The notes under the pieces are model-generated. The model saw only the letters and a program-made list of their open reading frames with translations. It made no database searches and was not told the origin of the DNA. A program made the position numbers and the translations under genes. Positions 1-64,000 of a stretch of DNA of 64,000 nt are shown one piece after another (position 1 is the first letter of the stretch; each line of letters starts with the position of its first letter). This DNA is from Thioalkalivibrio sp. XN279. Its GTDB lineage: Bacteria; Pseudomonadota; Gammaproteobacteria; Steroidobacterales; XN24. The DNA is taken from assembly GCF_011089885.1 (NCBI RefSeq), contig NZ_JAANBD010000027.1, positions 372,001-436,000 of the forward strand, written 5' to 3'.

Positions 1-1
1 G

Positions 2-1966
2 CGACTCGAGACCGAAGGCGCCACCTGGAACCGGGCCGAGGGCCGGGTCCTGGCGGTCGACGGCGCGCGCTTCACGCAGCCTGGCCTCGAGGTCGAGACC
101 GACCGGCTGGAGTACCTTCCCGGCGAAGGCACGGCCATCCTGACAGGGAACCGTTACCGGCTCCCTGCCCGGCCGGCGAGCGGCGGTGCGGACACCATCC
201 GGGCACGCGGCAACGGCCGCATCCGCATGGATGACGTGACGTACACCACCTGCCCGGGGGACGACCCTGACTGGCTGCTGAGCATCGGCGAGCTGAAACT
301 CGACACCAGCGACGAGATCGGCGAAGCCGACAACGTCACTTTGCGCTTCTTCGGCGCACCCGTCGCCTACCTGCCCTACCTGTCCTTTCCGCTGTCGAAC
401 CGCCGCAAGACCGGGTTCCTGGTGCCGGAATTCGGCCAGTCCACGCGCAACGGCCTGGAGATCAGCGCACCCTTCTACTTCAACCTGGCACCGAACTACG
501 ACCACCTCCTCACGCCGGTGTTCCTGTCGGACCGCGGCCTCAAGCTCGACAACCATTTCCGCTACCTGAGGCCGGAGAGCCGGGGCGCGATCAGGCTGGA
601 CTACCTGCATCGCGACAGCGAGGTGCCGGAGCAGAGTCCCCGGGTCTGGTTCAACCTGTCGCACCTGACACGGCTCGATAATGGCTGGCGCTTCACGGCC
701 GAGCTCGAGGACGTCTCAGACACCGATTATTTCCAGAATCTGGGCGAGTCCCCGGCGGTCACCAGCCGCACCCACGTCGAACGGCGCCTTCAGGTGGACT
801 ACGCCGGCCCGACCTGGCGCATCACCGCGCGGGCGCAGAACTTCCGTACGCTCGACCTGGACATCCCGGAGGACGAGCGCCCCTATGCACGCATGCCGCA
901 GCTGGTCGCCGACGGCCTGTGGCTGGACGGGCCGCTCGGGATGGACTTGCGGCTGCGCTCAGAGGCCGCCGGCTTCACGCGCGGCGTGGGGCCCGAGGGC
1001 GCGCGCGCGATGCTGGAACCCGAAATCAGCCTGCCGGTCGAGGCCCCGGGGTTCTTTTTTACCCCTGCCGCGCGTTTGCGCATGGTGCAGTACGCCCTCA
1101 GCGGCGAGACCCCCGGGGCGGACGATGCGCCCGGATACGTCGCGCCCATCCTGAGCGTGGACTCCGGCCTGCGCTTTGAACGCCCCTTGTCGTCGGGGCG
1201 ATTCGTACAGACCCTGGAACCGCGCGTCCTCTACGCCTACATACCGTTCCGCGACCAGGAGGACCAGCCACTGTTCGACAGCGGCCGCCCCGACTTCAAC
1301 TACGTGCAGCTGTTCCGGCCCAACCGCTATCTCGGCGCCGACCGTCTCGGCGACACCAACCAGCTCAGCTTCGGCGTCACCACCCGCCTGCTCGAAACCG
1401 GGTCGGGCCGCGAGTTCCTCACTGCCGCCATCGGCAAGGCGTGGTACTTCGAGGACCCGCGCGTGACGCTGCCGGGCGAAAGCCTGCAGACTGCAGGCAG
1501 TTCGCCCATCGTGCTCGAGCTCGGCCTCGGCCTGTTCAACAACTGGAACGCCGATATCGGCTACCAGTGGGACAACGTCAGCGACACCACGCGGCTGGCG
1601 CAGTTCCGGCTGCAGTACCAGCCCGCGCCCAACCGCGTGGTCAACCTCGCCTATCGCTACCGGCCGGACCTGCTGGAAGACATCGCCTTCTCCATGGGCT
1701 GGCCGCTGTCGGACCGCTGGAGCTTCGTCACCGCGCTGGAATACTCCCTGCGCGACAAGACCACCGTGGACCAGGTCCTCGGCGTGCAATACGAGAGCTG
1801 CTGCTGGGCCATACGCTTCGCGGCCACCGAGCAGGTCAGCCGTCGCGACGGCAGCACCGATAACGCCATTCGCCTGCAGGTCGAGTTCAAGGGCCTCGGC
1901 GGCCAGAGTGCAAGGCGCCGCTACGAGAGTGATATCCTAGGCTACTCCGCCTACGACCAACCCTAA
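2..1966 (+). CDS. lptD: LPS-assembly outer-membrane protein LptD (5' part missing)
   Basis: LptD forms the outer-membrane barrel that, with the lipoprotein LptE, inserts lipopolysaccharide into the outer leaflet. The frame is open from the left edge, so the signal peptide and most of the N-terminal OstA/LptA-like domain lie outside the window. What is visible is the end of that domain, the YTTCPGDDPDW segment around nt 242-275, and then a long beta-barrel full of alternating aromatic and charged strands. The cysteine of TTCP and the adjacent Cys-Cys pair near the C-terminus (YESCCWAI, about nt 1790-1810) match the cysteines that form the inter-domain disulfides in E. coli LptD, so the oxidative maturation route is probably conserved. 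surA, whose product chaperones LptD, starts 4 nt downstream, as in E. coli. Confidence 0.95.
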   Translation, partial: RLETEGATWNRAEGRVLAVDGARFTQPGLEVETDRLEYLPGEGTAILTGNRYRLPARPASGGADTIRARGNGRIRMDDVTYTTCPGDDPDWLLSIGELKLDTSDEIGEADNVTLRFFGAPVAYLPYLSFPLSNRRKTGFLVPEFGQSTRNGLEISAPFYFNLAPNYDHLLTPVFLSDRGLKLDNHFRYLRPESRGAIRLDYLHRDSEVPEQSPRVWFNLSHLTRLDNGWRFTAELEDVSDTDYFQNLGESPAVTSRTHVERRLQVDYAGPTWRITARAQNFRTLDLDIPEDERPYARMPQLVADGLWLDGPLGMDLRLRSEAAGFTRGVGPEGARAMLEPEISLPVEAPGFFFTPAARLRMVQYALSGETPGADDAPGYVAPILSVDSGLRFERPLSSGRFVQTLEPRVLYAYIPFRDQEDQPLFDSGRPDFNYVQLFRPNRYLGADRLGDTNQLSFGVTTRLLETGSGREFLTAAIGKAWYFEDPRVTLPGESLQTAGSSPIVLELGLGLFNNWNADIGYQWDNVSDTTRLAQFRLQYQPAPNRVVNLAYRYRPDLLEDIAFSMGWPLSDRWSFVTALEYSLRDKTTVDQVLGVQYESCCWAIRFAATEQVSRRDGSTDNAIRLQVEFKGLGGQSARRRYESDILGYSAYDQP

Positions 1967-1970
1967 TTCT

Positions 1971-3281
1971 ATGCGACTGGATTTATTGCGATTTATCCTG
2001 CTTCTCGCCTGCCTGTCCGGCCTCGCCGACGCGCCGCGCGCGGCTACGTTGAGCGATTCCGGCGTGTTGCTGGACCGCATCGTCGCCCTGGTCGACGACG
2101 GCGTCGTGCTCCGCTCCGAGCTGGAAACCCAGGTAGCGATGGTGACGCGCCGCCTGCAGGAACAGGGCACGGCGGCGCCACCCGAATCGGTGCTGCGCGA
2201 GCAGATCCTGGAGAGCCTGATCGTGCAGCAGGTGCAGATGCAGCGCGCGGAGCGGCTCGGCATCAGTATCAGCGACGAGCAGCTCAACATTGCGCTGGCC
2301 CGGGTGGCCGAGCGCAACGGCTTCAATTTCTCCGAAATGCCGGCAGCACTGGCCGCCGACGGCATCGACTACAGCGAGTTCCGCGATCAGCTGCGTCGCG
2401 AAATGGTGATCGATGCGCTGCGCCAGCGGGACGTGATGGCGCGCATCGCGGTATCGGAACGGGAGATCGAGCGCTGGCTGGAACAGTACGAAGCCAACCG
2501 CGGCAACCAGATCGACTACGACATCTCCCAGATCCTGGTCGCGCTCCCGGCAGACGCCACGCAGGCGCAGGTCGCCGAAGTCGAGGCTCGCGCCCGTGAC
2601 ATCCACGCCCGCCTGCTCGGCGGCGAGGACTTCGCTGCCATGGCGGTGGCGGAATCCGCCGGGCAGCAGGCCTTGTCGGGCGGCAGGCTCGGCTGGCGCC
2701 AGGGCGCGCAGCTGCCGCAGCAGTTCGCCCCGGCCATCCAGGGCCTGTCTGCGGGCGAGATCAGCGAGCCCGTGCGCAGCAGCAGCGGGTTCCACATCTT
2801 CCGCGTCAACGAGACCCGGGGCGGCGACGATACGGTGCTCGAAGTGCAGACGCGTGCGCGCCATATCCTGATCACCACCAACGAGGTGCTGGACGACGCC
2901 ACCGTGCGCAGCCAGCTGGAGGAGATCAGGGACCGCGTGCTGGCCGGCGAGTCGTTCACCGACATCGCCATGATCGAATCGGAAGACCCCGGCTCCGCAA
3001 CCCGCGGCGGCGACCTGGGCTGGAACCCACCGGGCACCTTCGTGCCGGAATTCGAGGCGGTGCTCGCCGAACTGCAGCCCGGCGAACTCAGCGAACCGTT
3101 CCGTTCCCCATTCGGCTGGCACATCATCCTGCTCGAGGACCGCCAGGAACGCGACACCACGGACGAAGTGAAGCGGCGCCGCGCCATCCAGGCGATCCGC
3201 GCCAGCAAGCTGGAGCAGGAGACCGAGCTCTGGCTGCGCAAGCTGCGCGACGAAGCCTGGGTCGAGATTCGCGGCGGCTAG
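1971..3281 (+). CDS. surA: Periplasmic chaperone and peptidyl-prolyl isomerase SurA
   Basis: SurA escorts unfolded outer-membrane proteins, LptD above all, through the periplasm to the BAM complex. The 436-residue product begins with a signal peptide (hydrophobic core about residues 8-18, cleavage near DAPRAA). A helical N-domain with the RIVALVDDGVVLRSELE motif follows, then two parvulin domains at about 172-275 and 287-387. Each parvulin domain ends in the typical block (SGFHIFRV and FGWHIILL), preceded by GGRLGW and GGDLGW. A short C-terminal helix returns to the chaperone core. Length and domain order are normal for the family. The gene follows lptD by 4 nt and is followed by pdxA after 13 nt, so the genes are likely co-transcribed. 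The ATG at 1971 places the signal peptide exactly at the N-terminus. Confidence 0.96.
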   Translation: MRLDLLRFILLLACLSGLADAPRAATLSDSGVLLDRIVALVDDGVVLRSELETQVAMVTRRLQEQGTAAPPESVLREQILESLIVQQVQMQRAERLGISISDEQLNIALARVAERNGFNFSEMPAALAADGIDYSEFRDQLRREMVIDALRQRDVMARIAVSEREIERWLEQYEANRGNQIDYDISQILVALPADATQAQVAEVEARARDIHARLLGGEDFAAMAVAESAGQQALSGGRLGWRQGAQLPQQFAPAIQGLSAGEISEPVRSSSGFHIFRVNETRGGDDTVLEVQTRARHILITTNEVLDDATVRSQLEEIRDRVLAGESFTDIAMIESEDPGSATRGGDLGWNPPGTFVPEFEAVLAELQPGELSEPFRSPFGWHIILLEDRQERDTTDEVKRRRAIQAIRASKLEQETELWLRKLRDEAWVEIRGG

Positions 3282-3294
3282 GCCGACGACGCGC

Positions 3295-4278
3295 ATGGCG
3301 CTGCCGGCCATCATCATCACCGCCGGCGAACCTGCCGGCGTCGGGCCGGAACTCTGCCTGGCGCTCGCTGCCCGGGACTGGCCGGCGCGCCTGGCCGTGC
3401 TCGGCCCGGCCACGCACATGCAAGACCTGGCGCAGCAGCTCGGCCTGCCGGTCAAGGTCACGCTGACTGACGCGCCGGTTGCGCACCGTCCCGGTGAGCT
3501 GCAGGTCATCGACGTACCGCTGGCGGTGCCGGCCGTGCCGGGCACGCCTGACCCGCGCAATGCGCCGGCCGTGCTCGGGATGCTGCGCCGCGCTGCCGAG
3601 GCCTGCCTGTGCGGGGACTTCGACGCCATGGTCACCGCGCCGGTGCACAAGGCGGTCATCAACGAAGGCGGCTTCGCCTTCTCCGGCCACACCGAGTATC
3701 TCGCCGCCATCACCGGCGGCGACCCGGTGATGCTGCTTGCCGCCGGTTCGCTGCGTGTCGCCCTGGCCACGACGCACCTGCCGCTGGCGCAGGTCCCGCA
3801 GGCCATCACGCGTGAGCGTCTGCATCGCGTGCTGCGCGTGCTGCACCGCGACCTGCAGACGCGCTTCGCCATCGCGGCGCCGCGCATCCTGGTCGCCGGG
3901 CTCAACCCGCATGCAGGCGAGTCGGGCCACCTGGGGCGCGAGGAAATCGAGGTGATCGCCCCGGCGCTGGAGGCACTGCGGCGCGAAGGCATGCATCTCG
4001 AGGGCCCGCTGCCTGCCGACACCCTGTTCACGCCCCGCCGGCTGGAAGGCGCCGACGCGGTGCTCGCCATGTATCACGACCAGGGCCTGCCGGTCCTGAA
4101 GTACGCCGGCTTCGGCCGCGCGGTGAACATCACCCTCGGCTTGCCCATCGTCCGCACTTCGGTCGACCACGGCACGGCCCTGGACATCGCAGGCACAGGA
4201 CGGGCCGATGCGGGGAGCCTGGCGGCCGCGCTGGAAGCGGCGCTGGAAATCGCCGCGCGCAGCAGCGCGGCGCGATGA
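3295..4278 (+). CDS. pdxA: 4-hydroxythreonine-4-phosphate dehydrogenase PdxA
   Basis: PdxA carries out the NAD-dependent oxidation of 4-phosphohydroxy-L-threonine in the DXP-dependent route to pyridoxal phosphate, in the cytoplasm. The 327-residue protein has the expected signature blocks: GEPAGVGPE near the N-terminus, TAPVHKAVI and SGHTEYLA, NPHAGESGHLG, and AMYHDQGLPVLKY, then RTSVDHGTALDIAGTG near the end. The histidines in SGHTE, NPHAG and YHDQG correspond to the metal-binding triad. The stop overlaps the rsmA start by 4 nt (ATGA), the same arrangement as in enterobacteria. PLP made here would serve, among others, the kynureninase encoded downstream. Confidence 0.96.
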   Translation: MALPAIIITAGEPAGVGPELCLALAARDWPARLAVLGPATHMQDLAQQLGLPVKVTLTDAPVAHRPGELQVIDVPLAVPAVPGTPDPRNAPAVLGMLRRAAEACLCGDFDAMVTAPVHKAVINEGGFAFSGHTEYLAAITGGDPVMLLAAGSLRVALATTHLPLAQVPQAITRERLHRVLRVLHRDLQTRFAIAAPRILVAGLNPHAGESGHLGREEIEVIAPALEALRREGMHLEGPLPADTLFTPRRLEGADAVLAMYHDQGLPVLKYAGFGRAVNITLGLPIVRTSVDHGTALDIAGTGRADAGSLAAALEAALEIAARSSAAR

Positions 4279-5051
4279 AACACCAGCCGCGCAAGCGCTT
4301 CGGCCAGCACTTCCTGCACGACCCGACGGTGATCGAGCGAATCGTGCGGGCGATCGACCCGGCATCCGGCGAGCGGCTGGTGGAGATCGGGCCGGGCGAA
4401 GGCGCGCTGACGCTGCCACTGCTCGCCCGCGGCGCACGCCTGACGGTCATCGAGCTGGACCGCGACCTGGCCGCGCGACTGGAGGCCCGCCCCGAGGCCG
4501 GAGATACCCTGGCCGTGGTCCAGGGCGATGCGCTCAAGATACAGCTGGCGGACCTGGCCGCGCCCGGGGAGCGCCTGCGCCTCGTGGGCAACCTGCCCTA
4601 CAACGTCTCCACGCCGTTGCTGTTTCGCTTCATCGCGCAGCTCGCGGTGATCCGCGACATGCACTTCATGCTCCAGCGCGAGGTGGTCGAGCGCATGGCG
4701 GCCGGCCCCGGCAGCAAGGCCTATGGCCGGCTGAGCGTGATGCTGGCGGTGGCCTGCCGGGTGGAGCCGCTGTTCGACATCGGGCCGGGCGCCTTCCGGC
4801 CGCCGCCCAGGGTCTGGTCGTCGGTGGTACGGCTCACGCCCTGGGCGGAGCCGTCCTTCGCGGTACCGGACCCCGGCCGCTTCGCCGAGGTGGTGCGCCG
4901 CGCCTTCGGCCAGCGCCGCAAGACCTTGCGCAACGCCCTCTCCGGCCTGGTCGACGCGGACGGCATACGCGAGGCGGGCTGCGATCCCGGGGCACGCGCC
5001 GAGACCCTGCCGCCGGAGGCCTTCGCGCGCCTTGCCCTCGCGCGCTGCTAA
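4275..5051 (+). CDS. rsmA: 16S rRNA dimethyladenosine transferase RsmA (KsgA)
   Basis: RsmA dimethylates two adjacent adenosines (A1518 and A1519 in E. coli numbering) in the helix 45 loop of 16S rRNA, a late step of 30S maturation, using S-adenosylmethionine. The 258-residue product starts with KRFGQHFLHD. It carries SAM motif I (VEIGPGEGALT, about residues 36-46), the acidic motif II (VIELDRDL), and the NLPYN catalytic motif that holds the target adenine (about residues 107-111). The C-terminal domain with RRKTLRNAL closes the protein. Start ATG overlaps the pdxA stop by 4 nt, pointing to translational coupling. Confidence 0.97.
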   Translation: MKHQPRKRFGQHFLHDPTVIERIVRAIDPASGERLVEIGPGEGALTLPLLARGARLTVIELDRDLAARLEARPEAGDTLAVVQGDALKIQLADLAAPGERLRLVGNLPYNVSTPLLFRFIAQLAVIRDMHFMLQREVVERMAAGPGSKAYGRLSVMLAVACRVEPLFDIGPGAFRPPPRVWSSVVRLTPWAEPSFAVPDPGRFAEVVRRAFGQRRKTLRNALSGLVDADGIREAGCDPGARAETLPPEAFARLALARC

Positions 5052-5085
5052 ACTCAGGTCAGTCCCCACCCAGATAGGTGCGCAC

Positions 5086-5517
5086 ATGGAATACAAGCGG
5101 ATCCTGGCGGCGATGGACCTCGGTGAACACAGCAAGCGCGTGCTGGCGCGCGCCAAGGCAGTGGCCGGCGTGGCCGGGGCGGAGCTCAAGCTGCTGCACG
5201 TGGTGGAATACGTCCCGGTCGAGCCGATGGGCGAGGCCTTGCTCCCCGCGGTGAACATCGAGGAGGAGCTGGTCACGGGCGCGCGCAAGCGGCTCGCCGA
5301 GCTGGCCCGGGACAGCGGCCTCGAGGACCGCGAGCAGCAGGTCATCGCCGGCACCATCAAGAGCGAGGTGCTGCGCGAGGCGCGCGAGTGGCCGGCGGAC
5401 CTGGTGGTGCTGGGCAGCCGCGAGCGCCACGGCCTGGCGCTGATCGTGAACCTCACCGAGGACGCGGTGCTGCACGCCGCGCCCTGCGACGTCCTCGCAG
5501 TGCGCCTGCCGGGATAG
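5086..5517 (+). CDS. Universal stress protein, UspA type
   Basis: This is a single Usp domain of 143 residues (MEYKRILAAMDLGEHS at the start, PCDVLAVRL at the end), a cytoplasmic alpha/beta fold involved in stress survival. The ATP-binding signature G-2x-G-9x-G-(S/T) of the nucleotide-binding Usp class is not intact: the corresponding region reads GSRERHGLALIVNLTED. The protein therefore resembles the non-ATP-binding UspA branch. The chosen ATG lies 34 nt after rsmA; an upstream in-frame ATG at 5032 lies inside rsmA and would add a non-homologous leader, so I rejected it. The gene is an insertion in the otherwise standard rsmA-apaG order. Confidence 0.88.
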   Translation: MEYKRILAAMDLGEHSKRVLARAKAVAGVAGAELKLLHVVEYVPVEPMGEALLPAVNIEEELVTGARKRLAELARDSGLEDREQQVIAGTIKSEVLREAREWPADLVVLGSRERHGLALIVNLTEDAVLHAAPCDVLAVRLPG

Positions 5518-5572
5518 CGCGCGACCTCGTGTAAAATCGGGCTCCCGTATACGCCGCCTGACGGAGAGCCAC

Positions 5573-5947
5573 ATGGCCGATTGCCCGATCCGGATCGAGG
5601 TCGAGACCGCGTACCTGGATCACCAGAGCGAGCCCGACGAGGGCCGCTACGCCTTCGCCTACAGCATCACCATCCACAACGACGGCCCCGTCGCGGCGAA
5701 GCTGTTGTCGCGCCACTGGATCATCACCGATGCCGACGGCGGCGTGCAGGAAGTGCGCGGCGAAGGCGTGGTCGGCGAGCAGCCGCTGATTCGTCCCGGC
5801 GAGCACTTCCATTATTCGAGCGGGGCCATCCTGCCGACCCCGGTAGGCTCCATGCGCGGCGCCTACACCATGATCGACGCCTCCGGCCACGAGTTCCAGG
5901 CGCCCATCGCAGCGTTCACGCTGGCCAGGCCGGGCACCCTGCACTGA
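5573..5947 (+). CDS. apaG: ApaG/CorD family protein
   Basis: ApaG is a small cytoplasmic protein with an immunoglobulin-like fold (the ApaG/DUF525 domain); its biochemical function is unsettled, though loss affects Co2+/Mg2+ homeostasis in Salmonella. The 124-residue product is one complete domain with the conserved FAYSITIHNDG, LLSRHWIITDADG, GVVGEQPLIRPGE and YSSGAIL blocks. A GGAGAG ribosome-binding site lies 5 nt before the ATG. The stop codon shares one base with the apaH start (TGATG), so the two are translationally coupled as in E. coli. Confidence 0.94.
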   Translation: MADCPIRIEVETAYLDHQSEPDEGRYAFAYSITIHNDGPVAAKLLSRHWIITDADGGVQEVRGEGVVGEQPLIRPGEHFHYSSGAILPTPVGSMRGAYTMIDASGHEFQAPIAAFTLARPGTLH

Positions 5948-6777
5948 TGGCGGTTTACGCCATCGGCGATCTCCAGGGCTGCCTGGACCCTCTCAAGCGC
6001 CTGCTGGATCGAATCCGCTTCGACCCGGCCGGGGACCGCCTGTGGTTCACCGGCGACCTGGTCAATCGCGGGCCGGCGTCGCTCGCCACGCTGCGCTTCG
6101 TGCGGGAGCTGGGCGATTGCGCCACCACGGTGCTCGGCAACCACGACATGCACCTGCTGGCGATTGCCTGGGCCGAGAACCGGCCGCCCAAGAAAAAAGA
6201 CACGCTGACGGAGATTCTCGAGGCGCCGGATCGCCCGGAGCTGCTCGAGTGGCTGCGGCGCCAGCCGCTGCTGCATCACGACGCCGAGCTCGATTTCACC
6301 ATGGTGCACGCCGGCCTGCCGCCGCAGTGGGACATCGAGGACGCACGCCAGGCAGCGGGCGAGCTGGAAGCGGTGCTGCGCGGCGACCGCTTCGTGGATT
6401 TCCTGCGCCAGATGTACGGCGACCAGCCGGATCGATGGCGCCCGGGGCTGCAGGGCGTGGAGCGCCTGCGCTTCATCATCAACGCCTTGACTCGCCTGCG
6501 TTACCTGCGGCCCGACGGCAGCATGGAGTTCGCCAACAAGGGCCCGGTCAGTCGGGCCGGGCAGGAGCTGGTGCCCTGGTTCACTTTCCCCGGCCGGCGC
6601 AGCGCCGGCCGGCGCATCGTCTTCGGCCACTGGTCGACACTGGGCGACCTGGAGCACGACGGCGTGTCCGGTATCGACACCGGCTGCGTGTGGGGCGGCC
6701 GCCTGACCGCACTGCAGCTTGACGCGGGAACACGGCACTGTGTGGAATGCGGGCCCGGGCTGCGCCCGAAGGAGTAA
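5947..6777 (+). CDS. apaH: Symmetrical bis(5'-nucleosyl)-tetraphosphatase ApaH
   Basis: ApaH hydrolyses diadenosine tetraphosphate to two ADP and also removes Np4N caps from RNA 5' ends. The 276-residue product is a calcineurin-like phosphoesterase with all core motifs: GDLQGC (residues 7-12), TGDLVNRGP, GNHDMHL, VHAGLPPQW and FGHWSTLG. The first motif has Gln where E. coli ApaH has His (GDVHGC); I recall GDLQGC from pseudomonad ApaH, so this looks like a lineage variant and not damage. A much longer open frame begins upstream, but the ATG overlapping the apaG stop aligns with the family start. Confidence 0.95.
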   Translation: MAVYAIGDLQGCLDPLKRLLDRIRFDPAGDRLWFTGDLVNRGPASLATLRFVRELGDCATTVLGNHDMHLLAIAWAENRPPKKKDTLTEILEAPDRPELLEWLRRQPLLHHDAELDFTMVHAGLPPQWDIEDARQAAGELEAVLRGDRFVDFLRQMYGDQPDRWRPGLQGVERLRFIINALTRLRYLRPDGSMEFANKGPVSRAGQELVPWFTFPGRRSAGRRIVFGHWSTLGDLEHDGVSGIDTGCVWGGRLTALQLDAGTRHCVECGPGLRPKE

Positions 6778-6783
6778 CTCGAG

Positions 6784-7566
6784 ATGCATTTGAGCCTGGA
6801 AGGACGACGCGCCGTGGTGTGCGGCGCCAGCCGCGGGATCGGCAAGGCCATCGCGGGCGTGCTGGCCGAGATGGGCGCCGAGCTCATCCTGGTGGCGCGC
6901 GATGAAGCAGCACTCGCGGCCGTGGCGGAAGGCCTGCCCGGCGGGCGCGAGCGGCATGGCATCCGCGCCCTCGACCTGCTCGACACCGCGGCGGTGAAAA
7001 CCTGCTTCAGCGAGATGGCGGCGCAGGCCCCGGTCCACGTGCTGATCAACAACACCGGCGGCCCGGCCGCAGGCACGGCATTCGATGGCAAGCCGGAGGA
7101 CTACGAGCGGGCTTTCCGCCAGCACGTCGTCGCCGCGCAGGTCGCTGCGCAGGCGCTGGTGCCGGGCATGCGCAAGGCCGGCTACGGCCGCATCATCAAC
7201 ATCACCTCGACCTCGGTGAAAGAACCCATCCCGGGGCTCGGCGTGTCGAACACCATCCGCGCCGCCGTGGCGAGCTGGGCCAAGACCCTGTCGCGCGAGC
7301 TGGCCTCGCAGGGCATCACGGTGAACAACGTGCTGCCCGGCTTCACCAGCACCGAGCGCTTGGACTACCTGTTCCGCCAGCGTGCGCAACACTCCGGCAA
7401 CGAAGTCGAGGAAGTGGAGCGCGCCGCCATCGCCCAGGTGCCCGCGGGGCGTTTCGCCCGCCCGGAAGAGATCGCCTGGGCCGTCGGCTTCCTCGCCTCG
7501 CCGCAGGCCGCCTACATCAGCGGCATCAACGTGCCGGTGGACGGCGGCCGCATGGCCAGCCTGTAA
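6784..7566 (+). CDS. SDR-family protein with altered catalytic motif
   Basis: This is a 260-residue short-chain dehydrogenase/reductase fold protein. The nucleotide-binding motif GASRGIG (residues 14-20), the NNTGG block (89-93) and the C-terminal SGINVPVDGGRMASL are all in place, as in FabG-like enzymes. The catalytic YxxxK is absent: the aligned stretch reads SNTIR (155-159), so Tyr becomes Ser and Lys becomes Arg. A divergent SDR subgroup with this pattern exists, and its substrate is unknown to me. AGGAG precedes the start by 9 nt and overlaps the end of apaH. The kynureninase gene follows 9 nt after the stop, so the two are probably co-expressed, but a role in tryptophan catabolism is only inference. 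Confidence 0.85.
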   Translation: MHLSLEGRRAVVCGASRGIGKAIAGVLAEMGAELILVARDEAALAAVAEGLPGGRERHGIRALDLLDTAAVKTCFSEMAAQAPVHVLINNTGGPAAGTAFDGKPEDYERAFRQHVVAAQVAAQALVPGMRKAGYGRIINITSTSVKEPIPGLGVSNTIRAAVASWAKTLSRELASQGITVNNVLPGFTSTERLDYLFRQRAQHSGNEVEEVERAAIAQVPAGRFARPEEIAWAVGFLASPQAAYISGINVPVDGGRMASL

Positions 7567-7575
7567 GGGGCCGAC

Positions 7576-8841
7576 ATGTCACGCGCACAGGCTGCCGAAC
7601 TCGACCGCCAGGACCCGCTCGCCGGGTTCCGCGAGCGCTATCACCTGCCGTTGCACGACGGCCGCGCCTGCGCCTACTTCCTCGGCAACTCCCTCGGCCT
7701 GCAGCCGAAGAAGGCCGCCGAGTACGTCGAGGAAGAGCTGGCGACCTGGCGCACGCACGCCATCGGTGGGCACTTCATCGGCCCGCGGCCGTGGAAGGAC
7801 TACGCAACGAACTTCATCCCGCCGCTGGCCGCGCTGGTCGGCGCCGAGGAAGACGAAGTCGTGTGCATGAACGCGCTGACGGTGAACCTGCACCTGATGA
7901 TGGTGAGCTTCTACCACCCCACGTCCAAGCGCTTCAAGATCCTGATGGAGCGCCCGGCCTTCCCCTCCGACCGCTATGCCGTGGTCTCCCAGCTGCAGCA
8001 CCACGGCCTCGACCCGGCCGAGGCGCTGATCGAGGTCGGGCCGCCCGAGGGCGAATACCTGCTGCGCCGCGACGACCTGGCGGCGGCGATGCGCGAGGCC
8101 GGCGACTCGCTGGCGCTGGTGCTGCTGCCCGGCGTGCAATATCTCTCCGGCGAAGTGCTGGACATCGAGGGCCTCACGGCCGAGGCGCACGCGGTGGGCG
8201 CCATCGCCGGGTGGGACCTGGCGCACGCCGCCGGGAATGTCCCGCTCCGGCTGCACGACTGGAACGTCGATTTCGCCGCCTGGTGCAGCTACAAGTACCT
8301 CAATGGCGGCCCGGGCGCGACTGCGGGCGCCTTCGTGCACCGGCGCCACGGCCACGACCCGTCGCTGCCGCGCTTTGCCGGCTGGTGGGGCCAGGACAAG
8401 CCGACGCGCTTCCTCATGGGTCCGGACTTCAAGCCGGTGCCGGGCGCCGAGGGCTGGCACATCTCCAACACGCCGGTGCTGAGCACCTGCACGCTGCGCG
8501 CCTCGCTGCAGGACTTCATGGACGCCGGGCTGGAGCGGCTGCGCGAGAAGTCGGTGGCGCTGACGGGCTACCTCGAGCGCCGTCTCGGCGAGACCGTGAG
8601 CGACCGCATCGAGATCGTCACGCCGCGCGACCCGGCGCGGCGCGGCTGCCAGCTGTCGATGCGACTGCGCGGCGGCGCGGAGTCGGGCCGGGTGGTGTTC
8701 GACCGGCTCGGCGAGATGGGCATGGTGTGCGACTGGCGCGAGCCGGACATCATCCGCGCCGCGCCCGCGCCGCTGTACAACACCTTCAGCGAGGTGGAGC
8801 AGCTGGTGGAGGCGCTGGACGCGGCTACGGTCCAGCGTTAG
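7576..8841 (+). CDS. kynU: Kynureninase KynU
   Basis: Kynureninase is a PLP enzyme that cleaves kynurenine to anthranilate and alanine (or 3-hydroxykynurenine to 3-hydroxyanthranilate). The 421-residue protein has the normal family length. Recognisable blocks are YFLGNSLGLQPK near residue 35, HFIGPRPWKDY, MNALTVNLHLMM, and the aspartate of GWDLAHAAGN that contacts the PLP pyridine nitrogen. The PLP lysine is in CSYKYLNGGPGA, and the SNTPVLS and RAAPAPLYNTF blocks follow. No other kynurenine-pathway gene is nearby, so kynA/kynB must be elsewhere if the route is complete. The 3' end overlaps by 17 nt the convergent hydrolase gene. Confidence 0.95.
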   Translation: MSRAQAAELDRQDPLAGFRERYHLPLHDGRACAYFLGNSLGLQPKKAAEYVEEELATWRTHAIGGHFIGPRPWKDYATNFIPPLAALVGAEEDEVVCMNALTVNLHLMMVSFYHPTSKRFKILMERPAFPSDRYAVVSQLQHHGLDPAEALIEVGPPEGEYLLRRDDLAAAMREAGDSLALVLLPGVQYLSGEVLDIEGLTAEAHAVGAIAGWDLAHAAGNVPLRLHDWNVDFAAWCSYKYLNGGPGATAGAFVHRRHGHDPSLPRFAGWWGQDKPTRFLMGPDFKPVPGAEGWHISNTPVLSTCTLRASLQDFMDAGLERLREKSVALTGYLERRLGETVSDRIEIVTPRDPARRGCQLSMRLRGGAESGRVVFDRLGEMGMVCDWREPDIIRAAPAPLYNTFSEVEQLVEALDAATVQR

Positions 8842-10306
8842 CGCCAATCCAGTCCAGCGCCCGCAACTCGAGGTAGTCGTAGAAGGGGTTGTGCCGGATG
8901 CGCAGCAGCCAGTCGGACGGCAACAGCAGCAAGCCGCGTTCGCCCTGGATCGCCATCTGCCCCAGGAACAGCACGTCCTCGTTGTCCGGCGGGCGCTGGC
9001 CATAGAGCGGGTCGTCCGCCGGGAACGGCAGGGCCACGTGCGACAGGGAGATCACGCCGTTCGGCCAGTCGAGCCCGAGCGGCTCCGCGGCCGAAATCTC
9101 TCCGGACAGCGGCGCCTGGCGCTGCGCCACCACCACGGCGCTGTCCGCATGCTCGTTGGTCACCAGCGTGACCGCGAACGGCAGTCCCGCCGCACCCATG
9201 ACGCTGGCCGAGAGCGCCCGCGGATCGTAGACCGTCAGGACCGACTTGGCCGCGAATCGATTGATGTCGAACAGCACCAGCTCGTGGCGCCTGGCATCGA
9301 GCCGGCCGAGCAGGCGCTGCACCACGGCAGTCGTGGACACCGTGGCATCAACATCCGACTTGAACACCAGGGTCGGCGGAAAATCCGTGGCTGCGCCGCG
9401 GCGCTCCAGGTCCTCGATGCGGCGCGCGACCGAACTCGTCAGCCGGTGCACCTGCTCGCCAGCGTTGGTCGCAAAGGAGTTGTACTTGTAGGGATCGAAC
9501 TCCGGTTCGACGGCCAGCCAGCCGAGGCCGCCCAGCCCGGGGATGTGCGACAGGCGTCGCTTCCACGCCGCGAACGCAGCCGCGCGACTGATGCCGATCG
9601 CGGGAGAAACCAGCACCAGGCTTGCCGGCACCGGTGCCGCCCCCTCCTCCAGCGCCGTCACCGTGTAATCCAGCGCCAGCGTCGCGCCGTTCGAGTACCC
9701 GACGATATGAACCGGCTTCTCTCCGAGGCGGGTCGACAGGTGCTCCATGGCGAGCCGCACCGCCGCCGCCATGTCCGGGACCGAGACCGTGCGCAACCCG
9801 GCAGGCGAGGTGCCGTGGCCCGGCAGTCGCAGGCCCACAACCTGGTAGCCGCGCGCCTGCAGCGCTTCACCGAGCGCGCGCAGGCTGTAGGGCGAGTCCG
9901 ACATGCCGTGCAGCAGCAATACGCCGCCGACGGGAGCCGCCTCGGGAAGCAACTCGAAGCTGCGGTTCCAGTTCGGCTCGCGGACCGCCGGATCGGCGAT
10001 GCTGCCCTTGCTGAAGCGCACCAGCGCGTACTCGGGGCCCGTCCCGGTCTGCGCGTAGACCTTGTCCTCGAGCTGCGCGAACAGGCGCTCCTCGAGCTGC
10101 AGGTAATCCCCGAAACTGCGCACCTCTTCGGCCTTGCGCGCCGTGAACTCCTCGTCCAGCTTCTCCGTGTGCCAGGGGCTCAGCGTCGGACCCGAGCAGG
10201 CCTGCAGCAGCAGCGCGAGGCCGAGACTCGCCCAGGTCCCGCGCGAGCCTCGTTCGATTTGCCCTACCTCGGGAACAGCAGGGTGACGGTGAAGCGGAAG
10301 CCCCAT
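8825..10306 (-). CDS. Predicted lipoprotein alpha/beta hydrolase (serine aminopeptidase/lysophospholipase type)
   Basis: This 493-residue protein has a short hydrophobic segment ending in LLLQAC, a likely lipobox with Cys37, so it is probably anchored to the outer membrane. The hydrolase domain starts near residue 130 with VLLLHGMSDSPYSL. It continues with the GLRLPGHGTS cap entrance and the nucleophile elbow GYSNG (Ser205). An acidic residue in KSDVDATV and the His of SLSHVALPF near the C-terminus complete a plausible Ser-Asp-His triad. The fold resembles Hydrolase_4 enzymes acting on acylglycerols or esters; the substrate is not known. The ATG at 10306 lies inside the end of the upstream gene (43-nt overlap), and no ATG, GTG or TTG occurs in frame between it and the lipobox, so I kept it. 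Confidence 0.75.
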   Translation of the reverse strand: MGLPLHRHPAVPEVGQIERGSRGTWASLGLALLLQACSGPTLSPWHTEKLDEEFTARKAEEVRSFGDYLQLEERLFAQLEDKVYAQTGTGPEYALVRFSKGSIADPAVREPNWNRSFELLPEAAPVGGVLLLHGMSDSPYSLRALGEALQARGYQVVGLRLPGHGTSPAGLRTVSVPDMAAAVRLAMEHLSTRLGEKPVHIVGYSNGATLALDYTVTALEEGAAPVPASLVLVSPAIGISRAAAFAAWKRRLSHIPGLGGLGWLAVEPEFDPYKYNSFATNAGEQVHRLTSSVARRIEDLERRGAATDFPPTLVFKSDVDATVSTTAVVQRLLGRLDARRHELVLFDINRFAAKSVLTVYDPRALSASVMGAAGLPFAVTLVTNEHADSAVVVAQRQAPLSGEISAAEPLGLDWPNGVISLSHVALPFPADDPLYGQRPPDNEDVLFLGQMAIQGERGLLLLPSDWLLRIRHNPFYDYLELRALDWIGANAGP

Positions 10307-11082
10307 CCCTCCGGCCCGCGATCGGTGCTCTGCACCCAGTAATTCACGCCCCCTGCGACGCTCATCAGCTGGTTGCCGACGCGCGTGACCTTCGAGACTA
10401 CGCCCCGGACCGGGATCTGCCAGTCGCTGCCTTCCCAGTCATAGGTGCTCTCGGACTGCAGGGTGTAAGTCCAGGCCGTGGGCGTGGTGAACGACATGAA
10501 GGGCTGGATGAAAGTGGCGTTGATGTCGTCGCGGGCGCTTTCCCCGGCGAAGGACCAGATGTGGTTCGCCAGCACGCCGACCGTCCACTGTCCCTGCTGG
10601 CGCAGCGCGACGCCGGTCGGGCCGATGCCCCACTTGTCGGTGGTCAGCAGGTCGTCGCTTCCCGTCGGCAGCAGGAACACGGGACCGGCGCCCCAGATCC
10701 AGCCGTCCGCAGTGGGCGCCTTGGGCGAGAAAAACACGCTTTGCACCGTGTCGCCGATGCCACTCTGGCTGCCCGCACCCGGGAAGATGTCGCTCTGGTC
10801 GACGATCGGCAGGATGGTCCGCGAGATCAGGTTCCAGTCGTCATTCAGGGAGAACGGGATGACCGGCTGCAGGTTGAGCACCCACTGCTCGCCGTCGTCC
10901 ACGGGCCCGATGTTGCTGTTGTAGTTCAGCTGCAGGGGCACGCTGATCAGGGCCGCGACCGGGTTGGTGAGCTGCCGGGCCAGCTCCTGCTCGGACTCGG
11001 TCGCGAGTGCCGGCGTCGTGGCGGCGGTCGCGCCCAGCAGGACGGCGCAGATCGGGGCAACATGGTGTCTGGTTCTCGACAT
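10264..11082 (-). CDS. Outer-membrane beta-barrel, MetA-pathway/transporter-like
   Basis: The 272-residue product has a clear signal peptide (MSRTRHHVAPICAVLLGATA, cleavage near ALAT). The mature part consists of alternating strands with a C-terminal Phe-Pro-Arg end (VTLLFPR), typical of an outer-membrane barrel. Segments such as NDDWNLISRTILPI, GIGDTVQSVFFSP and WGAGPVFLLPTGSDD resemble the family of small barrels annotated as putative MetA-pathway phenol-degradation or neutral transporter proteins. It may let small hydrophobic compounds cross the outer membrane; this is inference. It has its own promoter with the shared 20-bp operator (11149-11168), and the hydrolase gene overlaps its 3' end, so both probably belong to that regulon. 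Confidence 0.7.
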   Translation of the reverse strand: MSRTRHHVAPICAVLLGATAATTPALATESEQELARQLTNPVAALISVPLQLNYNSNIGPVDDGEQWVLNLQPVIPFSLNDDWNLISRTILPIVDQSDIFPGAGSQSGIGDTVQSVFFSPKAPTADGWIWGAGPVFLLPTGSDDLLTTDKWGIGPTGVALRQQGQWTVGVLANHIWSFAGESARDDINATFIQPFMSFTTPTAWTYTLQSESTYDWEGSDWQIPVRGVVSKVTRVGNQLMSVAGGVNYWVQSTDRGPEGWGFRFTVTLLFPR

Positions 11083-11124
11083 GGTCAGGGACTCCAGGGC
11101 CGGACGGGACGTGATACCAGCCAG

Positions 11125-11168
11125 ATTCTAGTGAGCCGCCGCAGGAAGATTGTTCGGTCGCGCACAAT
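11125..11168 (-). promoter_or_regulatory. Shared Crp/Fnr-type operator plus -10 box, copy B
   Basis: Read on the minus strand, ATTGTGCGCGACCGAACAAT (11168-11149) is followed by 18 nt and then TAGAAT (11130-11125). The half-sites ATTGTGCG and CGAACAAT differ from perfect symmetry at one base. The start codon of the barrel gene lies 42 nt past the -10 box. Same geometry as the other four copies. Confidence 0.75.
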
Positions 11169-11206
11169 CAGGCGGGAACATTCAGGCGATCGGGACCAGG
11201 GCGGTC

Positions 11207-11243
11207 GTCCCCGGTCCGCCCGCGGCGCGGGCGGACCGGGGAC
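11207..11243 (-). terminator. 17-bp perfect hairpin after the alkyl sulfatase gene
   Basis: A 17-bp perfectly paired, almost pure G/C stem with a 3-nt loop (arms 11207-11223 and 11227-11243) lies 6 nt past the alkyl sulfatase stop. There is no U-tract on the minus-strand side, so it is an unusual intrinsic terminator, or a 3'-end stabiliser combined with Rho-dependent termination. Confidence 0.65.
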
Positions 11244-11249
11244 TCGGGG

Positions 11250-13349
11250 TCACTCCGCCATCAACCAGATGGCCTCCATCGGCAGCACGAACGGCCGGCC
11301 CGGCGGCACCTGGCGCTGGTCCGGCGCCGAGCCCGGGATGAACTCGAAGTCCGGGGTGAAGGTAACCATCAGGTCGCGCAGCGTGCGGATTGCAGTCCGG
11401 TCGCCGTCGAAGTGCGCCTTGCCCTCCTGGCCCAGGCTGTCGAACGTGGCGATACCCAGCATCACCCGGTTCAGGTCTGCGCGATCCAGCGTCAGCGTAA
11501 GGTCGGGCTGCGGCGCCTGGACGCCCTCGATGTTGGTCAGCGTCGCGTTGCGCAGTTCGACCAGGTACTTCTCGCCGATGTCCGGCAGCACGAGGTTGAT
11601 CGTGAGCTCCATCCCCTCGGAGCGCTTCGGGTCCATGCTGATGCCGAGGAAATCCAGCCAGAAGCCGGTCGGCATGGAGCGGATCACGTCGGCGCTGCCG
11701 GTGCTCGGGGCGGTGCCAGTCGGCATGCCGTTGCGCAGCTCGTAGACGCCCTGCAGGAAGGAATTGCGCATGCTGGTGCTCTCCATCTGGTAGCCCAGCT
11801 GCTCGTAGGCGTCGGCCAGCAGGTCACGCGCCGGCTGGTTGCGCGGCTCGGCGAACACCAGCTTGTCGAGGATCTCGACCGCGTGCAGGTACTTGCCCTG
11901 ACCGATGAGCTCACGTCCCTTGGCCATGATCTTGTCGCTGCCGCCCATCATCTCGACGTACAGCGGCGCGGAGTCGCTCGGCGAGAGGGGGATGAGCGTC
12001 GCCGGGTTGCCGTCCCAGTGGCCGAGGAACCGGTTGATCACGGCGCGTGCGTTGTTCTTCTCCGCACCGTGGTAGCTGCGCGCCGCCCACTGCTGCTGCA
12101 GGCTCTTCGGCACCTCGTACACGTTGTGAATCTCGTTGATGGTCACGCCCTGGTTGGCGTAGTGCAGCGCCTGGTTGTTGAGGTTGGCATAGGCATCGCG
12201 CTGCGTGCGCAGCACCTCCTGGATGCGGTCATTGCCCCAGCGCGGCCAGCTGTGCGAGGCGAACATCACCTCGGCCTCCTGGCCGAACTTCCACAGCATC
12301 TCGTTGATGTTCTTGGACCAGTTGAGGGCGTTGCGCACCGCCGCCCCACGCAGCGTATACACATTGTGGACGGTGCCGGTGACGACCTCCGCCGTCCACA
12401 GCGCCTTGAACTGCGGGAAGTAAGTGTTCACCTCGACCGGCGCCTCGGTGTCCGTGGCGTCGTGGAACACCATGATCACCCCGTCGAGCGTGATCTCCTC
12501 GATGTCCTCGGTGATTTCACGATTCGGCGCGATCAGGCCCACCGCGCCGCGAGCCACGTTCTTGCCGATCGACTGGTCCACGTGGCCGAAGGGATTGCGC
12601 TCCAGCAGCGTCGCGTACTGCACCTGGCTGCGCCGCGACATGACGTTGCCGGCGAACACGTTCTCAGCGATGGCCGCTTCCATGAAACCCGCGGGCGCGA
12701 TCAGCATCACCTTGCCGCTGACCACGTCCGCCTCGTCCACCACGCCGCGCACGCCGGCCCAGTGGTCGACATGCGAGTGCGAGTAGACGACGCCGACGAC
12801 CGGGCGCTCGCCGAGCGTGTCATTGATCAGCTTGAGCGCGGCCCGCGCGGTCTCAGCGGCGGTCAGCGGATCGAACACGATCCAGCCGGTGTCGCCCTTG
12901 ACGAACGTGATGTTCGCGAGGTCGAAGCCGCGCACCTGGTAGACCCGTCCGGGCACCACCTCGAAGAGCCCCCAGTTCATGTTGAGCACGGCCTGGCGCT
13001 GGAGCGAGGGGTGGATGCTCGGGAAGTCCTGTCCCGACAGCAGCCACTGGTAGCTTTCCATGTCCCAGGCGACGTGGCCGGCGTCGCCCATGATCTGCTT
13101 GTACGGCGGCGCGGTGATGAAGCCCTTCTTGGCTTCCTCGAAATCGCGCTTGTCGTCGAAGGGCAGCTCCGCCTTCAGGCCGTCGCGGAGCTCGAGGGTG
13201 AAGGTCGATGGCGGCTTGCCCTTCGGGTCGAAGTGCCCCGGCGGGTCCGCGGCAAGGGCCGGGGCAGCGACGGTCGCAGCCGCCACCAGGCAGCCGGCGC
13301 CGAGGAAAAACAGCGCAGTCCGCGCCAGTCGAGAGGTACGAGAGGCCAT
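11250..13349 (-). CDS. Secreted alkyl/aryl-sulfatase, SdsA1/YjcS type
   Basis: This enzyme family hydrolyses primary or secondary alkyl sulfates such as dodecyl sulfate to the alcohol and sulfate. The 699-residue product has a signal peptide (cleavage near ALA-AD at 33/34) and is likely periplasmic. The metallo-beta-lactamase domain carries the dinuclear zinc motif SHSHVDH (His191, His193, Asp195, His196). Further metal-site blocks are TAEVVTGTVHN and FASHSWPRWG. A helical dimerisation region follows, then a C-terminal SCP2-like domain from about residue 560 that in SdsA1 recruits hydrophobic substrate. Length matches SdsA1-type enzymes. The ATG at 13349 is preceded by GGAAGG with a 7-nt gap; an in-frame ATG at 13364 overlaps that site and is less likely. 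A LysR gene is divergent from it, the usual arrangement for a regulator and its target. Confidence 0.92.
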   Translation of the reverse strand: MASRTSRLARTALFFLGAGCLVAAATVAAPALAADPPGHFDPKGKPPSTFTLELRDGLKAELPFDDKRDFEEAKKGFITAPPYKQIMGDAGHVAWDMESYQWLLSGQDFPSIHPSLQRQAVLNMNWGLFEVVPGRVYQVRGFDLANITFVKGDTGWIVFDPLTAAETARAALKLINDTLGERPVVGVVYSHSHVDHWAGVRGVVDEADVVSGKVMLIAPAGFMEAAIAENVFAGNVMSRRSQVQYATLLERNPFGHVDQSIGKNVARGAVGLIAPNREITEDIEEITLDGVIMVFHDATDTEAPVEVNTYFPQFKALWTAEVVTGTVHNVYTLRGAAVRNALNWSKNINEMLWKFGQEAEVMFASHSWPRWGNDRIQEVLRTQRDAYANLNNQALHYANQGVTINEIHNVYEVPKSLQQQWAARSYHGAEKNNARAVINRFLGHWDGNPATLIPLSPSDSAPLYVEMMGGSDKIMAKGRELIGQGKYLHAVEILDKLVFAEPRNQPARDLLADAYEQLGYQMESTSMRNSFLQGVYELRNGMPTGTAPSTGSADVIRSMPTGFWLDFLGISMDPKRSEGMELTINLVLPDIGEKYLVELRNATLTNIEGVQAPQPDLTLTLDRADLNRVMLGIATFDSLGQEGKAHFDGDRTAIRTLRDLMVTFTPDFEFIPGSAPDQRQVPPGRPFVLPMEAIWLMAE

Positions 13350-13510
13350 GGCAATACCTTCCATGAATACACGGGGGAGGCACCAAGTATCGGGACGGGC
13401 TCAGAGCCCCGTCTAATGCTTTTGTGGTCAATCACCCATGCCTTTTTCGCTGCCCGGGGCCTGGCCCGATAGGCGGTGCATTCTCGTGCCGTGGCTGATA
13501 CCTTTTGCGC
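13350..13510. promoter_or_regulatory. Divergent control region between alkyl sulfatase and LysR genes
   Basis: The 161-nt gap between divergent starts contains an imperfect inverted repeat, GACGGGCTCAGAGCCCCGTC at 13394-13413, about 45 nt upstream of the sulfatase start. It is a candidate LysR-type operator. The 20-bp repeat shared by the neighbouring promoters is not present here. Confidence 0.35.
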
Positions 13511-14479
13511 ATGCGTTTCAAGCTCCGCCAGCTGTCCCACGCCCTCGCCGTCTGGAAGCACCACAGCTTCCGGCGGGCTGCCGAGGAGCAGCACATCTCC
13601 CAGCCGGCCCTGTCACGCAGTATCCACAACCTCGAGGAATCCCTCGGCGTGCAGCTGTTCGACCGGGAGGCCACCGAGGTCACCCTGACCGCCTTCGGCG
13701 AGGTCTTCCTCCACCGGGCCCAGGCCCTGCTGGTCGAGGCCGACGAGCTCGAGCGGGAGATGAACCTCATGAAGGGCCTGGGCGTCGGGCGGTTCTCCGT
13801 CGCCATGGGCGCCTATGCCGCCCGGGTCGCCGGAGTGCCCGCGCTGGCGCAGCTGCTGGCGGAGCATCCGGGCCTGCAGGTCCGGGTCGAGAACCAGAAC
13901 TGGCGGGACACCGAACGGCTGGTGCGCAACCGGCAGGTGGACCTGGGCTTCGGCGAGCTCGCCCACCTGCAGGAAGCCTCGGAGCTGCACGTGGAATCGG
14001 TCGGCCAGCACGAGGTGGTTTTTTTCTGCCGGGCCGGTCATCCGCTGCTGAACCCGACCACCCCGGTTTCAGCCGGGGACATCGACGCTTATCCCTTCGT
14101 CGGCCCCCCGGTCCCCTACCGCCTGGCGCACCTGTTTCCGCGCAACGGCACGGTGGACGAGAAGACCGGGGACATCTTCCCGCCGATCGTCGTCGAGGAA
14201 CTCAACGCGGTGTGCGCTATCGTGGCCAGGACAGACGGCCTCGGCGCCGCAATTCCGGTCGCGATCGAGGACCGGCTGCGTAGCGGCGAGATTGCGGTAG
14301 TGCCATTCCAGGCACCCTGGCTGCGGGTGGATTACGGTTTCATCCGGCTCGCGGCCCGCAGCGTGTCGCCCGCCGCGGCGGCTTTCATGGCGCTGGTCCG
14401 GGCGGCCGAGCCCGAGCTCGAGCAGCGCAACCGGGCGCTGATGGCAGAGCTGTTCGGTCGCGCAGCCCCGGCGACCTGA
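13511..14479 (+). CDS. LysR-family transcriptional regulator 1
   Basis: A 322-residue LysR-type activator with an N-terminal winged helix-turn-helix (FRRAAEEQHISQPALSRSI, about residues 19-37) and a C-terminal effector-binding domain of the LysR_substrate type. It is divergent from the alkyl sulfatase gene and probably regulates it. It is strikingly similar along its whole length to the LysR gene at 22151 (shared blocks SQPALSRSIHNLEE, MKGLGVGR, VRNRQVD, PWLRVDYGFI), so the two are recent paralogues. A TTG two codons upstream (13505) is an alternative start; both paralogues have this TTG-NNN-ATG layout. Its effector is unknown; a sulfate ester or its alcohol would be a reasonable guess. Confidence 0.9.
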   Translation: MRFKLRQLSHALAVWKHHSFRRAAEEQHISQPALSRSIHNLEESLGVQLFDREATEVTLTAFGEVFLHRAQALLVEADELEREMNLMKGLGVGRFSVAMGAYAARVAGVPALAQLLAEHPGLQVRVENQNWRDTERLVRNRQVDLGFGELAHLQEASELHVESVGQHEVVFFCRAGHPLLNPTTPVSAGDIDAYPFVGPPVPYRLAHLFPRNGTVDEKTGDIFPPIVVEELNAVCAIVARTDGLGAAIPVAIEDRLRSGEIAVVPFQAPWLRVDYGFIRLAARSVSPAAAAFMALVRAAEPELEQRNRALMAELFGRAAPAT

Positions 14480-14526
14480 GGACCGTCACCCGCCCGCCGC
14501 GTGCGGGCCGTGCACGGGCGCTCCCG

Positions 14527-14570
14527 ATTGTGCGAATTCGCACAATGTTCCAAGGAACTCTCCCTAGAAT
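14527..14570 (+). promoter_or_regulatory. Shared Crp/Fnr-type operator plus -10 box, copy A (perfect palindrome)
   Basis: ATTGTGCGAATTCGCACAAT at 14527-14546 is a perfect 20-bp palindrome. It is followed by 18 nt and TAGAAT (14565-14570). With the -10 box at -12 to -7, the palindrome centre falls at about -40.5, the class II activator position. The DUF1254 gene starts at 14612 after a leader of about 35 nt. Confidence 0.8.
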
Positions 14571-14611
14571 CGAGCTCAAACCCACGCATGTGGGCATGGG
14601 AGGGTCAGGTC

Positions 14612-16012
14612 GTGTCTGGATCAAGATTCCTGGAGGGCTGGCTCGCTGCCGGCCTGCTGGTTGCTGCTGCAGCATTCTCACCGGCGCGCGCCGCCGAGCC
14701 CGCGCAGGACGAGAACCTCGCCTACACCGTCGGCGTACAGGCCTACATCAGCCACTTTCCGCTGATGGACCTGTACCGGACGCTGTGGGAGACGTCGTTC
14801 GACCCCGGCCGCGGCCACGACCGGACGCTGAACGAGTACTTCGTCTTCGACCGCCTGATCACGAGCAAGGACGACTGGGTCATCACGCCCAACAACGACA
14901 CGATCTACCTGCGCGCCTTCCTCGACCTGCGCGCCGAACCGGTCGTCCTCGTGATCCCGCCGATGGGCGACCGGCAGTACTGGGTGCCCGTCAGCGACAT
15001 GCACCACGATTTCGACGCCAACCTGTCGTGGGACACGGTCGGCACCCGCGGCGGCGCCTTTGCCTTGTGCGCGCCCGGCTGGCAGGGCGTGCTGCCCGAG
15101 GGCGTGCAGCGGGTCGACATGGGCACGCCGATCATCTGGACGCTGCCCCGCATCGCCGTTGACGGCGACCCGGACCTGCCCGCAGCGGTTGCGCTACAGA
15201 AGGGCTTCAAGCTCGTCCCGCTCAGCCAGTGGGGCGCGGACAAGGTCACCCGGCCCAAGCCGAATCCGGCCGACTTCCCGCGCTTCACGCGCCACGAACT
15301 GACCAACGCGAAGGCCTACTTCACGACCCTCAACCAGGTGCTTCGGCTCTCGCCCCGCCTCGGCAACCCGATGGACGACGCGATGGCCGGCTGGCTGCGC
15401 GAGATCGGCATGGACCCGGCCACCGGCTTCGACTGGGACAAGCTCTCGCCCCAGGCGCAACGCGGCCTTGAACGGGCCACGGCAGACGCGCACCGGATCA
15501 TCGCGCAACGCATGCCGCGGGCCGTGCCCGTCGAGAACAACTGGCAGCTCGCCCGCCTGGCCAAGCGCAAGAGCGGCGATCCCGTCATCGCGGCTGCCGC
15601 GTCGATGCTCGGGCTGCTGTGGAACCCGGCCGAGATCAGCACCTATGACGTCGCCTTCGTCGACGGCGCCGGCGTGCCGCTGGATGGCGCCAACCGCTAC
15701 GTCCTGCGCTACGCCCCGCCACCGCCGGTCGCGGGCTTCTGGTCGGTCACGATGTACTCGGCCGAGAACCAGCTCTTTGTCCCCAACCCCATCGACCGCT
15801 ACTCATTCGGCGACCGCACGAGGGGAATCGTGTACGAGGAGGACGGCACGCTCGAGGTCTTCCTCCAGCACGCGGAACCGACCGATCCGAAAGAGCGGGC
15901 GAACTGGCTGCCCGCGCCCCAGGGGCGTTTCTACCTCGTGACGCGGCACTACTCACCGCGCCCGCCGATCCTGACCGGCGACTGGCTGCCGCCGGCCATC
16001 ACCAAGCGCTGA
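14612..16012 (+). CDS. Exported DUF1254/DUF1214 protein 1
   Basis: A 466-residue exported protein with an N-terminal DUF1254 domain (TPNNDTIYLRAFLDL at about residues 93-107) and a C-terminal DUF1214 domain (GFWSVTMYS, then GRFYLVTRHYSPRPP). The biochemical function of the family is not known to me. The GTG start at 14612 is preceded by GGAGGG with a 7-nt gap and puts the signal peptide at the N-terminus (LLVAAAAFSPARA, cut before AEP); upstream in-frame ATGs would place it far inside. It is the first gene of an operon with a second DUF1254 gene and a PhoX gene, driven by operator copy A. It is the most divergent of the four DUF1254 proteins in this block. Confidence 0.85.
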   Translation: MSGSRFLEGWLAAGLLVAAAAFSPARAAEPAQDENLAYTVGVQAYISHFPLMDLYRTLWETSFDPGRGHDRTLNEYFVFDRLITSKDDWVITPNNDTIYLRAFLDLRAEPVVLVIPPMGDRQYWVPVSDMHHDFDANLSWDTVGTRGGAFALCAPGWQGVLPEGVQRVDMGTPIIWTLPRIAVDGDPDLPAAVALQKGFKLVPLSQWGADKVTRPKPNPADFPRFTRHELTNAKAYFTTLNQVLRLSPRLGNPMDDAMAGWLREIGMDPATGFDWDKLSPQAQRGLERATADAHRIIAQRMPRAVPVENNWQLARLAKRKSGDPVIAAAASMLGLLWNPAEISTYDVAFVDGAGVPLDGANRYVLRYAPPPPVAGFWSVTMYSAENQLFVPNPIDRYSFGDRTRGIVYEEDGTLEVFLQHAEPTDPKERANWLPAPQGRFYLVTRHYSPRPPILTGDWLPPAITKR

Positions 16013-16031
16013 ATTTCACGGAGCTGTTGCC

Positions 16032-17504
16032 ATGAAGCACATGAACCATCTCGCCATCGCCTGCGTCTGCGCAGTCGCTGCATGGGCACCGCTGGCCAAT
16101 GCGGCCGAGCCGGCCCGACATGAAACCCGCGCCGGCGTGCTCGAATTCGAAGCCAACGGCTATCCGACCGACGCCACCGTCGAGCGCGTGCGCGAAGAGG
16201 TCGACTACCAGCGCGCCGTGCAGGCCTACATCCATTACCTTCCGGCCGTCGGCTTCCAGACGTTTCGCAACGCGCATTTTGGCCCTCTCGGCGGCAAGGC
16301 GGGTGACTTGGTCATTTACCGCACTACCGAGCAGAAACTGCCCATCCTGACCCCGAACGACACCACGACCTACATTGTCAGCTGGGCCGAACTGAGCGAC
16401 ACCGGTGGCCTGCTCATGTACGAGGTGCCGCCCGGGCCCACCGGCGGCGGCGTTCTCGATATCTGGCAGCGGCCGGTCTCGGATACCGGCATGGTCGGCC
16501 CGGACCGCGGCCGGGGCGGTAAGTTCCTGATCGTGCTCGAAGGCACGCCGGTTCCCGAAAATCACGGGGCCGATTTTGTCATCACTTCCAAGGCCAACAC
16601 GGTGTTCATCGGCACCCGCATCCTGACCCCGGACCCGGAGGAAGGGGAGCGCATTCTCAAGGCGCACAAGATCCATGGCCTCGGCCAGGAGTCGAAAATC
16701 CGCATCTTCGAGGCGCCGAACCGGGACTGGTGGAACTACCAGCCCCGCGGACTGGAATACTGGCGGCTGGTCCACGAGGTACTTCAGATCAATCCGATCG
16801 AAGAGCGCGACATGGCCGTGCTGCAGGGGTTGAGGAACCTCGGCATCGAAAAGGGCAAGCCATTCAATCCGACGCCCTACCAGCAGGAAATACTCACCGA
16901 GGCGGTGCTGGTCGGCGAGACCTGGGCAATGGGCAACAGCTTTTTCAAGCGGGACCCGGTCAGGCACTGGACCGATGATCCGAAGTCCCAGTGGCAGTAC
17001 ATCCTGTTCATGGAAAGTCCGCTCGACCATATGGCCGCGACCCACATGGAGATTGATGCGCGATCTGCCTATTTCTACGAGGCCATCACCGTCACCGAGG
17101 CCAACACGACACCGATCGTCGACGCCGGCATCCAGTACCTCGCTTCGTACAAGGACGACGCTGGCCGGTGGCTGGACGGCGCGAAGACCTACGAACTGGT
17201 CGTGCCGAAGGACGTGCCGATGCTGAACTTCTGGTCGGTCGTCCTTTACGACGTCGACACCCGCGGCATGATCATCAACCCGCAGGGCAAGACCGAGGTC
17301 AACAGCCGCCAACCGCTGGTCGCCAACGCCGACGGCGCCGTGCGCCTGGTGTTCTCCCCCGAGAAGCCGGACGGCGTGCCCGAGGCCAACTGGATCCAGA
17401 CCAACCCGGAGAAGGGCTGGTTCACCTATTTCCGCTGGTACTCGCCGACGAAGGCGTTCTTCGACCGCTCGTGGAAGATGGGCAACATCGTCGAGATCGA
17501 GTGA
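16032..17504 (+). CDS. Exported DUF1254/DUF1214 protein 2
   Basis: A 490-residue exported protein with a signal peptide (cut after PLANA), a DUF1254 domain with LTPNDTTTY at about 112-120, and a DUF1214 domain ending in KGWFTYFRWYSPTKAFFD. The middle part carries the MVGPDRGRGGKFLIV block that is also found, with variation, in the copies at 19602 and 23928. The gene starts 19 nt after protein 1 and ends 3 nt before the PhoX gene, so it is inside the same operon. Its ribosome-binding leader and signal peptide are nearly identical to those of the copy at 19602. Confidence 0.88.
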   Translation: MKHMNHLAIACVCAVAAWAPLANAAEPARHETRAGVLEFEANGYPTDATVERVREEVDYQRAVQAYIHYLPAVGFQTFRNAHFGPLGGKAGDLVIYRTTEQKLPILTPNDTTTYIVSWAELSDTGGLLMYEVPPGPTGGGVLDIWQRPVSDTGMVGPDRGRGGKFLIVLEGTPVPENHGADFVITSKANTVFIGTRILTPDPEEGERILKAHKIHGLGQESKIRIFEAPNRDWWNYQPRGLEYWRLVHEVLQINPIEERDMAVLQGLRNLGIEKGKPFNPTPYQQEILTEAVLVGETWAMGNSFFKRDPVRHWTDDPKSQWQYILFMESPLDHMAATHMEIDARSAYFYEAITVTEANTTPIVDAGIQYLASYKDDAGRWLDGAKTYELVVPKDVPMLNFWSVVLYDVDTRGMIINPQGKTEVNSRQPLVANADGAVRLVFSPEKPDGVPEANWIQTNPEKGWFTYFRWYSPTKAFFDRSWKMGNIVEIE

Positions 17505-17507
17505 GCG

Positions 17508-19442
17508 ATGGCCAAGGACTTCGACTCGATGGAGGACAGCAACCGCAGCGCCAACCCGTCCATCCACGAAGTCTCGGACCCGGCGCGGCGGGTGTTCCTG
17601 CTGGGCGGCATCGGCGCGCTGGCGGTCGGCGCGCTCTCGCCCTGGCTGGCCGGCCGGGCTTTCGCCGCCGGCCGCGGCCCGCTGCTCGGCTTCCAGCCGG
17701 TGCCGGTGAGCGAGGCGGACCTGGTGCTGGTGCCGGAGGGCTACGAGGCCGTGCCCATCGCCGCGTGGGGCGAGCCGGTTGGCGTGCCGGGCAACATGCC
17801 GGCCTTTCGCTGGGACGCGGGCAACAGCGCGGCCGACCAGGCGGCGCAGATGGGCATGCACCACGACGGCATCCACTACTACCCCATTGACGGCAGCAGC
17901 AAGCGCGGCCTGCTGGTGATGAACCACGAGTACACCGACGACGGCCTGTTGTTCCCGGACGGGAAGAGCAACTGGACCGCGGAGAAGGTCGCCAAGGCGC
18001 AGACGGCCCACGGCGTGGCGGTAATCGAAGTCGAGTTGCGGGACGGCCGCTGGGAAATGGTGCGCCCGTCGAAGTACGCCCGGCGCTACACCGCGCGCAC
18101 GCCGTTCAAGGTCAGCGGGCCCGCGGCCGGGCATGCGCTGCTGCAGACCGAGGCCGACCCGGATGGCCGCACCGTGCTCGGCACGTTGAACAACTGCGGC
18201 AGCGGGATGACGCCCTGGGGCACCTATCTCAGCGCCGAGGAGAACTGGGCCTTCTACTTCGACGGCCCGGCCGAGCGCGGTGCCGACCAGCGCCGCTGGG
18301 GCCTGCTGCGGACCGGCCTGTCGCGCTGGGGCGAGCACGATCCGCGCTTCGACGCGGGCCGCCACCCGAACGAGTTCCACCGCTTCGGCTGGATCGTCGA
18401 GATCGATCCGTTTGATTCGGCGGCGATGCCGGTGAAGCGCACCGCGCTCGGCCGCGGCGCGAAGGAGGGCGCCTGGGTCGCGACCACCCGCGACGGCCGT
18501 GCGGTGGCTTACTCCGGCGAGGACGCGCGCTTCGAGTACATCTACAAGTTCGTCAGCCGCGACCGGATCGCGCCTGGCGGCGCCAGGGCCAACGCCACCC
18601 TCCTCGACCACGGCACCCTGTACGTCGCGCGCTTCGACGCCGACGGTACCGGCCGCTGGCTGCCGCTGGTGCAGGGCGAGGGGCCGCTGACCGCCGACAA
18701 CGGTTTCGCCGACCAGGGCGCGGTGCTGGTCCGCAGCCGCCAGGCGAGCGACCTGCTCGGCGCGACGAAGATGGACCGGCCGGAGTGGATCGCAATCGAC
18801 CAGGGCGGGCGCACCTTGTACTGCACCCTGACCAACAACAGCCGGCGGGGTGCGCCGAGCCGTCCCGGAGTGGATGCGGCCAACCCGCGCGCCAACAACA
18901 CCATGGGCCACATCATCCAGTGGACCGAGGACAAGGACTTCGACGCAACCACGTTCTCCTGGCGACACCTGCTGCTGGCCGGCGACCCGGACAACGAGCG
19001 GCCGGAGGCGCGCGGCAACATCCGCGGCGACAGCTTCGCCTGCCCGGACGGGCTGGCAATGGACACGCGCGGCGTGCTCTGGATCCAGACCGACATCACC
19101 TCCGACGAGAAAGGCCGGGGCGAGTTCCAGGGACTCGGCAACAACCAGATGCTGGCCTGCGACCCGGCCACGGGCGAGGTGCGGCGCTTCCTCACCGGCC
19201 CGGTCGGCTGCGAGATCACCGGCCTGACGCTCACCCCGGACGGGAGCACGATGTTCGTCAATATCCAGCACCCGGGCGAGCCCCTCACCCCGCGCGAGGA
19301 CAACCTCGAGGTGCCCAACCTGCACAGCAACCCGGCGGACCCGAGGAAGTACTCGAACTGGCCCGACTTCAGGCCGGACGGCCGGCCGCGCTCGGCCACC
19401 GTGGCGATCCGCAAGCTGGACGGCGGGCCCATCGGCACTTGA
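17508..19442 (+). CDS. Tat-exported PhoX-family phosphatase
   Basis: PhoX enzymes are Fe/Ca-dependent alkaline phosphatases exported by the Tat system and active on phosphomonoesters. The 644-residue protein has a twin-arginine signal (ARRVFLLGG, Arg27-Arg28) and the DUF839/PhoX beta-propeller. Visible signature blocks are LVMNHEYTDD, NNCGSGMTPWGTYLSAEENW with the Fe-ligand-type Cys230, and DGLAMDTRGVLWIQTD. The cysteine and glutamates of the catalytic centre are retained, so it may be active. No Pho box was recognised; the gene sits third in an operon driven by the Crp/Fnr-type operator, which would be unusual for a phosphate-starvation enzyme. A true substrate other than a phosphomonoester cannot be excluded. 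Confidence 0.9.
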   Translation: MAKDFDSMEDSNRSANPSIHEVSDPARRVFLLGGIGALAVGALSPWLAGRAFAAGRGPLLGFQPVPVSEADLVLVPEGYEAVPIAAWGEPVGVPGNMPAFRWDAGNSAADQAAQMGMHHDGIHYYPIDGSSKRGLLVMNHEYTDDGLLFPDGKSNWTAEKVAKAQTAHGVAVIEVELRDGRWEMVRPSKYARRYTARTPFKVSGPAAGHALLQTEADPDGRTVLGTLNNCGSGMTPWGTYLSAEENWAFYFDGPAERGADQRRWGLLRTGLSRWGEHDPRFDAGRHPNEFHRFGWIVEIDPFDSAAMPVKRTALGRGAKEGAWVATTRDGRAVAYSGEDARFEYIYKFVSRDRIAPGGARANATLLDHGTLYVARFDADGTGRWLPLVQGEGPLTADNGFADQGAVLVRSRQASDLLGATKMDRPEWIAIDQGGRTLYCTLTNNSRRGAPSRPGVDAANPRANNTMGHIIQWTEDKDFDATTFSWRHLLLAGDPDNERPEARGNIRGDSFACPDGLAMDTRGVLWIQTDITSDEKGRGEFQGLGNNQMLACDPATGEVRRFLTGPVGCEITGLTLTPDGSTMFVNIQHPGEPLTPREDNLEVPNLHSNPADPRKYSNWPDFRPDGRPRSATVAIRKLDGGPIGT

Positions 19443-19444
19443 GG

Positions 19445-19470
19445 CGGCGTGTCATGCGCAGGACACGCCG
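19445..19470 (+). terminator. Hairpin after the PhoX gene
   Basis: A 9-bp inverted repeat, CGGCGTGTC and GACACGCCG, with an 8-nt loop begins 2 nt after the PhoX stop. It has no T-run. It likely marks the 3' end of the DUF1254-DUF1254-PhoX operon and sits just upstream of operator copy E. Confidence 0.5.
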
Positions 19471-19492
19471 GGGCAAGTCGGAGAAGCTCCGG

Positions 19493-19537
19493 ATTGCGCG
19501 CGGCCGAGCAATTTCCCCGAGCGCTGCTCCATAGAAT
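19493..19537 (+). promoter_or_regulatory. Shared Crp/Fnr-type operator plus -10 box, copy E (weakest)
   Basis: ATTGCGCGCGGCCGAGCAAT at 19493-19512, then 19 nt, then TAGAAT at 19532-19537. The outer ATTG/CAAT bases are kept but the inner half-sites deviate and the spacer is one base longer than in the other four copies. The DUF1254 gene starts at 19602. Confidence 0.6.
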
Positions 19538-19601
19538 CCGGAGCAGTAGAACCGGCTGCCGCCGGTCATCACTAGGCGCCGCATCTCACGGAGTTGTTGC
19601 C

Positions 19602-21110
19602 ATGAAAACCAGGAATCATCTCGTCCTTGCCTGTGCCTGCGCGGTCGCCGCATGGATGGCGCCGGCCAACGCCGCGGACCAGCCCCCCCGCTATAGCGCC
19701 AAAGTGCCGCCGTCGATCACGACGCCGGATCAAGCAGAAACCGAGCTATTGGGAACGCTCAGCTTCCGCGACGGCATGCCGAGCGCCGAGACCGCCGAGA
19801 AGGCGCATGATTTCCTCACGGTGTCGAGGGGCGTGGAGGCCTTTCTCTCGGGCCTGTCGGCCACTTCGATCCAGGGCATGATGGATGGCTACAAGAGCAT
19901 CGGCGTCAACCCGGGCGACCTGGTCATCACGCGGTTCATGGACGCCCGCATGTTGTTCCTGACCCCCAACACCTCGACCGTCTACGGGTCGGCCGAGCTG
20001 AACGTGGCCGACGGCCCGATCGTGATGGTGGTTCCGCCCCGCGTGCTGGGCCCGGTGATGGACGGCATGATGCACTACATCACCGATGTCGGCTTCGTCG
20101 GCCCGGACCAGGGCAAGGGCGGCCGTTATCTCTTCGTGCGGTCGGACTACGAGGGCCCGATCCCCGACGGCTACTTCGTCATCCGCACGCCGTCCAACCG
20201 CAACCTCCTGTTCTTCCGGTTCTTCATCGAGGGCGGGAACGTCGACGCGGCGGTGGACTCGGCGCGCCGGGACTTCAACATCTATCCCCTCGCCCTGGCC
20301 GGCAAGGCGCCGCCCGTGCGCGTCGTCGATGCGACAGGTGTGCAGTTCAACACCATTTTCAGCAACGACTTTACGTATTTCGAAGAACTGAACCGGGTGG
20401 TGCAGAACGAGCCGCCCGAGCTGTTCGAGCGGCAGCTCTACGCCACCTTTGCGGCCATCGGCATCCGCAAGGGACAGCCCTTCGAGCCCGATGCGCGCAC
20501 CCGGAAGCTCCTGACCGAGGCGGTCGCCATCGGCAATGCGTACGCCCGCACCATCACCTTTGCGCCACGTGACGCGGAGCGGCTGCGGGTCTGGCCGGAC
20601 CGGCAGTACTTCGATTGGAAAGGGACCTGGGATTTCGTGGTGGACGGTAGCCTGTCGCTCGATGACCGGACGCGCTGGTACTACAGCGTGACCGGCCACT
20701 CCGAATCGATGGTCACGCCGCAGGTCGGCGCGGGCTCGGTCTATCCCTATTTCACGCGCGACGTCAACGGCGACTACCTGGACGGCAGCAGGACCTACAG
20801 CCTCACCCTCCCCGGCCCGGTCCCCGCCCGCAACTTCTGGGCCTTCACCGTCTACGACAACCAGACCCGCTCCCTGCTCGAGACCGACCAGCGCTCCGCG
20901 GGCATCGACAGCAACCGGGAAGGCCTGACCCCCAACCCGGACGGCAGTTACACCGTCTGGTTTGGCCCGCAGCCGCCCGAGGGCCGCGAGGGCAACTGGG
21001 TGCAGACATGGCCTGGCCGCGGCTACTTCGTCATCATGCGCCTCTTCGGCCCGCTCGAGCCGTGGTTCGACCAGACCTGGCGGCCCGGCGACGCCGTTCC
21101 CGTCGACTGA
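19602..21110 (+). CDS. Exported DUF1254/DUF1214 protein 3
   Basis: A 502-residue exported protein with a signal peptide (cut near APANA-AD), a DUF1254 domain with LTPNTSTVYGSAEL, and a DUF1214 domain with ARNFWAFTVYDNQTRS and GRGYFVIMRLFGPLEPWFDQTW. ATG 19602 is preceded by ACGGAGTTGTTGCC, almost the same leader as the gene at 16032, and the first 27 residues of both proteins are also very similar; the long upstream extension of the open frame is not coding. It has its own promoter (operator copy E), so it is separate from the preceding operon. Transcription probably ends at the hairpin shared with the convergent transporter gene. Confidence 0.88.
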   Translation: MKTRNHLVLACACAVAAWMAPANAADQPPRYSAKVPPSITTPDQAETELLGTLSFRDGMPSAETAEKAHDFLTVSRGVEAFLSGLSATSIQGMMDGYKSIGVNPGDLVITRFMDARMLFLTPNTSTVYGSAELNVADGPIVMVVPPRVLGPVMDGMMHYITDVGFVGPDQGKGGRYLFVRSDYEGPIPDGYFVIRTPSNRNLLFFRFFIEGGNVDAAVDSARRDFNIYPLALAGKAPPVRVVDATGVQFNTIFSNDFTYFEELNRVVQNEPPELFERQLYATFAAIGIRKGQPFEPDARTRKLLTEAVAIGNAYARTITFAPRDAERLRVWPDRQYFDWKGTWDFVVDGSLSLDDRTRWYYSVTGHSESMVTPQVGAGSVYPYFTRDVNGDYLDGSRTYSLTLPGPVPARNFWAFTVYDNQTRSLLETDQRSAGIDSNREGLTPNPDGSYTVWFGPQPPEGREGNWVQTWPGRGYFVIMRLFGPLEPWFDQTWRPGDAVPVD

Positions 21111-21123
21111 TAGCGGCCGCTAC

Positions 21124-21173
21124 CGCCGGACCCTGGCCTGCGTGTCAGCCGACGCCCAGGCCGGGGTCCGGCG
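21124..21173. terminator. Long hairpin between convergent genes, reaching into the transporter 3' end
   Basis: Arms 21124-21140 and 21157-21173 pair over 17 positions with one G-T wobble and a 16-nt loop. The hairpin lies 13 nt after the DUF1254 stop. Its right arm lies within the last codons of the convergent transporter gene (stop 21145). It may act as a bidirectional terminator. Confidence 0.55.
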
Positions 21174-22017
21174 AGTCCGTCAGGCGACGGCGCAGCATCA
21201 CGGCGATCAGCAGTACCGGCGCCTGGAGCAGCACGAAGAACGCGCTGAAGACGGCGAACTCCCGGTGCTGGAAGGTCGTCACCGCCAGCAGCGCCGCGAT
21301 ACCCGCATTGCGCACCCCGAACTCGATCGCCAGGACCGCCCGGTCGCTGCGCTCGAGTTGGAGCAGGCGGCCGCTGAGCCATCCGGCCAGGAGGGCCAGC
21401 AGCGTGAAGCCGGCCGTCAGCACCACGGCCTCGCCGAACAGCGCGGCGACGGCCTCGCGCTGATCGGCGAACAAGAGAGCGAGAAACAGCGCGAGCAGGC
21501 TGAAGCCGAAAACCCGCACAACCCGCCGGCCGCGCTCGAAGACAGCCGGAAAGCGGTGCCGCAGCGCCATGCCGAGCGCCACCGGCAGCAGCAGGAACAA
21601 CACCAGGCGGGCCGTCATTTCGCCCACCGGCACCCGGAACGCCTCGAGCCCGAGCGCGGCCGGCACGAGCGCCGCAAACAGCAGGGGCATCGCCGCCAGG
21701 GCGACCACCCCCGACACTGCCGTCAGCGCAATCGAGAACGCCACATTCAGCCGGGCGACGGAGCAGTAGTAGTTGGACAGGACGCCGCCCGGGCTGACGG
21801 CCACGAGGAGCAGCCCGAAGGACAGGACCGGATCCGGCTGCAGCAGCCAGATCATCAGTAACGCCAGCAGCGGCAGGAGCACCAGCTGCCCCAGCGTACC
21901 CCCGGCGAGCGCCCGGCGCATGCGCAGCGAGGCGTCCAGTTGCCCGCGCGTGATGTCGGTGCCGACGATGGCCATCATCAGTAACACGATGATCGCGAAC
22001 AGGGACTCGAGGGTCAT
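21145..22017 (-). CDS. BASS-family (bile acid:sodium symporter) transporter
   Basis: A 290-residue inner-membrane protein with about nine or ten predicted transmembrane helices. The family moves organic anions (bile acids, pyruvate, pantoate and others) with sodium. Recognisable family blocks are VSPGGVLSNYY around residue 75 and the crossover-region motif EFGVRNAGIAALLAV near residue 235. The ATG at 22017 puts the first helix at the N-terminus; upstream in-frame extensions are charged and read through the operator region. It is divergent from the second LysR gene, which is a plausible regulator. The substrate cannot be told from sequence. Confidence 0.85.
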   Translation of the reverse strand: MTLESLFAIIVLLMMAIVGTDITRGQLDASLRMRRALAGGTLGQLVLLPLLALLMIWLLQPDPVLSFGLLLVAVSPGGVLSNYYCSVARLNVAFSIALTAVSGVVALAAMPLLFAALVPAALGLEAFRVPVGEMTARLVLFLLLPVALGMALRHRFPAVFERGRRVVRVFGFSLLALFLALLFADQREAVAALFGEAVVLTAGFTLLALLAGWLSGRLLQLERSDRAVLAIEFGVRNAGIAALLAVTTFQHREFAVFSAFFVLLQAPVLLIAVMLRRRLTDSPDPGLGVG

Positions 22018-22060
22018 GGGCGGGGTCCGGCAGCCTCCGATGCGCCAACTTTGTCGCGAC

Positions 22061-22104
22061 ATTGTGCGACGTCGAACAATCTTCGGGGGGCGGCTCAATA
22101 GAAT
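22061..22104 (+). promoter_or_regulatory. Shared Crp/Fnr-type operator plus -10 box, copy C
   Basis: ATTGTGCGACGTCGAACAAT at 22061-22080, then 18 nt, then TAGAAT at 22099-22104. It points toward the LysR gene at 22151 and lies 43 nt upstream of the divergent transporter start, so it may also affect that gene. Confidence 0.75.
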
Positions 22105-22150
22105 CAAGCAGTATCAGTGCCTGCTGCCTTGAGGCCGCACCGTCTTGAAA

Positions 22151-23113
22151 ATGAAGCTGCGCCAGATCGCCCATGCCCTCGCCGTCTCGCGTCACGGCGG
22201 CTTTCGGCGTGCCGCCGAGGCGCAGCACCTGTCGCAGCCCGCCCTCTCCCGCAGCATCCACAACCTCGAGGAGGCGCTGGGTGTGCCGTTGTTCGATCGC
22301 GAATCCAGCGAGGTCACGCTGACGCCCTACGGCGAGGTGTTCCTACGCCGGGCGGAGGCCATCCTGGCCGAGGCCGCCGAGCTGGAACGCGAGATGAGCG
22401 CCATGAAAGGCCTGGGCGTCGGACGCCTCGCGGTCGGCATGAGCGTGACGGCGGCCCGGCTGTCCGGGGTCCGCGCCGTGGCGCGGCTGCTGGGCGAGTA
22501 TCCGGGCCTGCAGGCCCGCCTCGAAACGAGGACCTGCCGCGACGTGGAACGACGGGTGCGCAACCGGCAGGTGGACATCGGTTTCGGCGAGATCGGGCAC
22601 CTGCACGACGTGCCGGAGCTCGAGGTCGAGGCGGTCGCGCGCCACGAGATGGTGTTCTACTGCCGCACCGGGCATCCCTTGCTGGACCGCGACGACGCGC
22701 TCTCCCACGCCGACCTGGACGAGTATCCCTTCGCCGGCATCCCGATCCCGTTCCGCCTCGCGCGGCTGTTCCCGCACAATCGTCACCTCGACCCGGACAC
22801 CGGCGAACTGTTCCCGCCGATCCTGGTGGAGGACCTCCACGCCGCCTGCAACATCGTCGCCGGCACCGACGCCCTCGGCGTGGCCGTGCCGCTCCTGCTC
22901 GAGCCCTGGCTGCAGCAGGGCGAGCTGGCGGTGCTGCCGTTCCGCCGGCCGTGGCTGCGGGTGGACTATGGCTTCATCACGCTGGCGTCGCGCGCCGCGG
23001 CGCCGGCCGTCGAGCGGTTCAAGGACCAGGTGCGGGAGCTCGAGCTCGAGGTCGTGGCGCGCAACGAGGCGCTGCTCGAGGACGTTTTCCAGGCCGCCGC
23101 CCCAGCGGCCTGA
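22151..23113 (+). CDS. LysR-family transcriptional regulator 2
   Basis: A 320-residue LysR regulator, close paralogue of the one at 13511. The helix-turn-helix is at about residues 16-36 (FRRAAEAQHLSQPALSRSI) and the effector-binding domain follows. It has the same 3' segment PWLRVDYGFITLASRAAAP. ATG 22151 is chosen; a TTG at 22145 is an alternative. The gene is itself under operator copy C, which suggests a cascade in which the Crp/Fnr-type regulator controls a LysR regulator. Its 3' end is only 6 nt from the convergent Crp/Fnr gene. Confidence 0.9.
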   Translation: MKLRQIAHALAVSRHGGFRRAAEAQHLSQPALSRSIHNLEEALGVPLFDRESSEVTLTPYGEVFLRRAEAILAEAAELEREMSAMKGLGVGRLAVGMSVTAARLSGVRAVARLLGEYPGLQARLETRTCRDVERRVRNRQVDIGFGEIGHLHDVPELEVEAVARHEMVFYCRTGHPLLDRDDALSHADLDEYPFAGIPIPFRLARLFPHNRHLDPDTGELFPPILVEDLHAACNIVAGTDALGVAVPLLLEPWLQQGELAVLPFRRPWLRVDYGFITLASRAAAPAVERFKDQVRELELEVVARNEALLEDVFQAAAPAA

Positions 23114-23119
23114 GGCTTC

Positions 23120-23827
23120 TCACCACCCCGTCGCGAGGGCTCGCAAACCGGGCGCATCGGCAACGCGCAACGTCCGGTAACCCCGCTCGACCAGGCCGCG
23201 GGCCTCGAATGCCCTCAGCACCTGCACCAGCGTAGTGCGGGAGACGTGCGCCATGGTCGCCAGCTCTTCCTGCGTCACCGGCACGTCGGTCCGCCCCGGG
23301 CGCGAGCGCCGCGGCGAATTCAGCCCAGTGATGCGCAGCAGCACGCTGGCGCAGCGGCGCTCATGGTCGTCCAGCAGCGAGTCGGCGTAGGCGGAGATCG
23401 CCGTATCACCGTACTCCATGATGCCGCTGGCGATCGCCTCCCACCATTCGGGCCTTTCCCCGAGCAGCGAGCGGAGGACCCGGTCCGGGATGGCCGCCAT
23501 CAGCGTCTCGACGCGCGCCAAGGCGCTGACCCGCGGCGCGCTCCGGCCCACGACGGTGCCGTAGCCGATCCAGGCGCCCTCGTGGAGGATATGCAGCAAA
23601 GGGTTGTCGCCGGCGCCGAACCGCGAGTAGATCTCGACGGCTCCGTCGACGATGCCGCAAAAATTGACGTACGTATCGGTGGCTCGGTAGATCGGCTGGC
23701 CGGCGGCGCAGGTCACCCATGCGCAGCGGCCGAGGACCGCGTCCTGGAACTCCTTTGGGGCGCGCCCGAACCAGCCCTCGTTGTCCTTGAGGATCGCCAG
23801 CCGTTCAGGAATCGGCAGTCGGGACAT
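23120..23827 (-). CDS. Crp/Fnr-family transcriptional regulator, likely master of the local regulon
   Basis: A 235-residue protein with an N-terminal cyclic-nucleotide-binding-type beta-roll (AGQPIYRATDTYVNFCGIV, then DNPLLHILHEGAWIGYG), a long dimerisation helix and a C-terminal winged helix-turn-helix (TQEELATMAHVSRTTLVQVL). No Fnr-type cysteine cluster is evident. In the recognition helix SRTTLVQ, the Arg equivalent to CRP Arg180 is kept, but CRP Glu181 and Arg185 are replaced by Thr and Gln, so a target unlike TGTGA is expected. Operator copy D lies 17-36 nt upstream of its start, between it and the divergent DUF1254 gene, which suggests autoregulation. ATG 23827 fits the family start; the longer open frame merely translates the operator. 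Confidence 0.87.
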   Translation of the reverse strand: MSRLPIPERLAILKDNEGWFGRAPKEFQDAVLGRCAWVTCAAGQPIYRATDTYVNFCGIVDGAVEIYSRFGAGDNPLLHILHEGAWIGYGTVVGRSAPRVSALARVETLMAAIPDRVLRSLLGERPEWWEAIASGIMEYGDTAISAYADSLLDDHERRCASVLLRITGLNSPRRSRPGRTDVPVTQEELATMAHVSRTTLVQVLRAFEARGLVERGYRTLRVADAPGLRALATGW

Positions 23828-23843
23828 AGGAAAAAACCCCCGG

Positions 23844-23887
23844 ATTGTGCGCGCTCGTGCAATCTTCCGGGGGGCGCTTCCTAGAAT
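23844..23887 (+). promoter_or_regulatory. Shared Crp/Fnr-type operator plus -10 box, copy D
   Basis: ATTGTGCGCGCTCGTGCAAT at 23844-23863, then 18 nt, then TAGAAT at 23882-23887. The DUF1254 gene starts at 23928. On the other side the Crp/Fnr gene starts only 16 nt from the repeat, too close for an activated promoter, so the same site could repress or limit its own regulator. Confidence 0.75.
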
Positions 23888-23927
23888 CAAGCGCGTCGTC
23901 CGCAAGTCTCAAACGGAGCCTCGAACC

Positions 23928-25388
23928 ATGAAGCGTCGCGAATTGCTACAGATGCTGCCGGCGGCCGGCCTGGTGGCCGCCACCGGCGCACTTTTGGGGC
24001 CCGCCGCCCACGCCAGCGCCACATCGTCACCGGCGCCCCGCCCGGACAACGGCCTCCTGCCGGAGTTGGACAAGCTGCAGTGGCGCGGCATCGAGGCCCT
24101 GACCTGGGGCATGCCGGCCGTCAATCTCGAGCTCATGCGCCAGGCGATGCTCAAGGTGACCCAGGGACGGACCAACCTGATGCTCTACTGGTCCCAGCTG
24201 CTCGACTGGAAGTGCCAGACGCTGACGCCGAACTCCGACGTCATCTACATCAAGCCCTTCTTCGACACGCGCGAGGTCGGCCCGATCGTCGTCGAGGTGC
24301 CGCCCGCGGACGACGGCGTGATCAACGGCACCTTGATGGACGCCTGGCAGTCGCCGCTCGAGGACGTGGGACCCGCGGGCCTGGATGCCGGGGCGGGTGG
24401 GCGCTATCTGCTTCTGCCTCCCGGTTACGACGGGGCCGTACCCTCCGGCTATTACGTGTTCCGGCCGGCCACGTTCAGCGGCTACGGGTTGTTCCGCTCG
24501 ATCCTGCGCAGCGGGAGCGCCGCGGACCTCGCCAAGGCGGTCGAGTATGCGCGGCGGCTCAAGATCTACCCGCTGTCCGCGGCCGGCAACCCGCCGCCGA
24601 CGACCTTCGTGGACACCCAGGGCACGCTGTTCGATTCGACGATTCCCTACGACCTGCGCTTCTACGAGCATCTCGACCGCGTGGTCCAGAAGGAGCCATG
24701 GCTGCAGCGTGACCGCGCCATGATCGATACCCTGCGCACCATCGGCATCGAGAAAGGCAAGCCCTTCGCGCCCGATGGCGCGCAACGCCAGGTGCTCGAA
24801 GCCGCGGCCGTTCGGGGGCATGCGCTGCTCGACGACCAGTTCGAGCGCCTGTTCGACACCCCATACTGGCCCGACACTCGCTGGGCGTTCCCGGCCTCGC
24901 AGGACCTGGCGCTCGAACTGACCCAGGACTTCCCCGATCCGAACCGCTATGCGCGCGATGAACGCGGGTTGCTGTTTTCCTATGTCTTCTTCGCGCCGCG
25001 GCGCCTGGGCCGGGGCCAGTTCTGGCTCATGAGTCACCAGGACTCGACGGGAGCGGCTCTCGAGGGCGGCCAAAGCTACCGGCTGCGCGTGCCACCCAAC
25101 GCGCCCGTTCGCCAGTACTGGTCCATGACGGCTTACGACCGGATGACCCATGCCTTCGTGCGCGAAGTCTCGGCCACCAGCCGATCGTCGCAGACGCCGG
25201 GGCTGCGGAAAAACCGCGACGGCTCAGTCGATCTCTGGATGGGCCCGACTGCACCGAAGGGCTGGGAACGCAACTGGCTGCCGACCGATTCGAACCGACG
25301 GTTCGAGCTGATGGCGCGCTTCTACGGCCCCGAGCCGGCGCTGTTCGACTTCAGCTGGAAGATGCCGGACATCGAGCGGATGGCCTAG
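23928..25388 (+). CDS. Exported DUF1254/DUF1214 protein 4
   Basis: A 486-residue exported protein. The N-terminus MKRRELLQMLPAAGLVAATG looks like a Tat signal, in contrast to the Sec-type signals of the three other copies. The DUF1254 domain has LTPNSDVIYIKPFFD at about residues 98-112 and GAGGRYLLLPPGYDG. The DUF1214 domain has QYWSMTAYDR and RFELMARFYGPEPALFDFSW. IEKGKPFAPD is shared with protein 2. The gene is divergent from the Crp/Fnr gene and controlled by operator copy D. A different export route suggests a cofactor or folding requirement, which is inference. Confidence 0.88.
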   Translation: MKRRELLQMLPAAGLVAATGALLGPAAHASATSSPAPRPDNGLLPELDKLQWRGIEALTWGMPAVNLELMRQAMLKVTQGRTNLMLYWSQLLDWKCQTLTPNSDVIYIKPFFDTREVGPIVVEVPPADDGVINGTLMDAWQSPLEDVGPAGLDAGAGGRYLLLPPGYDGAVPSGYYVFRPATFSGYGLFRSILRSGSAADLAKAVEYARRLKIYPLSAAGNPPPTTFVDTQGTLFDSTIPYDLRFYEHLDRVVQKEPWLQRDRAMIDTLRTIGIEKGKPFAPDGAQRQVLEAAAVRGHALLDDQFERLFDTPYWPDTRWAFPASQDLALELTQDFPDPNRYARDERGLLFSYVFFAPRRLGRGQFWLMSHQDSTGAALEGGQSYRLRVPPNAPVRQYWSMTAYDRMTHAFVREVSATSRSSQTPGLRKNRDGSVDLWMGPTAPKGWERNWLPTDSNRRFELMARFYGPEPALFDFSWKMPDIERMA

Positions 25389-25415
25389 GTCACCCGGCTC
25401 TCCCCGTCGCTGGGA

Positions 25416-27083
25416 TCACTCGAACAGCCTCTCCAGCCGCTCGATCTCGGCCTGCGTCCAGCCTGGCGGTTCGGTCAGCGCCAGCCAGGCGCTGATGTAG
25501 TCCCTTGGGGAGTACTCGTGACCGAAGCCCTGCGGCGCCGTGCCGACCACCATGTCCGCGGCGAGCTGCAGCATCGTGACGATGGGGAACCAGCGCAGCT
25601 CCGGCGTCACGCCCGGACCGCGCGGCTCCTGCATCCACGCGGGGCGGCGCCACGCCGCGCTAGGCTCGAAGAAAGTGATCGGGTCGCTGGGATACTGCAG
25701 CACGACGATGCGGAAATCGCCCCACGGCGCGTAGTCCGCCGCCCGGCCCGCAGCCGCGTCGGTGGCCCCGAGCGTGAACCGGACCACCGCCCCGTCGCGG
25801 AATCTCGGCAACCATGCGGGTGAACCAGGGTCCCTGTCCCGGACCATGCGCTGCCAGCTCTCGTTGCGGAACGGCGGCCCCGCCCAGAGCACGCCCTCGA
25901 ACGGGTCATCGATGATGTCGAACAGGTCGAAGGACAAATCCGAGTTGAGCGAACCCAGGCTCAGCCCGCCCAGGAACAGGCGCGGCCGCGACTCCGCGGG
26001 CAGCTCGCGCCAGTAACCATAGATTTCGAGGAACACGGCCCTGGCCGTTTCCGCCCCGTACGCCGCCTCGGTCAACAGCGCCAGGGGGCTGTTCAGGTAG
26101 GAGTACTGCACGGCGACGGTCGCGATGTCGCCACGGAACAGGTACTCGACGGGGCCCTGCCCGGCCGGGTCGATCCAGCCGGTGCCCGTGGGCGTGGCCA
26201 GCAACAGCACGGAACGCTCGAAACCTCCGGCGCGGATCAGTTCCTCGAGCGCCAGTCGCGCGCGTTCCTCGGGCGAGTCCGCGGAGTTGAGCCCCACGTA
26301 CACGCGCACCGGCGCGGGCAGGTCGGCGTCGAAGAACGCGCTCAGCGTCGCCGCATCCGGGCCGCCGGAAACGAAGCGCCGCCCCTGTCGCCCGAGACTC
26401 GACCATGCGACCAGCGAGTTCGCGCTGCCGGTCTGTTCCGGGCGCGTCGGGCGCGGCAGGTCGTCCTCGATCAACGCGTCCAGCTGCTGGAACGAGTTGT
26501 CGGCCGTCCTTAACAACGCGCTCACCAGTACCCCGTCGATTGCCGACCAGGACACCGCCACGGCGAGCATGATGCTCACCAGGTACGACACGCGCCGCGG
26601 CACGTAGACGTCGAGCCGCCGGGACAGGAACCTGAACAGGCGCCGGAACAGCCGGGCCAGCGCCAGCAGGACGGCAAACACCAGGATCGCGACCGGGCCG
26701 ATGACGCTCGGTCGCAACCCCCCGTCCGCTTCCATGCCCATCAATGCGCGAATCGAGTTCTGCCAGGTCGAGGCCTGCCAGAGGAAAGCGATGGCCACAA
26801 GCGCGCACAGCACGCTCCCAGTGATGGTCAGCGCGCGGCGGAGGCGCGGCCCGGCGACCGGCAGCTTGAGAAAACGCCACAGGACCAGCCCGGCGACGCC
26901 CAGGCCGTAGCCGACCGCGAACGATGCGCCCGACAGGACGCCCTGAACCACGAATGGTCGCGGCAGCAGCGAAGGCGACAGTGAAATCGCGAAGAAGACC
27001 GTCCCGACCAGCACGCCGACGATGCTCAAGGAGGGTCGAAACCGGCTGAGTTTGCGTAACCAACGATCATTCATGACCGCCAT
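25416..27083 (-). CDS. Membrane-anchored alpha/beta hydrolase (Abhydrolase_9 type)
   Basis: A 555-residue protein with an N-terminal membrane region (helices at roughly residues 15-35, 45-65, 80-100, 120-145 and 160-185) and a C-terminal hydrolase domain. The layout matches proteins with the Abhydrolase_9 N and C domains. The nucleophile elbow is GLSLGS with Ser375, followed by VLWAGPPFRNE and VVLQYPSDPITFF. A late histidine in GFGHEYSPRDY is a candidate triad residue. The catalytic domain would face one side of the inner membrane; substrate unknown. ATG 27083 has GGGG 9 nt upstream; a second ATG is 9 nt further on. The gene is not part of the regulon upstream: it has no copy of the shared operator. 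Confidence 0.8.
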   Translation of the reverse strand: MAVMNDRWLRKLSRFRPSLSIVGVLVGTVFFAISLSPSLLPRPFVVQGVLSGASFAVGYGLGVAGLVLWRFLKLPVAGPRLRRALTITGSVLCALVAIAFLWQASTWQNSIRALMGMEADGGLRPSVIGPVAILVFAVLLALARLFRRLFRFLSRRLDVYVPRRVSYLVSIMLAVAVSWSAIDGVLVSALLRTADNSFQQLDALIEDDLPRPTRPEQTGSANSLVAWSSLGRQGRRFVSGGPDAATLSAFFDADLPAPVRVYVGLNSADSPEERARLALEELIRAGGFERSVLLLATPTGTGWIDPAGQGPVEYLFRGDIATVAVQYSYLNSPLALLTEAAYGAETARAVFLEIYGYWRELPAESRPRLFLGGLSLGSLNSDLSFDLFDIIDDPFEGVLWAGPPFRNESWQRMVRDRDPGSPAWLPRFRDGAVVRFTLGATDAAAGRAADYAPWGDFRIVVLQYPSDPITFFEPSAAWRRPAWMQEPRGPGVTPELRWFPIVTMLQLAADMVVGTAPQGFGHEYSPRDYISAWLALTEPPGWTQAEIERLERLFE

Positions 27084-27416
27084 CGAATAAACCCCATGGC
27101 TGAGACGAAAGCGAGGCGCCATCCTCGCACCAGTAATGCGTCAGGAGCCATTTTCGCCCTTTTTCGGCGCGCCACAACTGGCCTGTCGCAACCAGGACAT
27201 CATCCGCGCCGGCGTTGCGCGGCAGTATGTTCCACGCATCTCGATGCGCAAAAAGCATCGCTGCAGCAGGAAAAACACATTAGACGGGCTGGCAGCGGTG
27301 GGGCACATTGATTCTTCCCAAGAGACTTTAGCCCCGTCCTGGCAATGGACTTGTATAGACGGCCGCGCCGCAGCGCCCAGCCGGCTGCCCCGTGTGCAAG
27401 AAAACCAAGGTGGACC
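27084..27416. other. Intergenic region without recognised gene
   Basis: These 333 nt separate two divergent genes. Short open frames occur on both strands but have no ribosome-binding site, signal or familiar motif. I see no tRNA, no copy of the shared operator and no strong terminator. Promoters for both flanking genes must lie here, but no convincing -35/-10 pair stood out. Confidence 0.5.
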
Positions 27417-28163
27417 ATGTTCAGATCAAGCAAGACAGCTGTGGCGCTCGCCGCATCGTTGATTATGTCCTCAACCGCCGTGGCGCAGGACGCGCCCAGC
27501 GAATGGCAGCAAACCATCTACCTGTACGGCATGGGCGTCAGCATAGATGGTGAGGCGCAGATCGGTCCGGTCACGGTAGATGTCGACAAGAGCATCTCCG
27601 ACGTATTCGATGCGCTGAAATTCGGCGCCATGGCGCAGTACCGGATCGAGAACGGCACCTGGTCCTTCGCCGCCGACGCGACCTACATGAGCCTCGGCGA
27701 CCGGGGGACCGGCCCACAGGGCATCGTCGGCGCGCGCATCAACACTGACCAGCTGACCGTCATGGGCACCGTCGGCCGCCGCGTCAGCCCGCGCGTCGAG
27801 GCGCTGTTTTCCCTCGCCTACTTCGACCTGTCGGCCGATCTCCGCGTCGGCGCGGCCGGCCAGACCGTCTCCGCCAGCCGCGACGCCGACTGGGTCGATC
27901 CGCTCATCGGCCTGAACTACAAGTCGCAGCTCGACGAGAAGTGGTTACTCAGCCTGCGGGGCGACATCGGCGGGTTCGGCGTCGGCTCGGACCTGACGCT
28001 GCACGGCTGGGCGACGCTGGTGCGCCAGCAGACCCCAACGTTCTCCTGGTACCTGGGCTACCGCTACATTTCCTACGACTACGAGACCGGCAGCGGCATC
28101 AATTTCCAGCGCTACGACCTGAGCCAGCAGGGCCCGGGCGCCGGCGTCGCATGGTCCTTCTAG
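27417..28163 (+). CDS. Outer-membrane beta-barrel protein
   Basis: A 248-residue exported protein with a signal peptide (VALAASLIMSSTAVA, cut before QDAP). The mature part looks like an eight-stranded barrel with alternating hydrophobic residues and an aromatic C-terminus (VAWSF). Motifs such as WQQTIYLYGMGVSIDGEAQIG and YLGYRYISYDYETGSG resemble small OmpW/OmpA-like or lipid-handling barrels in proteobacteria, but no family can be assigned confidently. It is followed 10 nt later by a second barrel gene. ATG 27417 is the only start that places the signal peptide at the N-terminus. Confidence 0.75.
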   Translation: MFRSSKTAVALAASLIMSSTAVAQDAPSEWQQTIYLYGMGVSIDGEAQIGPVTVDVDKSISDVFDALKFGAMAQYRIENGTWSFAADATYMSLGDRGTGPQGIVGARINTDQLTVMGTVGRRVSPRVEALFSLAYFDLSADLRVGAAGQTVSASRDADWVDPLIGLNYKSQLDEKWLLSLRGDIGGFGVGSDLTLHGWATLVRQQTPTFSWYLGYRYISYDYETGSGINFQRYDLSQQGPGAGVAWSF

Positions 28164-28173
28164 GAGCCCCCTG

Positions 28174-29214
28174 ATGCTTCACCGCCGTGTCCGGCTCGCA
28201 CTGTTGACCGCCCTGGGCGTGACCCTGTCGGCGCCCGCGCTCGCGGTCGAGCCGGTGCCCGATACGCCCGGCTGGCGCGGCTTCGTGGTGGTGGCTGCCG
28301 GGTCCACCGACGTGCGCAGCAATGTAGTCGTGGGCAACAGCATCATCGAGGTCGGCAACCCGGTCATCAGCTCGATCAACCAGCGGCCGACGAGCGACGA
28401 CACTTTCCACCCCCTGGCCACGGGCGAGATCAACTACACCACCGCTGGCGGCTGGCAGCTATTCTTCGGCAACTCCCTCGAGGATTTGGTCACCCTGGAT
28501 GCGGTGACCCAGTTCGGCGTGCGCAGCAACGTGGGCGACGCGGGCACGATCGAGGTCGCCGCCCTGGCCAGCGGCATCCAGACCAAGGCCTGGGAAGATC
28601 CCTACGCCGAAGGCGTCCGGCGCGAGGAAACCGATCGCGACGCCAACGGCGTGCGGCTGCAGTGGGCCCGTGTCATGGGTTCGGCGTTCCAGCTGGGATT
28701 CACTTACCGCGACCTGTCCTTCGACACCGAGCGCAGCGGCCAGGGCGTCTTCAGCGTGGCCTGCGACGCGGCATGCCAGTCCGCGCTGCGGCGCGACGGG
28801 ACCCAGTACGCATTCGACGTCTCCTACCTCTATCGTCTCGGCGCCGGCCGCAACCACCTGCTGCGCCCCTTTGTGCGCTACACCGTCGACGACCGCGATG
28901 GCGGCGCCCTGGCCGGGGACAGCTATCGCTTACAGCTCAGCTATGTTTACTTGACGCGCGCTTACACCCTAGCCACCAACGTCATCCTGGGCGGCACCAG
29001 CCGGGATGAACGGAACCCGCTGTACGGGCGCCGGATCGACTCCGACGGCTTTGCTCTGGATACGACGCTGTTCTACCGGTTGCCGACCGCCAGCGGCCGT
29101 TGGCAGGCCGTGGGTAGCGTCCTGTGGGGCGAGGACGATTCCGACGTCGATTTCCACGACACGCGGGTGTTCATGGTCTCGCTCGGGGCCCTGTACCGCT
29201 TCGGTGCGCGTTGA
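28174..29214 (+). CDS. Outer-membrane barrel, possibly DUF2860 family
   Basis: A 346-residue exported protein with a signal peptide (LALLTALGVTLSAPALA). The mature N-terminus begins with PDTPGWRGFVVVAAGSTDVRSN, which resembles DUF2860 barrels, and it ends in GALYRFGAR with the expected aromatic residue near the end. Strands such as AFQLGFTYRDLSFDTERSG and LLRPFVRYTVDDRDG fit an outer-membrane barrel. Two cysteines (VACDAACQ) lie in what is probably an extracellular loop and may form a disulfide. Function unknown; it seems to be the second gene of a four- or five-gene plus-strand operon that includes an SLC13 transporter. Confidence 0.65.
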   Translation: MLHRRVRLALLTALGVTLSAPALAVEPVPDTPGWRGFVVVAAGSTDVRSNVVVGNSIIEVGNPVISSINQRPTSDDTFHPLATGEINYTTAGGWQLFFGNSLEDLVTLDAVTQFGVRSNVGDAGTIEVAALASGIQTKAWEDPYAEGVRREETDRDANGVRLQWARVMGSAFQLGFTYRDLSFDTERSGQGVFSVACDAACQSALRRDGTQYAFDVSYLYRLGAGRNHLLRPFVRYTVDDRDGGALAGDSYRLQLSYVYLTRAYTLATNVILGGTSRDERNPLYGRRIDSDGFALDTTLFYRLPTASGRWQAVGSVLWGEDDSDVDFHDTRVFMVSLGALYRFGAR

Positions 29215-29255
29215 GTGATTTTGGTAAAACCCAGACTTTGACAGGAGAATTAATC

Positions 29256-29843
29256 ATGCGCCTTCACATTACCCGTCTTCATTTGCTCAGCGTCGCAGTG
29301 CTGGGCTGTACGCTCATCGCCGGCGAGGCGCTGGCCCAGGCCACCAGCATCAACTATGGCCGCATCACGGCCGTGCGCCAGGTCGAGTTGCAGAACCCGG
29401 ACGCCCAGGCCGCGGGCGCGCTGCTCGGCGGCATCGCCGGCGTGGCGAGCGGCTCGGGCCAGTCGAGGAGCAACCGGGCGCTGCGCGGCATCGGTGGTGC
29501 GGCGATCGGCGGCCGGGTGGGCGGCGCGGCAGGCTCATCGACCGGCTTTGAGTACACCGTCCTCATCGGCGGCACCAACACGATCCGGATCGTGACCGAG
29601 CAGGCCGGACTCCGCAGAGGCGATTGCGTTTCAGTGGAACGGGGCCAGTTCAACAACATCCGTCTGGCAGCGGACGAGCGCTGTGAAGCTGCAGCAGCAG
29701 CCGCAGCAGCAGCAGCCGCTGTGCCGGCCCAGGCCGAAGCCGCAGCAAGTGCCTGCATTGCGGCCAAGGAACAGCTGCTGGCCGCGGAGACGGACGAGGA
29801 CTTCGACCGGGCCGAGCGCCGGGTGCGCCTGTTGTGTGACTGA
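29256..29843 (+). CDS. Glycine-zipper envelope protein with polyalanine tract
   Basis: A 195-residue exported protein with a signal peptide (cut near ALA-QA). The segment AGALLGGIAGVASGSG and then GIGGAAIGGRVGGAAG forms a glycine-zipper 2TM-like domain related to SlyB/OmpA-associated proteins. It is followed by a small beta domain (YTVLIGGTNTIRIVTEQ, GDCVSVERGQFNNIR) of the SlyB type. A run of 11 alanines (codons 29688-29720) leads to a short C-terminal helix. AGGAGA precedes ATG 29256 by 7 nt. The transporter gene starts 2 nt after the stop, implying translational coupling. The longer open frame upstream is not coding. Confidence 0.75.
   Translation: MRLHITRLHLLSVAVLGCTLIAGEALAQATSINYGRITAVRQVELQNPDAQAAGALLGGIAGVASGSGQSRSNRALRGIGGAAIGGRVGGAAGSSTGFEYTVLIGGTNTIRIVTEQAGLRRGDCVSVERGQFNNIRLAADERCEAAAAAAAAAAAVPAQAEAAASACIAAKEQLLAAETDEDFDRAERRVRLLCD
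29688..29720 (+). repeat. GCA/GCC trinucleotide run (11 Ala codons)
   Basis: Ten of the eleven codons after Glu are GCA, GCC or GCT in tandem, mostly GCA. It is a short microsatellite that could change length by slippage without shifting frame. It is complementary to the CTG-rich start of the next gene (29870-29880). Confidence 0.8.
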
Positions 29844-29845
29844 GC

Positions 29846-31669
29846 TTGACGGCTAGTCTTTCGCTGGTACTGCTGCTGCTCGCAGCAGCAGTGGCCATGT
29901 TCGTACGCAACCGTCCACGGATGGACGTGGTTGCACTCCTGGTGATTGCGGTCCTGCCGTTCACCGGGGTGGTCACCATCGGCGAGGCCATCGCCGGCTT
30001 CTCGAATCCGAACATCGTCCTCGTGGCGTTGCTGTTCGTCCTTGGCGAGGGGCTGGTGCGCACCGGTGTCACACGCCGCCTGGGCGACTGGATCAGCAGC
30101 AAGGCGGGGGGCAGCGAAACCAGGCTCATGGTGCTGCTGATGGCGTCAGTCGGCGTCGTCGGCTCCATGATGAGCTCCACCGCTATCGTCGCCATCTTCA
30201 TCCCGGTGGTGCTCAGGATCTGCCAGCAGGGCGGGATCGCGGCCTCGAAGCTGATGATGCCCCTGAGCGTCGCCGCGCTGATCAGCGGCATGATGACGCT
30301 GGTCGCCACGACCCCGAACCTTATGGTCAACGCCGAGCTCGTGCGCCAGGGCAAGCCGGCGTTCGATTTTTTCACCATCACCCCGTTCGGCATCTCGGTG
30401 CTCGTGCTGGGAATCCTCTACATGCTGGTCGCGCGGCGCTGGCTTCCGGATGCAGCACCGGGCACATTGGCCGAACGGCGGCGCCCCAGTTTTCGCGACT
30501 GGATCGAGCGCTACGAGCTCGCGAACCGCGAGATCCGTGTGCGCATCAAGCCGGGTTCGCCCGTGCTCGGCCAGAGCATGCAGCGCATCGACCTGCGCTC
30601 CGCCGGCGTCAACCTGATCGCCATCGAGCGCGGGGCCGGGCGCCTGCTGCGGCCGGCGCCGACGACCGAGTTCCAGGCCGGCGACATCCTGCTGCTCGAC
30701 ATCATCGCGCCCGAGGTCACGATCACCGAGCTCGCCGAAACCTATGGCGTGGAAAGGCTGCCCCTGTGCCCCAACCACAGCTACCTGACGGACCGGACGC
30801 AGGACCTGGGCATGGTGGAAGCGATCGTGCCCGCCGAATCGAGCCTGGTGGGCCTGACCTTGCTGGAGGCGCGGCTGCGGGACGATCTCGGCCTCACCGC
30901 GATCGGCCTCAGGCGTGGCAGCAAGGTGATGGGCGAAGACCTGTTGCAGCAGCGGCTGCGCGTCGGCGACACCTTGCTGCTGACCGGCTTCTGGACGGAG
31001 ATCCAGCAACTGCAGCGTGACTTCCACGACCTGGTGCTGCTGAACCTGCCGGTCGAACTCGACGACGTCCTGCCGGCGCATGACCGCGCACCTCAGGCGC
31101 TGGGCATCCTGGCCCTGGTCGTCGTACTCCTGGTCACGGGCCTGGTGCCGAACGTGCACGCGGTGCTGCTCGGCTGCCTGCTGATGGGGGCGTTCAAGTG
31201 CATCGACGTCACCAGCGCCTACCGCGCGATTCACTGGCAGAGCCTGGTACTTATTGTCGGCATGCTGCCCTTTGCCCTCGCCCTGGAGCGGACCGGCGGC
31301 ATGGACCTGGCAGCACAGACGCTGCTGGGGGCCGTGGGCGAGCAATCGCCCCGCATGGTCCTGGGGACGATCTTCGTCCTCACGGCGGTGATCGGCATGT
31401 TCATTTCCAACACCGCCACTGCGATCCTCATGGCGCCGGTGGCCATCGCGGTTGCCAAGTACCTCGAGGCTTCCCCTTTACCCTTCGCGATGATGGTGGC
31501 CCTGGCGGCGTCCGCGGCGTTCATGACCCCCGTCTCGTCGCCTGTGAACACGCTGGTCGTCGGGCCGGGCAATTACCGCTTCACAGACTTTCTCCGCCTT
31601 GGCGTACCGTTTGCACTGGTGGTCCTGGTCGCCAGCGTCGTCCTGGTGCCGCTGCTGCTGCCGCTTTGA
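29846..31669 (+). CDS. SLC13/DASS-type anion transporter with two TrkA-C domains
   Basis: A 607-residue inner-membrane transporter of the SLC13-like (CitM/ArsB-fold) group, usually sodium-coupled uptake of sulfate, dicarboxylates or similar anions. The N-terminal membrane half contains STAIVAIFIPVVLRI and ATTPNLMVNAELVRQG. Two cytoplasmic TrkA_C (RCK-C) domains follow at about residues 230-300 and 325-395 (VRIKPGSPVLGQSM and VGLTLLEARLRDDLG). The second membrane half contains FISNTATAILMAPVAIAVA and TPVSSPVNTLVVGPGNY, the signature region of the family. TTG 29846 lies 2 nt after the preceding stop and keeps the first helix; an internal ATG would lose it. A possible sulfate importer or exporter would fit the alkyl sulfatase 16 kb away, but that is speculation. 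Confidence 0.88.
   Translation: MTASLSLVLLLLAAAVAMFVRNRPRMDVVALLVIAVLPFTGVVTIGEAIAGFSNPNIVLVALLFVLGEGLVRTGVTRRLGDWISSKAGGSETRLMVLLMASVGVVGSMMSSTAIVAIFIPVVLRICQQGGIAASKLMMPLSVAALISGMMTLVATTPNLMVNAELVRQGKPAFDFFTITPFGISVLVLGILYMLVARRWLPDAAPGTLAERRRPSFRDWIERYELANREIRVRIKPGSPVLGQSMQRIDLRSAGVNLIAIERGAGRLLRPAPTTEFQAGDILLLDIIAPEVTITELAETYGVERLPLCPNHSYLTDRTQDLGMVEAIVPAESSLVGLTLLEARLRDDLGLTAIGLRRGSKVMGEDLLQQRLRVGDTLLLTGFWTEIQQLQRDFHDLVLLNLPVELDDVLPAHDRAPQALGILALVVVLLVTGLVPNVHAVLLGCLLMGAFKCIDVTSAYRAIHWQSLVLIVGMLPFALALERTGGMDLAAQTLLGAVGEQSPRMVLGTIFVLTAVIGMFISNTATAILMAPVAIAVAKYLEASPLPFAMMVALAASAAFMTPVSSPVNTLVVGPGNYRFTDFLRLGVPFALVVLVASVVLVPLLLPL
29870..29891 (+). other. CTG/CAG inverted repeat at the start of the transporter gene
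   Basis: CTGCTGCTGC and GCAGCAGCAG with a 2-nt centre lie 22 nt after the TTG start codon. The mRNA can fold here, or the CUG arm can pair instead with the GCA run 150-180 nt upstream in the preceding gene. Confidence 0.5.
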
Positions 31670-31697
31670 TTGATAACTGATACTCCTCAAGAGGCCC

Positions 31698-32879
31698 ATG
31701 GAAATGCGATACCTTCTTCTCGCGCTCTCGGCAGTCGCTATCGCGGCTTGCCAGCCTGAACAAGCCACCGATGCCCCGGCAGCGCCTGCCGCGGAGCCGG
31801 CCCCGGCGGCGGAGCCGGTCCCTGCCCCGGCCGTCGACATGCACACCAGTCGCAATGCGCTCGACTGGGCCGGGACCTACGAGGGCCTGCTGCCCTGCAC
31901 CGATTGCCCGGGGCTGCACCTGCAGCTGACCCTGGGCCAGGATGGCAGCTTCGAAAAAGCTTCCCGGCGCCTCGTCCGTGACGCCGCGCCGACCACTGCA
32001 CGGGGGCAGTTCGAGTGGGGGCCGGAAGCCAACATCATTGCCCTCGACACCGCAGGTGACGCGCAGCGCTTCGCCGTGGGCGAGGGACGGCTCCTGCTGC
32101 TGGAACCCGGGCAGGCCCAGCCGGCATGGAACAGGTCGGAGCATGTCCTGCAGAAGTCAGCGGCGACCGGAGACGTCAGCCGCCAGGGCCTGGGCGAGAT
32201 GCTGGTAGACCACCGCTGGGCGCTGGTGAATGCGACCGACACGAACAACCAGCGCATCGACGCCCTGTTCCCCGACCCGGAGCGGGCCTTCGCGTTGACC
32301 TTCGAAGGGTCGCGTCTGCATGCGCAGGGCGGCTGCAACGGGTTGCGCGGCGCATTCGTGGTCAACGCCGACGGCATGCTCGAAGTGACGGGCGGGATGA
32401 GCACCATGATGGCCTGTCCGGCACCGCTCATGGCGGCGGATGCCGCACTTACGGCACTGATGGCCGGGACGCTGGAGCCGGTCCTGGTGGCGGGCGCGCA
32501 GCCCACGCTGGCGCTGCTGACCGCGGCGGGCGATACGCTGGTACTGACGGGAGAACTGACCCCCGCGGCCCGGTTCGGCGCGCCCAGCCGGGTCTTTTTC
32601 GAGGTTGCTGCACAGACCGTGCCCTGTGAGGGCTCGCCCCGCGGCGACGGCCAGTGCCTGCAGGTGCGCGAGGTGCTGTTCGACGAGCAGGGACTGCGGG
32701 TCGGCACGCCGGGCGAATGGCAGCCCCTCACGGCAGACATCGAGGGTTACCAGCACCAGCCGGGCATCCGCAACGTGCTGCGCCTGAAGCGGTTCGAGCC
32801 CCCTGTCCCGGCCGGCTTCCCGGCCACACCGATCTACGTGCTGGATCTCGTGGTCGAGTCCGAGGTGGTCGGGGACTGA
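31698..32879 (+). CDS. Three-domain lipoprotein: NlpE + META + DUF4377
   Basis: A 393-residue lipoprotein with lipobox AIAAC (Cys18) and a proline/alanine-rich tether up to about residue 50. Domain 1 is NlpE-like (TYEGLLPCTDCPG with CxxC Cys67/Cys70, residues 56-150), related to the copper/surface-sensing lipoprotein that signals to Cpx in enterobacteria. Domain 2 is a META/HslJ-like domain (HRWALVNA, then GGCNGLRGAF and MMACP, about 172-285). Domain 3 resembles DUF4377 (SRVFFEVAAQTVPCEG, CLQVREV, about 295-390). Each domain occurs as a separate small envelope protein elsewhere; this joined form may combine sensing of envelope stress. It ends just before the convergent TPR array. Confidence 0.8.
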   Translation: MEMRYLLLALSAVAIAACQPEQATDAPAAPAAEPAPAAEPVPAPAVDMHTSRNALDWAGTYEGLLPCTDCPGLHLQLTLGQDGSFEKASRRLVRDAAPTTARGQFEWGPEANIIALDTAGDAQRFAVGEGRLLLLEPGQAQPAWNRSEHVLQKSAATGDVSRQGLGEMLVDHRWALVNATDTNNQRIDALFPDPERAFALTFEGSRLHAQGGCNGLRGAFVVNADGMLEVTGGMSTMMACPAPLMAADAALTALMAGTLEPVLVAGAQPTLALLTAAGDTLVLTGELTPAARFGAPSRVFFEVAAQTVPCEGSPRGDGQCLQVREVLFDEQGLRVGTPGEWQPLTADIEGYQHQPGIRNVLRLKRFEPPVPAGFPATPIYVLDLVVESEVVGD

Positions 32880-32901
32880 CCAGGGCGCCTGCCTGGGGCC
32901 G

Positions 32902-32928
32902 CCGAGGGTCGTCTAGGGCGACCCTTGG
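32902..32928. terminator. Hairpin between convergent lipoprotein gene and TPR array
   Basis: Ten pairs with one G-T wobble (arms 32902-32911 and 32919-32928, 7-nt loop) lie 23 nt after the lipoprotein stop. They include the stop codon of P10 (32913-32915). Likely a bidirectional terminator; no clear T-run. Confidence 0.5.
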
Positions 32929-34769
32929 TGGCTTCCCGCGCAATCCAGCCGGTCGCCGGCGGCGTCGCTCACCCTGGCGCAGCCATCGGGATAGCCGCGC
33001 GCCTCCCAGAGTTCTACGAGGCCCATGTCGCCCGCCGCCCTGAAGAATCGCGGGTCCTCGCGTACTGCCCTGAATGTCGGCAACCACGCCATGCGCAACC
33101 AGCCGGTCTGGTTGGATACCGGCCCGGCAGCGGCGGTAGCGGCCAGCAGGTCGAGATATTCGCCGGTCCGCTCGACAGCCAGCAGTTCCTCCGGGGGTCG
33201 GACGGAATCCACCTGGAGCTGGGCGCCGGCCACAGCCGGGTTGGCGATGGCGGCAGCCAGCGCGACCCTGAAAGGCTCGAATTGGCTGGCGCCATCGGAC
33301 AACCCGCGCAGCACCACGAGGGCCTGGTCGCGCTCACCGCGCGCCGCCAGTTCAATAGCGTAGACCCACATCGCGGCTCCCCAGCCGAGCTCCATGGCAC
33401 GTCGGGCCAGTGACACGGCCGCCTCCTCGCGCCCGGTCGCGAGGTACGCGATAGCCAGGTAACCGTGGTTGATCCCGACCAGCGGGTCCATCTCGACCGC
33501 GCGCTCGAACGCACCTACGGATTCTGCTACATAGCCGGCAACGTACAAGGTCAGGCCCAACCAGAGCTCCGGGGTCGAGTCCTGCGAGCGCATTCCGGCG
33601 GCCTGGCGGACCAGGTCCAACGCCGCGACCTGGTCACCCTCTTCGGCGCGCAACATCGCATCGATGGCGAATACCATCGGGTCTTCCGGCCGCAGAGTAC
33701 GGGCGCGCTCGATCGCGCGACGTGCGGCCGGGAACATCTGGTCAGGATCGAAAGCGCCGTCTTCGTAATAGCCCGGCGCGACGGAGTTTGCCGCTGCGAG
33801 GTAGATCCATGCCTCGCCGAAAGCAGGATCCTGCGCGACAGCCAACTCGAGGTCCGCGATGGCCTCGGCAAACTCCCGACGCTGGTGGAATCGCGCCCGG
33901 CCGCGGAGGAAGCGCTCGTAGGCGTCGAGGTCCGAGGTCGACGCCGTCACCGAGACCTGCCGCGTGCCGAGCACCTCGCCCAGCGCGTCAGTAATGGACT
34001 GCGCGATCTCCTCCTGCACCTCGAAGATATCCACCAGCTCGCGGTCGAAAGTATCCGACCACACGTGCCCGTCGGTGTCGGCCCGGATCAGCTGCGCTGT
34101 GATGCGCACGCGGTTGCCCTGCTTGCGCACCGAGCCTTCCAGCACGTGCCGCACATCGAGCGCCTGCGCGATCTCCGGGATAGGCGTATTACTGCCGCGG
34201 AAAGAAAAGGCCGAGGTACGCGAAGCGACATGCAGCCCGTCGATGTCGGCGAGGATGTTGAGGATCTCTTCGGATATGCCCTCGGCGAAATAGGCATTCT
34301 CCGGGTCGGGACTCATGTTCTCGAAGGCCAGCACGGCGATCGAGCCCGCGTCCCGATCCTCCAGGGCGCCAGTCTTGGCGACCGAGGTGCCCTCCGGTGA
34401 CGGATCGGCAGGCCCAACGCCAAAGCGATCGACCACGAACATCCCGATCACCACCAGGATGCCGAGCGCGATCACCCAGTCCAGCGGCCCCGCACCCGGG
34501 CGCCGCGGGCCGACGTCGTCGACGCTCGTGCGCTGCACGCCTTCCGGGGTCAGGTCAAAGGCCCAGGAGAGGATGACGGCCACCGGGAAGCCCAGTCCCA
34601 ACAGCACGAACAGCATGGGCATGAACCAGCCCGGGAAACCCAGGTTATCTGCTGCCAGGTCGCCCACCTGCAGCACCAGCCAAGCCACCACCACGTAGGC
34701 CGCACCCACGCGGAACACGTTGCGGCGCTTCAGCTCGCTGAACAGGCCGGGGCGGGATCCTTCAGACAC
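32913..34769 (-). CDS. TPR array protein P10 (TM3-TolB-like-TPR, Cys tail)
   Basis: The last of the ten paralogues, 618 residues. Three N-terminal helices (about 20-38, 45-67 and 97-116) precede the TolB-like domain (SIAVLAFENMSPDPENAYFA near residue 145, then SRTSAFSFRG and HVLEGSVRKQGNRVRITAQL). TPR-type helices follow from about residue 280. The C-terminal tail is YPDGCARV...DRLDC, a variant of the conserved Cys pair. The region from QEEIAQSI onward (TRQVSVTASTSDLDAYERFLRGRARF) matches P4 and P6 much better than the other members. GTG 34769 overlaps the dioxygenase stop by 8 nt; the ATG further upstream (34793) would lengthen the overlap and adds residues not seen in paralogues. Confidence 0.85.
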   Translation of the reverse strand: MSEGSRPGLFSELKRRNVFRVGAAYVVVAWLVLQVGDLAADNLGFPGWFMPMLFVLLGLGFPVAVILSWAFDLTPEGVQRTSVDDVGPRRPGAGPLDWVIALGILVVIGMFVVDRFGVGPADPSPEGTSVAKTGALEDRDAGSIAVLAFENMSPDPENAYFAEGISEEILNILADIDGLHVASRTSAFSFRGSNTPIPEIAQALDVRHVLEGSVRKQGNRVRITAQLIRADTDGHVWSDTFDRELVDIFEVQEEIAQSITDALGEVLGTRQVSVTASTSDLDAYERFLRGRARFHQRREFAEAIADLELAVAQDPAFGEAWIYLAAANSVAPGYYEDGAFDPDQMFPAARRAIERARTLRPEDPMVFAIDAMLRAEEGDQVAALDLVRQAAGMRSQDSTPELWLGLTLYVAGYVAESVGAFERAVEMDPLVGINHGYLAIAYLATGREEAAVSLARRAMELGWGAAMWVYAIELAARGERDQALVVLRGLSDGASQFEPFRVALAAAIANPAVAGAQLQVDSVRPPEELLAVERTGEYLDLLAATAAAGPVSNQTGWLRMAWLPTFRAVREDPRFFRAAGDMGLVELWEARGYPDGCARVSDAAGDRLDCAGSHQGSP

Positions 34770-35409
34770 GGCGCACCACGATATCGAACACACCCTGCTT
34801 CACTTCGGCACCCGGTGCAGCGGTGAACTCGACCAGCAGCATGCTGCGGCCCGGCTCGGACACCGACTGCAGCAACAGGTCGCGGTCGTTGAGCGGGTCG
34901 CCGGCGAAATACATCTGCGTGGTCAGTTCATGGTAGCCGCGTCGCGCGACCTTGAAGTGAATGTGCGGTGGGCGCGTCCAGTCATCCCTCACCGGGTACG
35001 CGCCGGGCCGGATGGTACGGAAACGGTAACGCCCCTCGGCGTCGGTGATCAACTTCGCCCAGCCCTGGAAATTTTCGTCTAGCGGCGCCGGGTTGCGATC
35101 GCGCTCGTGCGCGTAGCGGCCGTGCGCATTGGCCTGCCAGACATCGACCAGCGCGTCCGCGACCGGGTTGCCGTCCTCGTCGAGCACGCGCCCGGATACC
35201 TCCACCACCTCGCCGATCGCCTGCCCGGCCCGACCCTCGACCCGTGTCATGTCGGCGTCGGTGTCGCGCTGTTCGTGCACCGGATAGAAGGGGCCCTCGG
35301 TCTGTTTCGGCGTAGTGGCTGCGAGAAGCGGCGCACTGGCGACCACGGCCGCCGCGCCCACGGAGCCGCGCAGGAAGTTACGTCGGGTTTCGTTGGTTTT
35401 GTCGCTCAT
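34762..35409 (-). CDS. Tat-exported intradiol ring-cleavage dioxygenase
   Basis: A 215-residue protein of the protocatechuate 3,4-dioxygenase beta/catechol dioxygenase superfamily, which opens catechol-type rings between the two hydroxyls using Fe(III). The N-terminus carries a twin-arginine motif (TRRNFLRG) and a hydrophobic stretch, so the enzyme is probably exported folded with its iron. All four iron ligands are present: Tyr in HGRYAHERD, Tyr in AYPVRDDW, and both His of PPHIHF. The GPFYPVHEQ block near residue 40 is also typical. It is shorter than cytosolic family members and has no partner alpha subunit nearby. GAGGAG precedes ATG 35409 by 6 nt. It lies inside the TPR array, 10 nt after P9 and overlapping P10 by 8 nt, so it is part of that transcript. 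Confidence 0.88.
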   Translation of the reverse strand: MSDKTNETRRNFLRGSVGAAAVVASAPLLAATTPKQTEGPFYPVHEQRDTDADMTRVEGRAGQAIGEVVEVSGRVLDEDGNPVADALVDVWQANAHGRYAHERDRNPAPLDENFQGWAKLITDAEGRYRFRTIRPGAYPVRDDWTRPPHIHFKVARRGYHELTTQMYFAGDPLNDRDLLLQSVSEPGRSMLLVEFTAAPGAEVKQGVFDIVVRRV

Positions 35410-35419
35410 CTTCGACTCC

Positions 35420-37276
35420 TCAATCGCATTCGAACCCGTCCTCCCCGAGCGGCCGGCACTGTGGCGGAAAGCCGTGGTCGCGCCAGTATTCGAAAGTACC
35501 CGTCTGGCGGATGAACTGGTTGAACTGCGGCGAAGCACGGTAACCGGCATAGCGCTGGCCCCAGACCAGGATCGGGAAAGGCGTCAGGTCGTAGGCGCCG
35601 AGCGGGATGAGCAGGTCCTTCAGGTAGCCCGACTCGAGGTTCTTCTCACGCTCTACGAACTCGCGCAGCTCCTGGAGAAACTCGGGGTCAGCGCTGGCGG
35701 GATCGCGATAAGCCTCGTAGAGCTCCTCGTGTCGCCGCCAGCCGAAGAGCCAGTCCGGCTGGTTGGCCGCAAGCATGAAGGCCAGTTTTTCCTCGAAGTA
35801 CGCCAAAAGGTTGAAGTTGATGTACAGGCCGCCGGTCACTGCGCCACGATCCAGGGCTGCCATGAATGCCTGCATCGACTCTTCCGGCCGATCGAGCGAC
35901 ATCAGGATGTCGTACAGGTTCTCGGCGCAGGGACCGAAGTAAGGGTCGAGGACGCTGCAGCGCTTGAACATCGCATGCGAATCCTCCAGCCGACCGACGT
36001 AGCCCAGGGAAAGGCCCAGCCAGTTCAGGGTCGAGGCGTTGCCCGGATCGAGCTCCGCGGCGCGCTCGAGGTCGCGGATGATCTCGGCCCAGTCGTGCCG
36101 CGCCCGTCGGTCGATGACCGCGTTGGTCCGTATGAACGCCAGCGTGGCCAGCGCGCCGGCGCTTGCCGGGTCCAGGGCCAGCGCCCGCTCGGCATAGTCC
36201 GTCGCCAACCGTGTGCTCTCGTCCTTGGACAGGTCCGAGTAGCCGTACTCGTAGATGATGGCGTTCACACCAGCGCGCAGCTCCCAGGCCTTGGCGAAAC
36301 CCGGATCCTGTTCCAGCGCCTGCGCGAGCAGTTGGTCGGCCTCGTCCAGGCGGGTACGCGCCAGGAAAAGGGCTCGCGCCTGCAGGTAGAGGTCGTAAGC
36401 ATCGAAGTTGGCCGTAGGCGCGCCGAGGATCGGCTTGGCCGCCTCTCTCATGCCAAGCGAGTCCATCAGGGCGGCAACGATCGAAGTCGCGATCTCGTCC
36501 TGGATCGAGAACACGTTCTCCGCCGTCAAGGGCCGGTCGAAGGTATCCGACCAGAGATGCCGGTCCGCGTGTGCATCGATCAGCTGGGCAGTGATGCGCA
36601 GGTTGTCGCCCGCCTTGCGCACGCTGCCCTCGAGCACGTGGCGCACGCCGAGCTGCTCCGCGATACGGCGCATGCCCAGGCTTTCCTGGCCCTTGAAGCC
36701 GAAAGCCGAGGTGCGCGAGGCGACATGCAGCCCATCGACCTTCACCAGGGCATTCAGGATCTCTTCGGCCATGCCGTCCGAGAAGTACTCCTGGTCACCC
36801 GCCGGCGAAAGGTCGGCGAACGGCAGCACCGCAATTGAGGCATCGCTGGCCACGGCCAGTGTCGGGCCTGCCTCCGATGCCGTCTCCTCCCCAGAGGCAT
36901 CGGCAACCGCCTGCGCCGCAACCGGTACTGCCGGCGCCTCGGGCGTGAGCCGGTCGTAAACGACTAAGCCGATCGCTGCGACCGCGACCACCAGCGTGGC
37001 CCAGTTGAGCTTGTGGCTCGTGGTGGCCGCCTGCTCCGGGGACGCCCCGGCGTCGCGCTTGATCCCTTCCGGGGTGAGCTCGTAAATCCACGACAGCCCC
37101 AGCGCCGGCACCAGCCCGATCACCAGCAGCACCACCAGCCCGCGCAGCACGCCGTGCGGCACGTCGAAAATCGGCAGCACGGTCTCCGCCACCTCGATCA
37201 CCAGCCAGGCGGTGACCACGTAGAAGATGGCGACGCGGAACACGTTGCGGCGCTTGAGCTCGGCGAACAGGCTCAT
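35420..37276 (-). CDS. TPR array protein P9 (Cys tail)
   Basis: A 618-residue paralogue with the typical MSLFAELKRRNVFRVAIFYV start, three helices, a TolB-like domain (SIAVLPFADLSPAGDQEYFS near residue 152, then MAEEILNAL and RTSAFGFKG) and TPR-type repeats. It ends in HGFPPQCRPLGEDGFECD, almost the same tail as P5. The TolB region has DIFS-type wording replaced by TAENVFSIQDEIA. The start overlaps the P8 stop by 4 nt (ATGA). There is no cyclase or winged-helix output domain. Confidence 0.88.
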   Translation of the reverse strand: MSLFAELKRRNVFRVAIFYVVTAWLVIEVAETVLPIFDVPHGVLRGLVVLLVIGLVPALGLSWIYELTPEGIKRDAGASPEQAATTSHKLNWATLVVAVAAIGLVVYDRLTPEAPAVPVAAQAVADASGEETASEAGPTLAVASDASIAVLPFADLSPAGDQEYFSDGMAEEILNALVKVDGLHVASRTSAFGFKGQESLGMRRIAEQLGVRHVLEGSVRKAGDNLRITAQLIDAHADRHLWSDTFDRPLTAENVFSIQDEIATSIVAALMDSLGMREAAKPILGAPTANFDAYDLYLQARALFLARTRLDEADQLLAQALEQDPGFAKAWELRAGVNAIIYEYGYSDLSKDESTRLATDYAERALALDPASAGALATLAFIRTNAVIDRRARHDWAEIIRDLERAAELDPGNASTLNWLGLSLGYVGRLEDSHAMFKRCSVLDPYFGPCAENLYDILMSLDRPEESMQAFMAALDRGAVTGGLYINFNLLAYFEEKLAFMLAANQPDWLFGWRRHEELYEAYRDPASADPEFLQELREFVEREKNLESGYLKDLLIPLGAYDLTPFPILVWGQRYAGYRASPQFNQFIRQTGTFEYWRDHGFPPQCRPLGEDGFECD

Positions 37277-39141
37277 GCCTCCGGCTCCCGCGGCGGACAA
37301 GCAAACGGCAAGGGCACCGGCGGCGGGCGCTGGATCTGCTCGCGCTCGAGGATGCGCATCAGCGAGGGGAAGGGCCGTGGATCGAAATGCGGGTACGTCA
37401 GGAAGCTTGCAAGTGCATAGACTCGCCCATCGCGATCGAGTGGCATCAGCAGGTCAGTCGCAGCCTGGTGGTCGCCGAGCACCATCAGGAGGTGCCACCG
37501 CAAAGGCACGTTTTCGGGATCCATGTTGGCGAGAATCAGCTCCGCGTCGGCGCGGCGGCCCTCCGCGCAAGCCTGGCGCGCCGGCGGCACCACGGCCCAC
37601 GGCTCATCGCCCCGCGCGACCTGCTGCATGCGCTCCAGGACCTCTCGGGCGGCCGCGACCCGCCTGTCCCAGAGCAGCGTCCGATGCATCTGGTACAGGA
37701 GGTCGTAATTGTCAGGCCAACGCTGCGCCAGGATGAGCGCCCGGTCCGCGGCGCCGGCATAGTCACCCGTGCGGTAGTCGTAGTTGGCATACCAGAACGC
37801 CGCCTCCTGGCGCACCGGTGCATCGTCCCAGATCGCCTCGAGTGCCCGGCTCAACGCTTCCCGGTCACTGGCGCGCGTGGCCGCGTTCAGCAACTCACCT
37901 CTCGCCAGCGAATCACCGGGCCGCTCGGCCAGGTAGGCTACGTACAGCTCGATGGCCTTGCGCCAGCGTGACTCCAGCAGCGCCTCGCTTGCCTCGTAGC
38001 CGGCCCGCTCCGCGGCCGATTCCGCGTTCTCGATGGCCAGTCGGATTCGTTGCTTGAATTCAGCTTCGATTTCCGGCGGAGACAACTCGGTCAGGCCGGA
38101 GTTGATCCGCGTGATGTCGAGCTGGGACAACCAGAATTGCGCCGCCTGCGCATGAGCCGCGGCGAAGCCGGGATCCAGGGTCCGCGCCAGCTCGAAGAGT
38201 TCTCCGCCTCGCTTGATATCGCCGACGTCGCCGAAGGTCGTGGCCACACCACGGATATAAGCCTGGTACGCCTCCACCGAGCGGGTACCGACCTTCGCCA
38301 TGTCCGCCAGGGCCTGCGGGTCCATGGTGGTCTCCATGGCCAGGGCGATGTTGCGGGCGAGGTCCTCCTGGATCTCGATCATGTCGGCCGGGTCGCGATC
38401 ATAGGTCTCTGACCACAGGTGGAAGCCGTCCGCGGCACGAATCAACTGGGCCGTGACGCGGATGCGCTGCGGCGTGCTGCGAATCGACCCTTCCAGCACA
38501 TGCGCCACGCCGAGTTCAGCCGCGATCTGCGGGATGTCGAGCGTGCTGCCCTTGTAGCGGAACGAGGAGGTGCGCGCGGTGACGAGCAGGTCCGGCGTCC
38601 GCGCCAGCGCATTGAGGATTTCCTCGGTCAGGCCGTCGGCAAACCACTCGTGGTCACGCGCCGGGCTGAAATCGGCGAACGGCAGCACCGCGATGGTCTT
38701 GTCGGTGACGACCGGCGTGGTGGTGGCGGTCGCAGCGGCTGATTCACTTGCCGGCGCCACTTCGGGCGCGCCCAGTGGACGCAGGAACCAGCCCGCACCC
38801 AGCCCGATACCGAGCACCACGAGGAGCCCAGCGACCAAGACTGTGCGCTTGCCCAGCAGCGCCGGCGTGACTCCAGTCGATTCGCCCTGCGCATACTCTG
38901 ACTCATCGGCTGCCGCGGTACGCCGGATACCGTCCGGCGTCAGTTCCAGCGCCCAGCCCAGTACCAGCGCGATCGGGAAGCCCAGCACGATGAGGGCCAC
39001 GATCAGGCTAAGGCCCCAGGCCGGGACGCCCATCTGCGGCAACATGATGTCGGCCGCCTGCAGGACAGCGAAGGCCGTGGCGGCATAGACGACCGCCACC
39101 CGGACCACCTTGCGGCGTTTCAGCTCCGCGAGAAGGCTCAA
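37273..39141 (-). CDS. TPR array protein P8 (no Cys tail)
   Basis: A 622-residue paralogue. Its membrane module (LAELKRRKVVRVAVVYAAT, helices, ALLGKRTVLVAG) is of the same type as in P4 and P7. Its TolB-like domain (IAVLPFADFSPARDHEWFAD, RTSSFRYKG) is divergent, and the repeats include FELARTLDPGFAAAHAQAA. It lacks the terminal CRPV/EC tail. I choose TTG 39141: it is preceded by AAGGAG with a 7-nt gap and gives SLLAELKRRKV, aligning with MSLFAELKRRKV of the paralogues; an ATG at 39159 would overlap the -35 box of vapB. Its promoter must overlap the vapBC control region. Confidence 0.85.
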   Translation of the reverse strand: MSLLAELKRRKVVRVAVVYAATAFAVLQAADIMLPQMGVPAWGLSLIVALIVLGFPIALVLGWALELTPDGIRRTAAADESEYAQGESTGVTPALLGKRTVLVAGLLVVLGIGLGAGWFLRPLGAPEVAPASESAAATATTTPVVTDKTIAVLPFADFSPARDHEWFADGLTEEILNALARTPDLLVTARTSSFRYKGSTLDIPQIAAELGVAHVLEGSIRSTPQRIRVTAQLIRAADGFHLWSETYDRDPADMIEIQEDLARNIALAMETTMDPQALADMAKVGTRSVEAYQAYIRGVATTFGDVGDIKRGGELFELARTLDPGFAAAHAQAAQFWLSQLDITRINSGLTELSPPEIEAEFKQRIRLAIENAESAAERAGYEASEALLESRWRKAIELYVAYLAERPGDSLARGELLNAATRASDREALSRALEAIWDDAPVRQEAAFWYANYDYRTGDYAGAADRALILAQRWPDNYDLLYQMHRTLLWDRRVAAAREVLERMQQVARGDEPWAVVPPARQACAEGRRADAELILANMDPENVPLRWHLLMVLGDHQAATDLLMPLDRDGRVYALASFLTYPHFDPRPFPSLMRILEREQIQRPPPVPLPFACPPREPEA

Positions 39142-39152
39142 GACCAGGCTCC

Positions 39153-39193
39153 TTGACATACAGCCATACCGTTCATATGGTTTGCCATATGAA
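39153..39193 (+). promoter_or_regulatory. vapBC promoter and autoregulatory operator over the start codon
   Basis: TTGACA (39153-39158), 17 nt, and TATGGT (39176-39181) form a good sigma-70-type promoter. The perfect 9-bp inverted repeat TTCATATGG-TTTG-CCATATGAA (39172-39193) covers the -10 box and the vapB start codon at 39189. Transcription should start at about 39188-39189, which would give a leaderless vapB mRNA. The repeat is the likely binding site for the VapB-VapC complex. Confidence 0.75.
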
Positions 39194-39422
39194 AACCACC
39201 CTGAACATCGATGACAGCGTGATGCAGCGCCTGCGTGAAGCGGCGGCGCGCCAGGGCCGGACCATGTCGGAACTGGTCGAGGCCGGGCTGCGCCGAGTAC
39301 TGGACGAGGTGGAGGAAGGCGCCGACCAGGTGCGCGAGCCGTTGCCGCAATGGCAAAGCGGCGGCGCCTATGTGGACGTATCTGATCGCGACGCACTGCA
39401 AGACCGGATGGAGCGGGACTGA
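39189..39422 (+). CDS. vapB: VapB-type antitoxin (ribbon-helix-helix)
   Basis: A 77-residue protein with an N-terminal ribbon-helix-helix DNA-binding domain (KTTLNIDDSVMQRLREAAA, then TMSELVEAGLRRVLD) and an acidic C-terminal tail that would wrap around the toxin. It should neutralise the PIN-domain toxin encoded immediately downstream and repress its own promoter. ATG 39189 sits inside the operator and no Shine-Dalgarno sequence precedes it, so translation may be leaderless. The pair is on the strand opposite to the TPR array and splits it. Confidence 0.85.
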   Translation: MKTTLNIDDSVMQRLREAAARQGRTMSELVEAGLRRVLDEVEEGADQVREPLPQWQSGGAYVDVSDRDALQDRMERD

Positions 39423-39872
39423 GTGCCGGCGATGTTCGTCGTCGATACCAACGTGCTGTTGTACGCCGCCGATGCCGACAGCGAATACCACGCACCCTGC
39501 CGCGACCTGGTCGAGCAGGCCCGGATCCAGGCGGCGCCCTGGTTCCTGACCTGGGGGATCTGCTACGAGTTCCTGCGCGTCAGCACGCACCCGCGCGTGT
39601 ACCGCAGCCCGTGGACCAACGCCGCGGCCTGGCGATTCATCGAGACGCTGCTGGCCTCGCCCAGCCTCAGCGTCCTGACCGCGACTCGCCGGCACGCGGC
39701 CGTGCTGCGCCAGTGCCTCGACGAACTGCCGGAGGCGCGCGGCAACCTGATGCATGACCTGCATACCGCGACGCTGATGCGCGAGCACGGCATCGCCCGC
39801 ATCGTGACCCGCGATACCGATTTTCACCGCTTCGGCTTCCTGGAGGTCATCGACCCCCTGCGCCCGGCATGA
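39423..39872 (+). CDS. vapC: VapC-type PIN-domain toxin (RNase)
   Basis: A 149-residue PIN-domain protein, predicted Mg2+-dependent ribonuclease. Acidic active-site residues are visible in VVDTNVLLY (Asp8 of the chosen start region), CYEFLRV, MHDLHTATLM and TRDTDFHRF, a complete set. GTG 39423 follows the vapB stop directly; an ATG three codons later is possible. VapC toxins usually cut tRNA or the rRNA sarcin-ricin loop; the target here is not predictable. Confidence 0.88.
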   Translation: MPAMFVVDTNVLLYAADADSEYHAPCRDLVEQARIQAAPWFLTWGICYEFLRVSTHPRVYRSPWTNAAAWRFIETLLASPSLSVLTATRRHAAVLRQCLDELPEARGNLMHDLHTATLMREHGIARIVTRDTDFHRFGFLEVIDPLRPA

Positions 39873-39915
39873 ATCCGCCGCAATGCCAAGTCGTGGTTTC
39901 GACTGCGCGAAAATG

Positions 39916-42042
39916 CTACTCATTGGTCTGCGCCTCCGCCCACGCCTGGTAGCGAGCCTGCAGCGCCAGGTAGCGTGGATGCTCGCGCAGCGAGTCGAAA
40001 TCCGGGTCGATCGCGAACAGGAGAAACCGGTGCGGGCCGAAGATCTCCACCTGTTGTTCGAGGTAATGCACGGCCCGATCGGGATCGCCGGCACGCGCAA
40101 AGGCGCCAGCCAGCCTGGGCAGGATCGAGTGCAAGCCCCAGACGTCACGCGGCGCGTTTGCCAGGAAATCCGCCTCAGCCGCCCGCACGCCCTCCAGGTC
40201 GCCCATGAGGCCGGGCAGATCGACAGGCTGATAGTAGGCGTTGCCGAGCCAACGCGAGGGATAGGGGTCGCTGCGCTGGTCCATCCGGTCCTTGATTTCC
40301 GCCAGCAGGCGATCGGCCTCGGCCTGCCGGCCCATGACCAGCAAGGCCCAGGCCCTCGCCATCGCATAGGTCTCGGGAAAATCGCCCGGGGATCGCTGGT
40401 CCTCCGGCCAGAGCGCGGGTGACAGCGCAGACTCGATACGCTCGGCGTCGCGGGAGAATATAGCGATACGTGCCGGGGTATCGACGAAATTCGGCAATGG
40501 CCCGTCGATCGCCGCCCAGGCCGCTTCCACGTCGCCCTGCCACTCATGCAACCAGATCTCGCGAATCCGGGTGTCGCCGCCGAGCCGCTCCGCGCGCTCC
40601 AGCCAGGCGGCGGCCGCAGCGAAGTCGCCGCGCGCCTGCGCGGTCGTCTCCACCATGGAATTGATCACGTCGACCGCCTGCGGATTGATCGCCAGCGCGC
40701 GTTCGAAAGCGAAGATCGCATCGTCGAAGCGGCCATCGCGGCGGGCCACGTACGCGCTGGACTCCCAGGCCTCGGCATGGTCTGGCACCTCCGCGAGGAT
40801 CCCCTGCAGGATCCGGTCGGCCGAGGCGAAATCGAGCTGGGCGAAGTAGTACTGTCGCGCTTCGGCCAGCCGGGTCTCGATACTATCCGGCGCCAGCCGC
40901 TTCGCTTCTGCCACGCTTTTCCGGGCGTCCTCGCGCAGCGAACGCGGGCCAACCGCGAGCCAGAAACTCACCAGCTGGATATCCGCCTTGCGTGCATAGG
41001 CCTCGGCAAACTCCGGATCGAGCGCGATGGCCCGGTCAAACTCGGCAATCGCCTGGCGTGAGGTTTCGGACGAGATCCCCGAGTAGCCCGACAACAGTTT
41101 GCCGCGCAGGAACGCCTCGTAGGCCTGCAGGTTGCGGGTCGACCCGGCGCGCAATGCATCGGTTTCTTCGGGACTCAGCACCACCTGCATTGCATTGGCG
41201 ACCGCCTGCCCGATGTCGGCCTGGATCGCGAAAATGGTCTCGGTCGTCAACTCGCGATCGTAGCTCTCCGCCCACAGATGCACGTCGCTGGCGCCGTCGA
41301 TCAGCTGCACGGTGACCCGCACGTGCTCGCCGGCCCGCTGCACTGCCCCTTCCAGCACCACGGCCGCGCCCAGCTCACGGGCGATCTCCGGCACCGACTT
41401 GTCCGTGTCCGCATAGCGCATCATCGAGGTGCGCGAGATTACTTTCAGCGAGCCGATCTTCGACAGCTGGGTGAGCAGGTCGTCATGAATGCCCTCGGCG
41501 AAGAAGGCGTCCTCCTCGCGCACGCTGCGATTGCGAAACGGCAGCACGGCGATCAGACCGTCCTCGCGCGCCACGCTCGGGCTGGCAGACTCGCCGCCGG
41601 CCGCGGCCACGGGATTCTCCGCCGGCGCCTCGGGGGCTGCCGGTGGCGTGGGCCCGCCGGCGACCGGTCCCTGGGGATCGTCCGTCCCCGGCTTCAGCCA
41701 CCATCCGGCGCTCAGCCCGATGCCGACCGCCACCAGCAGCCCGGCCACGAGCAAGGTGCGCTTGCCGAGCAGCGCCGGCGTCGTTTCCTGCGCAACTTGC
41801 GCGTCCGCCACGTCGTCCGTGCGCTTCACCCCTTCCGGTGTCAGCTCCAGGGCCCAGGCCAGCACCAGCGCGATCGGGAACCCGAGCAGGATGAGCGCGA
41901 CCACGAGGTTCATGCCCCAGTCCGGCACCCCCATCCGCGGCAGCATGATGTCGGCGCCTTGCAGCACGGCGAACGCCGTCGCGGCGTAGACCACGGCAAC
42001 ACGGATGACCTTGCGCCGCTTGAGCTCCGCGAACAGGCTCAT
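39916..42042 (-). CDS. TPR array protein P7 (HDDLLTQL type, no Cys tail)
   Basis: A 708-residue paralogue, last gene of the seven-gene operon. Its membrane module matches P4 and P8 (ADIMLPRMGVPDW, ALLGKRTLLVAG). Its TolB-like domain is of another subtype shared only with P3: AEGIHDDLLTQLSKIG, VISRTSMMRYAD and EGAVQRAGEHVRV in place of SEELLN, RTSAFSFKG and EGSVRK. The TPR region is long, with clear helical pairs such as FDRAIALDPEFAEAYARKADI. No Cys tail. The ATG overlaps the P6 stop by 4 nt. Confidence 0.88.
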   Translation of the reverse strand: MSLFAELKRRKVIRVAVVYAATAFAVLQGADIMLPRMGVPDWGMNLVVALILLGFPIALVLAWALELTPEGVKRTDDVADAQVAQETTPALLGKRTLLVAGLLVAVGIGLSAGWWLKPGTDDPQGPVAGGPTPPAAPEAPAENPVAAAGGESASPSVAREDGLIAVLPFRNRSVREEDAFFAEGIHDDLLTQLSKIGSLKVISRTSMMRYADTDKSVPEIARELGAAVVLEGAVQRAGEHVRVTVQLIDGASDVHLWAESYDRELTTETIFAIQADIGQAVANAMQVVLSPEETDALRAGSTRNLQAYEAFLRGKLLSGYSGISSETSRQAIAEFDRAIALDPEFAEAYARKADIQLVSFWLAVGPRSLREDARKSVAEAKRLAPDSIETRLAEARQYYFAQLDFASADRILQGILAEVPDHAEAWESSAYVARRDGRFDDAIFAFERALAINPQAVDVINSMVETTAQARGDFAAAAAWLERAERLGGDTRIREIWLHEWQGDVEAAWAAIDGPLPNFVDTPARIAIFSRDAERIESALSPALWPEDQRSPGDFPETYAMARAWALLVMGRQAEADRLLAEIKDRMDQRSDPYPSRWLGNAYYQPVDLPGLMGDLEGVRAAEADFLANAPRDVWGLHSILPRLAGAFARAGDPDRAVHYLEQQVEIFGPHRFLLFAIDPDFDSLREHPRYLALQARYQAWAEAQTNE

Positions 42043-43925
42043 GGCGCGTACTCGCTGCAATCGAGCCGCCGGCCCTCCGGATCATCCACCGGCCGGCAGC
42101 CTCCCGGGTAACCCTCGGCTTCCCAGTAGGCTTCGGCGCCGCTGTCGCGCATGAACTGGTAGAAGCGTGGGTCCTCGCGCAGCCAGCCGAGCGACGGCAG
42201 CCAGGCGGCGAAGCGCATGTAGTTCTGGCCGCTGCGACTGGTGAGCGTCACGGCCTCGAACAGGCGGTCCGTATCTCGCATCATCAACGCCAGGATGACG
42301 CGCAAGGTATTGGGGCCCGAGCCCTCGGTGGGGATGGAGCCGAAGAGGGCGTCCCGCTTGTCAGCATCCATGACGGCAGCCTGGATCGCCTGCAACTGCT
42401 CGGAATCCCTGTCCAATGATGCTGTGAGCTCCACGAACTGCTCGAGGTCGCCCCGGTTGACGGCCTCGATAGCAAGCAACTGCGTCCAGTACCAGCCGCT
42501 CGGATTCAGCTCCAGTCCCCGCCTGGCAATCCGCAGGCCCTCGTCTTCGCGCCCGACCACGGCATAGGCGTAACCGAGATAGCCGTGATTGATTGACACC
42601 AACGGGTCCTGGGCATGCGCACTCTCGAACCAGGGCAACGCAAAGTCGACGCGCCCGAACTCCGCCAGCGAGATGCCGAGCCAGAGGCGGGGCGATGTGT
42701 CCGGAGAGACTTGCCGGGCCGCCTCCTCGAGCATGGCGAGGCCATCCGCGACCTGGCCCTGCTCGACCATGCCGCGGCCCATGCTGGCCAGCGCGATCGG
42801 TATCTCGGGGTCCAGGGCCAGCGCCCGCGCCAATGCCTGGTCCGAACGCTCGATGAGGACCGCGGGATCCGACTCGGTCGAATAGCCGCCACCGGCGACC
42901 ACACCGGTCGCTGCTGCGAGGAAGGCCCACGCCTCGGCAAAGCCTGGATCGCGATCGACGGCCGCCTGCAGGTCCGCGATCGCGACGTCCATGTCGAGGC
43001 CGCGCTGGTAAAAACGCGAGCGGCCGCGCAGGAAATACTCGTAGGCCTCGAGGTCCTGCGTCGGCACAGCCACCGAGACCTGGCGCGTGCCGAGGATGTC
43101 CGCGAGCGCAGTCGTGATGGCCACCGCGATCTCCTCCTGCACCCGGAAAATGTCCACCAGGTCGCGCTCGTAGGTCTCCGACCAGAGGTGGGCGTCGTTC
43201 TCCGCATCGATCAGCTGGGCCGTGATGCGCACGCGGCTGCCCTGCTTGCGTACCGAGCCCTCGAGGACATGCTGCACGTCGAGCAGCTCGCCGATCTCGG
43301 CCACCGGGACATTCTTCCCCTTGAAGGAAAACGCCGAGGTGCGAGAGGCAACCTTGAGGCCGTCGACCCCCGCCAGGATGTTCAGCAGCTCTTCGGAAAT
43401 TCCGTCAGCGAAGTACTCGTTCTCCGGGTCCGGACTCATATTCAAGAACGGCAGCACGGCAATGCCGCTCGCGGACTCGGCGACGGTCTCTGCCGCAGCG
43501 ACAGGAACCGCAGCCCGCTCAGCCGCCTCTTTGGCAGCGGCGGCCACCTCGGTCGACGCCGGCACGTCATCCTGGTTGCCTGCAAACCAGATGCGCTCCA
43601 CCACCAGCCCGCCGATGACGAACAACAGCACCACGACGATGAAGCGATCGAGACGCCGCCCGGTCTGCGGAGTGACCGATACGGCAGGCTCGACCTCCTC
43701 GGTGCGCTTCACGCCCTCCGGCGTCAGCTCGAAGGCCCAGGACAGGAACAGCGCCAGCGGGAAGGCCAGGATCGCCAGTGCGATCACGAGCGTCACGGTC
43801 CAGTCCGGCAGCCCAAGCCGCGGAAAAATCGTGTCGCTGACCTCTATCAGCAACCAGGACACCACCAGGTAGGCCGCCCCGACCCGCACCACGTTGCGCC
43901 GCTTGAGTTCGTTCCAAAGGCTCAT
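42039..43925 (-). CDS. TPR array protein P6 (Cys tail)
   Basis: A 628-residue paralogue starting MSLWNELKRRNVVRVGAAYL. The third helix ends in VVERIWFAG, shared with P1. The TolB-like domain is canonical (GIAVLPFLNMSPDPENEYFA, GISEELLNILAGVDGLKVAS, RTSAFSFKGK). The following segment TRQVSVAVPTQDLEAYEYFL and the TPRs group it with P4 and P10. The tail is GGCRPVDDPEGRRLDCSEYAP, close to that of P4. The start overlaps the P5 stop by 4 nt (ATGA). Confidence 0.88.
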   Translation of the reverse strand: MSLWNELKRRNVVRVGAAYLVVSWLLIEVSDTIFPRLGLPDWTVTLVIALAILAFPLALFLSWAFELTPEGVKRTEEVEPAVSVTPQTGRRLDRFIVVVLLFVIGGLVVERIWFAGNQDDVPASTEVAAAAKEAAERAAVPVAAAETVAESASGIAVLPFLNMSPDPENEYFADGISEELLNILAGVDGLKVASRTSAFSFKGKNVPVAEIGELLDVQHVLEGSVRKQGSRVRITAQLIDAENDAHLWSETYERDLVDIFRVQEEIAVAITTALADILGTRQVSVAVPTQDLEAYEYFLRGRSRFYQRGLDMDVAIADLQAAVDRDPGFAEAWAFLAAATGVVAGGGYSTESDPAVLIERSDQALARALALDPEIPIALASMGRGMVEQGQVADGLAMLEEAARQVSPDTSPRLWLGISLAEFGRVDFALPWFESAHAQDPLVSINHGYLGYAYAVVGREDEGLRIARRGLELNPSGWYWTQLLAIEAVNRGDLEQFVELTASLDRDSEQLQAIQAAVMDADKRDALFGSIPTEGSGPNTLRVILALMMRDTDRLFEAVTLTSRSGQNYMRFAAWLPSLGWLREDPRFYQFMRDSGAEAYWEAEGYPGGCRPVDDPEGRRLDCSEYAP

Positions 43926-45754
43926 GGCGCGCACTCGTAATCGTCCTCGCCCACCGGCCGGCACTGCGGCGGGTAGCCGTGCTCACGCCAGTAGTCGGGG
44001 ATGCCCTGCCGCTCGACGATGCGGCGGAAGGCCGGAGAGTCACGGAACGCCGCGTGCAGCGGATCCCACTGCGCGACCATGGTGGTGAGCCGCGCGGAGG
44101 ATTCAGCGGCGCGCTCGTAGTCGTGCAGGACGAAGTGCCAGTTGGGCGTATCGAAACGCGGATTGCGCGCCATCAGCCCATCCATGTCCGCGGGTGTCTC
44201 GCCCTGTTCGATCGCTGCGAGGACTGCATGCTGCAGCTCCAGCGACATGTCCAGGTCGCGCATCATCAGCAAGGCCGGCAGCCGCCCCCCGCGCGCCACG
44301 AGGCGGAACAGGAAGGTGTCGCCACGATTGTGCGTGAAGCCTGCCAGCACGCCCTGCTCGTACAGCGCCAGGGCCTGGTCGTCGTCACCAGAGAAGGCGA
44401 CCGCGAGTGCCTTCCAGCGCACGCAGTTACCGTAGGCGGGATCGATGGCCAGGCAGGCCTCGAGGTCCGCCAGCGCCCGGTCCATGAAGCCGAGATTGAC
44501 CCAGGTGATGGCGCGCCAGAGATAGACCGACGCCAGCATCGGGTCGGCGTTGAGGGCCCGGTCGAACAGGGCCAGCGTCTCCGCAAAGGGGATTGGCAAG
44601 CGGTACTGCATCAGCAGGGCACGCACCGCCCATGGCATGGCGAGCGTCGAATCGAGCGCCAGCGCCCGCTCTGCCGCCATGAGCGCCCGGGCATCCATGG
44701 CCGCGACATCCGTGTCCGGGTAAACCGCCTCCCAGTCGATGATCACCGCGGCGGCGGCTGCAAGACCCTCCCAGCCGCGCGCGAACCCGGGATCGAGCGC
44801 CACCACCTCCTCGAACAGGCGCACCGACTCGTCGAGGCTGGTACGGGACAGGAACAGCTCGCGCGCCTTGAGGTAGCGCTCGTAGGCGTCGAGGTTGCCG
44901 GTATCCGCGCGCACCGTTACAGCGCGCTCGCTCCCGCCACTGCCGAGCGTCCCGCGCAGGGCCGCCACGATGGCATTGGCGATCTCGTCCTGGATGGCGA
45001 AGATGTCCGTCAGCTCGCGGTCGTAGGTCTCCGACCAGAGATGGCGGTCGTTCACGGCGTCGATGAGCTGGGCCGTGATGCGCACCCGGTTCCCCGACTT
45101 GCGCACACTGCCCTCGAGAATGTGATTGACGTTCAGTTCCTGCGCAATCACGGCCGCGCCGAGCTCACGGCCCTTGTAGGCGAACGACGAGGTGCGCGAG
45201 GCCACGCCGATGTCCTCGACCTTCACCAGCACGTTGAGCAGCTCTTCCGAGATGCCGTCGGCGAAAAACTCGTTCTCCGGGTCCGCGCTCATGTTGACGA
45301 AAGGCAGGACTGCAACGGACTTCTCCGCGCTGGCCCGCACGGGCACGGCCGGGCGCGGAGCCGGATCGCTTGTGGCGCGGGCCGCCCCCGCGGATTCATC
45401 AGAGCCGTCCGCCTCGGCCTGCACCGGCGCCTGCTCCGACTCGGATGTGGGCCACAGCGTCCACCCCAAGGCAGCCGCCGTCACCAGCACAACGATCGCG
45501 TAGAACCGCTTGCTGCCCGTGCGGCCCTCGGTCACCTGCATGCCTTCGGGCGTGACCTCGAAGATCCAGGCCAGGATCAGCGCCAGCGGAAAGCCGAGGA
45601 TGACCAGCAGCGTCACCATGCGCGCCGTCCACTCGGGCAGGTTCAGGTTCGGGGCCACCGTGCTGGCCACCTCGATGATGACCCAGCCCACCACGAGATA
45701 GGCTGCGGCCACGCGGATCACCTTGCGGCGCCGGAGTTCGGTAAAGAAACTCAT
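43922..45754 (-). CDS. TPR array protein P5 (Cys tail)
   Basis: A 610-residue paralogue, the shortest. It starts MSFFTELRRRKVIRVAAAYLV and has three helices and an Ala/Pro-rich linker. The TolB-like domain reads SVAVLPFVNMSADPENEFFA, RTSSFAYKG and HILEGSVRKSGNRVRITAQL, followed by TDIFAIQDEIANAIVAAL. The tail HGYPPQCRPVGEDDYECAP is almost that of P9. ATG 45754 overlaps the P4 stop by 4 nt; an in-frame extension of 54 codons upstream lies entirely within P4 and is not coding. Confidence 0.88.
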   Translation of the reverse strand: MSFFTELRRRKVIRVAAAYLVVGWVIIEVASTVAPNLNLPEWTARMVTLLVILGFPLALILAWIFEVTPEGMQVTEGRTGSKRFYAIVVLVTAAALGWTLWPTSESEQAPVQAEADGSDESAGAARATSDPAPRPAVPVRASAEKSVAVLPFVNMSADPENEFFADGISEELLNVLVKVEDIGVASRTSSFAYKGRELGAAVIAQELNVNHILEGSVRKSGNRVRITAQLIDAVNDRHLWSETYDRELTDIFAIQDEIANAIVAALRGTLGSGGSERAVTVRADTGNLDAYERYLKARELFLSRTSLDESVRLFEEVVALDPGFARGWEGLAAAAAVIIDWEAVYPDTDVAAMDARALMAAERALALDSTLAMPWAVRALLMQYRLPIPFAETLALFDRALNADPMLASVYLWRAITWVNLGFMDRALADLEACLAIDPAYGNCVRWKALAVAFSGDDDQALALYEQGVLAGFTHNRGDTFLFRLVARGGRLPALLMMRDLDMSLELQHAVLAAIEQGETPADMDGLMARNPRFDTPNWHFVLHDYERAAESSARLTTMVAQWDPLHAAFRDSPAFRRIVERQGIPDYWREHGYPPQCRPVGEDDYECAP

Positions 45755-47670
45755 TGGCCGTACCCGCTGCAATCCAGCCGGCGCCCGGCGGGGCCATCGA
45801 CCGGCCGGCAGCCCGGCGGGAAACCGTCCAGCTCCCAGAAGCCCACGGTGCCGATGCGGTCCATGTACGCATAAAGGGCGGGGTCCTCCCGCAGCCACCC
45901 CAGCGATGGCAACCACGCGCCGATCGTCAGCATCAGCTGGCTGACTCTCAAGTCCCCCATGCTGATAGCACGCGCACCATTACGGAACATGAGGTCCTTG
46001 ACCACGGCCCGGAAACGGTCGACCTCGTCTGCGCCAGGCTCGCCGGACACAAACACCGCGTCGCGCTGCGCGGGATCTGAGATTGCAAGCTGCATCTCGG
46101 TAAAGAACTGCCGGTCTACCGGGTTGAGGTCGTCAGCGGCCAGCATGGCGCCGAGCAACTCGTAAGCCCGCGCCTCGGCACCGGAGTTCACCAGCTCGAT
46201 GAGCATCTGGAAAGACCAGAAAACACTGCCCGTGAGTTCCTGGGAGCGCAGGCCGAGAAGAATCGCTTCCTCGGCTCGCCCAGCGGTGACATAGGCAATG
46301 CCGAGATAACCCTGGTTGATCCCGACCAGCGGGTCCAGCGCATTGGCCTTCTCGAGATACGGCAGGGCGCGATCGACACGCCCGAGCTCCAGCAGGGACA
46401 AGCCGAGCCAGAGCGGCGCAGAGGAATCGGCGGTCACCCGACTGGCAGCGCGCTCAAGCAGCTGCAAGCCTTCCACGATTTGGGCCGGGTCCCTGTTACG
46501 TGTCAGCAGCTGGCCCTTGACCGCCATTGCAGTCGCGAGTTCCGGGTCAAGGGCGAGGGCCCGCTCCACAGCGGCCCCGGCCTCGTCCATCAGGCGCGCG
46601 CGATCGAGCTCGGTGGGATAACCGCCGTTGCCGACCACGAAGCTGGCCGCGCCGAGAAACGCCCAGGCCTCCGCGAAATCCGGGTCGCGCTCGACCGCAG
46701 ACCGCAGGTCGGCAATTGCCTCATCCAGGCCGAAACGCTGGTAGAAACGCGTGCGGCCACGCAGGAAAAGCTCGTATGCCGTGAGGTCGGTCGTCGTCGC
46801 AGCCACAGAAACCTGGCGCACCCCGAGTACGTCCTTGAGCGCCAGGGTGATCGCCTGGGCGATTTCCTCTTGCACGCGGAAGATGTCGACCAGGTCGCGC
46901 TCGAAGGTCTCCGACCACAGGTGGGTGTCGCTCTCCGTCTCGATGAGCTGGGCCGTGATCCGCACACGATCGCCCTGCCGCCGCACCGAGCCCTCGAGGA
47001 TGTGGCGCACGCCGAGCTCGCGTGCGATCTGCGGAATCGGCGTGTCCTTGCCGCGGAACGAGAAGGCCGACGTGCGCGACGCGACCTTGAGTCCGTCCAC
47101 GCCGGCCAGGATGTTCAGTAACTCTTCCGCTATGCCCTCGGCAAAGAACACGTTGTCGGGATTGGCGCTCATGTTCACGAAGGGCAGCACCGCGATGGTG
47201 TTCTTGTCCGGCTCGTCCGCCGTGTCTGCCGCTGCCGTCGTCGTGGCCGCCTGCACCGCATCGTCAGCCGCGGTCGTGGCGGCAGTCGGGACCGGCGCCT
47301 CGCCCGGGTCTTCTACGGCCGGCTTCAGGAACCAGCCCGCGCCCAACCCGATGCCGACGGCCACCAGCAAGGCCGCAAGGAACACGGTGCGCTTGCCCAG
47401 CAGCGCGGGCGCTGCCTCGGGCGTTGCCGGGTCCGGTAGGTCATCCGTCCGCTTCACGCCCTCCGGCGTCAGCTCCAGCGCCCAGCCCATGATCAGCGCG
47501 ATGGGGAAACCCAGCACCACCAGGCCGACGATCAGGTTCATGGACCAGTCGGGCACGCCGAGGCGCGGCAGCATCAGGTCCGCCGCCTCCAGCAGCGCAA
47601 AGGACGTGGCGGCATACACCACCGCAACCCGCACCACCTTGCGGCGCTTGAGCTCGGCGAACAGGCTCAC
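45751..47670 (-). CDS. TPR array protein P4 (mosaic, Cys tail)
   Basis: A 639-residue paralogue with a GTG start that overlaps the P3 stop (GTGA). Its membrane module (MSLFAELKRRKVVRVAVVYA, ADLMLPRLGVPDWSMN, ALLGKRTVFLAALLV, AGWFLKP) is of the P7/P8 type, while everything from the TolB-like domain onward (GVDGLKVASRTSAFSFRGKD, VRQVSVAATTTDLTAYELFL, FPPGCRPVDGPAGRRLDC) is of the P6/P10 type. It is the clearest mosaic in the array. Confidence 0.88.
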   Translation of the reverse strand: MSLFAELKRRKVVRVAVVYAATSFALLEAADLMLPRLGVPDWSMNLIVGLVVLGFPIALIMGWALELTPEGVKRTDDLPDPATPEAAPALLGKRTVFLAALLVAVGIGLGAGWFLKPAVEDPGEAPVPTAATTAADDAVQAATTTAAADTADEPDKNTIAVLPFVNMSANPDNVFFAEGIAEELLNILAGVDGLKVASRTSAFSFRGKDTPIPQIARELGVRHILEGSVRRQGDRVRITAQLIETESDTHLWSETFERDLVDIFRVQEEIAQAITLALKDVLGVRQVSVAATTTDLTAYELFLRGRTRFYQRFGLDEAIADLRSAVERDPDFAEAWAFLGAASFVVGNGGYPTELDRARLMDEAGAAVERALALDPELATAMAVKGQLLTRNRDPAQIVEGLQLLERAASRVTADSSAPLWLGLSLLELGRVDRALPYLEKANALDPLVGINQGYLGIAYVTAGRAEEAILLGLRSQELTGSVFWSFQMLIELVNSGAEARAYELLGAMLAADDLNPVDRQFFTEMQLAISDPAQRDAVFVSGEPGADEVDRFRAVVKDLMFRNGARAISMGDLRVSQLMLTIGAWLPSLGWLREDPALYAYMDRIGTVGFWELDGFPPGCRPVDGPAGRRLDCSGYGQ

Positions 47671-49784
47671 GATCCGGACCCCTTGCGCGAGTACTTGGCG
47701 GCCAGCGCCTGGAAGGCCGGGTGGTCGCGATGCTGCTTGAACACCGGACGCAGCATCAGGCCGTCGAAACCCCAGTACTTCATCTCGAGCTTCAGGTAGT
47801 CGTCCATGGCCGCCGCCAGCGTCTCCGGCGAATCGAGCAGGCCCGTCACTATCAGCCTTTGTGCGGTCAGCTCCGACCGGATCACCATGTCGCGCGAGGG
47901 GATGCGCTGCGCCAATGCCTGGCGAGCGGCTTCCCGTGCCGCTTCGTCCTCGCCCCGCAGCGCCAGCGCCTCCGCGCGCGCCATCAGGGCCCGGTAGTCA
48001 TCCGGATGTTGTGCCAGCACGGCGTCGAGCGTGGTCAATGCCATCTTCGCCTGCGCGGCGGACTCGGCGCTGTTGCCCTGGGCCCAGGACAGGCGGGCGC
48101 GCATCAACGCTGTCGGCACCAGTTCGAACTGGTCCTCGAACCATTTTTCCCCGTCGTCGCCGAGGAGGCGCTCCACCGACGCGTAGTCCCCGGACAGGTA
48201 ATACAACAGTCCTTCTTGATACGCAGCCTGGGAGTCAGGCAGGTCCCGGCTCGACGTCGTGACGAAGCGCTCCAGTGGCGCAGGGTCGCCGAGCACCTGG
48301 AGCCTGAACCGCGGGCGCCAGGCCATTCCCTGCGCAGGCGCGTCGCCTTGGAGCGCTTCGAGGCGCGTATGCCAGCGCTCCACTTCGTCCACGTCGCCGA
48401 CCAGCCACGCATTCTCGATCAGCGTGACCAGGACCTGCTCCGACCGCGGCGCCAGCAGTGCTGCGGACTGCATGGTTTCGATCATCTCCTGCACACGGCC
48501 GGCACGACGCAGAATGAAGCCCCGCAGCGCCACCATCTCGGCGCTCCCCGGTAGCCCGATCGCAGCCCGGTCGAGCTCTTCGAGCGCGCCCTCGTAATCC
48601 AGGTACGCCCGGTAAAGGAACTCGGCGCGCGCCAGCCGCACCTCGGGATTGTCGGGCTCGAGTGCGAGCGCGCGGTCGATCCAGCGGCCGCCCTCGCGCC
48701 GGTCTTCATCACGACGGCTGTGGTGCCAGAAAATGTTCGTGTACTCGCGCCCGAGCTCGGCCATCGCGAGCACGAAGTTCTCGTCGAATTCCAGTGCCTG
48801 GCGATACAGCGCCATCCTGGCGCGGGTTTCCGCTTCGGCCCAGACCTCGCGCGTCGCGCGCGCCCTGAGGAACAGGTCGTAAGCCTCGGCGCTCTTGGTG
48901 GGCACAGCCGCGCCCGAGCTCATTGGCTCTCCCACGCCCAGCGCGCTGCCGAGCGCCGCCGCGATGGCCGCGGCGATGTCGGACTGGATCTCGAACACGT
49001 TCTCCGGCGTCAGCTCGCGGTCGAACGTTTCCGCCCACAGGTGCGCGTCGGTCTGCGTATCGATCAGCTGCGCGTTGATGCGCACCCTCTGTCCCGCGCG
49101 CTGCACCGCCCCCTCGAGAATGGTGGCGACGCCGAGTTCCTCGCCGATCTGGCGCACGTTCTTGGTGGTGTCGCGGTACTCCATCATCGAGGTGCGCGAG
49201 ATGACCCTGAGATCACCGTTGCGCGCCAGCTGCGTGAGCAGGTCGTCGTGCACGCCGTCGACGAAATACGCGGTGTCGGGCTCGGCGCTGCGGTTGGCGA
49301 ACGGTAGCACGGCAATGGAGCCCGGCAGCGGCTCGAAGGGCGGCGGCTCCAGGCGCGGCCGCCGTGCCTGTTCCGGTGCAGGTTGCCCTTGTGCGACAGC
49401 CGCAGGCGCAGCATCACCCGCGGCCTCCTGCTGCGGCCCCTGCAGCGCCGTGCCGAGGTGCTGCCAGGCCAGCAGGATCACCACCAGCACCACCGCCCCG
49501 AGCGTGATGACGTCGAGCCGGCGCGCCTGCGGGCTGGCGTCGCGCGCGTTGCTGCCGTCGTCGCGGCGGATGCCTTCCGGCCCGACTTCGAACACCCAGG
49601 CGATCGCCAGCACCGGCACGAAGCCAAGCAGCAACAGCGCGATCAGCGCCTTGCCCACCCACTCCGGCGCACCGATGAAGCCCAGCACGATCTCGGCCAC
49701 TTGCAGGATCAGCCAGCCGATCACCACGTAAGCCGCCGCCACGCGGAACACGTTCCGGCGCTTGAGCTCGTTGTACAGGCTCAA
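47667..49784 (-). CDS. TPR array protein P3 (HDDLLTQL type, no Cys tail)
   Basis: A 705-residue paralogue. TTG 49784 overlaps the P2 stop by 4 nt (TTGA) and gives the family N-terminus LSLYNELKRRNVFRVAAAYV; an upstream ATG at 49829 lies inside P2. The membrane module differs from that of P7, yet the TolB-like domain is the same subtype (VDGVHDDLLTQLARNGDL, RTSMMEYRD, EGAVQRAGQRVRI). The long TPR region (about residues 290-680) includes MAELGREYTNIFWHHSRRDE. The C-terminus is plain (AFQALAAKYSRKGSGS). Confidence 0.87.
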   Translation of the reverse strand: MSLYNELKRRNVFRVAAAYVVIGWLILQVAEIVLGFIGAPEWVGKALIALLLLGFVPVLAIAWVFEVGPEGIRRDDGSNARDASPQARRLDVITLGAVVLVVILLAWQHLGTALQGPQQEAAGDAAPAAVAQGQPAPEQARRPRLEPPPFEPLPGSIAVLPFANRSAEPDTAYFVDGVHDDLLTQLARNGDLRVISRTSMMEYRDTTKNVRQIGEELGVATILEGAVQRAGQRVRINAQLIDTQTDAHLWAETFDRELTPENVFEIQSDIAAAIAAALGSALGVGEPMSSGAAVPTKSAEAYDLFLRARATREVWAEAETRARMALYRQALEFDENFVLAMAELGREYTNIFWHHSRRDEDRREGGRWIDRALALEPDNPEVRLARAEFLYRAYLDYEGALEELDRAAIGLPGSAEMVALRGFILRRAGRVQEMIETMQSAALLAPRSEQVLVTLIENAWLVGDVDEVERWHTRLEALQGDAPAQGMAWRPRFRLQVLGDPAPLERFVTTSSRDLPDSQAAYQEGLLYYLSGDYASVERLLGDDGEKWFEDQFELVPTALMRARLSWAQGNSAESAAQAKMALTTLDAVLAQHPDDYRALMARAEALALRGEDEAAREAARQALAQRIPSRDMVIRSELTAQRLIVTGLLDSPETLAAAMDDYLKLEMKYWGFDGLMLRPVFKQHRDHPAFQALAAKYSRKGSGS

Positions 49785-51694
49785 CGCTCGCACTCCAGTC
49801 GCTGCGGGGCCACACCGACACGGCGACAATGATCCGGGTCGCCGAAGCGCTCCCAGAATTCCAGCAGGCCGTCACGCTGCGCCAGCTCGGCGAAACGCGG
49901 GTGCTCGCGGAAAGCGCGGTCCACGCTCGACCAGGTCATCAGTAGCAGGATCTGGCCTGCGTCCGGCTTGCTGCGCAGCGCCTCGCGAACGGCTTCGTCG
50001 GGCAGTCCCAGCATCAGGTAGAGCTGGCTCCATTCACGCTCCGGCCAGGCCGCCACGGCCGCGGCCACGGCGGCGCCGGCCTCAGCCCTCAGCGCCGGGT
50101 TCGACATTGCCGGCGCGACTTGCTCGTAGACCACGCGATGCTCAGGCGCGATGCGTCCGTCGTCCTGGAACCACTGGCGGAAGCGTCGCTCGGCCTCGGG
50201 ACCATAACCGTCCACCAGCGCCAGTTTCACCAGCCAGGCGCTGGCGGGGCCGCGCCAGCCGAGCTCATGCGCCCGCAAAAGACTGGTCTCCGCCGCTTCA
50301 TGCTCACCCTCGATCACCTGCGTGGCGCCGATCCAGCCGAAGTGGATGCCGCTCAGGGGGTCGAGGCCGTTGGCGCGCTCGAACGCTTCCCGCGCCGCCT
50401 TCACATGCCCGGCCTCCAGCAGGTTGAGGCCATGCCACATCCAGCTGTTGGCGTTGTTCGGGTCCCGCGCCAGCGCGCGTTCCGCCAGCTGAACCGCGGC
50501 GAGACGCTCGCCTCGCTCGGCAGCAAGACGGGCGCTGACGGCCAGCGCCTCCGGCAGGTCCGGCACCAGCGCCAGCGCGCGGCTCGTCGCGGAGCGTGCC
50601 TGTTCAGCCGCCTGGTCTGAAGGCATGTCGGAGAAATAAGACGGCATCACCAGCATCACGCCGCCCAGCGCGGCCCAGGCTTCGGCAAAGCGCGGATCGC
50701 GCGCCACGGCCTGCTCCAGCAACTCCCGCGCCGGCGGCAGGTTGGCCCCGCGCTGCGCGAACATCTGCCGGCCACGGAGATACAGCTCGTAGGCCTTGAG
50801 GTCGGTCGTCGGCTGCCGCACCTGCACCTCTCGCACGCCGAGCGTGTCGGCCAGTACGTCGGTGATGGCCTGGGCGATCTCTTCCTGCAGCGTGAAGATG
50901 TCCGTAAGGCGCCGGTCGAAGCTGCCGGACCAGACCTGGCGATCGGTCGCGGCCTCGACCAGCTGCGCCGTGATGCGCAGCTCGTCGCCCTGTCGCCTTA
51001 CCGAACCGTCCAAAAGGTGGGCCACGCCCAGCTCCTGCCCGATGTCGCGCACGGCGAGCTGCCGGTCGCGCAGGCTGAAAGACGAAGTGCGGGATGCGAC
51101 GCGCAGCCCCTCGACTCGCGCCAGCACGTTGAGAATCTCCTCCGCCATGCCGTCGGCGAGATAGGCGTTCTCCGGGTCCGGGCTGAGGTTGGCGAAAGGC
51201 AGGACCGCGATGGAGCGCGGATCGATCTCCCCCGCCGGTGTCCACCGGGGGGCCGGCTCGGGTGCCGACTGCTCGACCTGCGCCGCCCCGACGTCCGGCG
51301 CGTCAACCCGATGCGGCAGCACGAACTGGCGGATGGCCGACAACCCGATCGCCAGCAGCAGCAGCACGATGGTCACCTGGTCCATGCGGCGTGCGGTGCG
51401 CGCATTCTCCGGGTTGTCGAATTCCGGACCGCGATCGATGCGGATACCTTCCGGCGTCAGCTCGATCAGCCAGGCGAAAGACATCACCGGCACCAGCAGC
51501 AACCCGAGCACGATGATGAGCCAGCGCACCGCAGCATCCGGCAGGCCGAGCGCCGGCAGCAGCAGGTCGGCCAGCGCAATGAGGAACCAGGACAGCGCCA
51601 GCCAGGCGAGCCCGGCGCGCCAGACATTGCGTCGTTTCAGGTCGGCCAGCAGGCCGGGCGCATGCCCTGGCGCATTGCTCCCGGGCGAGGTCAC
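49781..51694 (-). CDS. TPR array protein P2 (Cys tail variant)
   Basis: A 637-residue paralogue with GTG 51694 overlapping the P1 stop (GTGA); GGAGG lies 8 nt before it. The family N-terminus is shifted inward by about 15 residues (LLADLKRRNVWRAG). The TolB-like domain reads SIAVLPFANLSPDPENAYLA, RTSSFSLRDRQLAVRDIGQE and LLDGSVRRQGDELRITAQL. The TPRs are regular (LAERALARDPNNANSWMWHG). The tail DPDHCRRVGVAPQRLECER keeps the two cysteines but is otherwise altered. Confidence 0.87.
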   Translation of the reverse strand: MTSPGSNAPGHAPGLLADLKRRNVWRAGLAWLALSWFLIALADLLLPALGLPDAAVRWLIIVLGLLLVPVMSFAWLIELTPEGIRIDRGPEFDNPENARTARRMDQVTIVLLLLAIGLSAIRQFVLPHRVDAPDVGAAQVEQSAPEPAPRWTPAGEIDPRSIAVLPFANLSPDPENAYLADGMAEEILNVLARVEGLRVASRTSSFSLRDRQLAVRDIGQELGVAHLLDGSVRRQGDELRITAQLVEAATDRQVWSGSFDRRLTDIFTLQEEIAQAITDVLADTLGVREVQVRQPTTDLKAYELYLRGRQMFAQRGANLPPARELLEQAVARDPRFAEAWAALGGVMLVMPSYFSDMPSDQAAEQARSATSRALALVPDLPEALAVSARLAAERGERLAAVQLAERALARDPNNANSWMWHGLNLLEAGHVKAAREAFERANGLDPLSGIHFGWIGATQVIEGEHEAAETSLLRAHELGWRGPASAWLVKLALVDGYGPEAERRFRQWFQDDGRIAPEHRVVYEQVAPAMSNPALRAEAGAAVAAAVAAWPEREWSQLYLMLGLPDEAVREALRSKPDAGQILLLMTWSSVDRAFREHPRFAELAQRDGLLEFWERFGDPDHCRRVGVAPQRLECER

Positions 51695-53904
51695 GGCAAC
51701 ACCTCCAGGCCCGCCAGCTTCGCGCGCTCGGATGCGGCGTGGGCGCGCACCTGCTCGGCCAGGGCGATGAACTCGGGGTCCTCCCGCCAGGGCGTCAGGA
51801 CGGGATCGGTCGCCAGGAACCAGTGCGACAGGAAACGGGCGTCCCACACGGCCTGCAGCCCGGCCAGCGTCCCGGCCCGGTCACCGCGCATGGCCGCCAG
51901 CCGCGCCATGACGTAGTCCGGGCTCACCCCGTTCTCGTCAATAGAACCGGCGCCCTGACGACGCAGCTCTTCGACCACGGCCTCAACCACTGCGGCACGG
52001 TCCTCCCAGTCTTCCAGGCCGAGCTGCTGCTCCACCCACGCCAGCTCAGTCAGCGTGCGCATGTGGCTCAGGCGCGCCGGCTGGGTGGCGTCGTAACCGT
52101 CGAGCTGCAGGGCCTCCAGCAGGAGGCGTCGGGCCTCGAGCCAGTCCCCGGCGCGCGCCGCGGCGGTGCCGCGCAACAAGGCGCCCTCCGGACCGGGGGT
52201 GACGCGTCCAAGTTCCGCCATCGCCGCCCAGTCCCCGTCCCGTTCGACCAGCGGCCGGCGGGCGAGCAGTTCCCAGCGGTTGTTCTCGCCCTGCTGCCGC
52301 GCGGCTTCGATCCAGGCCCCGGCCAGCGCACGATCGTCCAGGCGGGTCGCCACGATGGCGATCATGGCAGCGGAGAACGGGTCGCCGGGACGGGAAAAAT
52401 GCACGAGGCGATACTCGGGGATCGCGTCCGCCAGACGGCCCTGGGCAACCGCCAGGTTGGCGAGCTCTTCCTTCGCATAATCGTTATCCGGATATTCGGC
52501 GAGGACTTCGTCCAGCAGTTCGCGCGCCGCGTCGAACCGGATGACGTCGATGTACTTCGAGGCCAGCCGCGTGCGCATGAACACCGACAGCGGATCGAGC
52601 TCCACCGCCTTGCGATGCACCTCGATCATGCGCTCTAAATTGCCCATGTCACGCAGCACGTCGCCGTAATTGTTGTACGCCGTGACGTAGTTCGGATTGA
52701 GCTCCAGAGTCCGCTCGAACGAGCGCGCGGCCCCTACCGCGTCGTTGTAGTAGCGCTGCCGCACGAAGGCCATCGCCGCGTGCGCCTCCGCGGACTGCGG
52801 GTCCAGCGCAATGGCTCGGCGCGCCGCCTGCTCGGCCTTCGGGTAGGCCTCGGTGGAGGGCACCCCGCCGTAATCCTCCAGCCAGACCCAGGCCTCGGCG
52901 ATGCCGCTGTAGGCGGCCGCGAAGCGCGGGTCGAGCGTCAGGGCCTCCTCGAAATGCTCGATGGCGCGCAGCAGGCCGGCCCGGCTCGGTTCGCGCCCCA
53001 GCTGGCGCCCGCGCAGGTAGAGATCGTAGGCAGCCACGTTCTCCGTGCGGCCGGCCGTCTCGACGCCGACGTCCAGCTCCAGCTGCAGGGCACGCACGAT
53101 GGCCGAGGCGATCTCGTCCTGCACCGAGAAAATGTTCTCGAGGCGACGGTCGTAGGTGTCCGACCAGATGTGGAAGCCGCTGTCGACCTCGATCAGCTGG
53201 GCGGTGATGCGCACCTGGTCTCCGGCCTTGCGCACCGAGCCTTCCAGCACGGTCTCGACGTTCAGCGCCTGGCCGATCTCGCCGATGTCGGCGTCGCTGC
53301 CCTTGAACTTGAAAGAGGACGTGCGCGCCGCGACGCGAAAACCCTCGCTGCGCGCCAGCAGGTTGAGCAGTTCCTCGGAAATGCCCTCGGCAAAATAGGC
53401 CTGGTCGCCTTCGGGGCTCAGGTCCTCGAAGGCCAGCACGGCAATAGAGCGCGCGGGGTCGGCCGCTGCCGGCGGGCCATCCGGCTCTGCGAGACCGGCC
53501 GCCGGGGCCGCCGCCGGCAAGTCCAAGGCGTTGCCGCGGCCCGCGAACCAGATACGCTCGGTCGCCATGACGACGATGATCAAGAGGGCGCCGACGAGGA
53601 TGACGCGGTTGGTCAGCTGCTCGCGGCCGGCCATCCCGCTGTCCGCTGTCACGCCAGTTTCTGCTGGCGCGGCATCGGGGGTGCGCTGCAGCCCGCCGGG
53701 CGTCAGGTCAAACACCCAGGCCAGGATCACGGCGGGCAGGAAGCCGAGCACCAGCAGCACGGTGAAAGACTTGAACACCCATTCCGGGGCGCCGAAGTTG
53801 TCGAGGAGGATGTCTGCCACTTGCAGCAGCAGCCAGGCCATGACCGCGTAGGCGGCGGCGACGCGGAACACCTTGCGGCGCCTCAGCTCAGTGAAAAGCG
53901 TCAC
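51691..53904 (-). CDS. TPR array protein P1, first gene of the array
   Basis: The 737-residue founder position of the operon, GTG start. Domains: basic N-terminus (TELRRRKVFRV), helices at about 13-33, 44-66 and 101-118, an Ala-rich linker, a TolB-like domain at 152-273 (SIAVLAFEDLSPEGDQAYFA, GISEELLNLLA, RTSSFKFKG, SVQDEIASAIV), then TPR units to about residue 640. In related proteins this TolB/TPR part is joined to a class III adenylate cyclase or a CadC-like winged helix; neither is present here. Positive charges before helix 1 and after helix 2 suggest that the N-terminus is cytoplasmic and the TolB/TPR part periplasmic (inference). No Cys tail. Function of the family unknown; TPRs suggest protein-protein contacts. 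Confidence 0.88.
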   Translation of the reverse strand: MTLFTELRRRKVFRVAAAYAVMAWLLLQVADILLDNFGAPEWVFKSFTVLLVLGFLPAVILAWVFDLTPGGLQRTPDAAPAETGVTADSGMAGREQLTNRVILVGALLIIVVMATERIWFAGRGNALDLPAAAPAAGLAEPDGPPAAADPARSIAVLAFEDLSPEGDQAYFAEGISEELLNLLARSEGFRVAARTSSFKFKGSDADIGEIGQALNVETVLEGSVRKAGDQVRITAQLIEVDSGFHIWSDTYDRRLENIFSVQDEIASAIVRALQLELDVGVETAGRTENVAAYDLYLRGRQLGREPSRAGLLRAIEHFEEALTLDPRFAAAYSGIAEAWVWLEDYGGVPSTEAYPKAEQAARRAIALDPQSAEAHAAMAFVRQRYYNDAVGAARSFERTLELNPNYVTAYNNYGDVLRDMGNLERMIEVHRKAVELDPLSVFMRTRLASKYIDVIRFDAARELLDEVLAEYPDNDYAKEELANLAVAQGRLADAIPEYRLVHFSRPGDPFSAAMIAIVATRLDDRALAGAWIEAARQQGENNRWELLARRPLVERDGDWAAMAELGRVTPGPEGALLRGTAAARAGDWLEARRLLLEALQLDGYDATQPARLSHMRTLTELAWVEQQLGLEDWEDRAAVVEAVVEELRRQGAGSIDENGVSPDYVMARLAAMRGDRAGTLAGLQAVWDARFLSHWFLATDPVLTPWREDPEFIALAEQVRAHAASERAKLAGLEVLP

Positions 53905-54127
53905 AGGTGCCGCTCCCCGCCGGGAGGACCAGGTTGCGCGGCCATATGTGTTAAGCCGGAAATGCCTGTACCGCTAGGCAGTCCCGGCCAGTTGCCAAAG
54001 CACCGAACACCCCCCACTGTTCGCGCCAGCGCCTGATTCTACGCAGATTTACGTATATTTGGTGAGTGCGGCAAACTTTTTGTCGCATGCGCCATAATCA
54101 CGGCGACAACCGTCGCAAGGAGACACG
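53905..54127. promoter_or_regulatory. Divergent promoter region of the TPR array and the GMC operon
   Basis: On the minus strand TAGAAT lies at 54041-54036, about 130 nt upstream of P1; no copy of the 20-bp operator accompanies it. On the plus strand CATAAT lies at 54093-54098, 30 nt before the GTG start at 54128. Clear -35 boxes are missing for both. The gap also holds the AT-rich stretch ATTTACGTATATTT (54047-54060). Confidence 0.35.
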
Positions 54128-55645
54128 GTGGCCCGCGTACACGAAGTACTCGTCATCGGCAGCGGATTTGGCGGCAGCGTGGCCGCCGCCCGCCTGGCCG
54201 AGGCCGGCGTCGACGTCACGCTGCTGGAGCGCGGCCCGTGGCGAGATACCCTGCCGGTCCAATCCATGGGGATCGGCAACCGGATCCGCTACCCGGCAGG
54301 CATGCAGGTGTACACGCGCGGGTTGCGGCGGGTGCACGGGCGCTGGCTGCCACGCCAGGGCCTCGGCCTGTCCCGCTACGGCCTGTTCGAAATCCATGCG
54401 GCCGGCGACGTCACCACCCTGTCCGCATCCGGCGTCGGCGGCGGCAGCCACGTCTACACCGCCCTGAACGACCGCCCCCGGGTGGACGGCTACTGGGACG
54501 GCCATCACCCCGAAGTCTCGAGCGCGGCGCTGGAGCCCCACTACCAGCGCGTCATGGAAGAGATGGGGGGCCGCCCGCCGCGCCTCGAGGACGCCATCCC
54601 GAACCTGACGGCGCAGCGTTACCGGGAGTCGCGCCAGTTCGACGCCGCTCCCACGCTGGAGCGCCCGTGGCATGCGGTCCAGTTCCCGGAGACTCCCGGC
54701 ACCAGCCGGGAAATCGACTGGGGCGAAGGCATCCGTCGCCGCGAGGCGGACTGGAAGGACGGCGGCCTGCTCGGCTCCCGCTTCGGCACCAAGACCACGC
54801 TGGACTTCGCCTTCCTGGCGCCGGCCATGCGCCGCGGCCTGCGCGTGCTCGACCTGCACGAAGCGATCTCGGTGCATCTCTGCCGCCAGACCCACACGGC
54901 GCGCTACTGCGTGCAGACGCGGAACCTCTACACCGGGCGTATCGAGCCGTTCTACGCCGAGAACGTGATGCTGGCCGCCGGCACGATGAATACGCTGCGC
55001 CTGCTGCTCTCGAGCCGGGACGAGGCACGCGGGCTGGACGGCATGCCCGCGCTCGGACGGCGTTTCGGCACCAACGGCGACGCCGTGGCGTGGTGGGCGC
55101 TGGACGACGCCGAGGCCGACTACAGTCGTGGGCTGCCCTGTCACGGCGTCATCGCGCCGCGCGACGGGCGCAGGCCGGACGACCCCATGCTGATCGAGGT
55201 CGGGCTGGTCGGCATCGACGGCATGCCCATGCCCGCCCCGCTGCGGCGCAAGCTGCGGCGGGGGCTCATGCTCATGGCCATGGGGGCGGATCGGGCCGAC
55301 GGTCGCGTGCGGCTGCACAAGGGACGGCTGCGCGTGCGCTACGACCGCGACGCCAGCCCCGTGTTCCAGCGCGCGGAGCACGTCTTTCGGGAGGTGGCCG
55401 AGGCCTCGGGCCGCAAGGTCAGGATTCGGCGCAAGCCTTTCACAGTGCATCCACTCGGGGGCGCCACGCTGGGCGCCAACGAATCAGCGGGCGTGATCGA
55501 CGGCCGCGGCGAAGTCTACGGCTTCCCCGGCCTGTTCGTGGCGGACGCCGCGGCGCTCCCGGCAGCGCCGGGCGGGCCGCCGTCGATGACCATCGCCGCC
55601 TGGTCGAGCTGGGTGGCAGCGCAGTTCCTCGAGGCCCGCGCATGA
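54128..55645 (+). CDS. GMC-type FAD oxidoreductase (cholesterol-oxidase-like)
   Basis: A 505-residue flavoprotein with an N-terminal Rossmann motif VIGSGFGGSVAAARLAEAG (about residues 8-26) and a substrate domain. The C-terminal GMC block has the catalytic-type histidine in FTVHPLGGATLG, then GLFVADAAALPAAPGGPPSM. The architecture is that of cholesterol oxidase and related alcohol oxidases, so it likely oxidises an alcohol to a ketone or aldehyde. No signal peptide is seen. GTG 54128 follows AAGGAG by 7 nt. The next gene overlaps the stop by 4 nt (ATGA). A sterol or other polycyclic substrate is possible but unproven. Confidence 0.85.
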   Translation: MARVHEVLVIGSGFGGSVAAARLAEAGVDVTLLERGPWRDTLPVQSMGIGNRIRYPAGMQVYTRGLRRVHGRWLPRQGLGLSRYGLFEIHAAGDVTTLSASGVGGGSHVYTALNDRPRVDGYWDGHHPEVSSAALEPHYQRVMEEMGGRPPRLEDAIPNLTAQRYRESRQFDAAPTLERPWHAVQFPETPGTSREIDWGEGIRRREADWKDGGLLGSRFGTKTTLDFAFLAPAMRRGLRVLDLHEAISVHLCRQTHTARYCVQTRNLYTGRIEPFYAENVMLAAGTMNTLRLLLSSRDEARGLDGMPALGRRFGTNGDAVAWWALDDAEADYSRGLPCHGVIAPRDGRRPDDPMLIEVGLVGIDGMPMPAPLRRKLRRGLMLMAMGADRADGRVRLHKGRLRVRYDRDASPVFQRAEHVFREVAEASGRKVRIRRKPFTVHPLGGATLGANESAGVIDGRGEVYGFPGLFVADAAALPAAPGGPPSMTIAAWSSWVAAQFLEARA

Positions 55646-55902
55646 GGGTGCATGCAGACGTACACCGGGTGCGCGTGCCGCTGCGGCTCGTGCTGGTCGA
55701 TGCCGCCGGCGCGGTGCTGGCAGCGATCGGCATCCTCGACCTGCTGGACACCGGCCCACAGCTGTTGCCTGCGTCCTGGCCCGAGCCGCTTGCCGCCATC
55801 AGCCTGCTCGTCTTCGGCTGCCTGATGATGGCGGCATTGCCGGTTTGGCTGCTGCGCCGGCGACACGAGCGCCGCTCGACAGTGGGGAGGCCGCCTGCTT
55901 GA
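55642..55902 (+). CDS. Small two-helix membrane protein
   Basis: An 86-residue protein with two hydrophobic segments (LRLVLVDAAGAVLAAIGILD at about 13-32 and AISLLVFGCLMMAALPVWLL at about 53-72) and a basic tail. I do not recognise the family. It is coded in a frame offset from the large upstream open frame, which is only a shadow. Its ATG overlaps the GMC stop and its stop overlaps the PhzF start (TTGA), so it is locked into the operon and is probably real. It may anchor or serve the GMC enzyme. Confidence 0.7.
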   Translation: MRVHADVHRVRVPLRLVLVDAAGAVLAAIGILDLLDTGPQLLPASWPEPLAAISLLVFGCLMMAALPVWLLRRRHERRSTVGRPPA

Positions 55903-56804
55903 GCCGCAACCGCCGCCGTTACCTCGTGCTCGACGTGTTCACGGATCGCCCCTACGGCGGCAATCCGCTGGCCTTGCTGCCGGAAGCCGAGGGGCTGTCC
56001 ACGACCCAGATGCAGCAGATCGCACGCGAGTTCAACCTGTCCGAAACCGCTTTCATACGGCCGCCGCGCAATCGCGGCGAGACCCATCGCCTGCGCATAT
56101 TCACGCCGACGCAGGAGCTGCCCTTTGCCGGGCACCCGACCATCGGGGCCGCACTCGCGCTGGCGGACGCGGGATGGGAGAGCCCGGAACTGGTGTTCGG
56201 CCAGGCCATCGGCCCCGTGCGCGTCAGCCTGCGGCAGCAGAAGGACCGGCGCAGTGCCTGGCTGTGGGCAGCGAAGCTGCCCGAGGTCGGCCCCCCCGCG
56301 CCGCCGACGGCCGCGCTGGCGGCCTTGCTGGGGCTCAGGCCCACCGACATTCTGGCCGGCGACTGGGGACCGGCGGCCGTTTCCGCAGGTATTCCTTACC
56401 TTGTCATCCCGGTACGGGACGCCGACGTGCTGGCGCGCGCGGAGCTGGACCTGCAGCGCTGGAAAGAGATCCTCAAGGGATGGTGGGCAAACCAGGTCTA
56501 CGTGGTTGCGCCAATGGAAGGACCGGGCGGCACTCGCTACCGTGCGCGGATGTTTGCGCCCGCGCTTGGGATTCCAGAGGATCCGGCCACGGGCTCGGCG
56601 GCCACGGCCTTCCCGGCGTGGCTCGCCCCGCGGCTGGGGACCACGGACGGCATCCTGACCGTGACCATCGAGCAGGGCGCCGGGCTGGGACGTCCCAGCA
56701 CCCTGATGATCGAGGCCGAGCTCGATGACGGCGACCTGGTCGCGGTGCGCGTGGGCGGCACCGCGGTGGCGATCGCCGAGGGCAACTTGCGCACGCCCGA
56801 CTGA
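55899..56804 (+). CDS. PhzF-family isomerase/epimerase
   Basis: A 301-residue protein of the diaminopimelate-epimerase-like PhzF family. The catalytic glutamate is present in NLSETAFI (about residue 48), with FAGHPTIGAALAL and the C-terminal EDPATGSAATAF phosphate-loop-like block. PhzF itself isomerises 2,3-dihydro-3-hydroxyanthranilate; most family members have unknown substrates. TTG 55899 overlaps the preceding stop and has GGGGAGG 11 nt upstream; an earlier ATG at 55845 would extend into the small membrane gene. No phenazine genes are nearby, so a phenazine role is unlikely. Confidence 0.85.
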   Translation: MSRNRRRYLVLDVFTDRPYGGNPLALLPEAEGLSTTQMQQIAREFNLSETAFIRPPRNRGETHRLRIFTPTQELPFAGHPTIGAALALADAGWESPELVFGQAIGPVRVSLRQQKDRRSAWLWAAKLPEVGPPAPPTAALAALLGLRPTDILAGDWGPAAVSAGIPYLVIPVRDADVLARAELDLQRWKEILKGWWANQVYVVAPMEGPGGTRYRARMFAPALGIPEDPATGSAATAFPAWLAPRLGTTDGILTVTIEQGAGLGRPSTLMIEAELDDGDLVAVRVGGTAVAIAEGNLRTPD

Positions 56805-56828
56805 AAAAAACAACAAGCAGGAATCGAC

Positions 56829-57971
56829 ATGAAACCCGGCAGAACCACTTCCATCGCCCTGTGCATCGCGCTTGCGAGCGGACCGGCCACGGCCGCCGAG
56901 ACCGGAGATTACAAGTTCTTCGGCGACGCCCGCATCGCGTTCGCCGCCAGCGAACGGGAAACCCGGGAAAGCGAGACCCTGAGCCGGGAGGAGGACTTGC
57001 GCCTGCGGCTGCGGCTCGGCGCGGAGACCCGCCTCTCCGAGGAATGGAAAGCCCGTGCCCGTCTCGCCGGCCGCTACAGCACGGACCAGGACCGCACCCG
57101 CTTCTGGCTCAAGGCGTGGGCGCCGACGCGCACCGGCCTCGAATTCGGCGACGCCACCATCGACGAGTTGTACCTGGATTACGCTCCGGTCGACGGCAAC
57201 TGGTCGCTGCGTGCTGGCCGTTTCCAGGGCAAGTTCGCCCTCAAGGGCGTCGCTTCCAAGAGCCTGGACCGCTACAACAGCCCGAACACGGACATCAACT
57301 GGACGGACGGCCTGCATCTCACCTACGGTACGCGCGCGGCCTGGCGCAGCCACCTGGTGTTGCAGTCGAACGCCAGCAGCGGTTCCGGCCAGGTGGCCCG
57401 CGCGCCGCTGACGTTTGACGACGACAGCAGTCACATCATCATGTTCGCAGCGCTGGAGGCCGCCGAACCACTCGGCCCGCTCACCCAGCGGCTGTTCGCC
57501 GTGACCTGGATGCCTGCGACGCTGGCGACAGACGGCCTGGACGCGCCGGCGCGGGACGATTACTTCGCGTTCACGGCCAAGCTGTTCGCCGAGTTGCCCG
57601 TCGGCCCCATGCGCGGCGGAGTCGGCGCCGAGTCCGGCTATGCCCCGGAGACGCCGGCGGCGGCCTTGTACAACCCGGCCGACACCGGCGATGCCGACGG
57701 CCTGGCCTGGCAGTTCTCAGTCAACCTGTGGGACTTCGCGCCCGGGCACGACATCGCCTTCGTGCACGGCAAGGCCTACGCCGGCTGGCTGCTGTCGCCA
57801 GATTTCCGCAACAACGACCGGCTCATGGAGGTGCGCTACGAGTGGCGCATCTCAAGCAAGTGGACCATGACCGCGCGGCTGCGGCAGCGCCAGGAAATCA
57901 AGGTTCCCGCGGACACGCCGCAACTGCGTGTCGACGACGACTTCTACCTGCGCTTCACGGTGCGTTTCTAG
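56829..57971 (+). CDS. Porin-like outer-membrane barrel
   Basis: A 380-residue exported protein with a signal peptide (IALCIALASGPATA, cut before AE). The mature part has many strands with alternating residues and closes with FYLRFTVRF, a typical barrel C-terminus. Segments such as LRLRLRLGAETRLSEEW and WSLRAGRFQGKFALKGVASK resemble phosphate-selective or alginate-type porins. It starts 24 nt after the PhzF gene and may be its operon partner. A 5-nt gap separates it from the convergent lactamase-fold gene. Confidence 0.75.
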   Translation: MKPGRTTSIALCIALASGPATAAETGDYKFFGDARIAFAASERETRESETLSREEDLRLRLRLGAETRLSEEWKARARLAGRYSTDQDRTRFWLKAWAPTRTGLEFGDATIDELYLDYAPVDGNWSLRAGRFQGKFALKGVASKSLDRYNSPNTDINWTDGLHLTYGTRAAWRSHLVLQSNASSGSGQVARAPLTFDDDSSHIIMFAALEAAEPLGPLTQRLFAVTWMPATLATDGLDAPARDDYFAFTAKLFAELPVGPMRGGVGAESGYAPETPAAALYNPADTGDADGLAWQFSVNLWDFAPGHDIAFVHGKAYAGWLLSPDFRNNDRLMEVRYEWRISSKWTMTARLRQRQEIKVPADTPQLRVDDDFYLRFTVRF

Positions 57972-57976
57972 CGCGC

Positions 57977-58867
57977 TCAGAGCGACTCGTAGATGAAGCC
58001 GACCAGGCGCTCGGGAGAGATGAAACGCCCGCCATGGGTCGCGTCGAAGTCGGCGGTCGGGTTCGCCGCGACGACTTCCTCCAGCGTCTTGCCGGCGGAT
58101 TTCAGCGCCGCGATGCGGTCGCGGAAGCTCTCCAGCATCTCCAGGTAGGCCTGCATTCCGGCGCGATCGGAGTTGGGCCCGTGCCCGGCCACCACGATCG
58201 TGTCCTCGTCCGCCAGCTCCAGTCCGCTCCGGACCGCGGCGATCATGCCGTGGATGCCGCCGCCCGAGCCCAGGTCGATGAAGGGGTAGAGCCCGTTGAA
58301 GAACACGTCGCCCATGTGCAGCACGTTGGCGTTCTCGAAGAACACCAGCGAGTCGCCGTCGGTGTGCGCGTTGGCGACGTGAATCACGCGTACGGTGTCG
58401 CCGTTGAGATGCAGGCTCACGCCCTGCTCGAAGGTCACCACCGGCAGCGCCCCCGGCGGCGAGGCCGGCACGGTGCGGTCGAAAATGGCCATGAACTGGT
58501 CGCTGCTCATGCGCTCGCGCACGTTCTCGTGCGCTACGATCACAGCGCCTGCCGTGGCGAAGTTCTCGTTGCCGCCGACGTGGTCGCCATGCCAGTGGGT
58601 GTTGATGACGAAGCGCACCGGCTGGTCGGTCAGCTTGGCAAGCGCCGCCTGGATGCGCTCGGTGAGCGGCGCGTACTGGTCGTCCACCAGGAACACGCCG
58701 TCATCGCCCACGCTGGCGACCATGTTGCCGCCCCGGCCGGTAAGCAGATGAATCCCGCCGCGCAACGGCGTGGTCTTGATCGTGACGTCGCTGAAATCCT
58801 GCTGGGCGTGTGCAACGCCCGGCAACAAGAGGAGAGCGAACAAGGCAAGCAAGGCATGGCGCAGCAT
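57977..58867 (-). CDS. Secreted metallo-beta-lactamase-fold hydrolase
   Basis: A 296-residue exported protein with a signal peptide (ALFALLLLPGVAHA, cut before QQD). The zinc motif is NTHWHGDH (His91, His93, Asp95, His96), followed by NAHTDGDSLVFF and VVAGHGPNSDRAG, giving the usual second set of metal ligands. It resembles the quinoprotein-relay or SoxH-like group of MBL-fold proteins more than true beta-lactamases. GGAGA lies 7 nt before ATG 58867. A far longer antisense-rich frame upstream is not coding. Confidence 0.88.
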   Translation of the reverse strand: MLRHALLALFALLLLPGVAHAQQDFSDVTIKTTPLRGGIHLLTGRGGNMVASVGDDGVFLVDDQYAPLTERIQAALAKLTDQPVRFVINTHWHGDHVGGNENFATAGAVIVAHENVRERMSSDQFMAIFDRTVPASPPGALPVVTFEQGVSLHLNGDTVRVIHVANAHTDGDSLVFFENANVLHMGDVFFNGLYPFIDLGSGGGIHGMIAAVRSGLELADEDTIVVAGHGPNSDRAGMQAYLEMLESFRDRIAALKSAGKTLEEVVAANPTADFDATHGGRFISPERLVGFIYESL

Positions 58868-58978
58868 GGCGATCTCCGGCAGTCGAGTCCTGGCGCCGGA
58901 TTCTGGCACAGGCCGGCCTGCATGCGCAGCTGCGCTGCGATTACCGCCGCGCGGCGCATTGCTCCATAATTGCGCTCC

Positions 58979-59926
58979 ATGAGCGGCATCGACCCCATCG
59001 TCCTGTTTTTCCTGCTCGGGCTCGTGGCCGGCCTGGGCCGGTCGGACCTGCGCCTGCCCGGGTCGATCTACGAGTTCCTCAGCGTCATCCTGCTGCTGGC
59101 GATCGGCCTCAAGGGCGGCGCCGAGCTGGCGCGGCAGTCGCTGGGCGCCCTCCTGCCACAAATATTCGCCGTGATCCTCATGGGCGCCCTGCTGCCGCTG
59201 GTCGCCTATCCCCTGTTGCGCAGCCTGGGCCGGCTGAAGCGGGCGGATGCAGCGTCGATCGCGGCCCACTACGGCTCGGTCAGCGTCGGCACTTACGCGG
59301 TCGCGGTCGCCTGGCTGGTGGCGCGGGAAATTCCCTACGAGGAATACATGCCGCTGATGCTGGTGCTGCTGGAGATGCCGGCGATCGTCGTGGGCATCAT
59401 GCTGGCGCGCGGCGTCTCCTCGCAGACCGACTGGAAAGAACTGGCGCACGAAGTATTTCTCGGCAAGAGCATCGTGCTGCTGGTGGGCGGCCTGCTGATC
59501 GGCTGGGCCGCCGGGCCCGAGGCGCTCAAGCCGGTCGGGGGGCTGTTTTTCGGCCTGTTCCACGGCGTGCTGGCGCTGTTCCTGCTGGAGATGGGGCTGG
59601 TAGCGGCGGGCCAGGTGGGCAGCCTGCGTCGGCACGGCCTCTTCCTCGCTGCCTTCGGCATCCTGTTCCCCCTGTTCGGCGCCACGGTGGGCGCCTCGCT
59701 GGGCTGGCTGTTCGAGCTCTCCACCGGCGGCATCACGCTCCTGGCCGTGCTCGCCGCGAGCGCCTCCTACATTGCCGTGCCGGCCGCCATGCGCCTCGCC
59801 CTGCCGGAAGCCAATCCCACGCTGTCGCTGACGGCCTCGCTCGGCGTCACCTTCCCCTTCAACATCCTGGTCGGCATCCCGCTGTATCACCGGCTTGCGG
59901 AAACCCTGTCGCAACTGGGAGGATGA
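58979..59926 (+). CDS. sbtA: SbtA-type sodium-dependent bicarbonate permease
   Basis: A 315-residue membrane protein with about ten helices in two inverted halves, as in SbtA (DUF897). Recognisable blocks are LSVILLLAIGLKGGAELA near residue 38, AAHYGSVSVGTYAVAVAW and EEYMPLMLVLLEMPAIVVGI, and in the second half SASYIAVPAAMRLALPEANP and LGVTFPFNILVGIPLYH. The SVSVGTY and ASYIAVPAAMR regions carry the substrate- and sodium-site residues in cyanobacterial SbtA. It probably imports HCO3- with sodium. The SbtB-like gene starts 4 nt after it. Confidence 0.88.
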   Translation: MSGIDPIVLFFLLGLVAGLGRSDLRLPGSIYEFLSVILLLAIGLKGGAELARQSLGALLPQIFAVILMGALLPLVAYPLLRSLGRLKRADAASIAAHYGSVSVGTYAVAVAWLVAREIPYEEYMPLMLVLLEMPAIVVGIMLARGVSSQTDWKELAHEVFLGKSIVLLVGGLLIGWAAGPEALKPVGGLFFGLFHGVLALFLLEMGLVAAGQVGSLRRHGLFLAAFGILFPLFGATVGASLGWLFELSTGGITLLAVLAASASYIAVPAAMRLALPEANPTLSLTASLGVTFPFNILVGIPLYHRLAETLSQLGG

Positions 59927-59930
59927 GCAC

Positions 59931-60233
59931 ATGCAGGCCGACGCGCGCAAACTGGTCACCATCGTCACCGAGGCCGCCCTCGAGCGCCGGCTCGTGGACG
60001 ACCTGAAGCGGCTCGGCGCCCACGGCTACACCATCAGCGACGCCCGTGGCGAGGGCAGCCGCGGCGCGCGCAGCGCCGGCTGGGACGCGAGCAGCAACAT
60101 CCGGGTCGAGATTGTCTGCGATGCCACGATCGCGGCGAAAATCTCGGGCCACCTGCGCAAGCATTACTACGACCACTACGCCATGATCCTGTTCTTCAGC
60201 GACGTCGGCGTGTTGCGCCCCGAGAAATTCTGA
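59931..60233 (+). CDS. SbtB-like PII-type regulator of the bicarbonate permease
   Basis: A 100-residue PII-like trimer-forming protein (KLVTIVTEAALERRLVDDL, GAHGYTISDARGEGSRG, EIVCDATIAAKISGHLRKHY, ILFFSDVGVLRPEKF). SbtB proteins bind adenine nucleotides such as cAMP or AMP in the T-loop region and control SbtA. There is no cysteine-containing C-terminal R-loop, as seen in some cyanobacterial SbtB. GGAGG lies 9-14 nt before ATG 59931. No carboxysome or RubisCO gene is in the window, so the pair may supply bicarbonate to carboxylases of a heterotroph. Confidence 0.87.
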   Translation: MQADARKLVTIVTEAALERRLVDDLKRLGAHGYTISDARGEGSRGARSAGWDASSNIRVEIVCDATIAAKISGHLRKHYYDHYAMILFFSDVGVLRPEKF

Positions 60234-60243
60234 GGAGATTGAC

Positions 60244-60867
60244 TTGTCTTGCATCCAGCACACGGGCCGCCTGGCCGCACTCGCAGCTATCCTGTTGCTC
60301 GCCGCCTGCGCCCAGCCGACGCGCGTGGCCTCCACCTGGCATGCGGAGGCACCGGCCGAGGCGCCGCAGGGCGTGCTGGTGGTCGGCGTCGGGCGCGACC
60401 TGACCAACCGCAGGACCTTCGAGGACCTGCTGGCCGGCCGCCTGCGCGCAGCCGGCAACCAGGCCTGGGCCAGCAGCCGCCACACTGACAACACCGTGCC
60501 GCTGCAGCGCGAAACCGTTGCCGCGGCGGTAACCTCGACCGGCGCAGGGCTGGTGGTGGTGACCCGGCTGGAGCACCAGGACTTCGCCGTCACCGAGACC
60601 GGGGAGCGCGAAAGTGTGAAGGTGCAGCGCCGCAGCGAAACCCCGCTGGACTTCTTCCGTTACAACTACGAAGTGGTCGCGGCGCCGACGTATCTCGCCA
60701 CCGAGGCTGCAGTGTCGCTGTCGGCCGATGTCTACAGCGTGTCCGTCGGCCGGCTGCTCTACACCATCGACGTCGTGATCCCGCCGCGGGACACGCGCTA
60801 CGAGATCATGGACGAGGCTGCACGGGCCATAGAGAAGCGGCTGCGCCGGGCGAAGCTCGTCGAGTAA
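60244..60867 (+). CDS. Lipoprotein of unknown function (DUF4136-like)
   Basis: A 207-residue lipoprotein with lipobox LLLAAC (Cys22). The mature part begins TRVASTWHAEAP, followed by VLVVGVGRDLTNRRTFEDLL, which recalls DUF4136 and related small envelope lipoproteins. TTG 60244 has GGAG 9 nt upstream. No function can be assigned. It follows the SbtB-like gene by 10 nt and may share its transcript. Confidence 0.72.
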   Translation: MSCIQHTGRLAALAAILLLAACAQPTRVASTWHAEAPAEAPQGVLVVGVGRDLTNRRTFEDLLAGRLRAAGNQAWASSRHTDNTVPLQRETVAAAVTSTGAGLVVVTRLEHQDFAVTETGERESVKVQRRSETPLDFFRYNYEVVAAPTYLATEAAVSLSADVYSVSVGRLLYTIDVVIPPRDTRYEIMDEAARAIEKRLRRAKLVE

Positions 60868-60877
60868 ACCGGGTCAA

Positions 60878-62065
60878 TCAAGGGGCCGGGCAGCGACGCA
60901 GGACTTGCGGACCCAGTTCACCGAGCTCGCGACAACCGAGCTGGCCCAGGGCACGGTCGATCTCGCCGCTGAGGATGTCGAGGGCATGGCGTGCACCCGC
61001 CTCGCCGCCTGCCGCGAGACCGTAGAGCGTCGCGGCACCGATCAACACACCCTGCGCGCCGAGCGCCAGCGCCTTCAGCACGTCCGTGCCGCGCCGGAAG
61101 CCACTGTCGATGTACAGCTCGCAGGTATCGCCCACCGCCGCCCGCGCCTCCGGCAGCATCTCCAGCGGCGACACGCAGCCGTCGAGCTGGCGACCGCCAT
61201 GGTTGCTCAACACGACGGCGTCGCAGCCGAGCTCGGCAGCCCGCTCGGCGTCGGCGGGACTCAGCACGCCCTTGAGCAGCAGCTTGCGCGGCCAGGCCTT
61301 GCGCAACCACTCCAGGTCCGCCCAGCTGATGTCCGGCTGCAACAATCGCGGCAGGTAGGCCACGCCGGCGCGCGCGCTGCGCGCCTCGGGCGGCAGGAAG
61401 TCGTACACGTTGGCGAAGCGCGGGAAGCCTTGCGGCCACATGACGTCGACCAGCCAGCGGGGGTGACGCATGACATCCAGCATGTTGCGCAGCGTGAGGC
61501 GCCCGGGACCGCGGTAGTTGCGCTTGTCCCACTCCCGCTGGCCGAACACGTTGGCGTCGGCGGTGACCACCAGCGCCTCGAAGCCGGCCGCGTCGGCGCG
61601 GGCCACGATGTCGCGCGCGATCGCCCGGTCGGTCAGCAGGTAGAGCTGCATCCAGTGCCGCCCCGCCACTTCGCGCGCCAGCCGTTCCAGGCGAACGTTG
61701 GCGAATGTGCTGAGGCAGAAAGGGATTCCGGCGGCCGCGGCAGCGCGAGCCAGCGCCAGGTCGCCGTCACGGCAGTGCACGCCGTTGAGCGCCGTCGGCG
61801 CGATGACCAGCGGCGCCGCCGCTTCCTGTCCCAGCATCATGCGGCGCTGGTTGCGTCCGGTGGTATCGACCAGCAGCCCGGGCACGAAGGCCAGCGCCTC
61901 GAATGCGGCGCGGTTCCGCCGCAAGGTCACCTCGTCCTCCGCCCCCGAATCGACGTACTCGAAGGCAAAGTGCGGTTCCCGCCGCCGTGCCACCTCGCGC
62001 AGCTCGGCGATGGACAGCGCGCGCCGGAAATCCTGCCCGGAGTAGAGCTTGCGTTTCAGTGCCAT
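60878..62065 (-). CDS. FMN-dependent alpha-hydroxy acid dehydrogenase (LldD-like)
   Basis: A 395-residue TIM-barrel flavoenzyme of the lactate/mandelate/glycolate oxidase family, which oxidises 2-hydroxy acids to 2-oxo acids. Key blocks are APTALNGVHCRDGDLALARA, MQLYLLTDR, VTADANVFGQREWDKRNY and the active-site SNHGGRQLD with the catalytic His. IDSGFRRGTDVLKALALGA, with the conserved Arg that binds the carboxylate, follows. The substrate could be lactate, mandelate or another hydroxy acid. The first residues, LYSGQDFRRALSI, are typical for LldD/mandelate dehydrogenase. It is convergent with the upstream lipoprotein gene. Confidence 0.9.
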   Translation of the reverse strand: MALKRKLYSGQDFRRALSIAELREVARRREPHFAFEYVDSGAEDEVTLRRNRAAFEALAFVPGLLVDTTGRNQRRMMLGQEAAAPLVIAPTALNGVHCRDGDLALARAAAAAGIPFCLSTFANVRLERLAREVAGRHWMQLYLLTDRAIARDIVARADAAGFEALVVTADANVFGQREWDKRNYRGPGRLTLRNMLDVMRHPRWLVDVMWPQGFPRFANVYDFLPPEARSARAGVAYLPRLLQPDISWADLEWLRKAWPRKLLLKGVLSPADAERAAELGCDAVVLSNHGGRQLDGCVSPLEMLPEARAAVGDTCELYIDSGFRRGTDVLKALALGAQGVLIGAATLYGLAAGGEAGARHALDILSGEIDRALGQLGCRELGELGPQVLRRCPAP

Positions 62066-62074
62066 GGCCGCATC

Positions 62075-62710
62075 TTAACCTTCGGCCGGCTGCGCCGCGG
62101 CATCCGGCGGGGTCCGCAGCATGAACCAGTTGGGTGCGCCGAGGACCTGGTGCTCATCGATGATCTCGAAGCCATGGCGGCGCAGCCAGGCGAGGTTCTC
62201 GCGGCGATCGTTCTCGAGGTATCCCGCGACACCCTCGGCGTCGAGCATTTCGCAGCAGGCGCGCAGCAAGGCGTCGCCGATACCGCGGCGCCGCAGCGTC
62301 GGCTCGACCGCGGCCGGCCCGAGGTGCCAGTGTTCCACGTCGGGATCGGTCGCGGTCCAGTCTTCCAGCCAGTCCAGCACGCTGCGCGAATGCCGCAGTC
62401 CGCTGCCCATGAACAGTGCGGAGAGGGCCGCAAAGCGGCTGCCCAGGGTGGAGGGACACCTGCCGGGCGGCATCATGCCGCACACGCCAGCCAGCCGCCT
62501 GCCGTGGAATGCACCGAGCACCCGGCCTTCGTCGGCCTGGTGCGCGAGGATCATGCGAAACATCCCCTCGAGGGCCGCGCGCCGCGGCGCCTCATCTGCG
62601 CCAAAGGCATGGACGTGGTTCGGGTTGTCCGCCATGCCGCGCGCCAGCAAAGCGGCGGCAGTTTCCATTTCGTCTTTCCTCAGTCGACGAATCCCGATCG
62701 CGGCAGACAT
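62075..62710 (-). CDS. GNAT-family N-acetyltransferase
   Basis: A 211-residue acetyltransferase-fold protein. The acetyl-CoA motif A region is visible as AVEPTLRRRGIGDALLRACC (about residues 127-146). The WHLGPAAVEP strand precedes it and the AWLRRHGFEIIDEH strand follows, the usual GNAT core order. Its acceptor is unknown. ATG 62710 is taken; GTG 62728 is an alternative start six codons earlier. The gene precedes the LldD-like gene by 9 nt on the same strand, so they may be co-transcribed. Confidence 0.82.
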   Translation of the reverse strand: MSAAIGIRRLRKDEMETAAALLARGMADNPNHVHAFGADEAPRRAALEGMFRMILAHQADEGRVLGAFHGRRLAGVCGMMPPGRCPSTLGSRFAALSALFMGSGLRHSRSVLDWLEDWTATDPDVEHWHLGPAAVEPTLRRRGIGDALLRACCEMLDAEGVAGYLENDRRENLAWLRRHGFEIIDEHQVLGAPNWFMLRTPPDAAAQPAEG

Positions 62711-62760
62711 GGGAGCAGGAGTCCTCACTGGTGCGCAGTCGCATTACACTCTAGGCCAAT

Positions 62761-63795
62761 ATGCACAAGATCGTCATTCAAAAGCCCGGCGGCTACGACG
62801 CCCTGCAGCTGGTCGAAGCGCCAGACCCGGAGCCGGGCCCAGGCGAAGTCGTGATTGCCTGCGAGGCCTGCGGCGTCAACTACGCGGACGGCATCATCCG
62901 CATGGGTCTCTACGCCTCGGCGAAGAAACTGCACGGCTATCCCATTACGCCCGGCTTCGAGGTTTCAGGCCGGATCACCGCGATCGGTGACGGCGTCGAC
63001 GCCTGGCGACCCGGCGACGAGGTCGTCGGCCTGACGCTGTTCAATGGCTATGCCAGCCACCTGCGGCTGCCCGCCGCGGGCGTGTTTGCCAAGCCGCCCC
63101 TGCTCGACTGGGTCCAGGCGGCGACGCTGCCGACGGTATTTCTCACCGCGTGGTGGATGGTGCATCGCCAGGTGCACCCCGTCCCGGGCGAAAGCTGGCT
63201 GGTGCACTCGGCAGCCGGCGGCGTCGGCTCGGCGCTGCTGCAGCTGGCGCGGCTGGCGGATGCCCGCGCGATCGGCGTGGTCGGCGCCGCGCACAAGGTG
63301 GAGCATGCCGTGGCGATGGGCGCCGACGCGGTGATCGACAAGTCACTGGAGAACACCTGGACCACCGCACGGCGCCATGCGCCCGAGGGCTACCAGGCGA
63401 TCTTCGACGCCAACGGCGTCGCGACCCTGCGCCAGAGCTATCGCCACCTCGCGCCCACCGGCCGACTGGTGATCTACGGCTTTCACAGCATGCTGCCGCA
63501 TGACGGCCGCCTGAACTGGGCGCGGCTCGCCTGGGACTGGCTGCGCACGCCGCGCTTCAATCCGCTGCGCATGACCCAGGAGAATCGCAGCGTGCTGGCG
63601 GCGAACCTCAGCTTCCTGCAGTCGCATGCACCCAGCCTGCGCGAGGGCATGCTGTGGCTGCTGGAACGTTTCGCCGACGGGCGCCTGCAGCCGCTCCCCG
63701 TGGAGACCTTCGCGCTCGCCGATGCTGCCGCAGCGCAGCATCGGCTGGAGTCCGGCCAGACCATAGGCAAGCTCGCCCTCCTCCCGCGTTCCTGA
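62761..63795 (+). CDS. MDR-family quinone/enone oxidoreductase (VAT-1-like)
   Basis: A 344-residue medium-chain dehydrogenase/reductase without the structural zinc lobe. Visible are the GroES-like part (VVIACEACGVNYADGIIRMG, PITPGFEVSGRITAIGDGVD) and the NADPH motif HSAAGGVGSALLQLA (about residues 148-162). IFDANGVATLRQSYRHLAP follows. It resembles quinone oxidoreductases and the VAT-1 group. The catalytic substrate is unknown. The gene is divergent from the GNAT gene with a 50-nt gap that must hold both promoters. Confidence 0.87.
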   Translation: MHKIVIQKPGGYDALQLVEAPDPEPGPGEVVIACEACGVNYADGIIRMGLYASAKKLHGYPITPGFEVSGRITAIGDGVDAWRPGDEVVGLTLFNGYASHLRLPAAGVFAKPPLLDWVQAATLPTVFLTAWWMVHRQVHPVPGESWLVHSAAGGVGSALLQLARLADARAIGVVGAAHKVEHAVAMGADAVIDKSLENTWTTARRHAPEGYQAIFDANGVATLRQSYRHLAPTGRLVIYGFHSMLPHDGRLNWARLAWDWLRTPRFNPLRMTQENRSVLAANLSFLQSHAPSLREGMLWLLERFADGRLQPLPVETFALADAAAAQHRLESGQTIGKLALLPRS

Positions 63796-63844
63796 CCGCA
63801 TTTCTGCAATAATCGCGCGTCCTGATCTCCGACGGGACATACGC

Positions 63845-64000
63845 ATGCGTCATCTCACTCTCGCGGCCCTCGCGCTCGCCCTCAGCCTGCCTGCTTTCGC
63901 CGCGCCGCCGGCCTTGCAGCCCGCGGACCTGTTCCAGCTGCAATGGGCCAGCGACCCCAAAATCGCCCCCGACGGTCGCCGCATCGCCTACGTGCGCAAC
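63845..64000 (+). CDS. S9-family prolyl oligopeptidase-like peptidase (3' part missing)
   Basis: Only the first 52 residues fall inside the window: a signal peptide (LTLAALALALSLPAFA, cut before APP) and the start of a beta-propeller, DLFQLQWASDPKIAPDGRRI. This opening is typical of exported S9 dipeptidyl/prolyl oligopeptidases with a TolB-like propeller before the hydrolase domain. The catalytic part lies beyond the right edge. Confidence 0.7.
   Translation, partial: MRHLTLAALALALSLPAFAAPPALQPADLFQLQWASDPKIAPDGRRIAYVRN

Follow-up and report, generated by a model that had tools for sequence, protein, structure and literature searches.

A tandem array of ten overlapping paralogous genes (P1–P10, minus strand, 32913–53904) lies in the window, the whole 64-kb stretch of DNA analyzed here, which comes from a relative of Thioalkalivibrio, and very probably encodes membrane-anchored, sensor-like periplasmic proteins whose two halves are exchangeable through recombination. 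All ten share one plan, in which an N-terminal membrane module of ~115 residues is followed by a linker and a body composed of a TolB/CadC-like part and TPR (Table 1). All ten are full-length open frames, unlike the truncated donor copies of silent-cassette antigenic variation. Homologous arrays of 16 and 19 members were found in two congeneric genomes (G001 and G002; one genome per species was searched), and the three arrays total 45 genes, labelled A (window), B (G001) and C (G002). The earlier note placed the mosaicism at 45751–47670, the coordinates of P4 alone, whereas it extends over the whole array.

Table 1. Array genes, parts of P4 and intervening genes in the window
Feature	Position	Strand	Description
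P1	51691..53904	-	First in transcription order; ORF with N-terminal module, TolB-like part and TPR
P2	49781..51694	-	Array member; GTG start, 4-nt overlap with P1 stop
P3	47667..49784	-	HDDLLTQL/RTSMM TolB subtype; membrane module of a different class
P4	45751..47670	-	Mosaic: P7/P8-class membrane module, P6/P10-class body
P4 membrane module	47326..47670	-	Codons 1–115; three predicted helices (AlphaFold 12–37, 42–64, 93–114)
P4 linker	47197..47325	-	Predicted disordered (pLDDT <50, residues 113–151); breakpoint-rich
P4 TolB-like domain	46780..47196	-	First half of CadC-like body; TolB Z ~15, model residues 155–290
P4 TPR part and Cys tail	45754..46779	-	Pfam TPR matches; CadC alignment reaches model residue 478
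P5	43922..45754	-	Array member
P6	42039..43925	-	Array member; body related to that of P4
P7	39916..42042	-	Second mosaic: P4/P8-class membrane module, P3 TolB subtype
Insert between P7 and P8	39142..39915	+	Type II toxin-antitoxin pair (Pfam)
Ribbon-helix-helix antitoxin, P7–P8 insert	39153..39419	+	Pfam
PIN toxin, P7–P8 insert	39423..39869	+	Pfam
P8	37273..39159	-	P4/P7-class membrane module, different body; start ATG 39159 or TTG 39141
P9	35420..37276	-	Array member
Intradiol dioxygenase-like gene, P9–P10 interval	34762..35409	-	PF00775, E 1.9e-39
P10	32913..34769	-	Array member; body related to those of P4 and P6

Discordant halves of P4, P7 and their relatives

Judged from their sequences, the two halves of P4 and of P7 have separate histories. 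Exact matching in the ten array proteins confirmed the motif groups on which the earlier note had based its mosaics: ALLGKRT and RVAVVYAAT were limited to P4, P7 and P8, RQVSV and FLRGR to P4, P6 and P10, and HDDLLTQL and RTSMM to P3 and P7. Protein identities followed the same lines. The membrane module of P4 was 74% identical to that of P7 and 68% to that of P8 (P7/P8, 75%), versus 43% and 37% to those of P6 and P10. For the TolB part, identities were 74% (P4/P6), 71% (P4/P10) and 72% (P6/P10), versus 46% (P4/P7) and 45% (P4/P8). The reading of P4 as a P7/P8 membrane module joined to a P6/P10 TolB/TPR body therefore stands, except that the Cys tail is no trait of P4, P6 and P10, since P2, P5 and P9 have related Cys-containing ends. 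The combination described for P7 was likewise recovered, but its likeness to the P3 subtype is moderate (TolB 55%, membrane module 35%), and the TPR parts of P3 and P7 are only 28% identical.

Separate phylogenies of the window genes differed with support rather than giving one shared tree. The membrane modules of P4, P7 and P8 formed a clade (support 100/100), whereas the TolB tree grouped P3 with P7 (100/100) and P4 with P6 and P10 (80/93). All six cross-groupings tried in AU tests, which were the earlier note's own, were rejected (p 6e-6 to 0.0026). Across the three arrays, 43-gene trees gave the same result for clades named after the trees had been inspected: the N-terminal data rejected the body clade (p 7e-58), and the TolB data rejected the membrane clade (p 8e-29). 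Two genes, B8b and C9b, were left out of the trees, the AU tests and the P7-deletion and C5-mosaic comparisons below, and were retained in the 45-gene analyses; for the similarity correlation they were assigned to the membrane clade by eye. Among paralogues in the full set of 45 genes, similarity of the membrane module was uncorrelated with that of TolB (Spearman -0.09) and also with that of TPR, whereas TolB and TPR agreed (Spearman 0.60). The same discordance was seen in the pairs tested in a second genus, where some tandem pairs were concordant.

The join in P4 is unlikely to reflect misassembly, because its combination is collinear in the orthologue B4 of an independently assembled congeneric genome (membrane module 92%, body 96% nucleotide identity). 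The combination of P7 is kept in its G002 orthologue C11.

Breakpoints and the linker

A MaxChi-type scan of the 45 genes placed 786 of 84,958 triples over threshold, versus 0 of ~84,800 in each of five control alignments simulated on a single tree. A mosaic signal (two parents and a breakpoint) was assigned to 23 of the 45 genes. On these alignments, the linker and its immediate surroundings are the commonest place for joins: the linker makes up 7% of P4 (nt 345–474) and holds 12 of the 23 inferred breakpoints, with six past it and five ahead of it. The count is 8/18 with the orthologue sets A4/B4/C4, A6/B7/C8 and B6/C7 merged by eye and the remaining orthologues, which differed in parents or breakpoint, counted separately; a binomial test also supported clustering in the linker. 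We claim no special recombination site at gene starts: codons 6–10 (ELKRR) reach 73% synonymous identity between N-terminal classes, but other five-codon stretches reach 75–80%.

In 33 orthologue pairs between species the membrane module was displaced in 10 and still orthologous in 23, and TolB was displaced in two. Part of the TolB region (475–890) also falls within the body region (from nt 700) in this comparison, which favors TolB agreement. The last 700 nt of C4, the P4 orthologue in G002, are 96–99% identical to P4, but its membrane module is different; nucleotide identity in A4/C4 and B4/C4 climbs from 56–57% in the linker to 96–100% over the last 700 nt.

Proposed exchange among copies and between lineages

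We propose that homologous recombination (gene conversion or unequal crossover) among array copies, in which related arrays of other lineages also take part, replaces the 5′ module. Such replacements would leave the genes in frame and their 4-nt overlaps intact, and the disordered linker would tolerate the joins. The earlier note's proposal of recombination between tandem copies is supported array-wide: similar membrane modules lie nearer to one another along the arrays than chance predicts (two thresholds; 3 and 2 of 5000 permutations), an effect absent for TolB and TPR, and the neighbors C5/C6, B9/B10 and C15/C16 have membrane modules in common (cores 91–92% identical in nucleotides) but not bodies. 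For P4 itself such a tandem source is presumed, and the exchange is old, since synonymous sites in the membrane modules of P4, P7 and P8 have reached saturation (codon identities of 56, 58 and 47% against a background of 59.6, s.d. 9.1). Only the trees thus argue for exchange in this trio, not fresh DNA identity, and we do not claim ongoing exchange in the window. A search for a near-identical donor of the P4 membrane module found none, and the best pairs in the relatives lie only ~2 s.d. above the synonymous background.

The most serious alternative, although short of an even chance, is that the exchange is mainly horizontal, with whole genes or 3′ parts from other species' arrays recombining with residents; it is compatible with our explanation. 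B6–B9 and C7–C10 share 9.2 kb at 93%, versus a G001/G002 background of 74.5% taken from one 2.7-kb flank. Bodies are 90–98% identical between species in 13 of the 33 orthologue pairs, above most sampled flanks and versus 73–79% in longer window/G002 stretches, so exchange between species probably contributes. The toxin-antitoxin inserts B12–B13 and C13–C14 are 92.5% identical but have different array neighbors. Against a mainly horizontal origin stand the within-genome clustering of similar membrane modules by array distance and the neighbor pairs described above. Moreover, high window/G001 identity is not special to the array, because background pieces there are themselves 66–98% identical; with this variation, and a single flank for G001/G002, the dating of exchange by sister-species identity is limited. 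As to the other inserts, the P7–P8 insert is 93% identical (771 nt) to the C11–C12 insert, and gene-start remnants of 16–89 nt lie beside some inserts of the G001 and G002 arrays. Enrichment of PIN genes was tested post hoc, once noticed.

A mechanism within our explanation, possible but rather doubtful as the chief one, is unequal crossover in the linkers, which would join the membrane module of a downstream gene to the body of an upstream gene. The C4–C5–C6 layout fits it, with a 474-nt direct repeat (tail plus next membrane module) at 84%; for C15 and B9 the closest membrane module lies downstream and the closest TolB part upstream; and the arrays differ in size (10, 16 and 19). However, C5 is a three-part mosaic for which pure unequal crossover is insufficient, so that conversion tracts are also needed, and where the scheme would put the body relatives of P4 upstream of it, P6 and P10 are found downstream. 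A deletion model for P7, in which its module should be nearer to C9, the gene after the P6 orthologue, than to its body orthologue C11, was not borne out over the module as a whole (77% versus 81%); the first ~165 nt of P7 are 90% identical to the next gene, C9b, versus 80% to C11.

It is improbable that the combinations were fused independently long ago and then copied vertically with no exchange between copies. The synonymous saturation of the P4/P7/P8 modules and the conservation of both combinations in B4 and C11 agree with such one-time accretion, but orthologous bodies in sister species carry different membrane modules (C4 versus A4/B4, C10 versus A8/B10, C1 versus A1/B1), and about half of the genes carry a mosaic signal. 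Membrane helices are of low complexity, and together with the saturation this could favor shared-looking modules produced by selection, convergence or rate differences, but mutually exclusive supported clades, the empty single-tree simulations and the 91–92% identical module cores of neighbors make an origin without recombination highly improbable.

Relation to known systems and meaning of the array

The AlphaFold model of P4 predicts three long N-terminal helices, a low-confidence, probably disordered linker and a TolB/CadC-like and TPR body. Sequence searches with the membrane module returned no Pfam match over the cut-off and no PDB match. In fold, the P4 body resembles the CadC periplasmic domain (3ly7, 3ly8, 3ly9, 3lya), with TPR-like helices after an alpha/beta sandwich (Z 20.5–21.5 over 298–301 residues; next rows Z 15). 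The best CadC match (VIA-align Z 21.5, 298 residues, 13% identity, model residues 150–478) was also top-ranked in Foldseek, in both cases for the predicted model of P4 only. Unlike CadC, which has a Trans_reg_C winged-helix DNA-binding domain and a single transmembrane helix, P1–P10 have no Trans_reg_C match (E up to 0.01), and the P4 model has three N-terminal helices, by prediction only. Trans_reg_C was found in two relatives of the body elsewhere in the window's genome, where bodies of this kind are fused to Trans_reg_C and TIR domains. The first half of the P4 body matches the fold of the N-terminal domain of TolB (Tol-Pal), but TolB ends in a beta propeller where the array proteins have a helical TPR region. 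P3 and P7 matched TIGR02800 weakly (22.0 and 19.1 bits; cut-off 343.15). For the FlgO family (PF17680), the P4 TolB region scored 17.0 bits, below the cut-off of 22.6, and the P7 region gave no match.

Mosaic families of tandem paralogues formed by conversion or unequal crossover occur in immune-gene clusters and bacterial surface-protein arrays. The present array resembles them in its discordant domain trees, copy-number differences and neighbor effect, and has two of their hallmarks in supported discordance between part trees and two-parent breakpoints above a no-recombination control. It differs in that the linker, where most joins lie, connects a membrane half to a periplasmic one, and in that the genes overlap and encode predicted inner-membrane sensors. 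Our literature search on this family and on mosaic arrays found no paper on mosaicism of the family. One study describes the VtrA/VtrC and ToxR/ToxS co-component systems as fast-evolving envelope sensor genes, reports operons in which the C-terminal Cys codon of one gene overlaps the start of the next, and discusses a possible kinship of their periplasmic domains with that of CadC (PMC9214523). Each of those cassettes consists of two genes and has a DNA-binding output, whereas the arrays comprise at least ten full-length paralogues that lack such an output.

By analogy with CadC, we tentatively suggest that the body may sense an envelope cue and that the membrane module may set the assembly partner, in which case a swap would re-wire the sensor. 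We consider it unlikely that the array is an integrase-free, cassette-like combinatorial sensor bank, in which membrane-partner modules and sensor bodies would reassort freely at gene starts and linkers and be traded between species while toxin-antitoxin genes guard against collapse.

Envelope sensors are usually studied singly. Here, anchor and periplasmic half vary without correlation from one paralogue of a genome to the next, which makes the array a domain-swap experiment performed by nature. It suggests a linker permissive of joins and functional separability of the two halves. Swaps offer a direct route to the role of the membrane module, and the toxin-antitoxin genes between members provide a test case for whether such genes stabilize recombination-prone arrays other than integrons.

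Membrane modules and bodies with discordant histories

Ten paralogues (P1–P10, 32913-53904) lie on the minus strand of the window (64 kb, 68% GC), each comprising an N-terminal membrane module, a linker and a TolB-like/TPR body; Pfam recognized only TPR-type repeats in the array proteins. An earlier note had read P4 and P7 as mosaics, citing motifs that are present exactly as given. Separate window-only trees of the membrane module and the TolB domain yielded different groupings, in agreement with the module identities and with that reading: P4 grouped with P7 and P8 by membrane module (100/100) and with P6 and P10 by TolB (80/93), where P7 joined P3 (100/100). All six cross-groupings tried were rejected, P4+P6+P10 (p 0.0015), P4+P6 (p 0.0026) and P3+P7 (p 6e-6) by the membrane data, and P4+P7+P8 (p 1.6e-4), P4+P7 (p 3.2e-4) and P7+P8 (p 3.1e-4) by the TolB data. 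The Cys tail is indeed common to P4, P6 and P10, but it is less specific than claimed, as P2, P5 and P9 also have one.

Two congeneric genomes, Thioalkalivibrio sp. XN8 (G001) and G002, harbor arrays of 16 and 19 members. In 43-gene trees of the three arrays (A, window, with A4 = P4; B, G001; C, G002), a membrane clade of 13 genes (A4, A7, A8, B4, B6, B8, B9, B10, C4, C7, C9, C10, C11; 100/100) and a TolB clade of 11 (A4, A6, A10, B4, B7, B9, B14, C4, C5, C8, C14; 99/99) cut across each other, and seven of seven topology tests rejected (p 7e-58 to 3e-4). The 45-gene TPR tree again united these 11 genes in a body clade (support 99) and rejected the 15-gene membrane clade (p 3e-4), so TolB and TPR move as a unit. 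Among 336 pairs of genes from the same genome, Spearman correlations were -0.09 for membrane module vs TolB, -0.11 for membrane module vs TPR and 0.60 for TolB vs TPR, values attained in 433, 455 and 0 of 500 permutations, respectively. Sequence comparison shows the array genes to be two-part, with halves of discordant history joined near the linker.

The discordance recurs in a genus that belongs to a different family of the order (G015, G028); the sample was 20 regions chosen because a search had listed matches there, which gave 34 members having both modules. Membrane and TolB identities were 97% and 57% for L124_1/L118_2, 88% and 43% for the adjacent L130_1/L130_2, and 90% and 61% for the adjacent L118_1/L118_2; four of four topology tests on quick trees rejected (p 6e-5 to 7e-46). 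Other tandem pairs there were concordant (e.g. L121_1/L121_2, 87% and 89%). L118_2 and L124_1, which combine near-identical membrane modules with different bodies, lie on different contigs of G028, so exchange may not require tandem position unless these contigs are fragments of one array. TolB-like/TPR bodies of this kind also occur in the window's genome fused to other domains, by Pfam Trans_reg_C in L022 and L024 and TIR in L023:1174-2952; in L026, the N terminus preceding such a body was read as a class III cyclase, without confirmation by Pfam.

Breakpoints, age and probable sources of the exchanges

In a MaxChi-type scan, chi-square exceeded 40 in 786 of 84,958 triples, vs none in each of five one-tree simulated alignments with the same gaps. 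Two-parent signal was detected in 23/45 genes, with best breakpoints (P4 coordinates) before nt 345 in 5, within the linker (nt 345-474) in 12 and beyond it in 6. The linker makes up 6.7% of P4 (binomial 6e-9 for 12/23; 1e-5 for 8/18 once three orthologue sets were merged by eye). Under stricter identity limits, 13/45 genes qualified, all 13 with best breakpoints before nt 480.

The window's own P4/P7/P8 exchange is old, because synonymous codon identity of the membrane cores (P4/P7 56%, P4/P8 58%, P7/P8 47%) is no more than background (59.6, s.d. 9.1, n = 297). The highest pairs in the relatives, C15/C16 (79%), B9/B10 (78%), C5/C6 (76%) and C13/C17 (76%), lie ~2 s.d. over it. Since the species diverged, 10/33 orthologue pairs (5 orthologue sets, including that of P4) have had their membrane module displaced and 23/33 have kept the orthologous one; TolB has been displaced in 2/33, each time in a pair with C14, a gene of doubtful orthology. 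Over their last 700 nt, A4/C4 and B4/C4 agree at 96-100%; identity drops to 56-57% around the linker and is 65-76% across the membrane module. A9/B13 has the opposite pattern (first 300 nt 91-93%, body 50-78%). C5 is a three-part mosaic, its first 200 nt closest to A5/B5/C6 (up to 96%), its TolB start closest to A4 (93-97%) and its TPR on its own. Similar membrane modules lie nearer each other on the arrays than expected (3/5000 and 2/5000 permutations at two thresholds); similar TolB and TPR pairs showed no such clustering (2423/5000 and 285/5000).

Outside the array, the window is 73-79% identical to G002 in longer stretches (short pieces 65-77%) and 66-98% to G001 (77-81% in the flank nearest P1); the G001/G002 background is 74.5%, from the single flank compared. 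Against this background, orthologous bodies reach 90-98% in 13/33 pairs (window/G001 3/9, window/G002 3/10, G001/G002 7/14), and B6-B9 and C7-C10 have 9.2 kb in common at 93%. Import between species is therefore probably another source of mosaicism, with the best support in comparisons that include G002.

The upstream flank, with a GMC oxidoreductase in the window, aligns in all three genomes; the first 4.9-9.9 kb downstream of the arrays have no match among them. Window 1-8829 matches G001 96078-104131, directly after the G001 array, and G002 226853-239130, leaving ~24 kb extra in the window (~8830-32900) between this shared region and the array, much of which matches another G001 contig. Within ~14501-23893, ~9 kb have 97-98% identity to contig C17 of G001, find almost no counterpart in G002 and adjoin pieces at 79-86%; this region is possibly a transferred segment.

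Junctions and inserts

Stop and start codons overlap by 4 nt at 7/9 window junctions; at 42042-51694 the overlaps of adjoining genes read ATGA, GTGA or TTGA. C-terminal-tail codons of the upstream gene therefore occupy the expected ribosome-binding site of the next. Across the three arrays, with distances taken to the N motif, 24/42 junctions are 4-nt overlaps, 7/42 span 5-32 nt and 11/42 are interrupted by inserts of 668-1457 nt. In 8 of these 11 long gaps there are toxin-antitoxin genes of type II (PIN with ribbon-helix-helix, ParDE, HigBA), counting B5-B6, where the PIN match is under cut-off. Three contain a dioxygenase, one together with HigBA, the B13-B14 copy being assigned from 80% nucleotide similarity rather than a profile scan; one contains a DUF4143 ATPase. 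DNA ~80% like the window dioxygenase sits at the corresponding site of G001 (B13-B14) and has other neighbors in G002 (C15-C16).

Features of the window array and its inserts
Feature	Window position	Strand	Remarks
P1	51691-53904	minus	first number of the array, as in the earlier note
P10	32913-34769	minus	last number of the array, as in the earlier note
Type II toxin-antitoxin insert	39142-39915		also in further long gaps of G001/G002 (loci L069, L070, L072, L073)
Intradiol dioxygenase-like gene	34762-35409		inside array

PIN matches over cut-off totalled 27 across the window's genome, G001 and G002 (8, 10 and 9), and 6/27 lay inside the arrays, which together span ~100 kb, vs 0.22 expected (p 1.4e-7; 8e-5 with each of two orthologous pairs counted once), in a post hoc test made after the enrichment was noticed. 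By BLAST block ends, a remnant of an array gene start (16, 32 or 80-89 nt) apparently precedes some inserts.

Predicted fold and putative role

The AlphaFold model of P4 (mean pLDDT 81.6, alignment of 21 sequences) predicts helices at residues 12-37, 42-64 and 93-114, a stretch of pLDDT <50 at 113-151, and then the TolB-like domain, the TPR region and a hairpin at the C terminus. The body (model residues 150-478) best matched the CadC periplasmic domain (Z 21.5), followed by the TolB N-terminal domain (Z ~15). "CadC-like" refers to the predicted fold of the body only; the array proteins lack two defining features of CadC, the DNA-binding domain and, according to the model, the single membrane helix. 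The P4 membrane module had no match among PDB sequences at E up to 1, and its sole Pfam match, DUF2627 (E 0.3), was far under cut-off.

Mosaic tandem families produced by recombination are of a known kind; for module swapping in this array family, our searches of an open-licence library turned up no paper. Homologous recombination, among array copies and with imported DNA, is probably the mechanism of exchange. More tentatively, and somewhat doubtfully, the body might sense an envelope condition by analogy with CadC, while the membrane module would set the partner or output.
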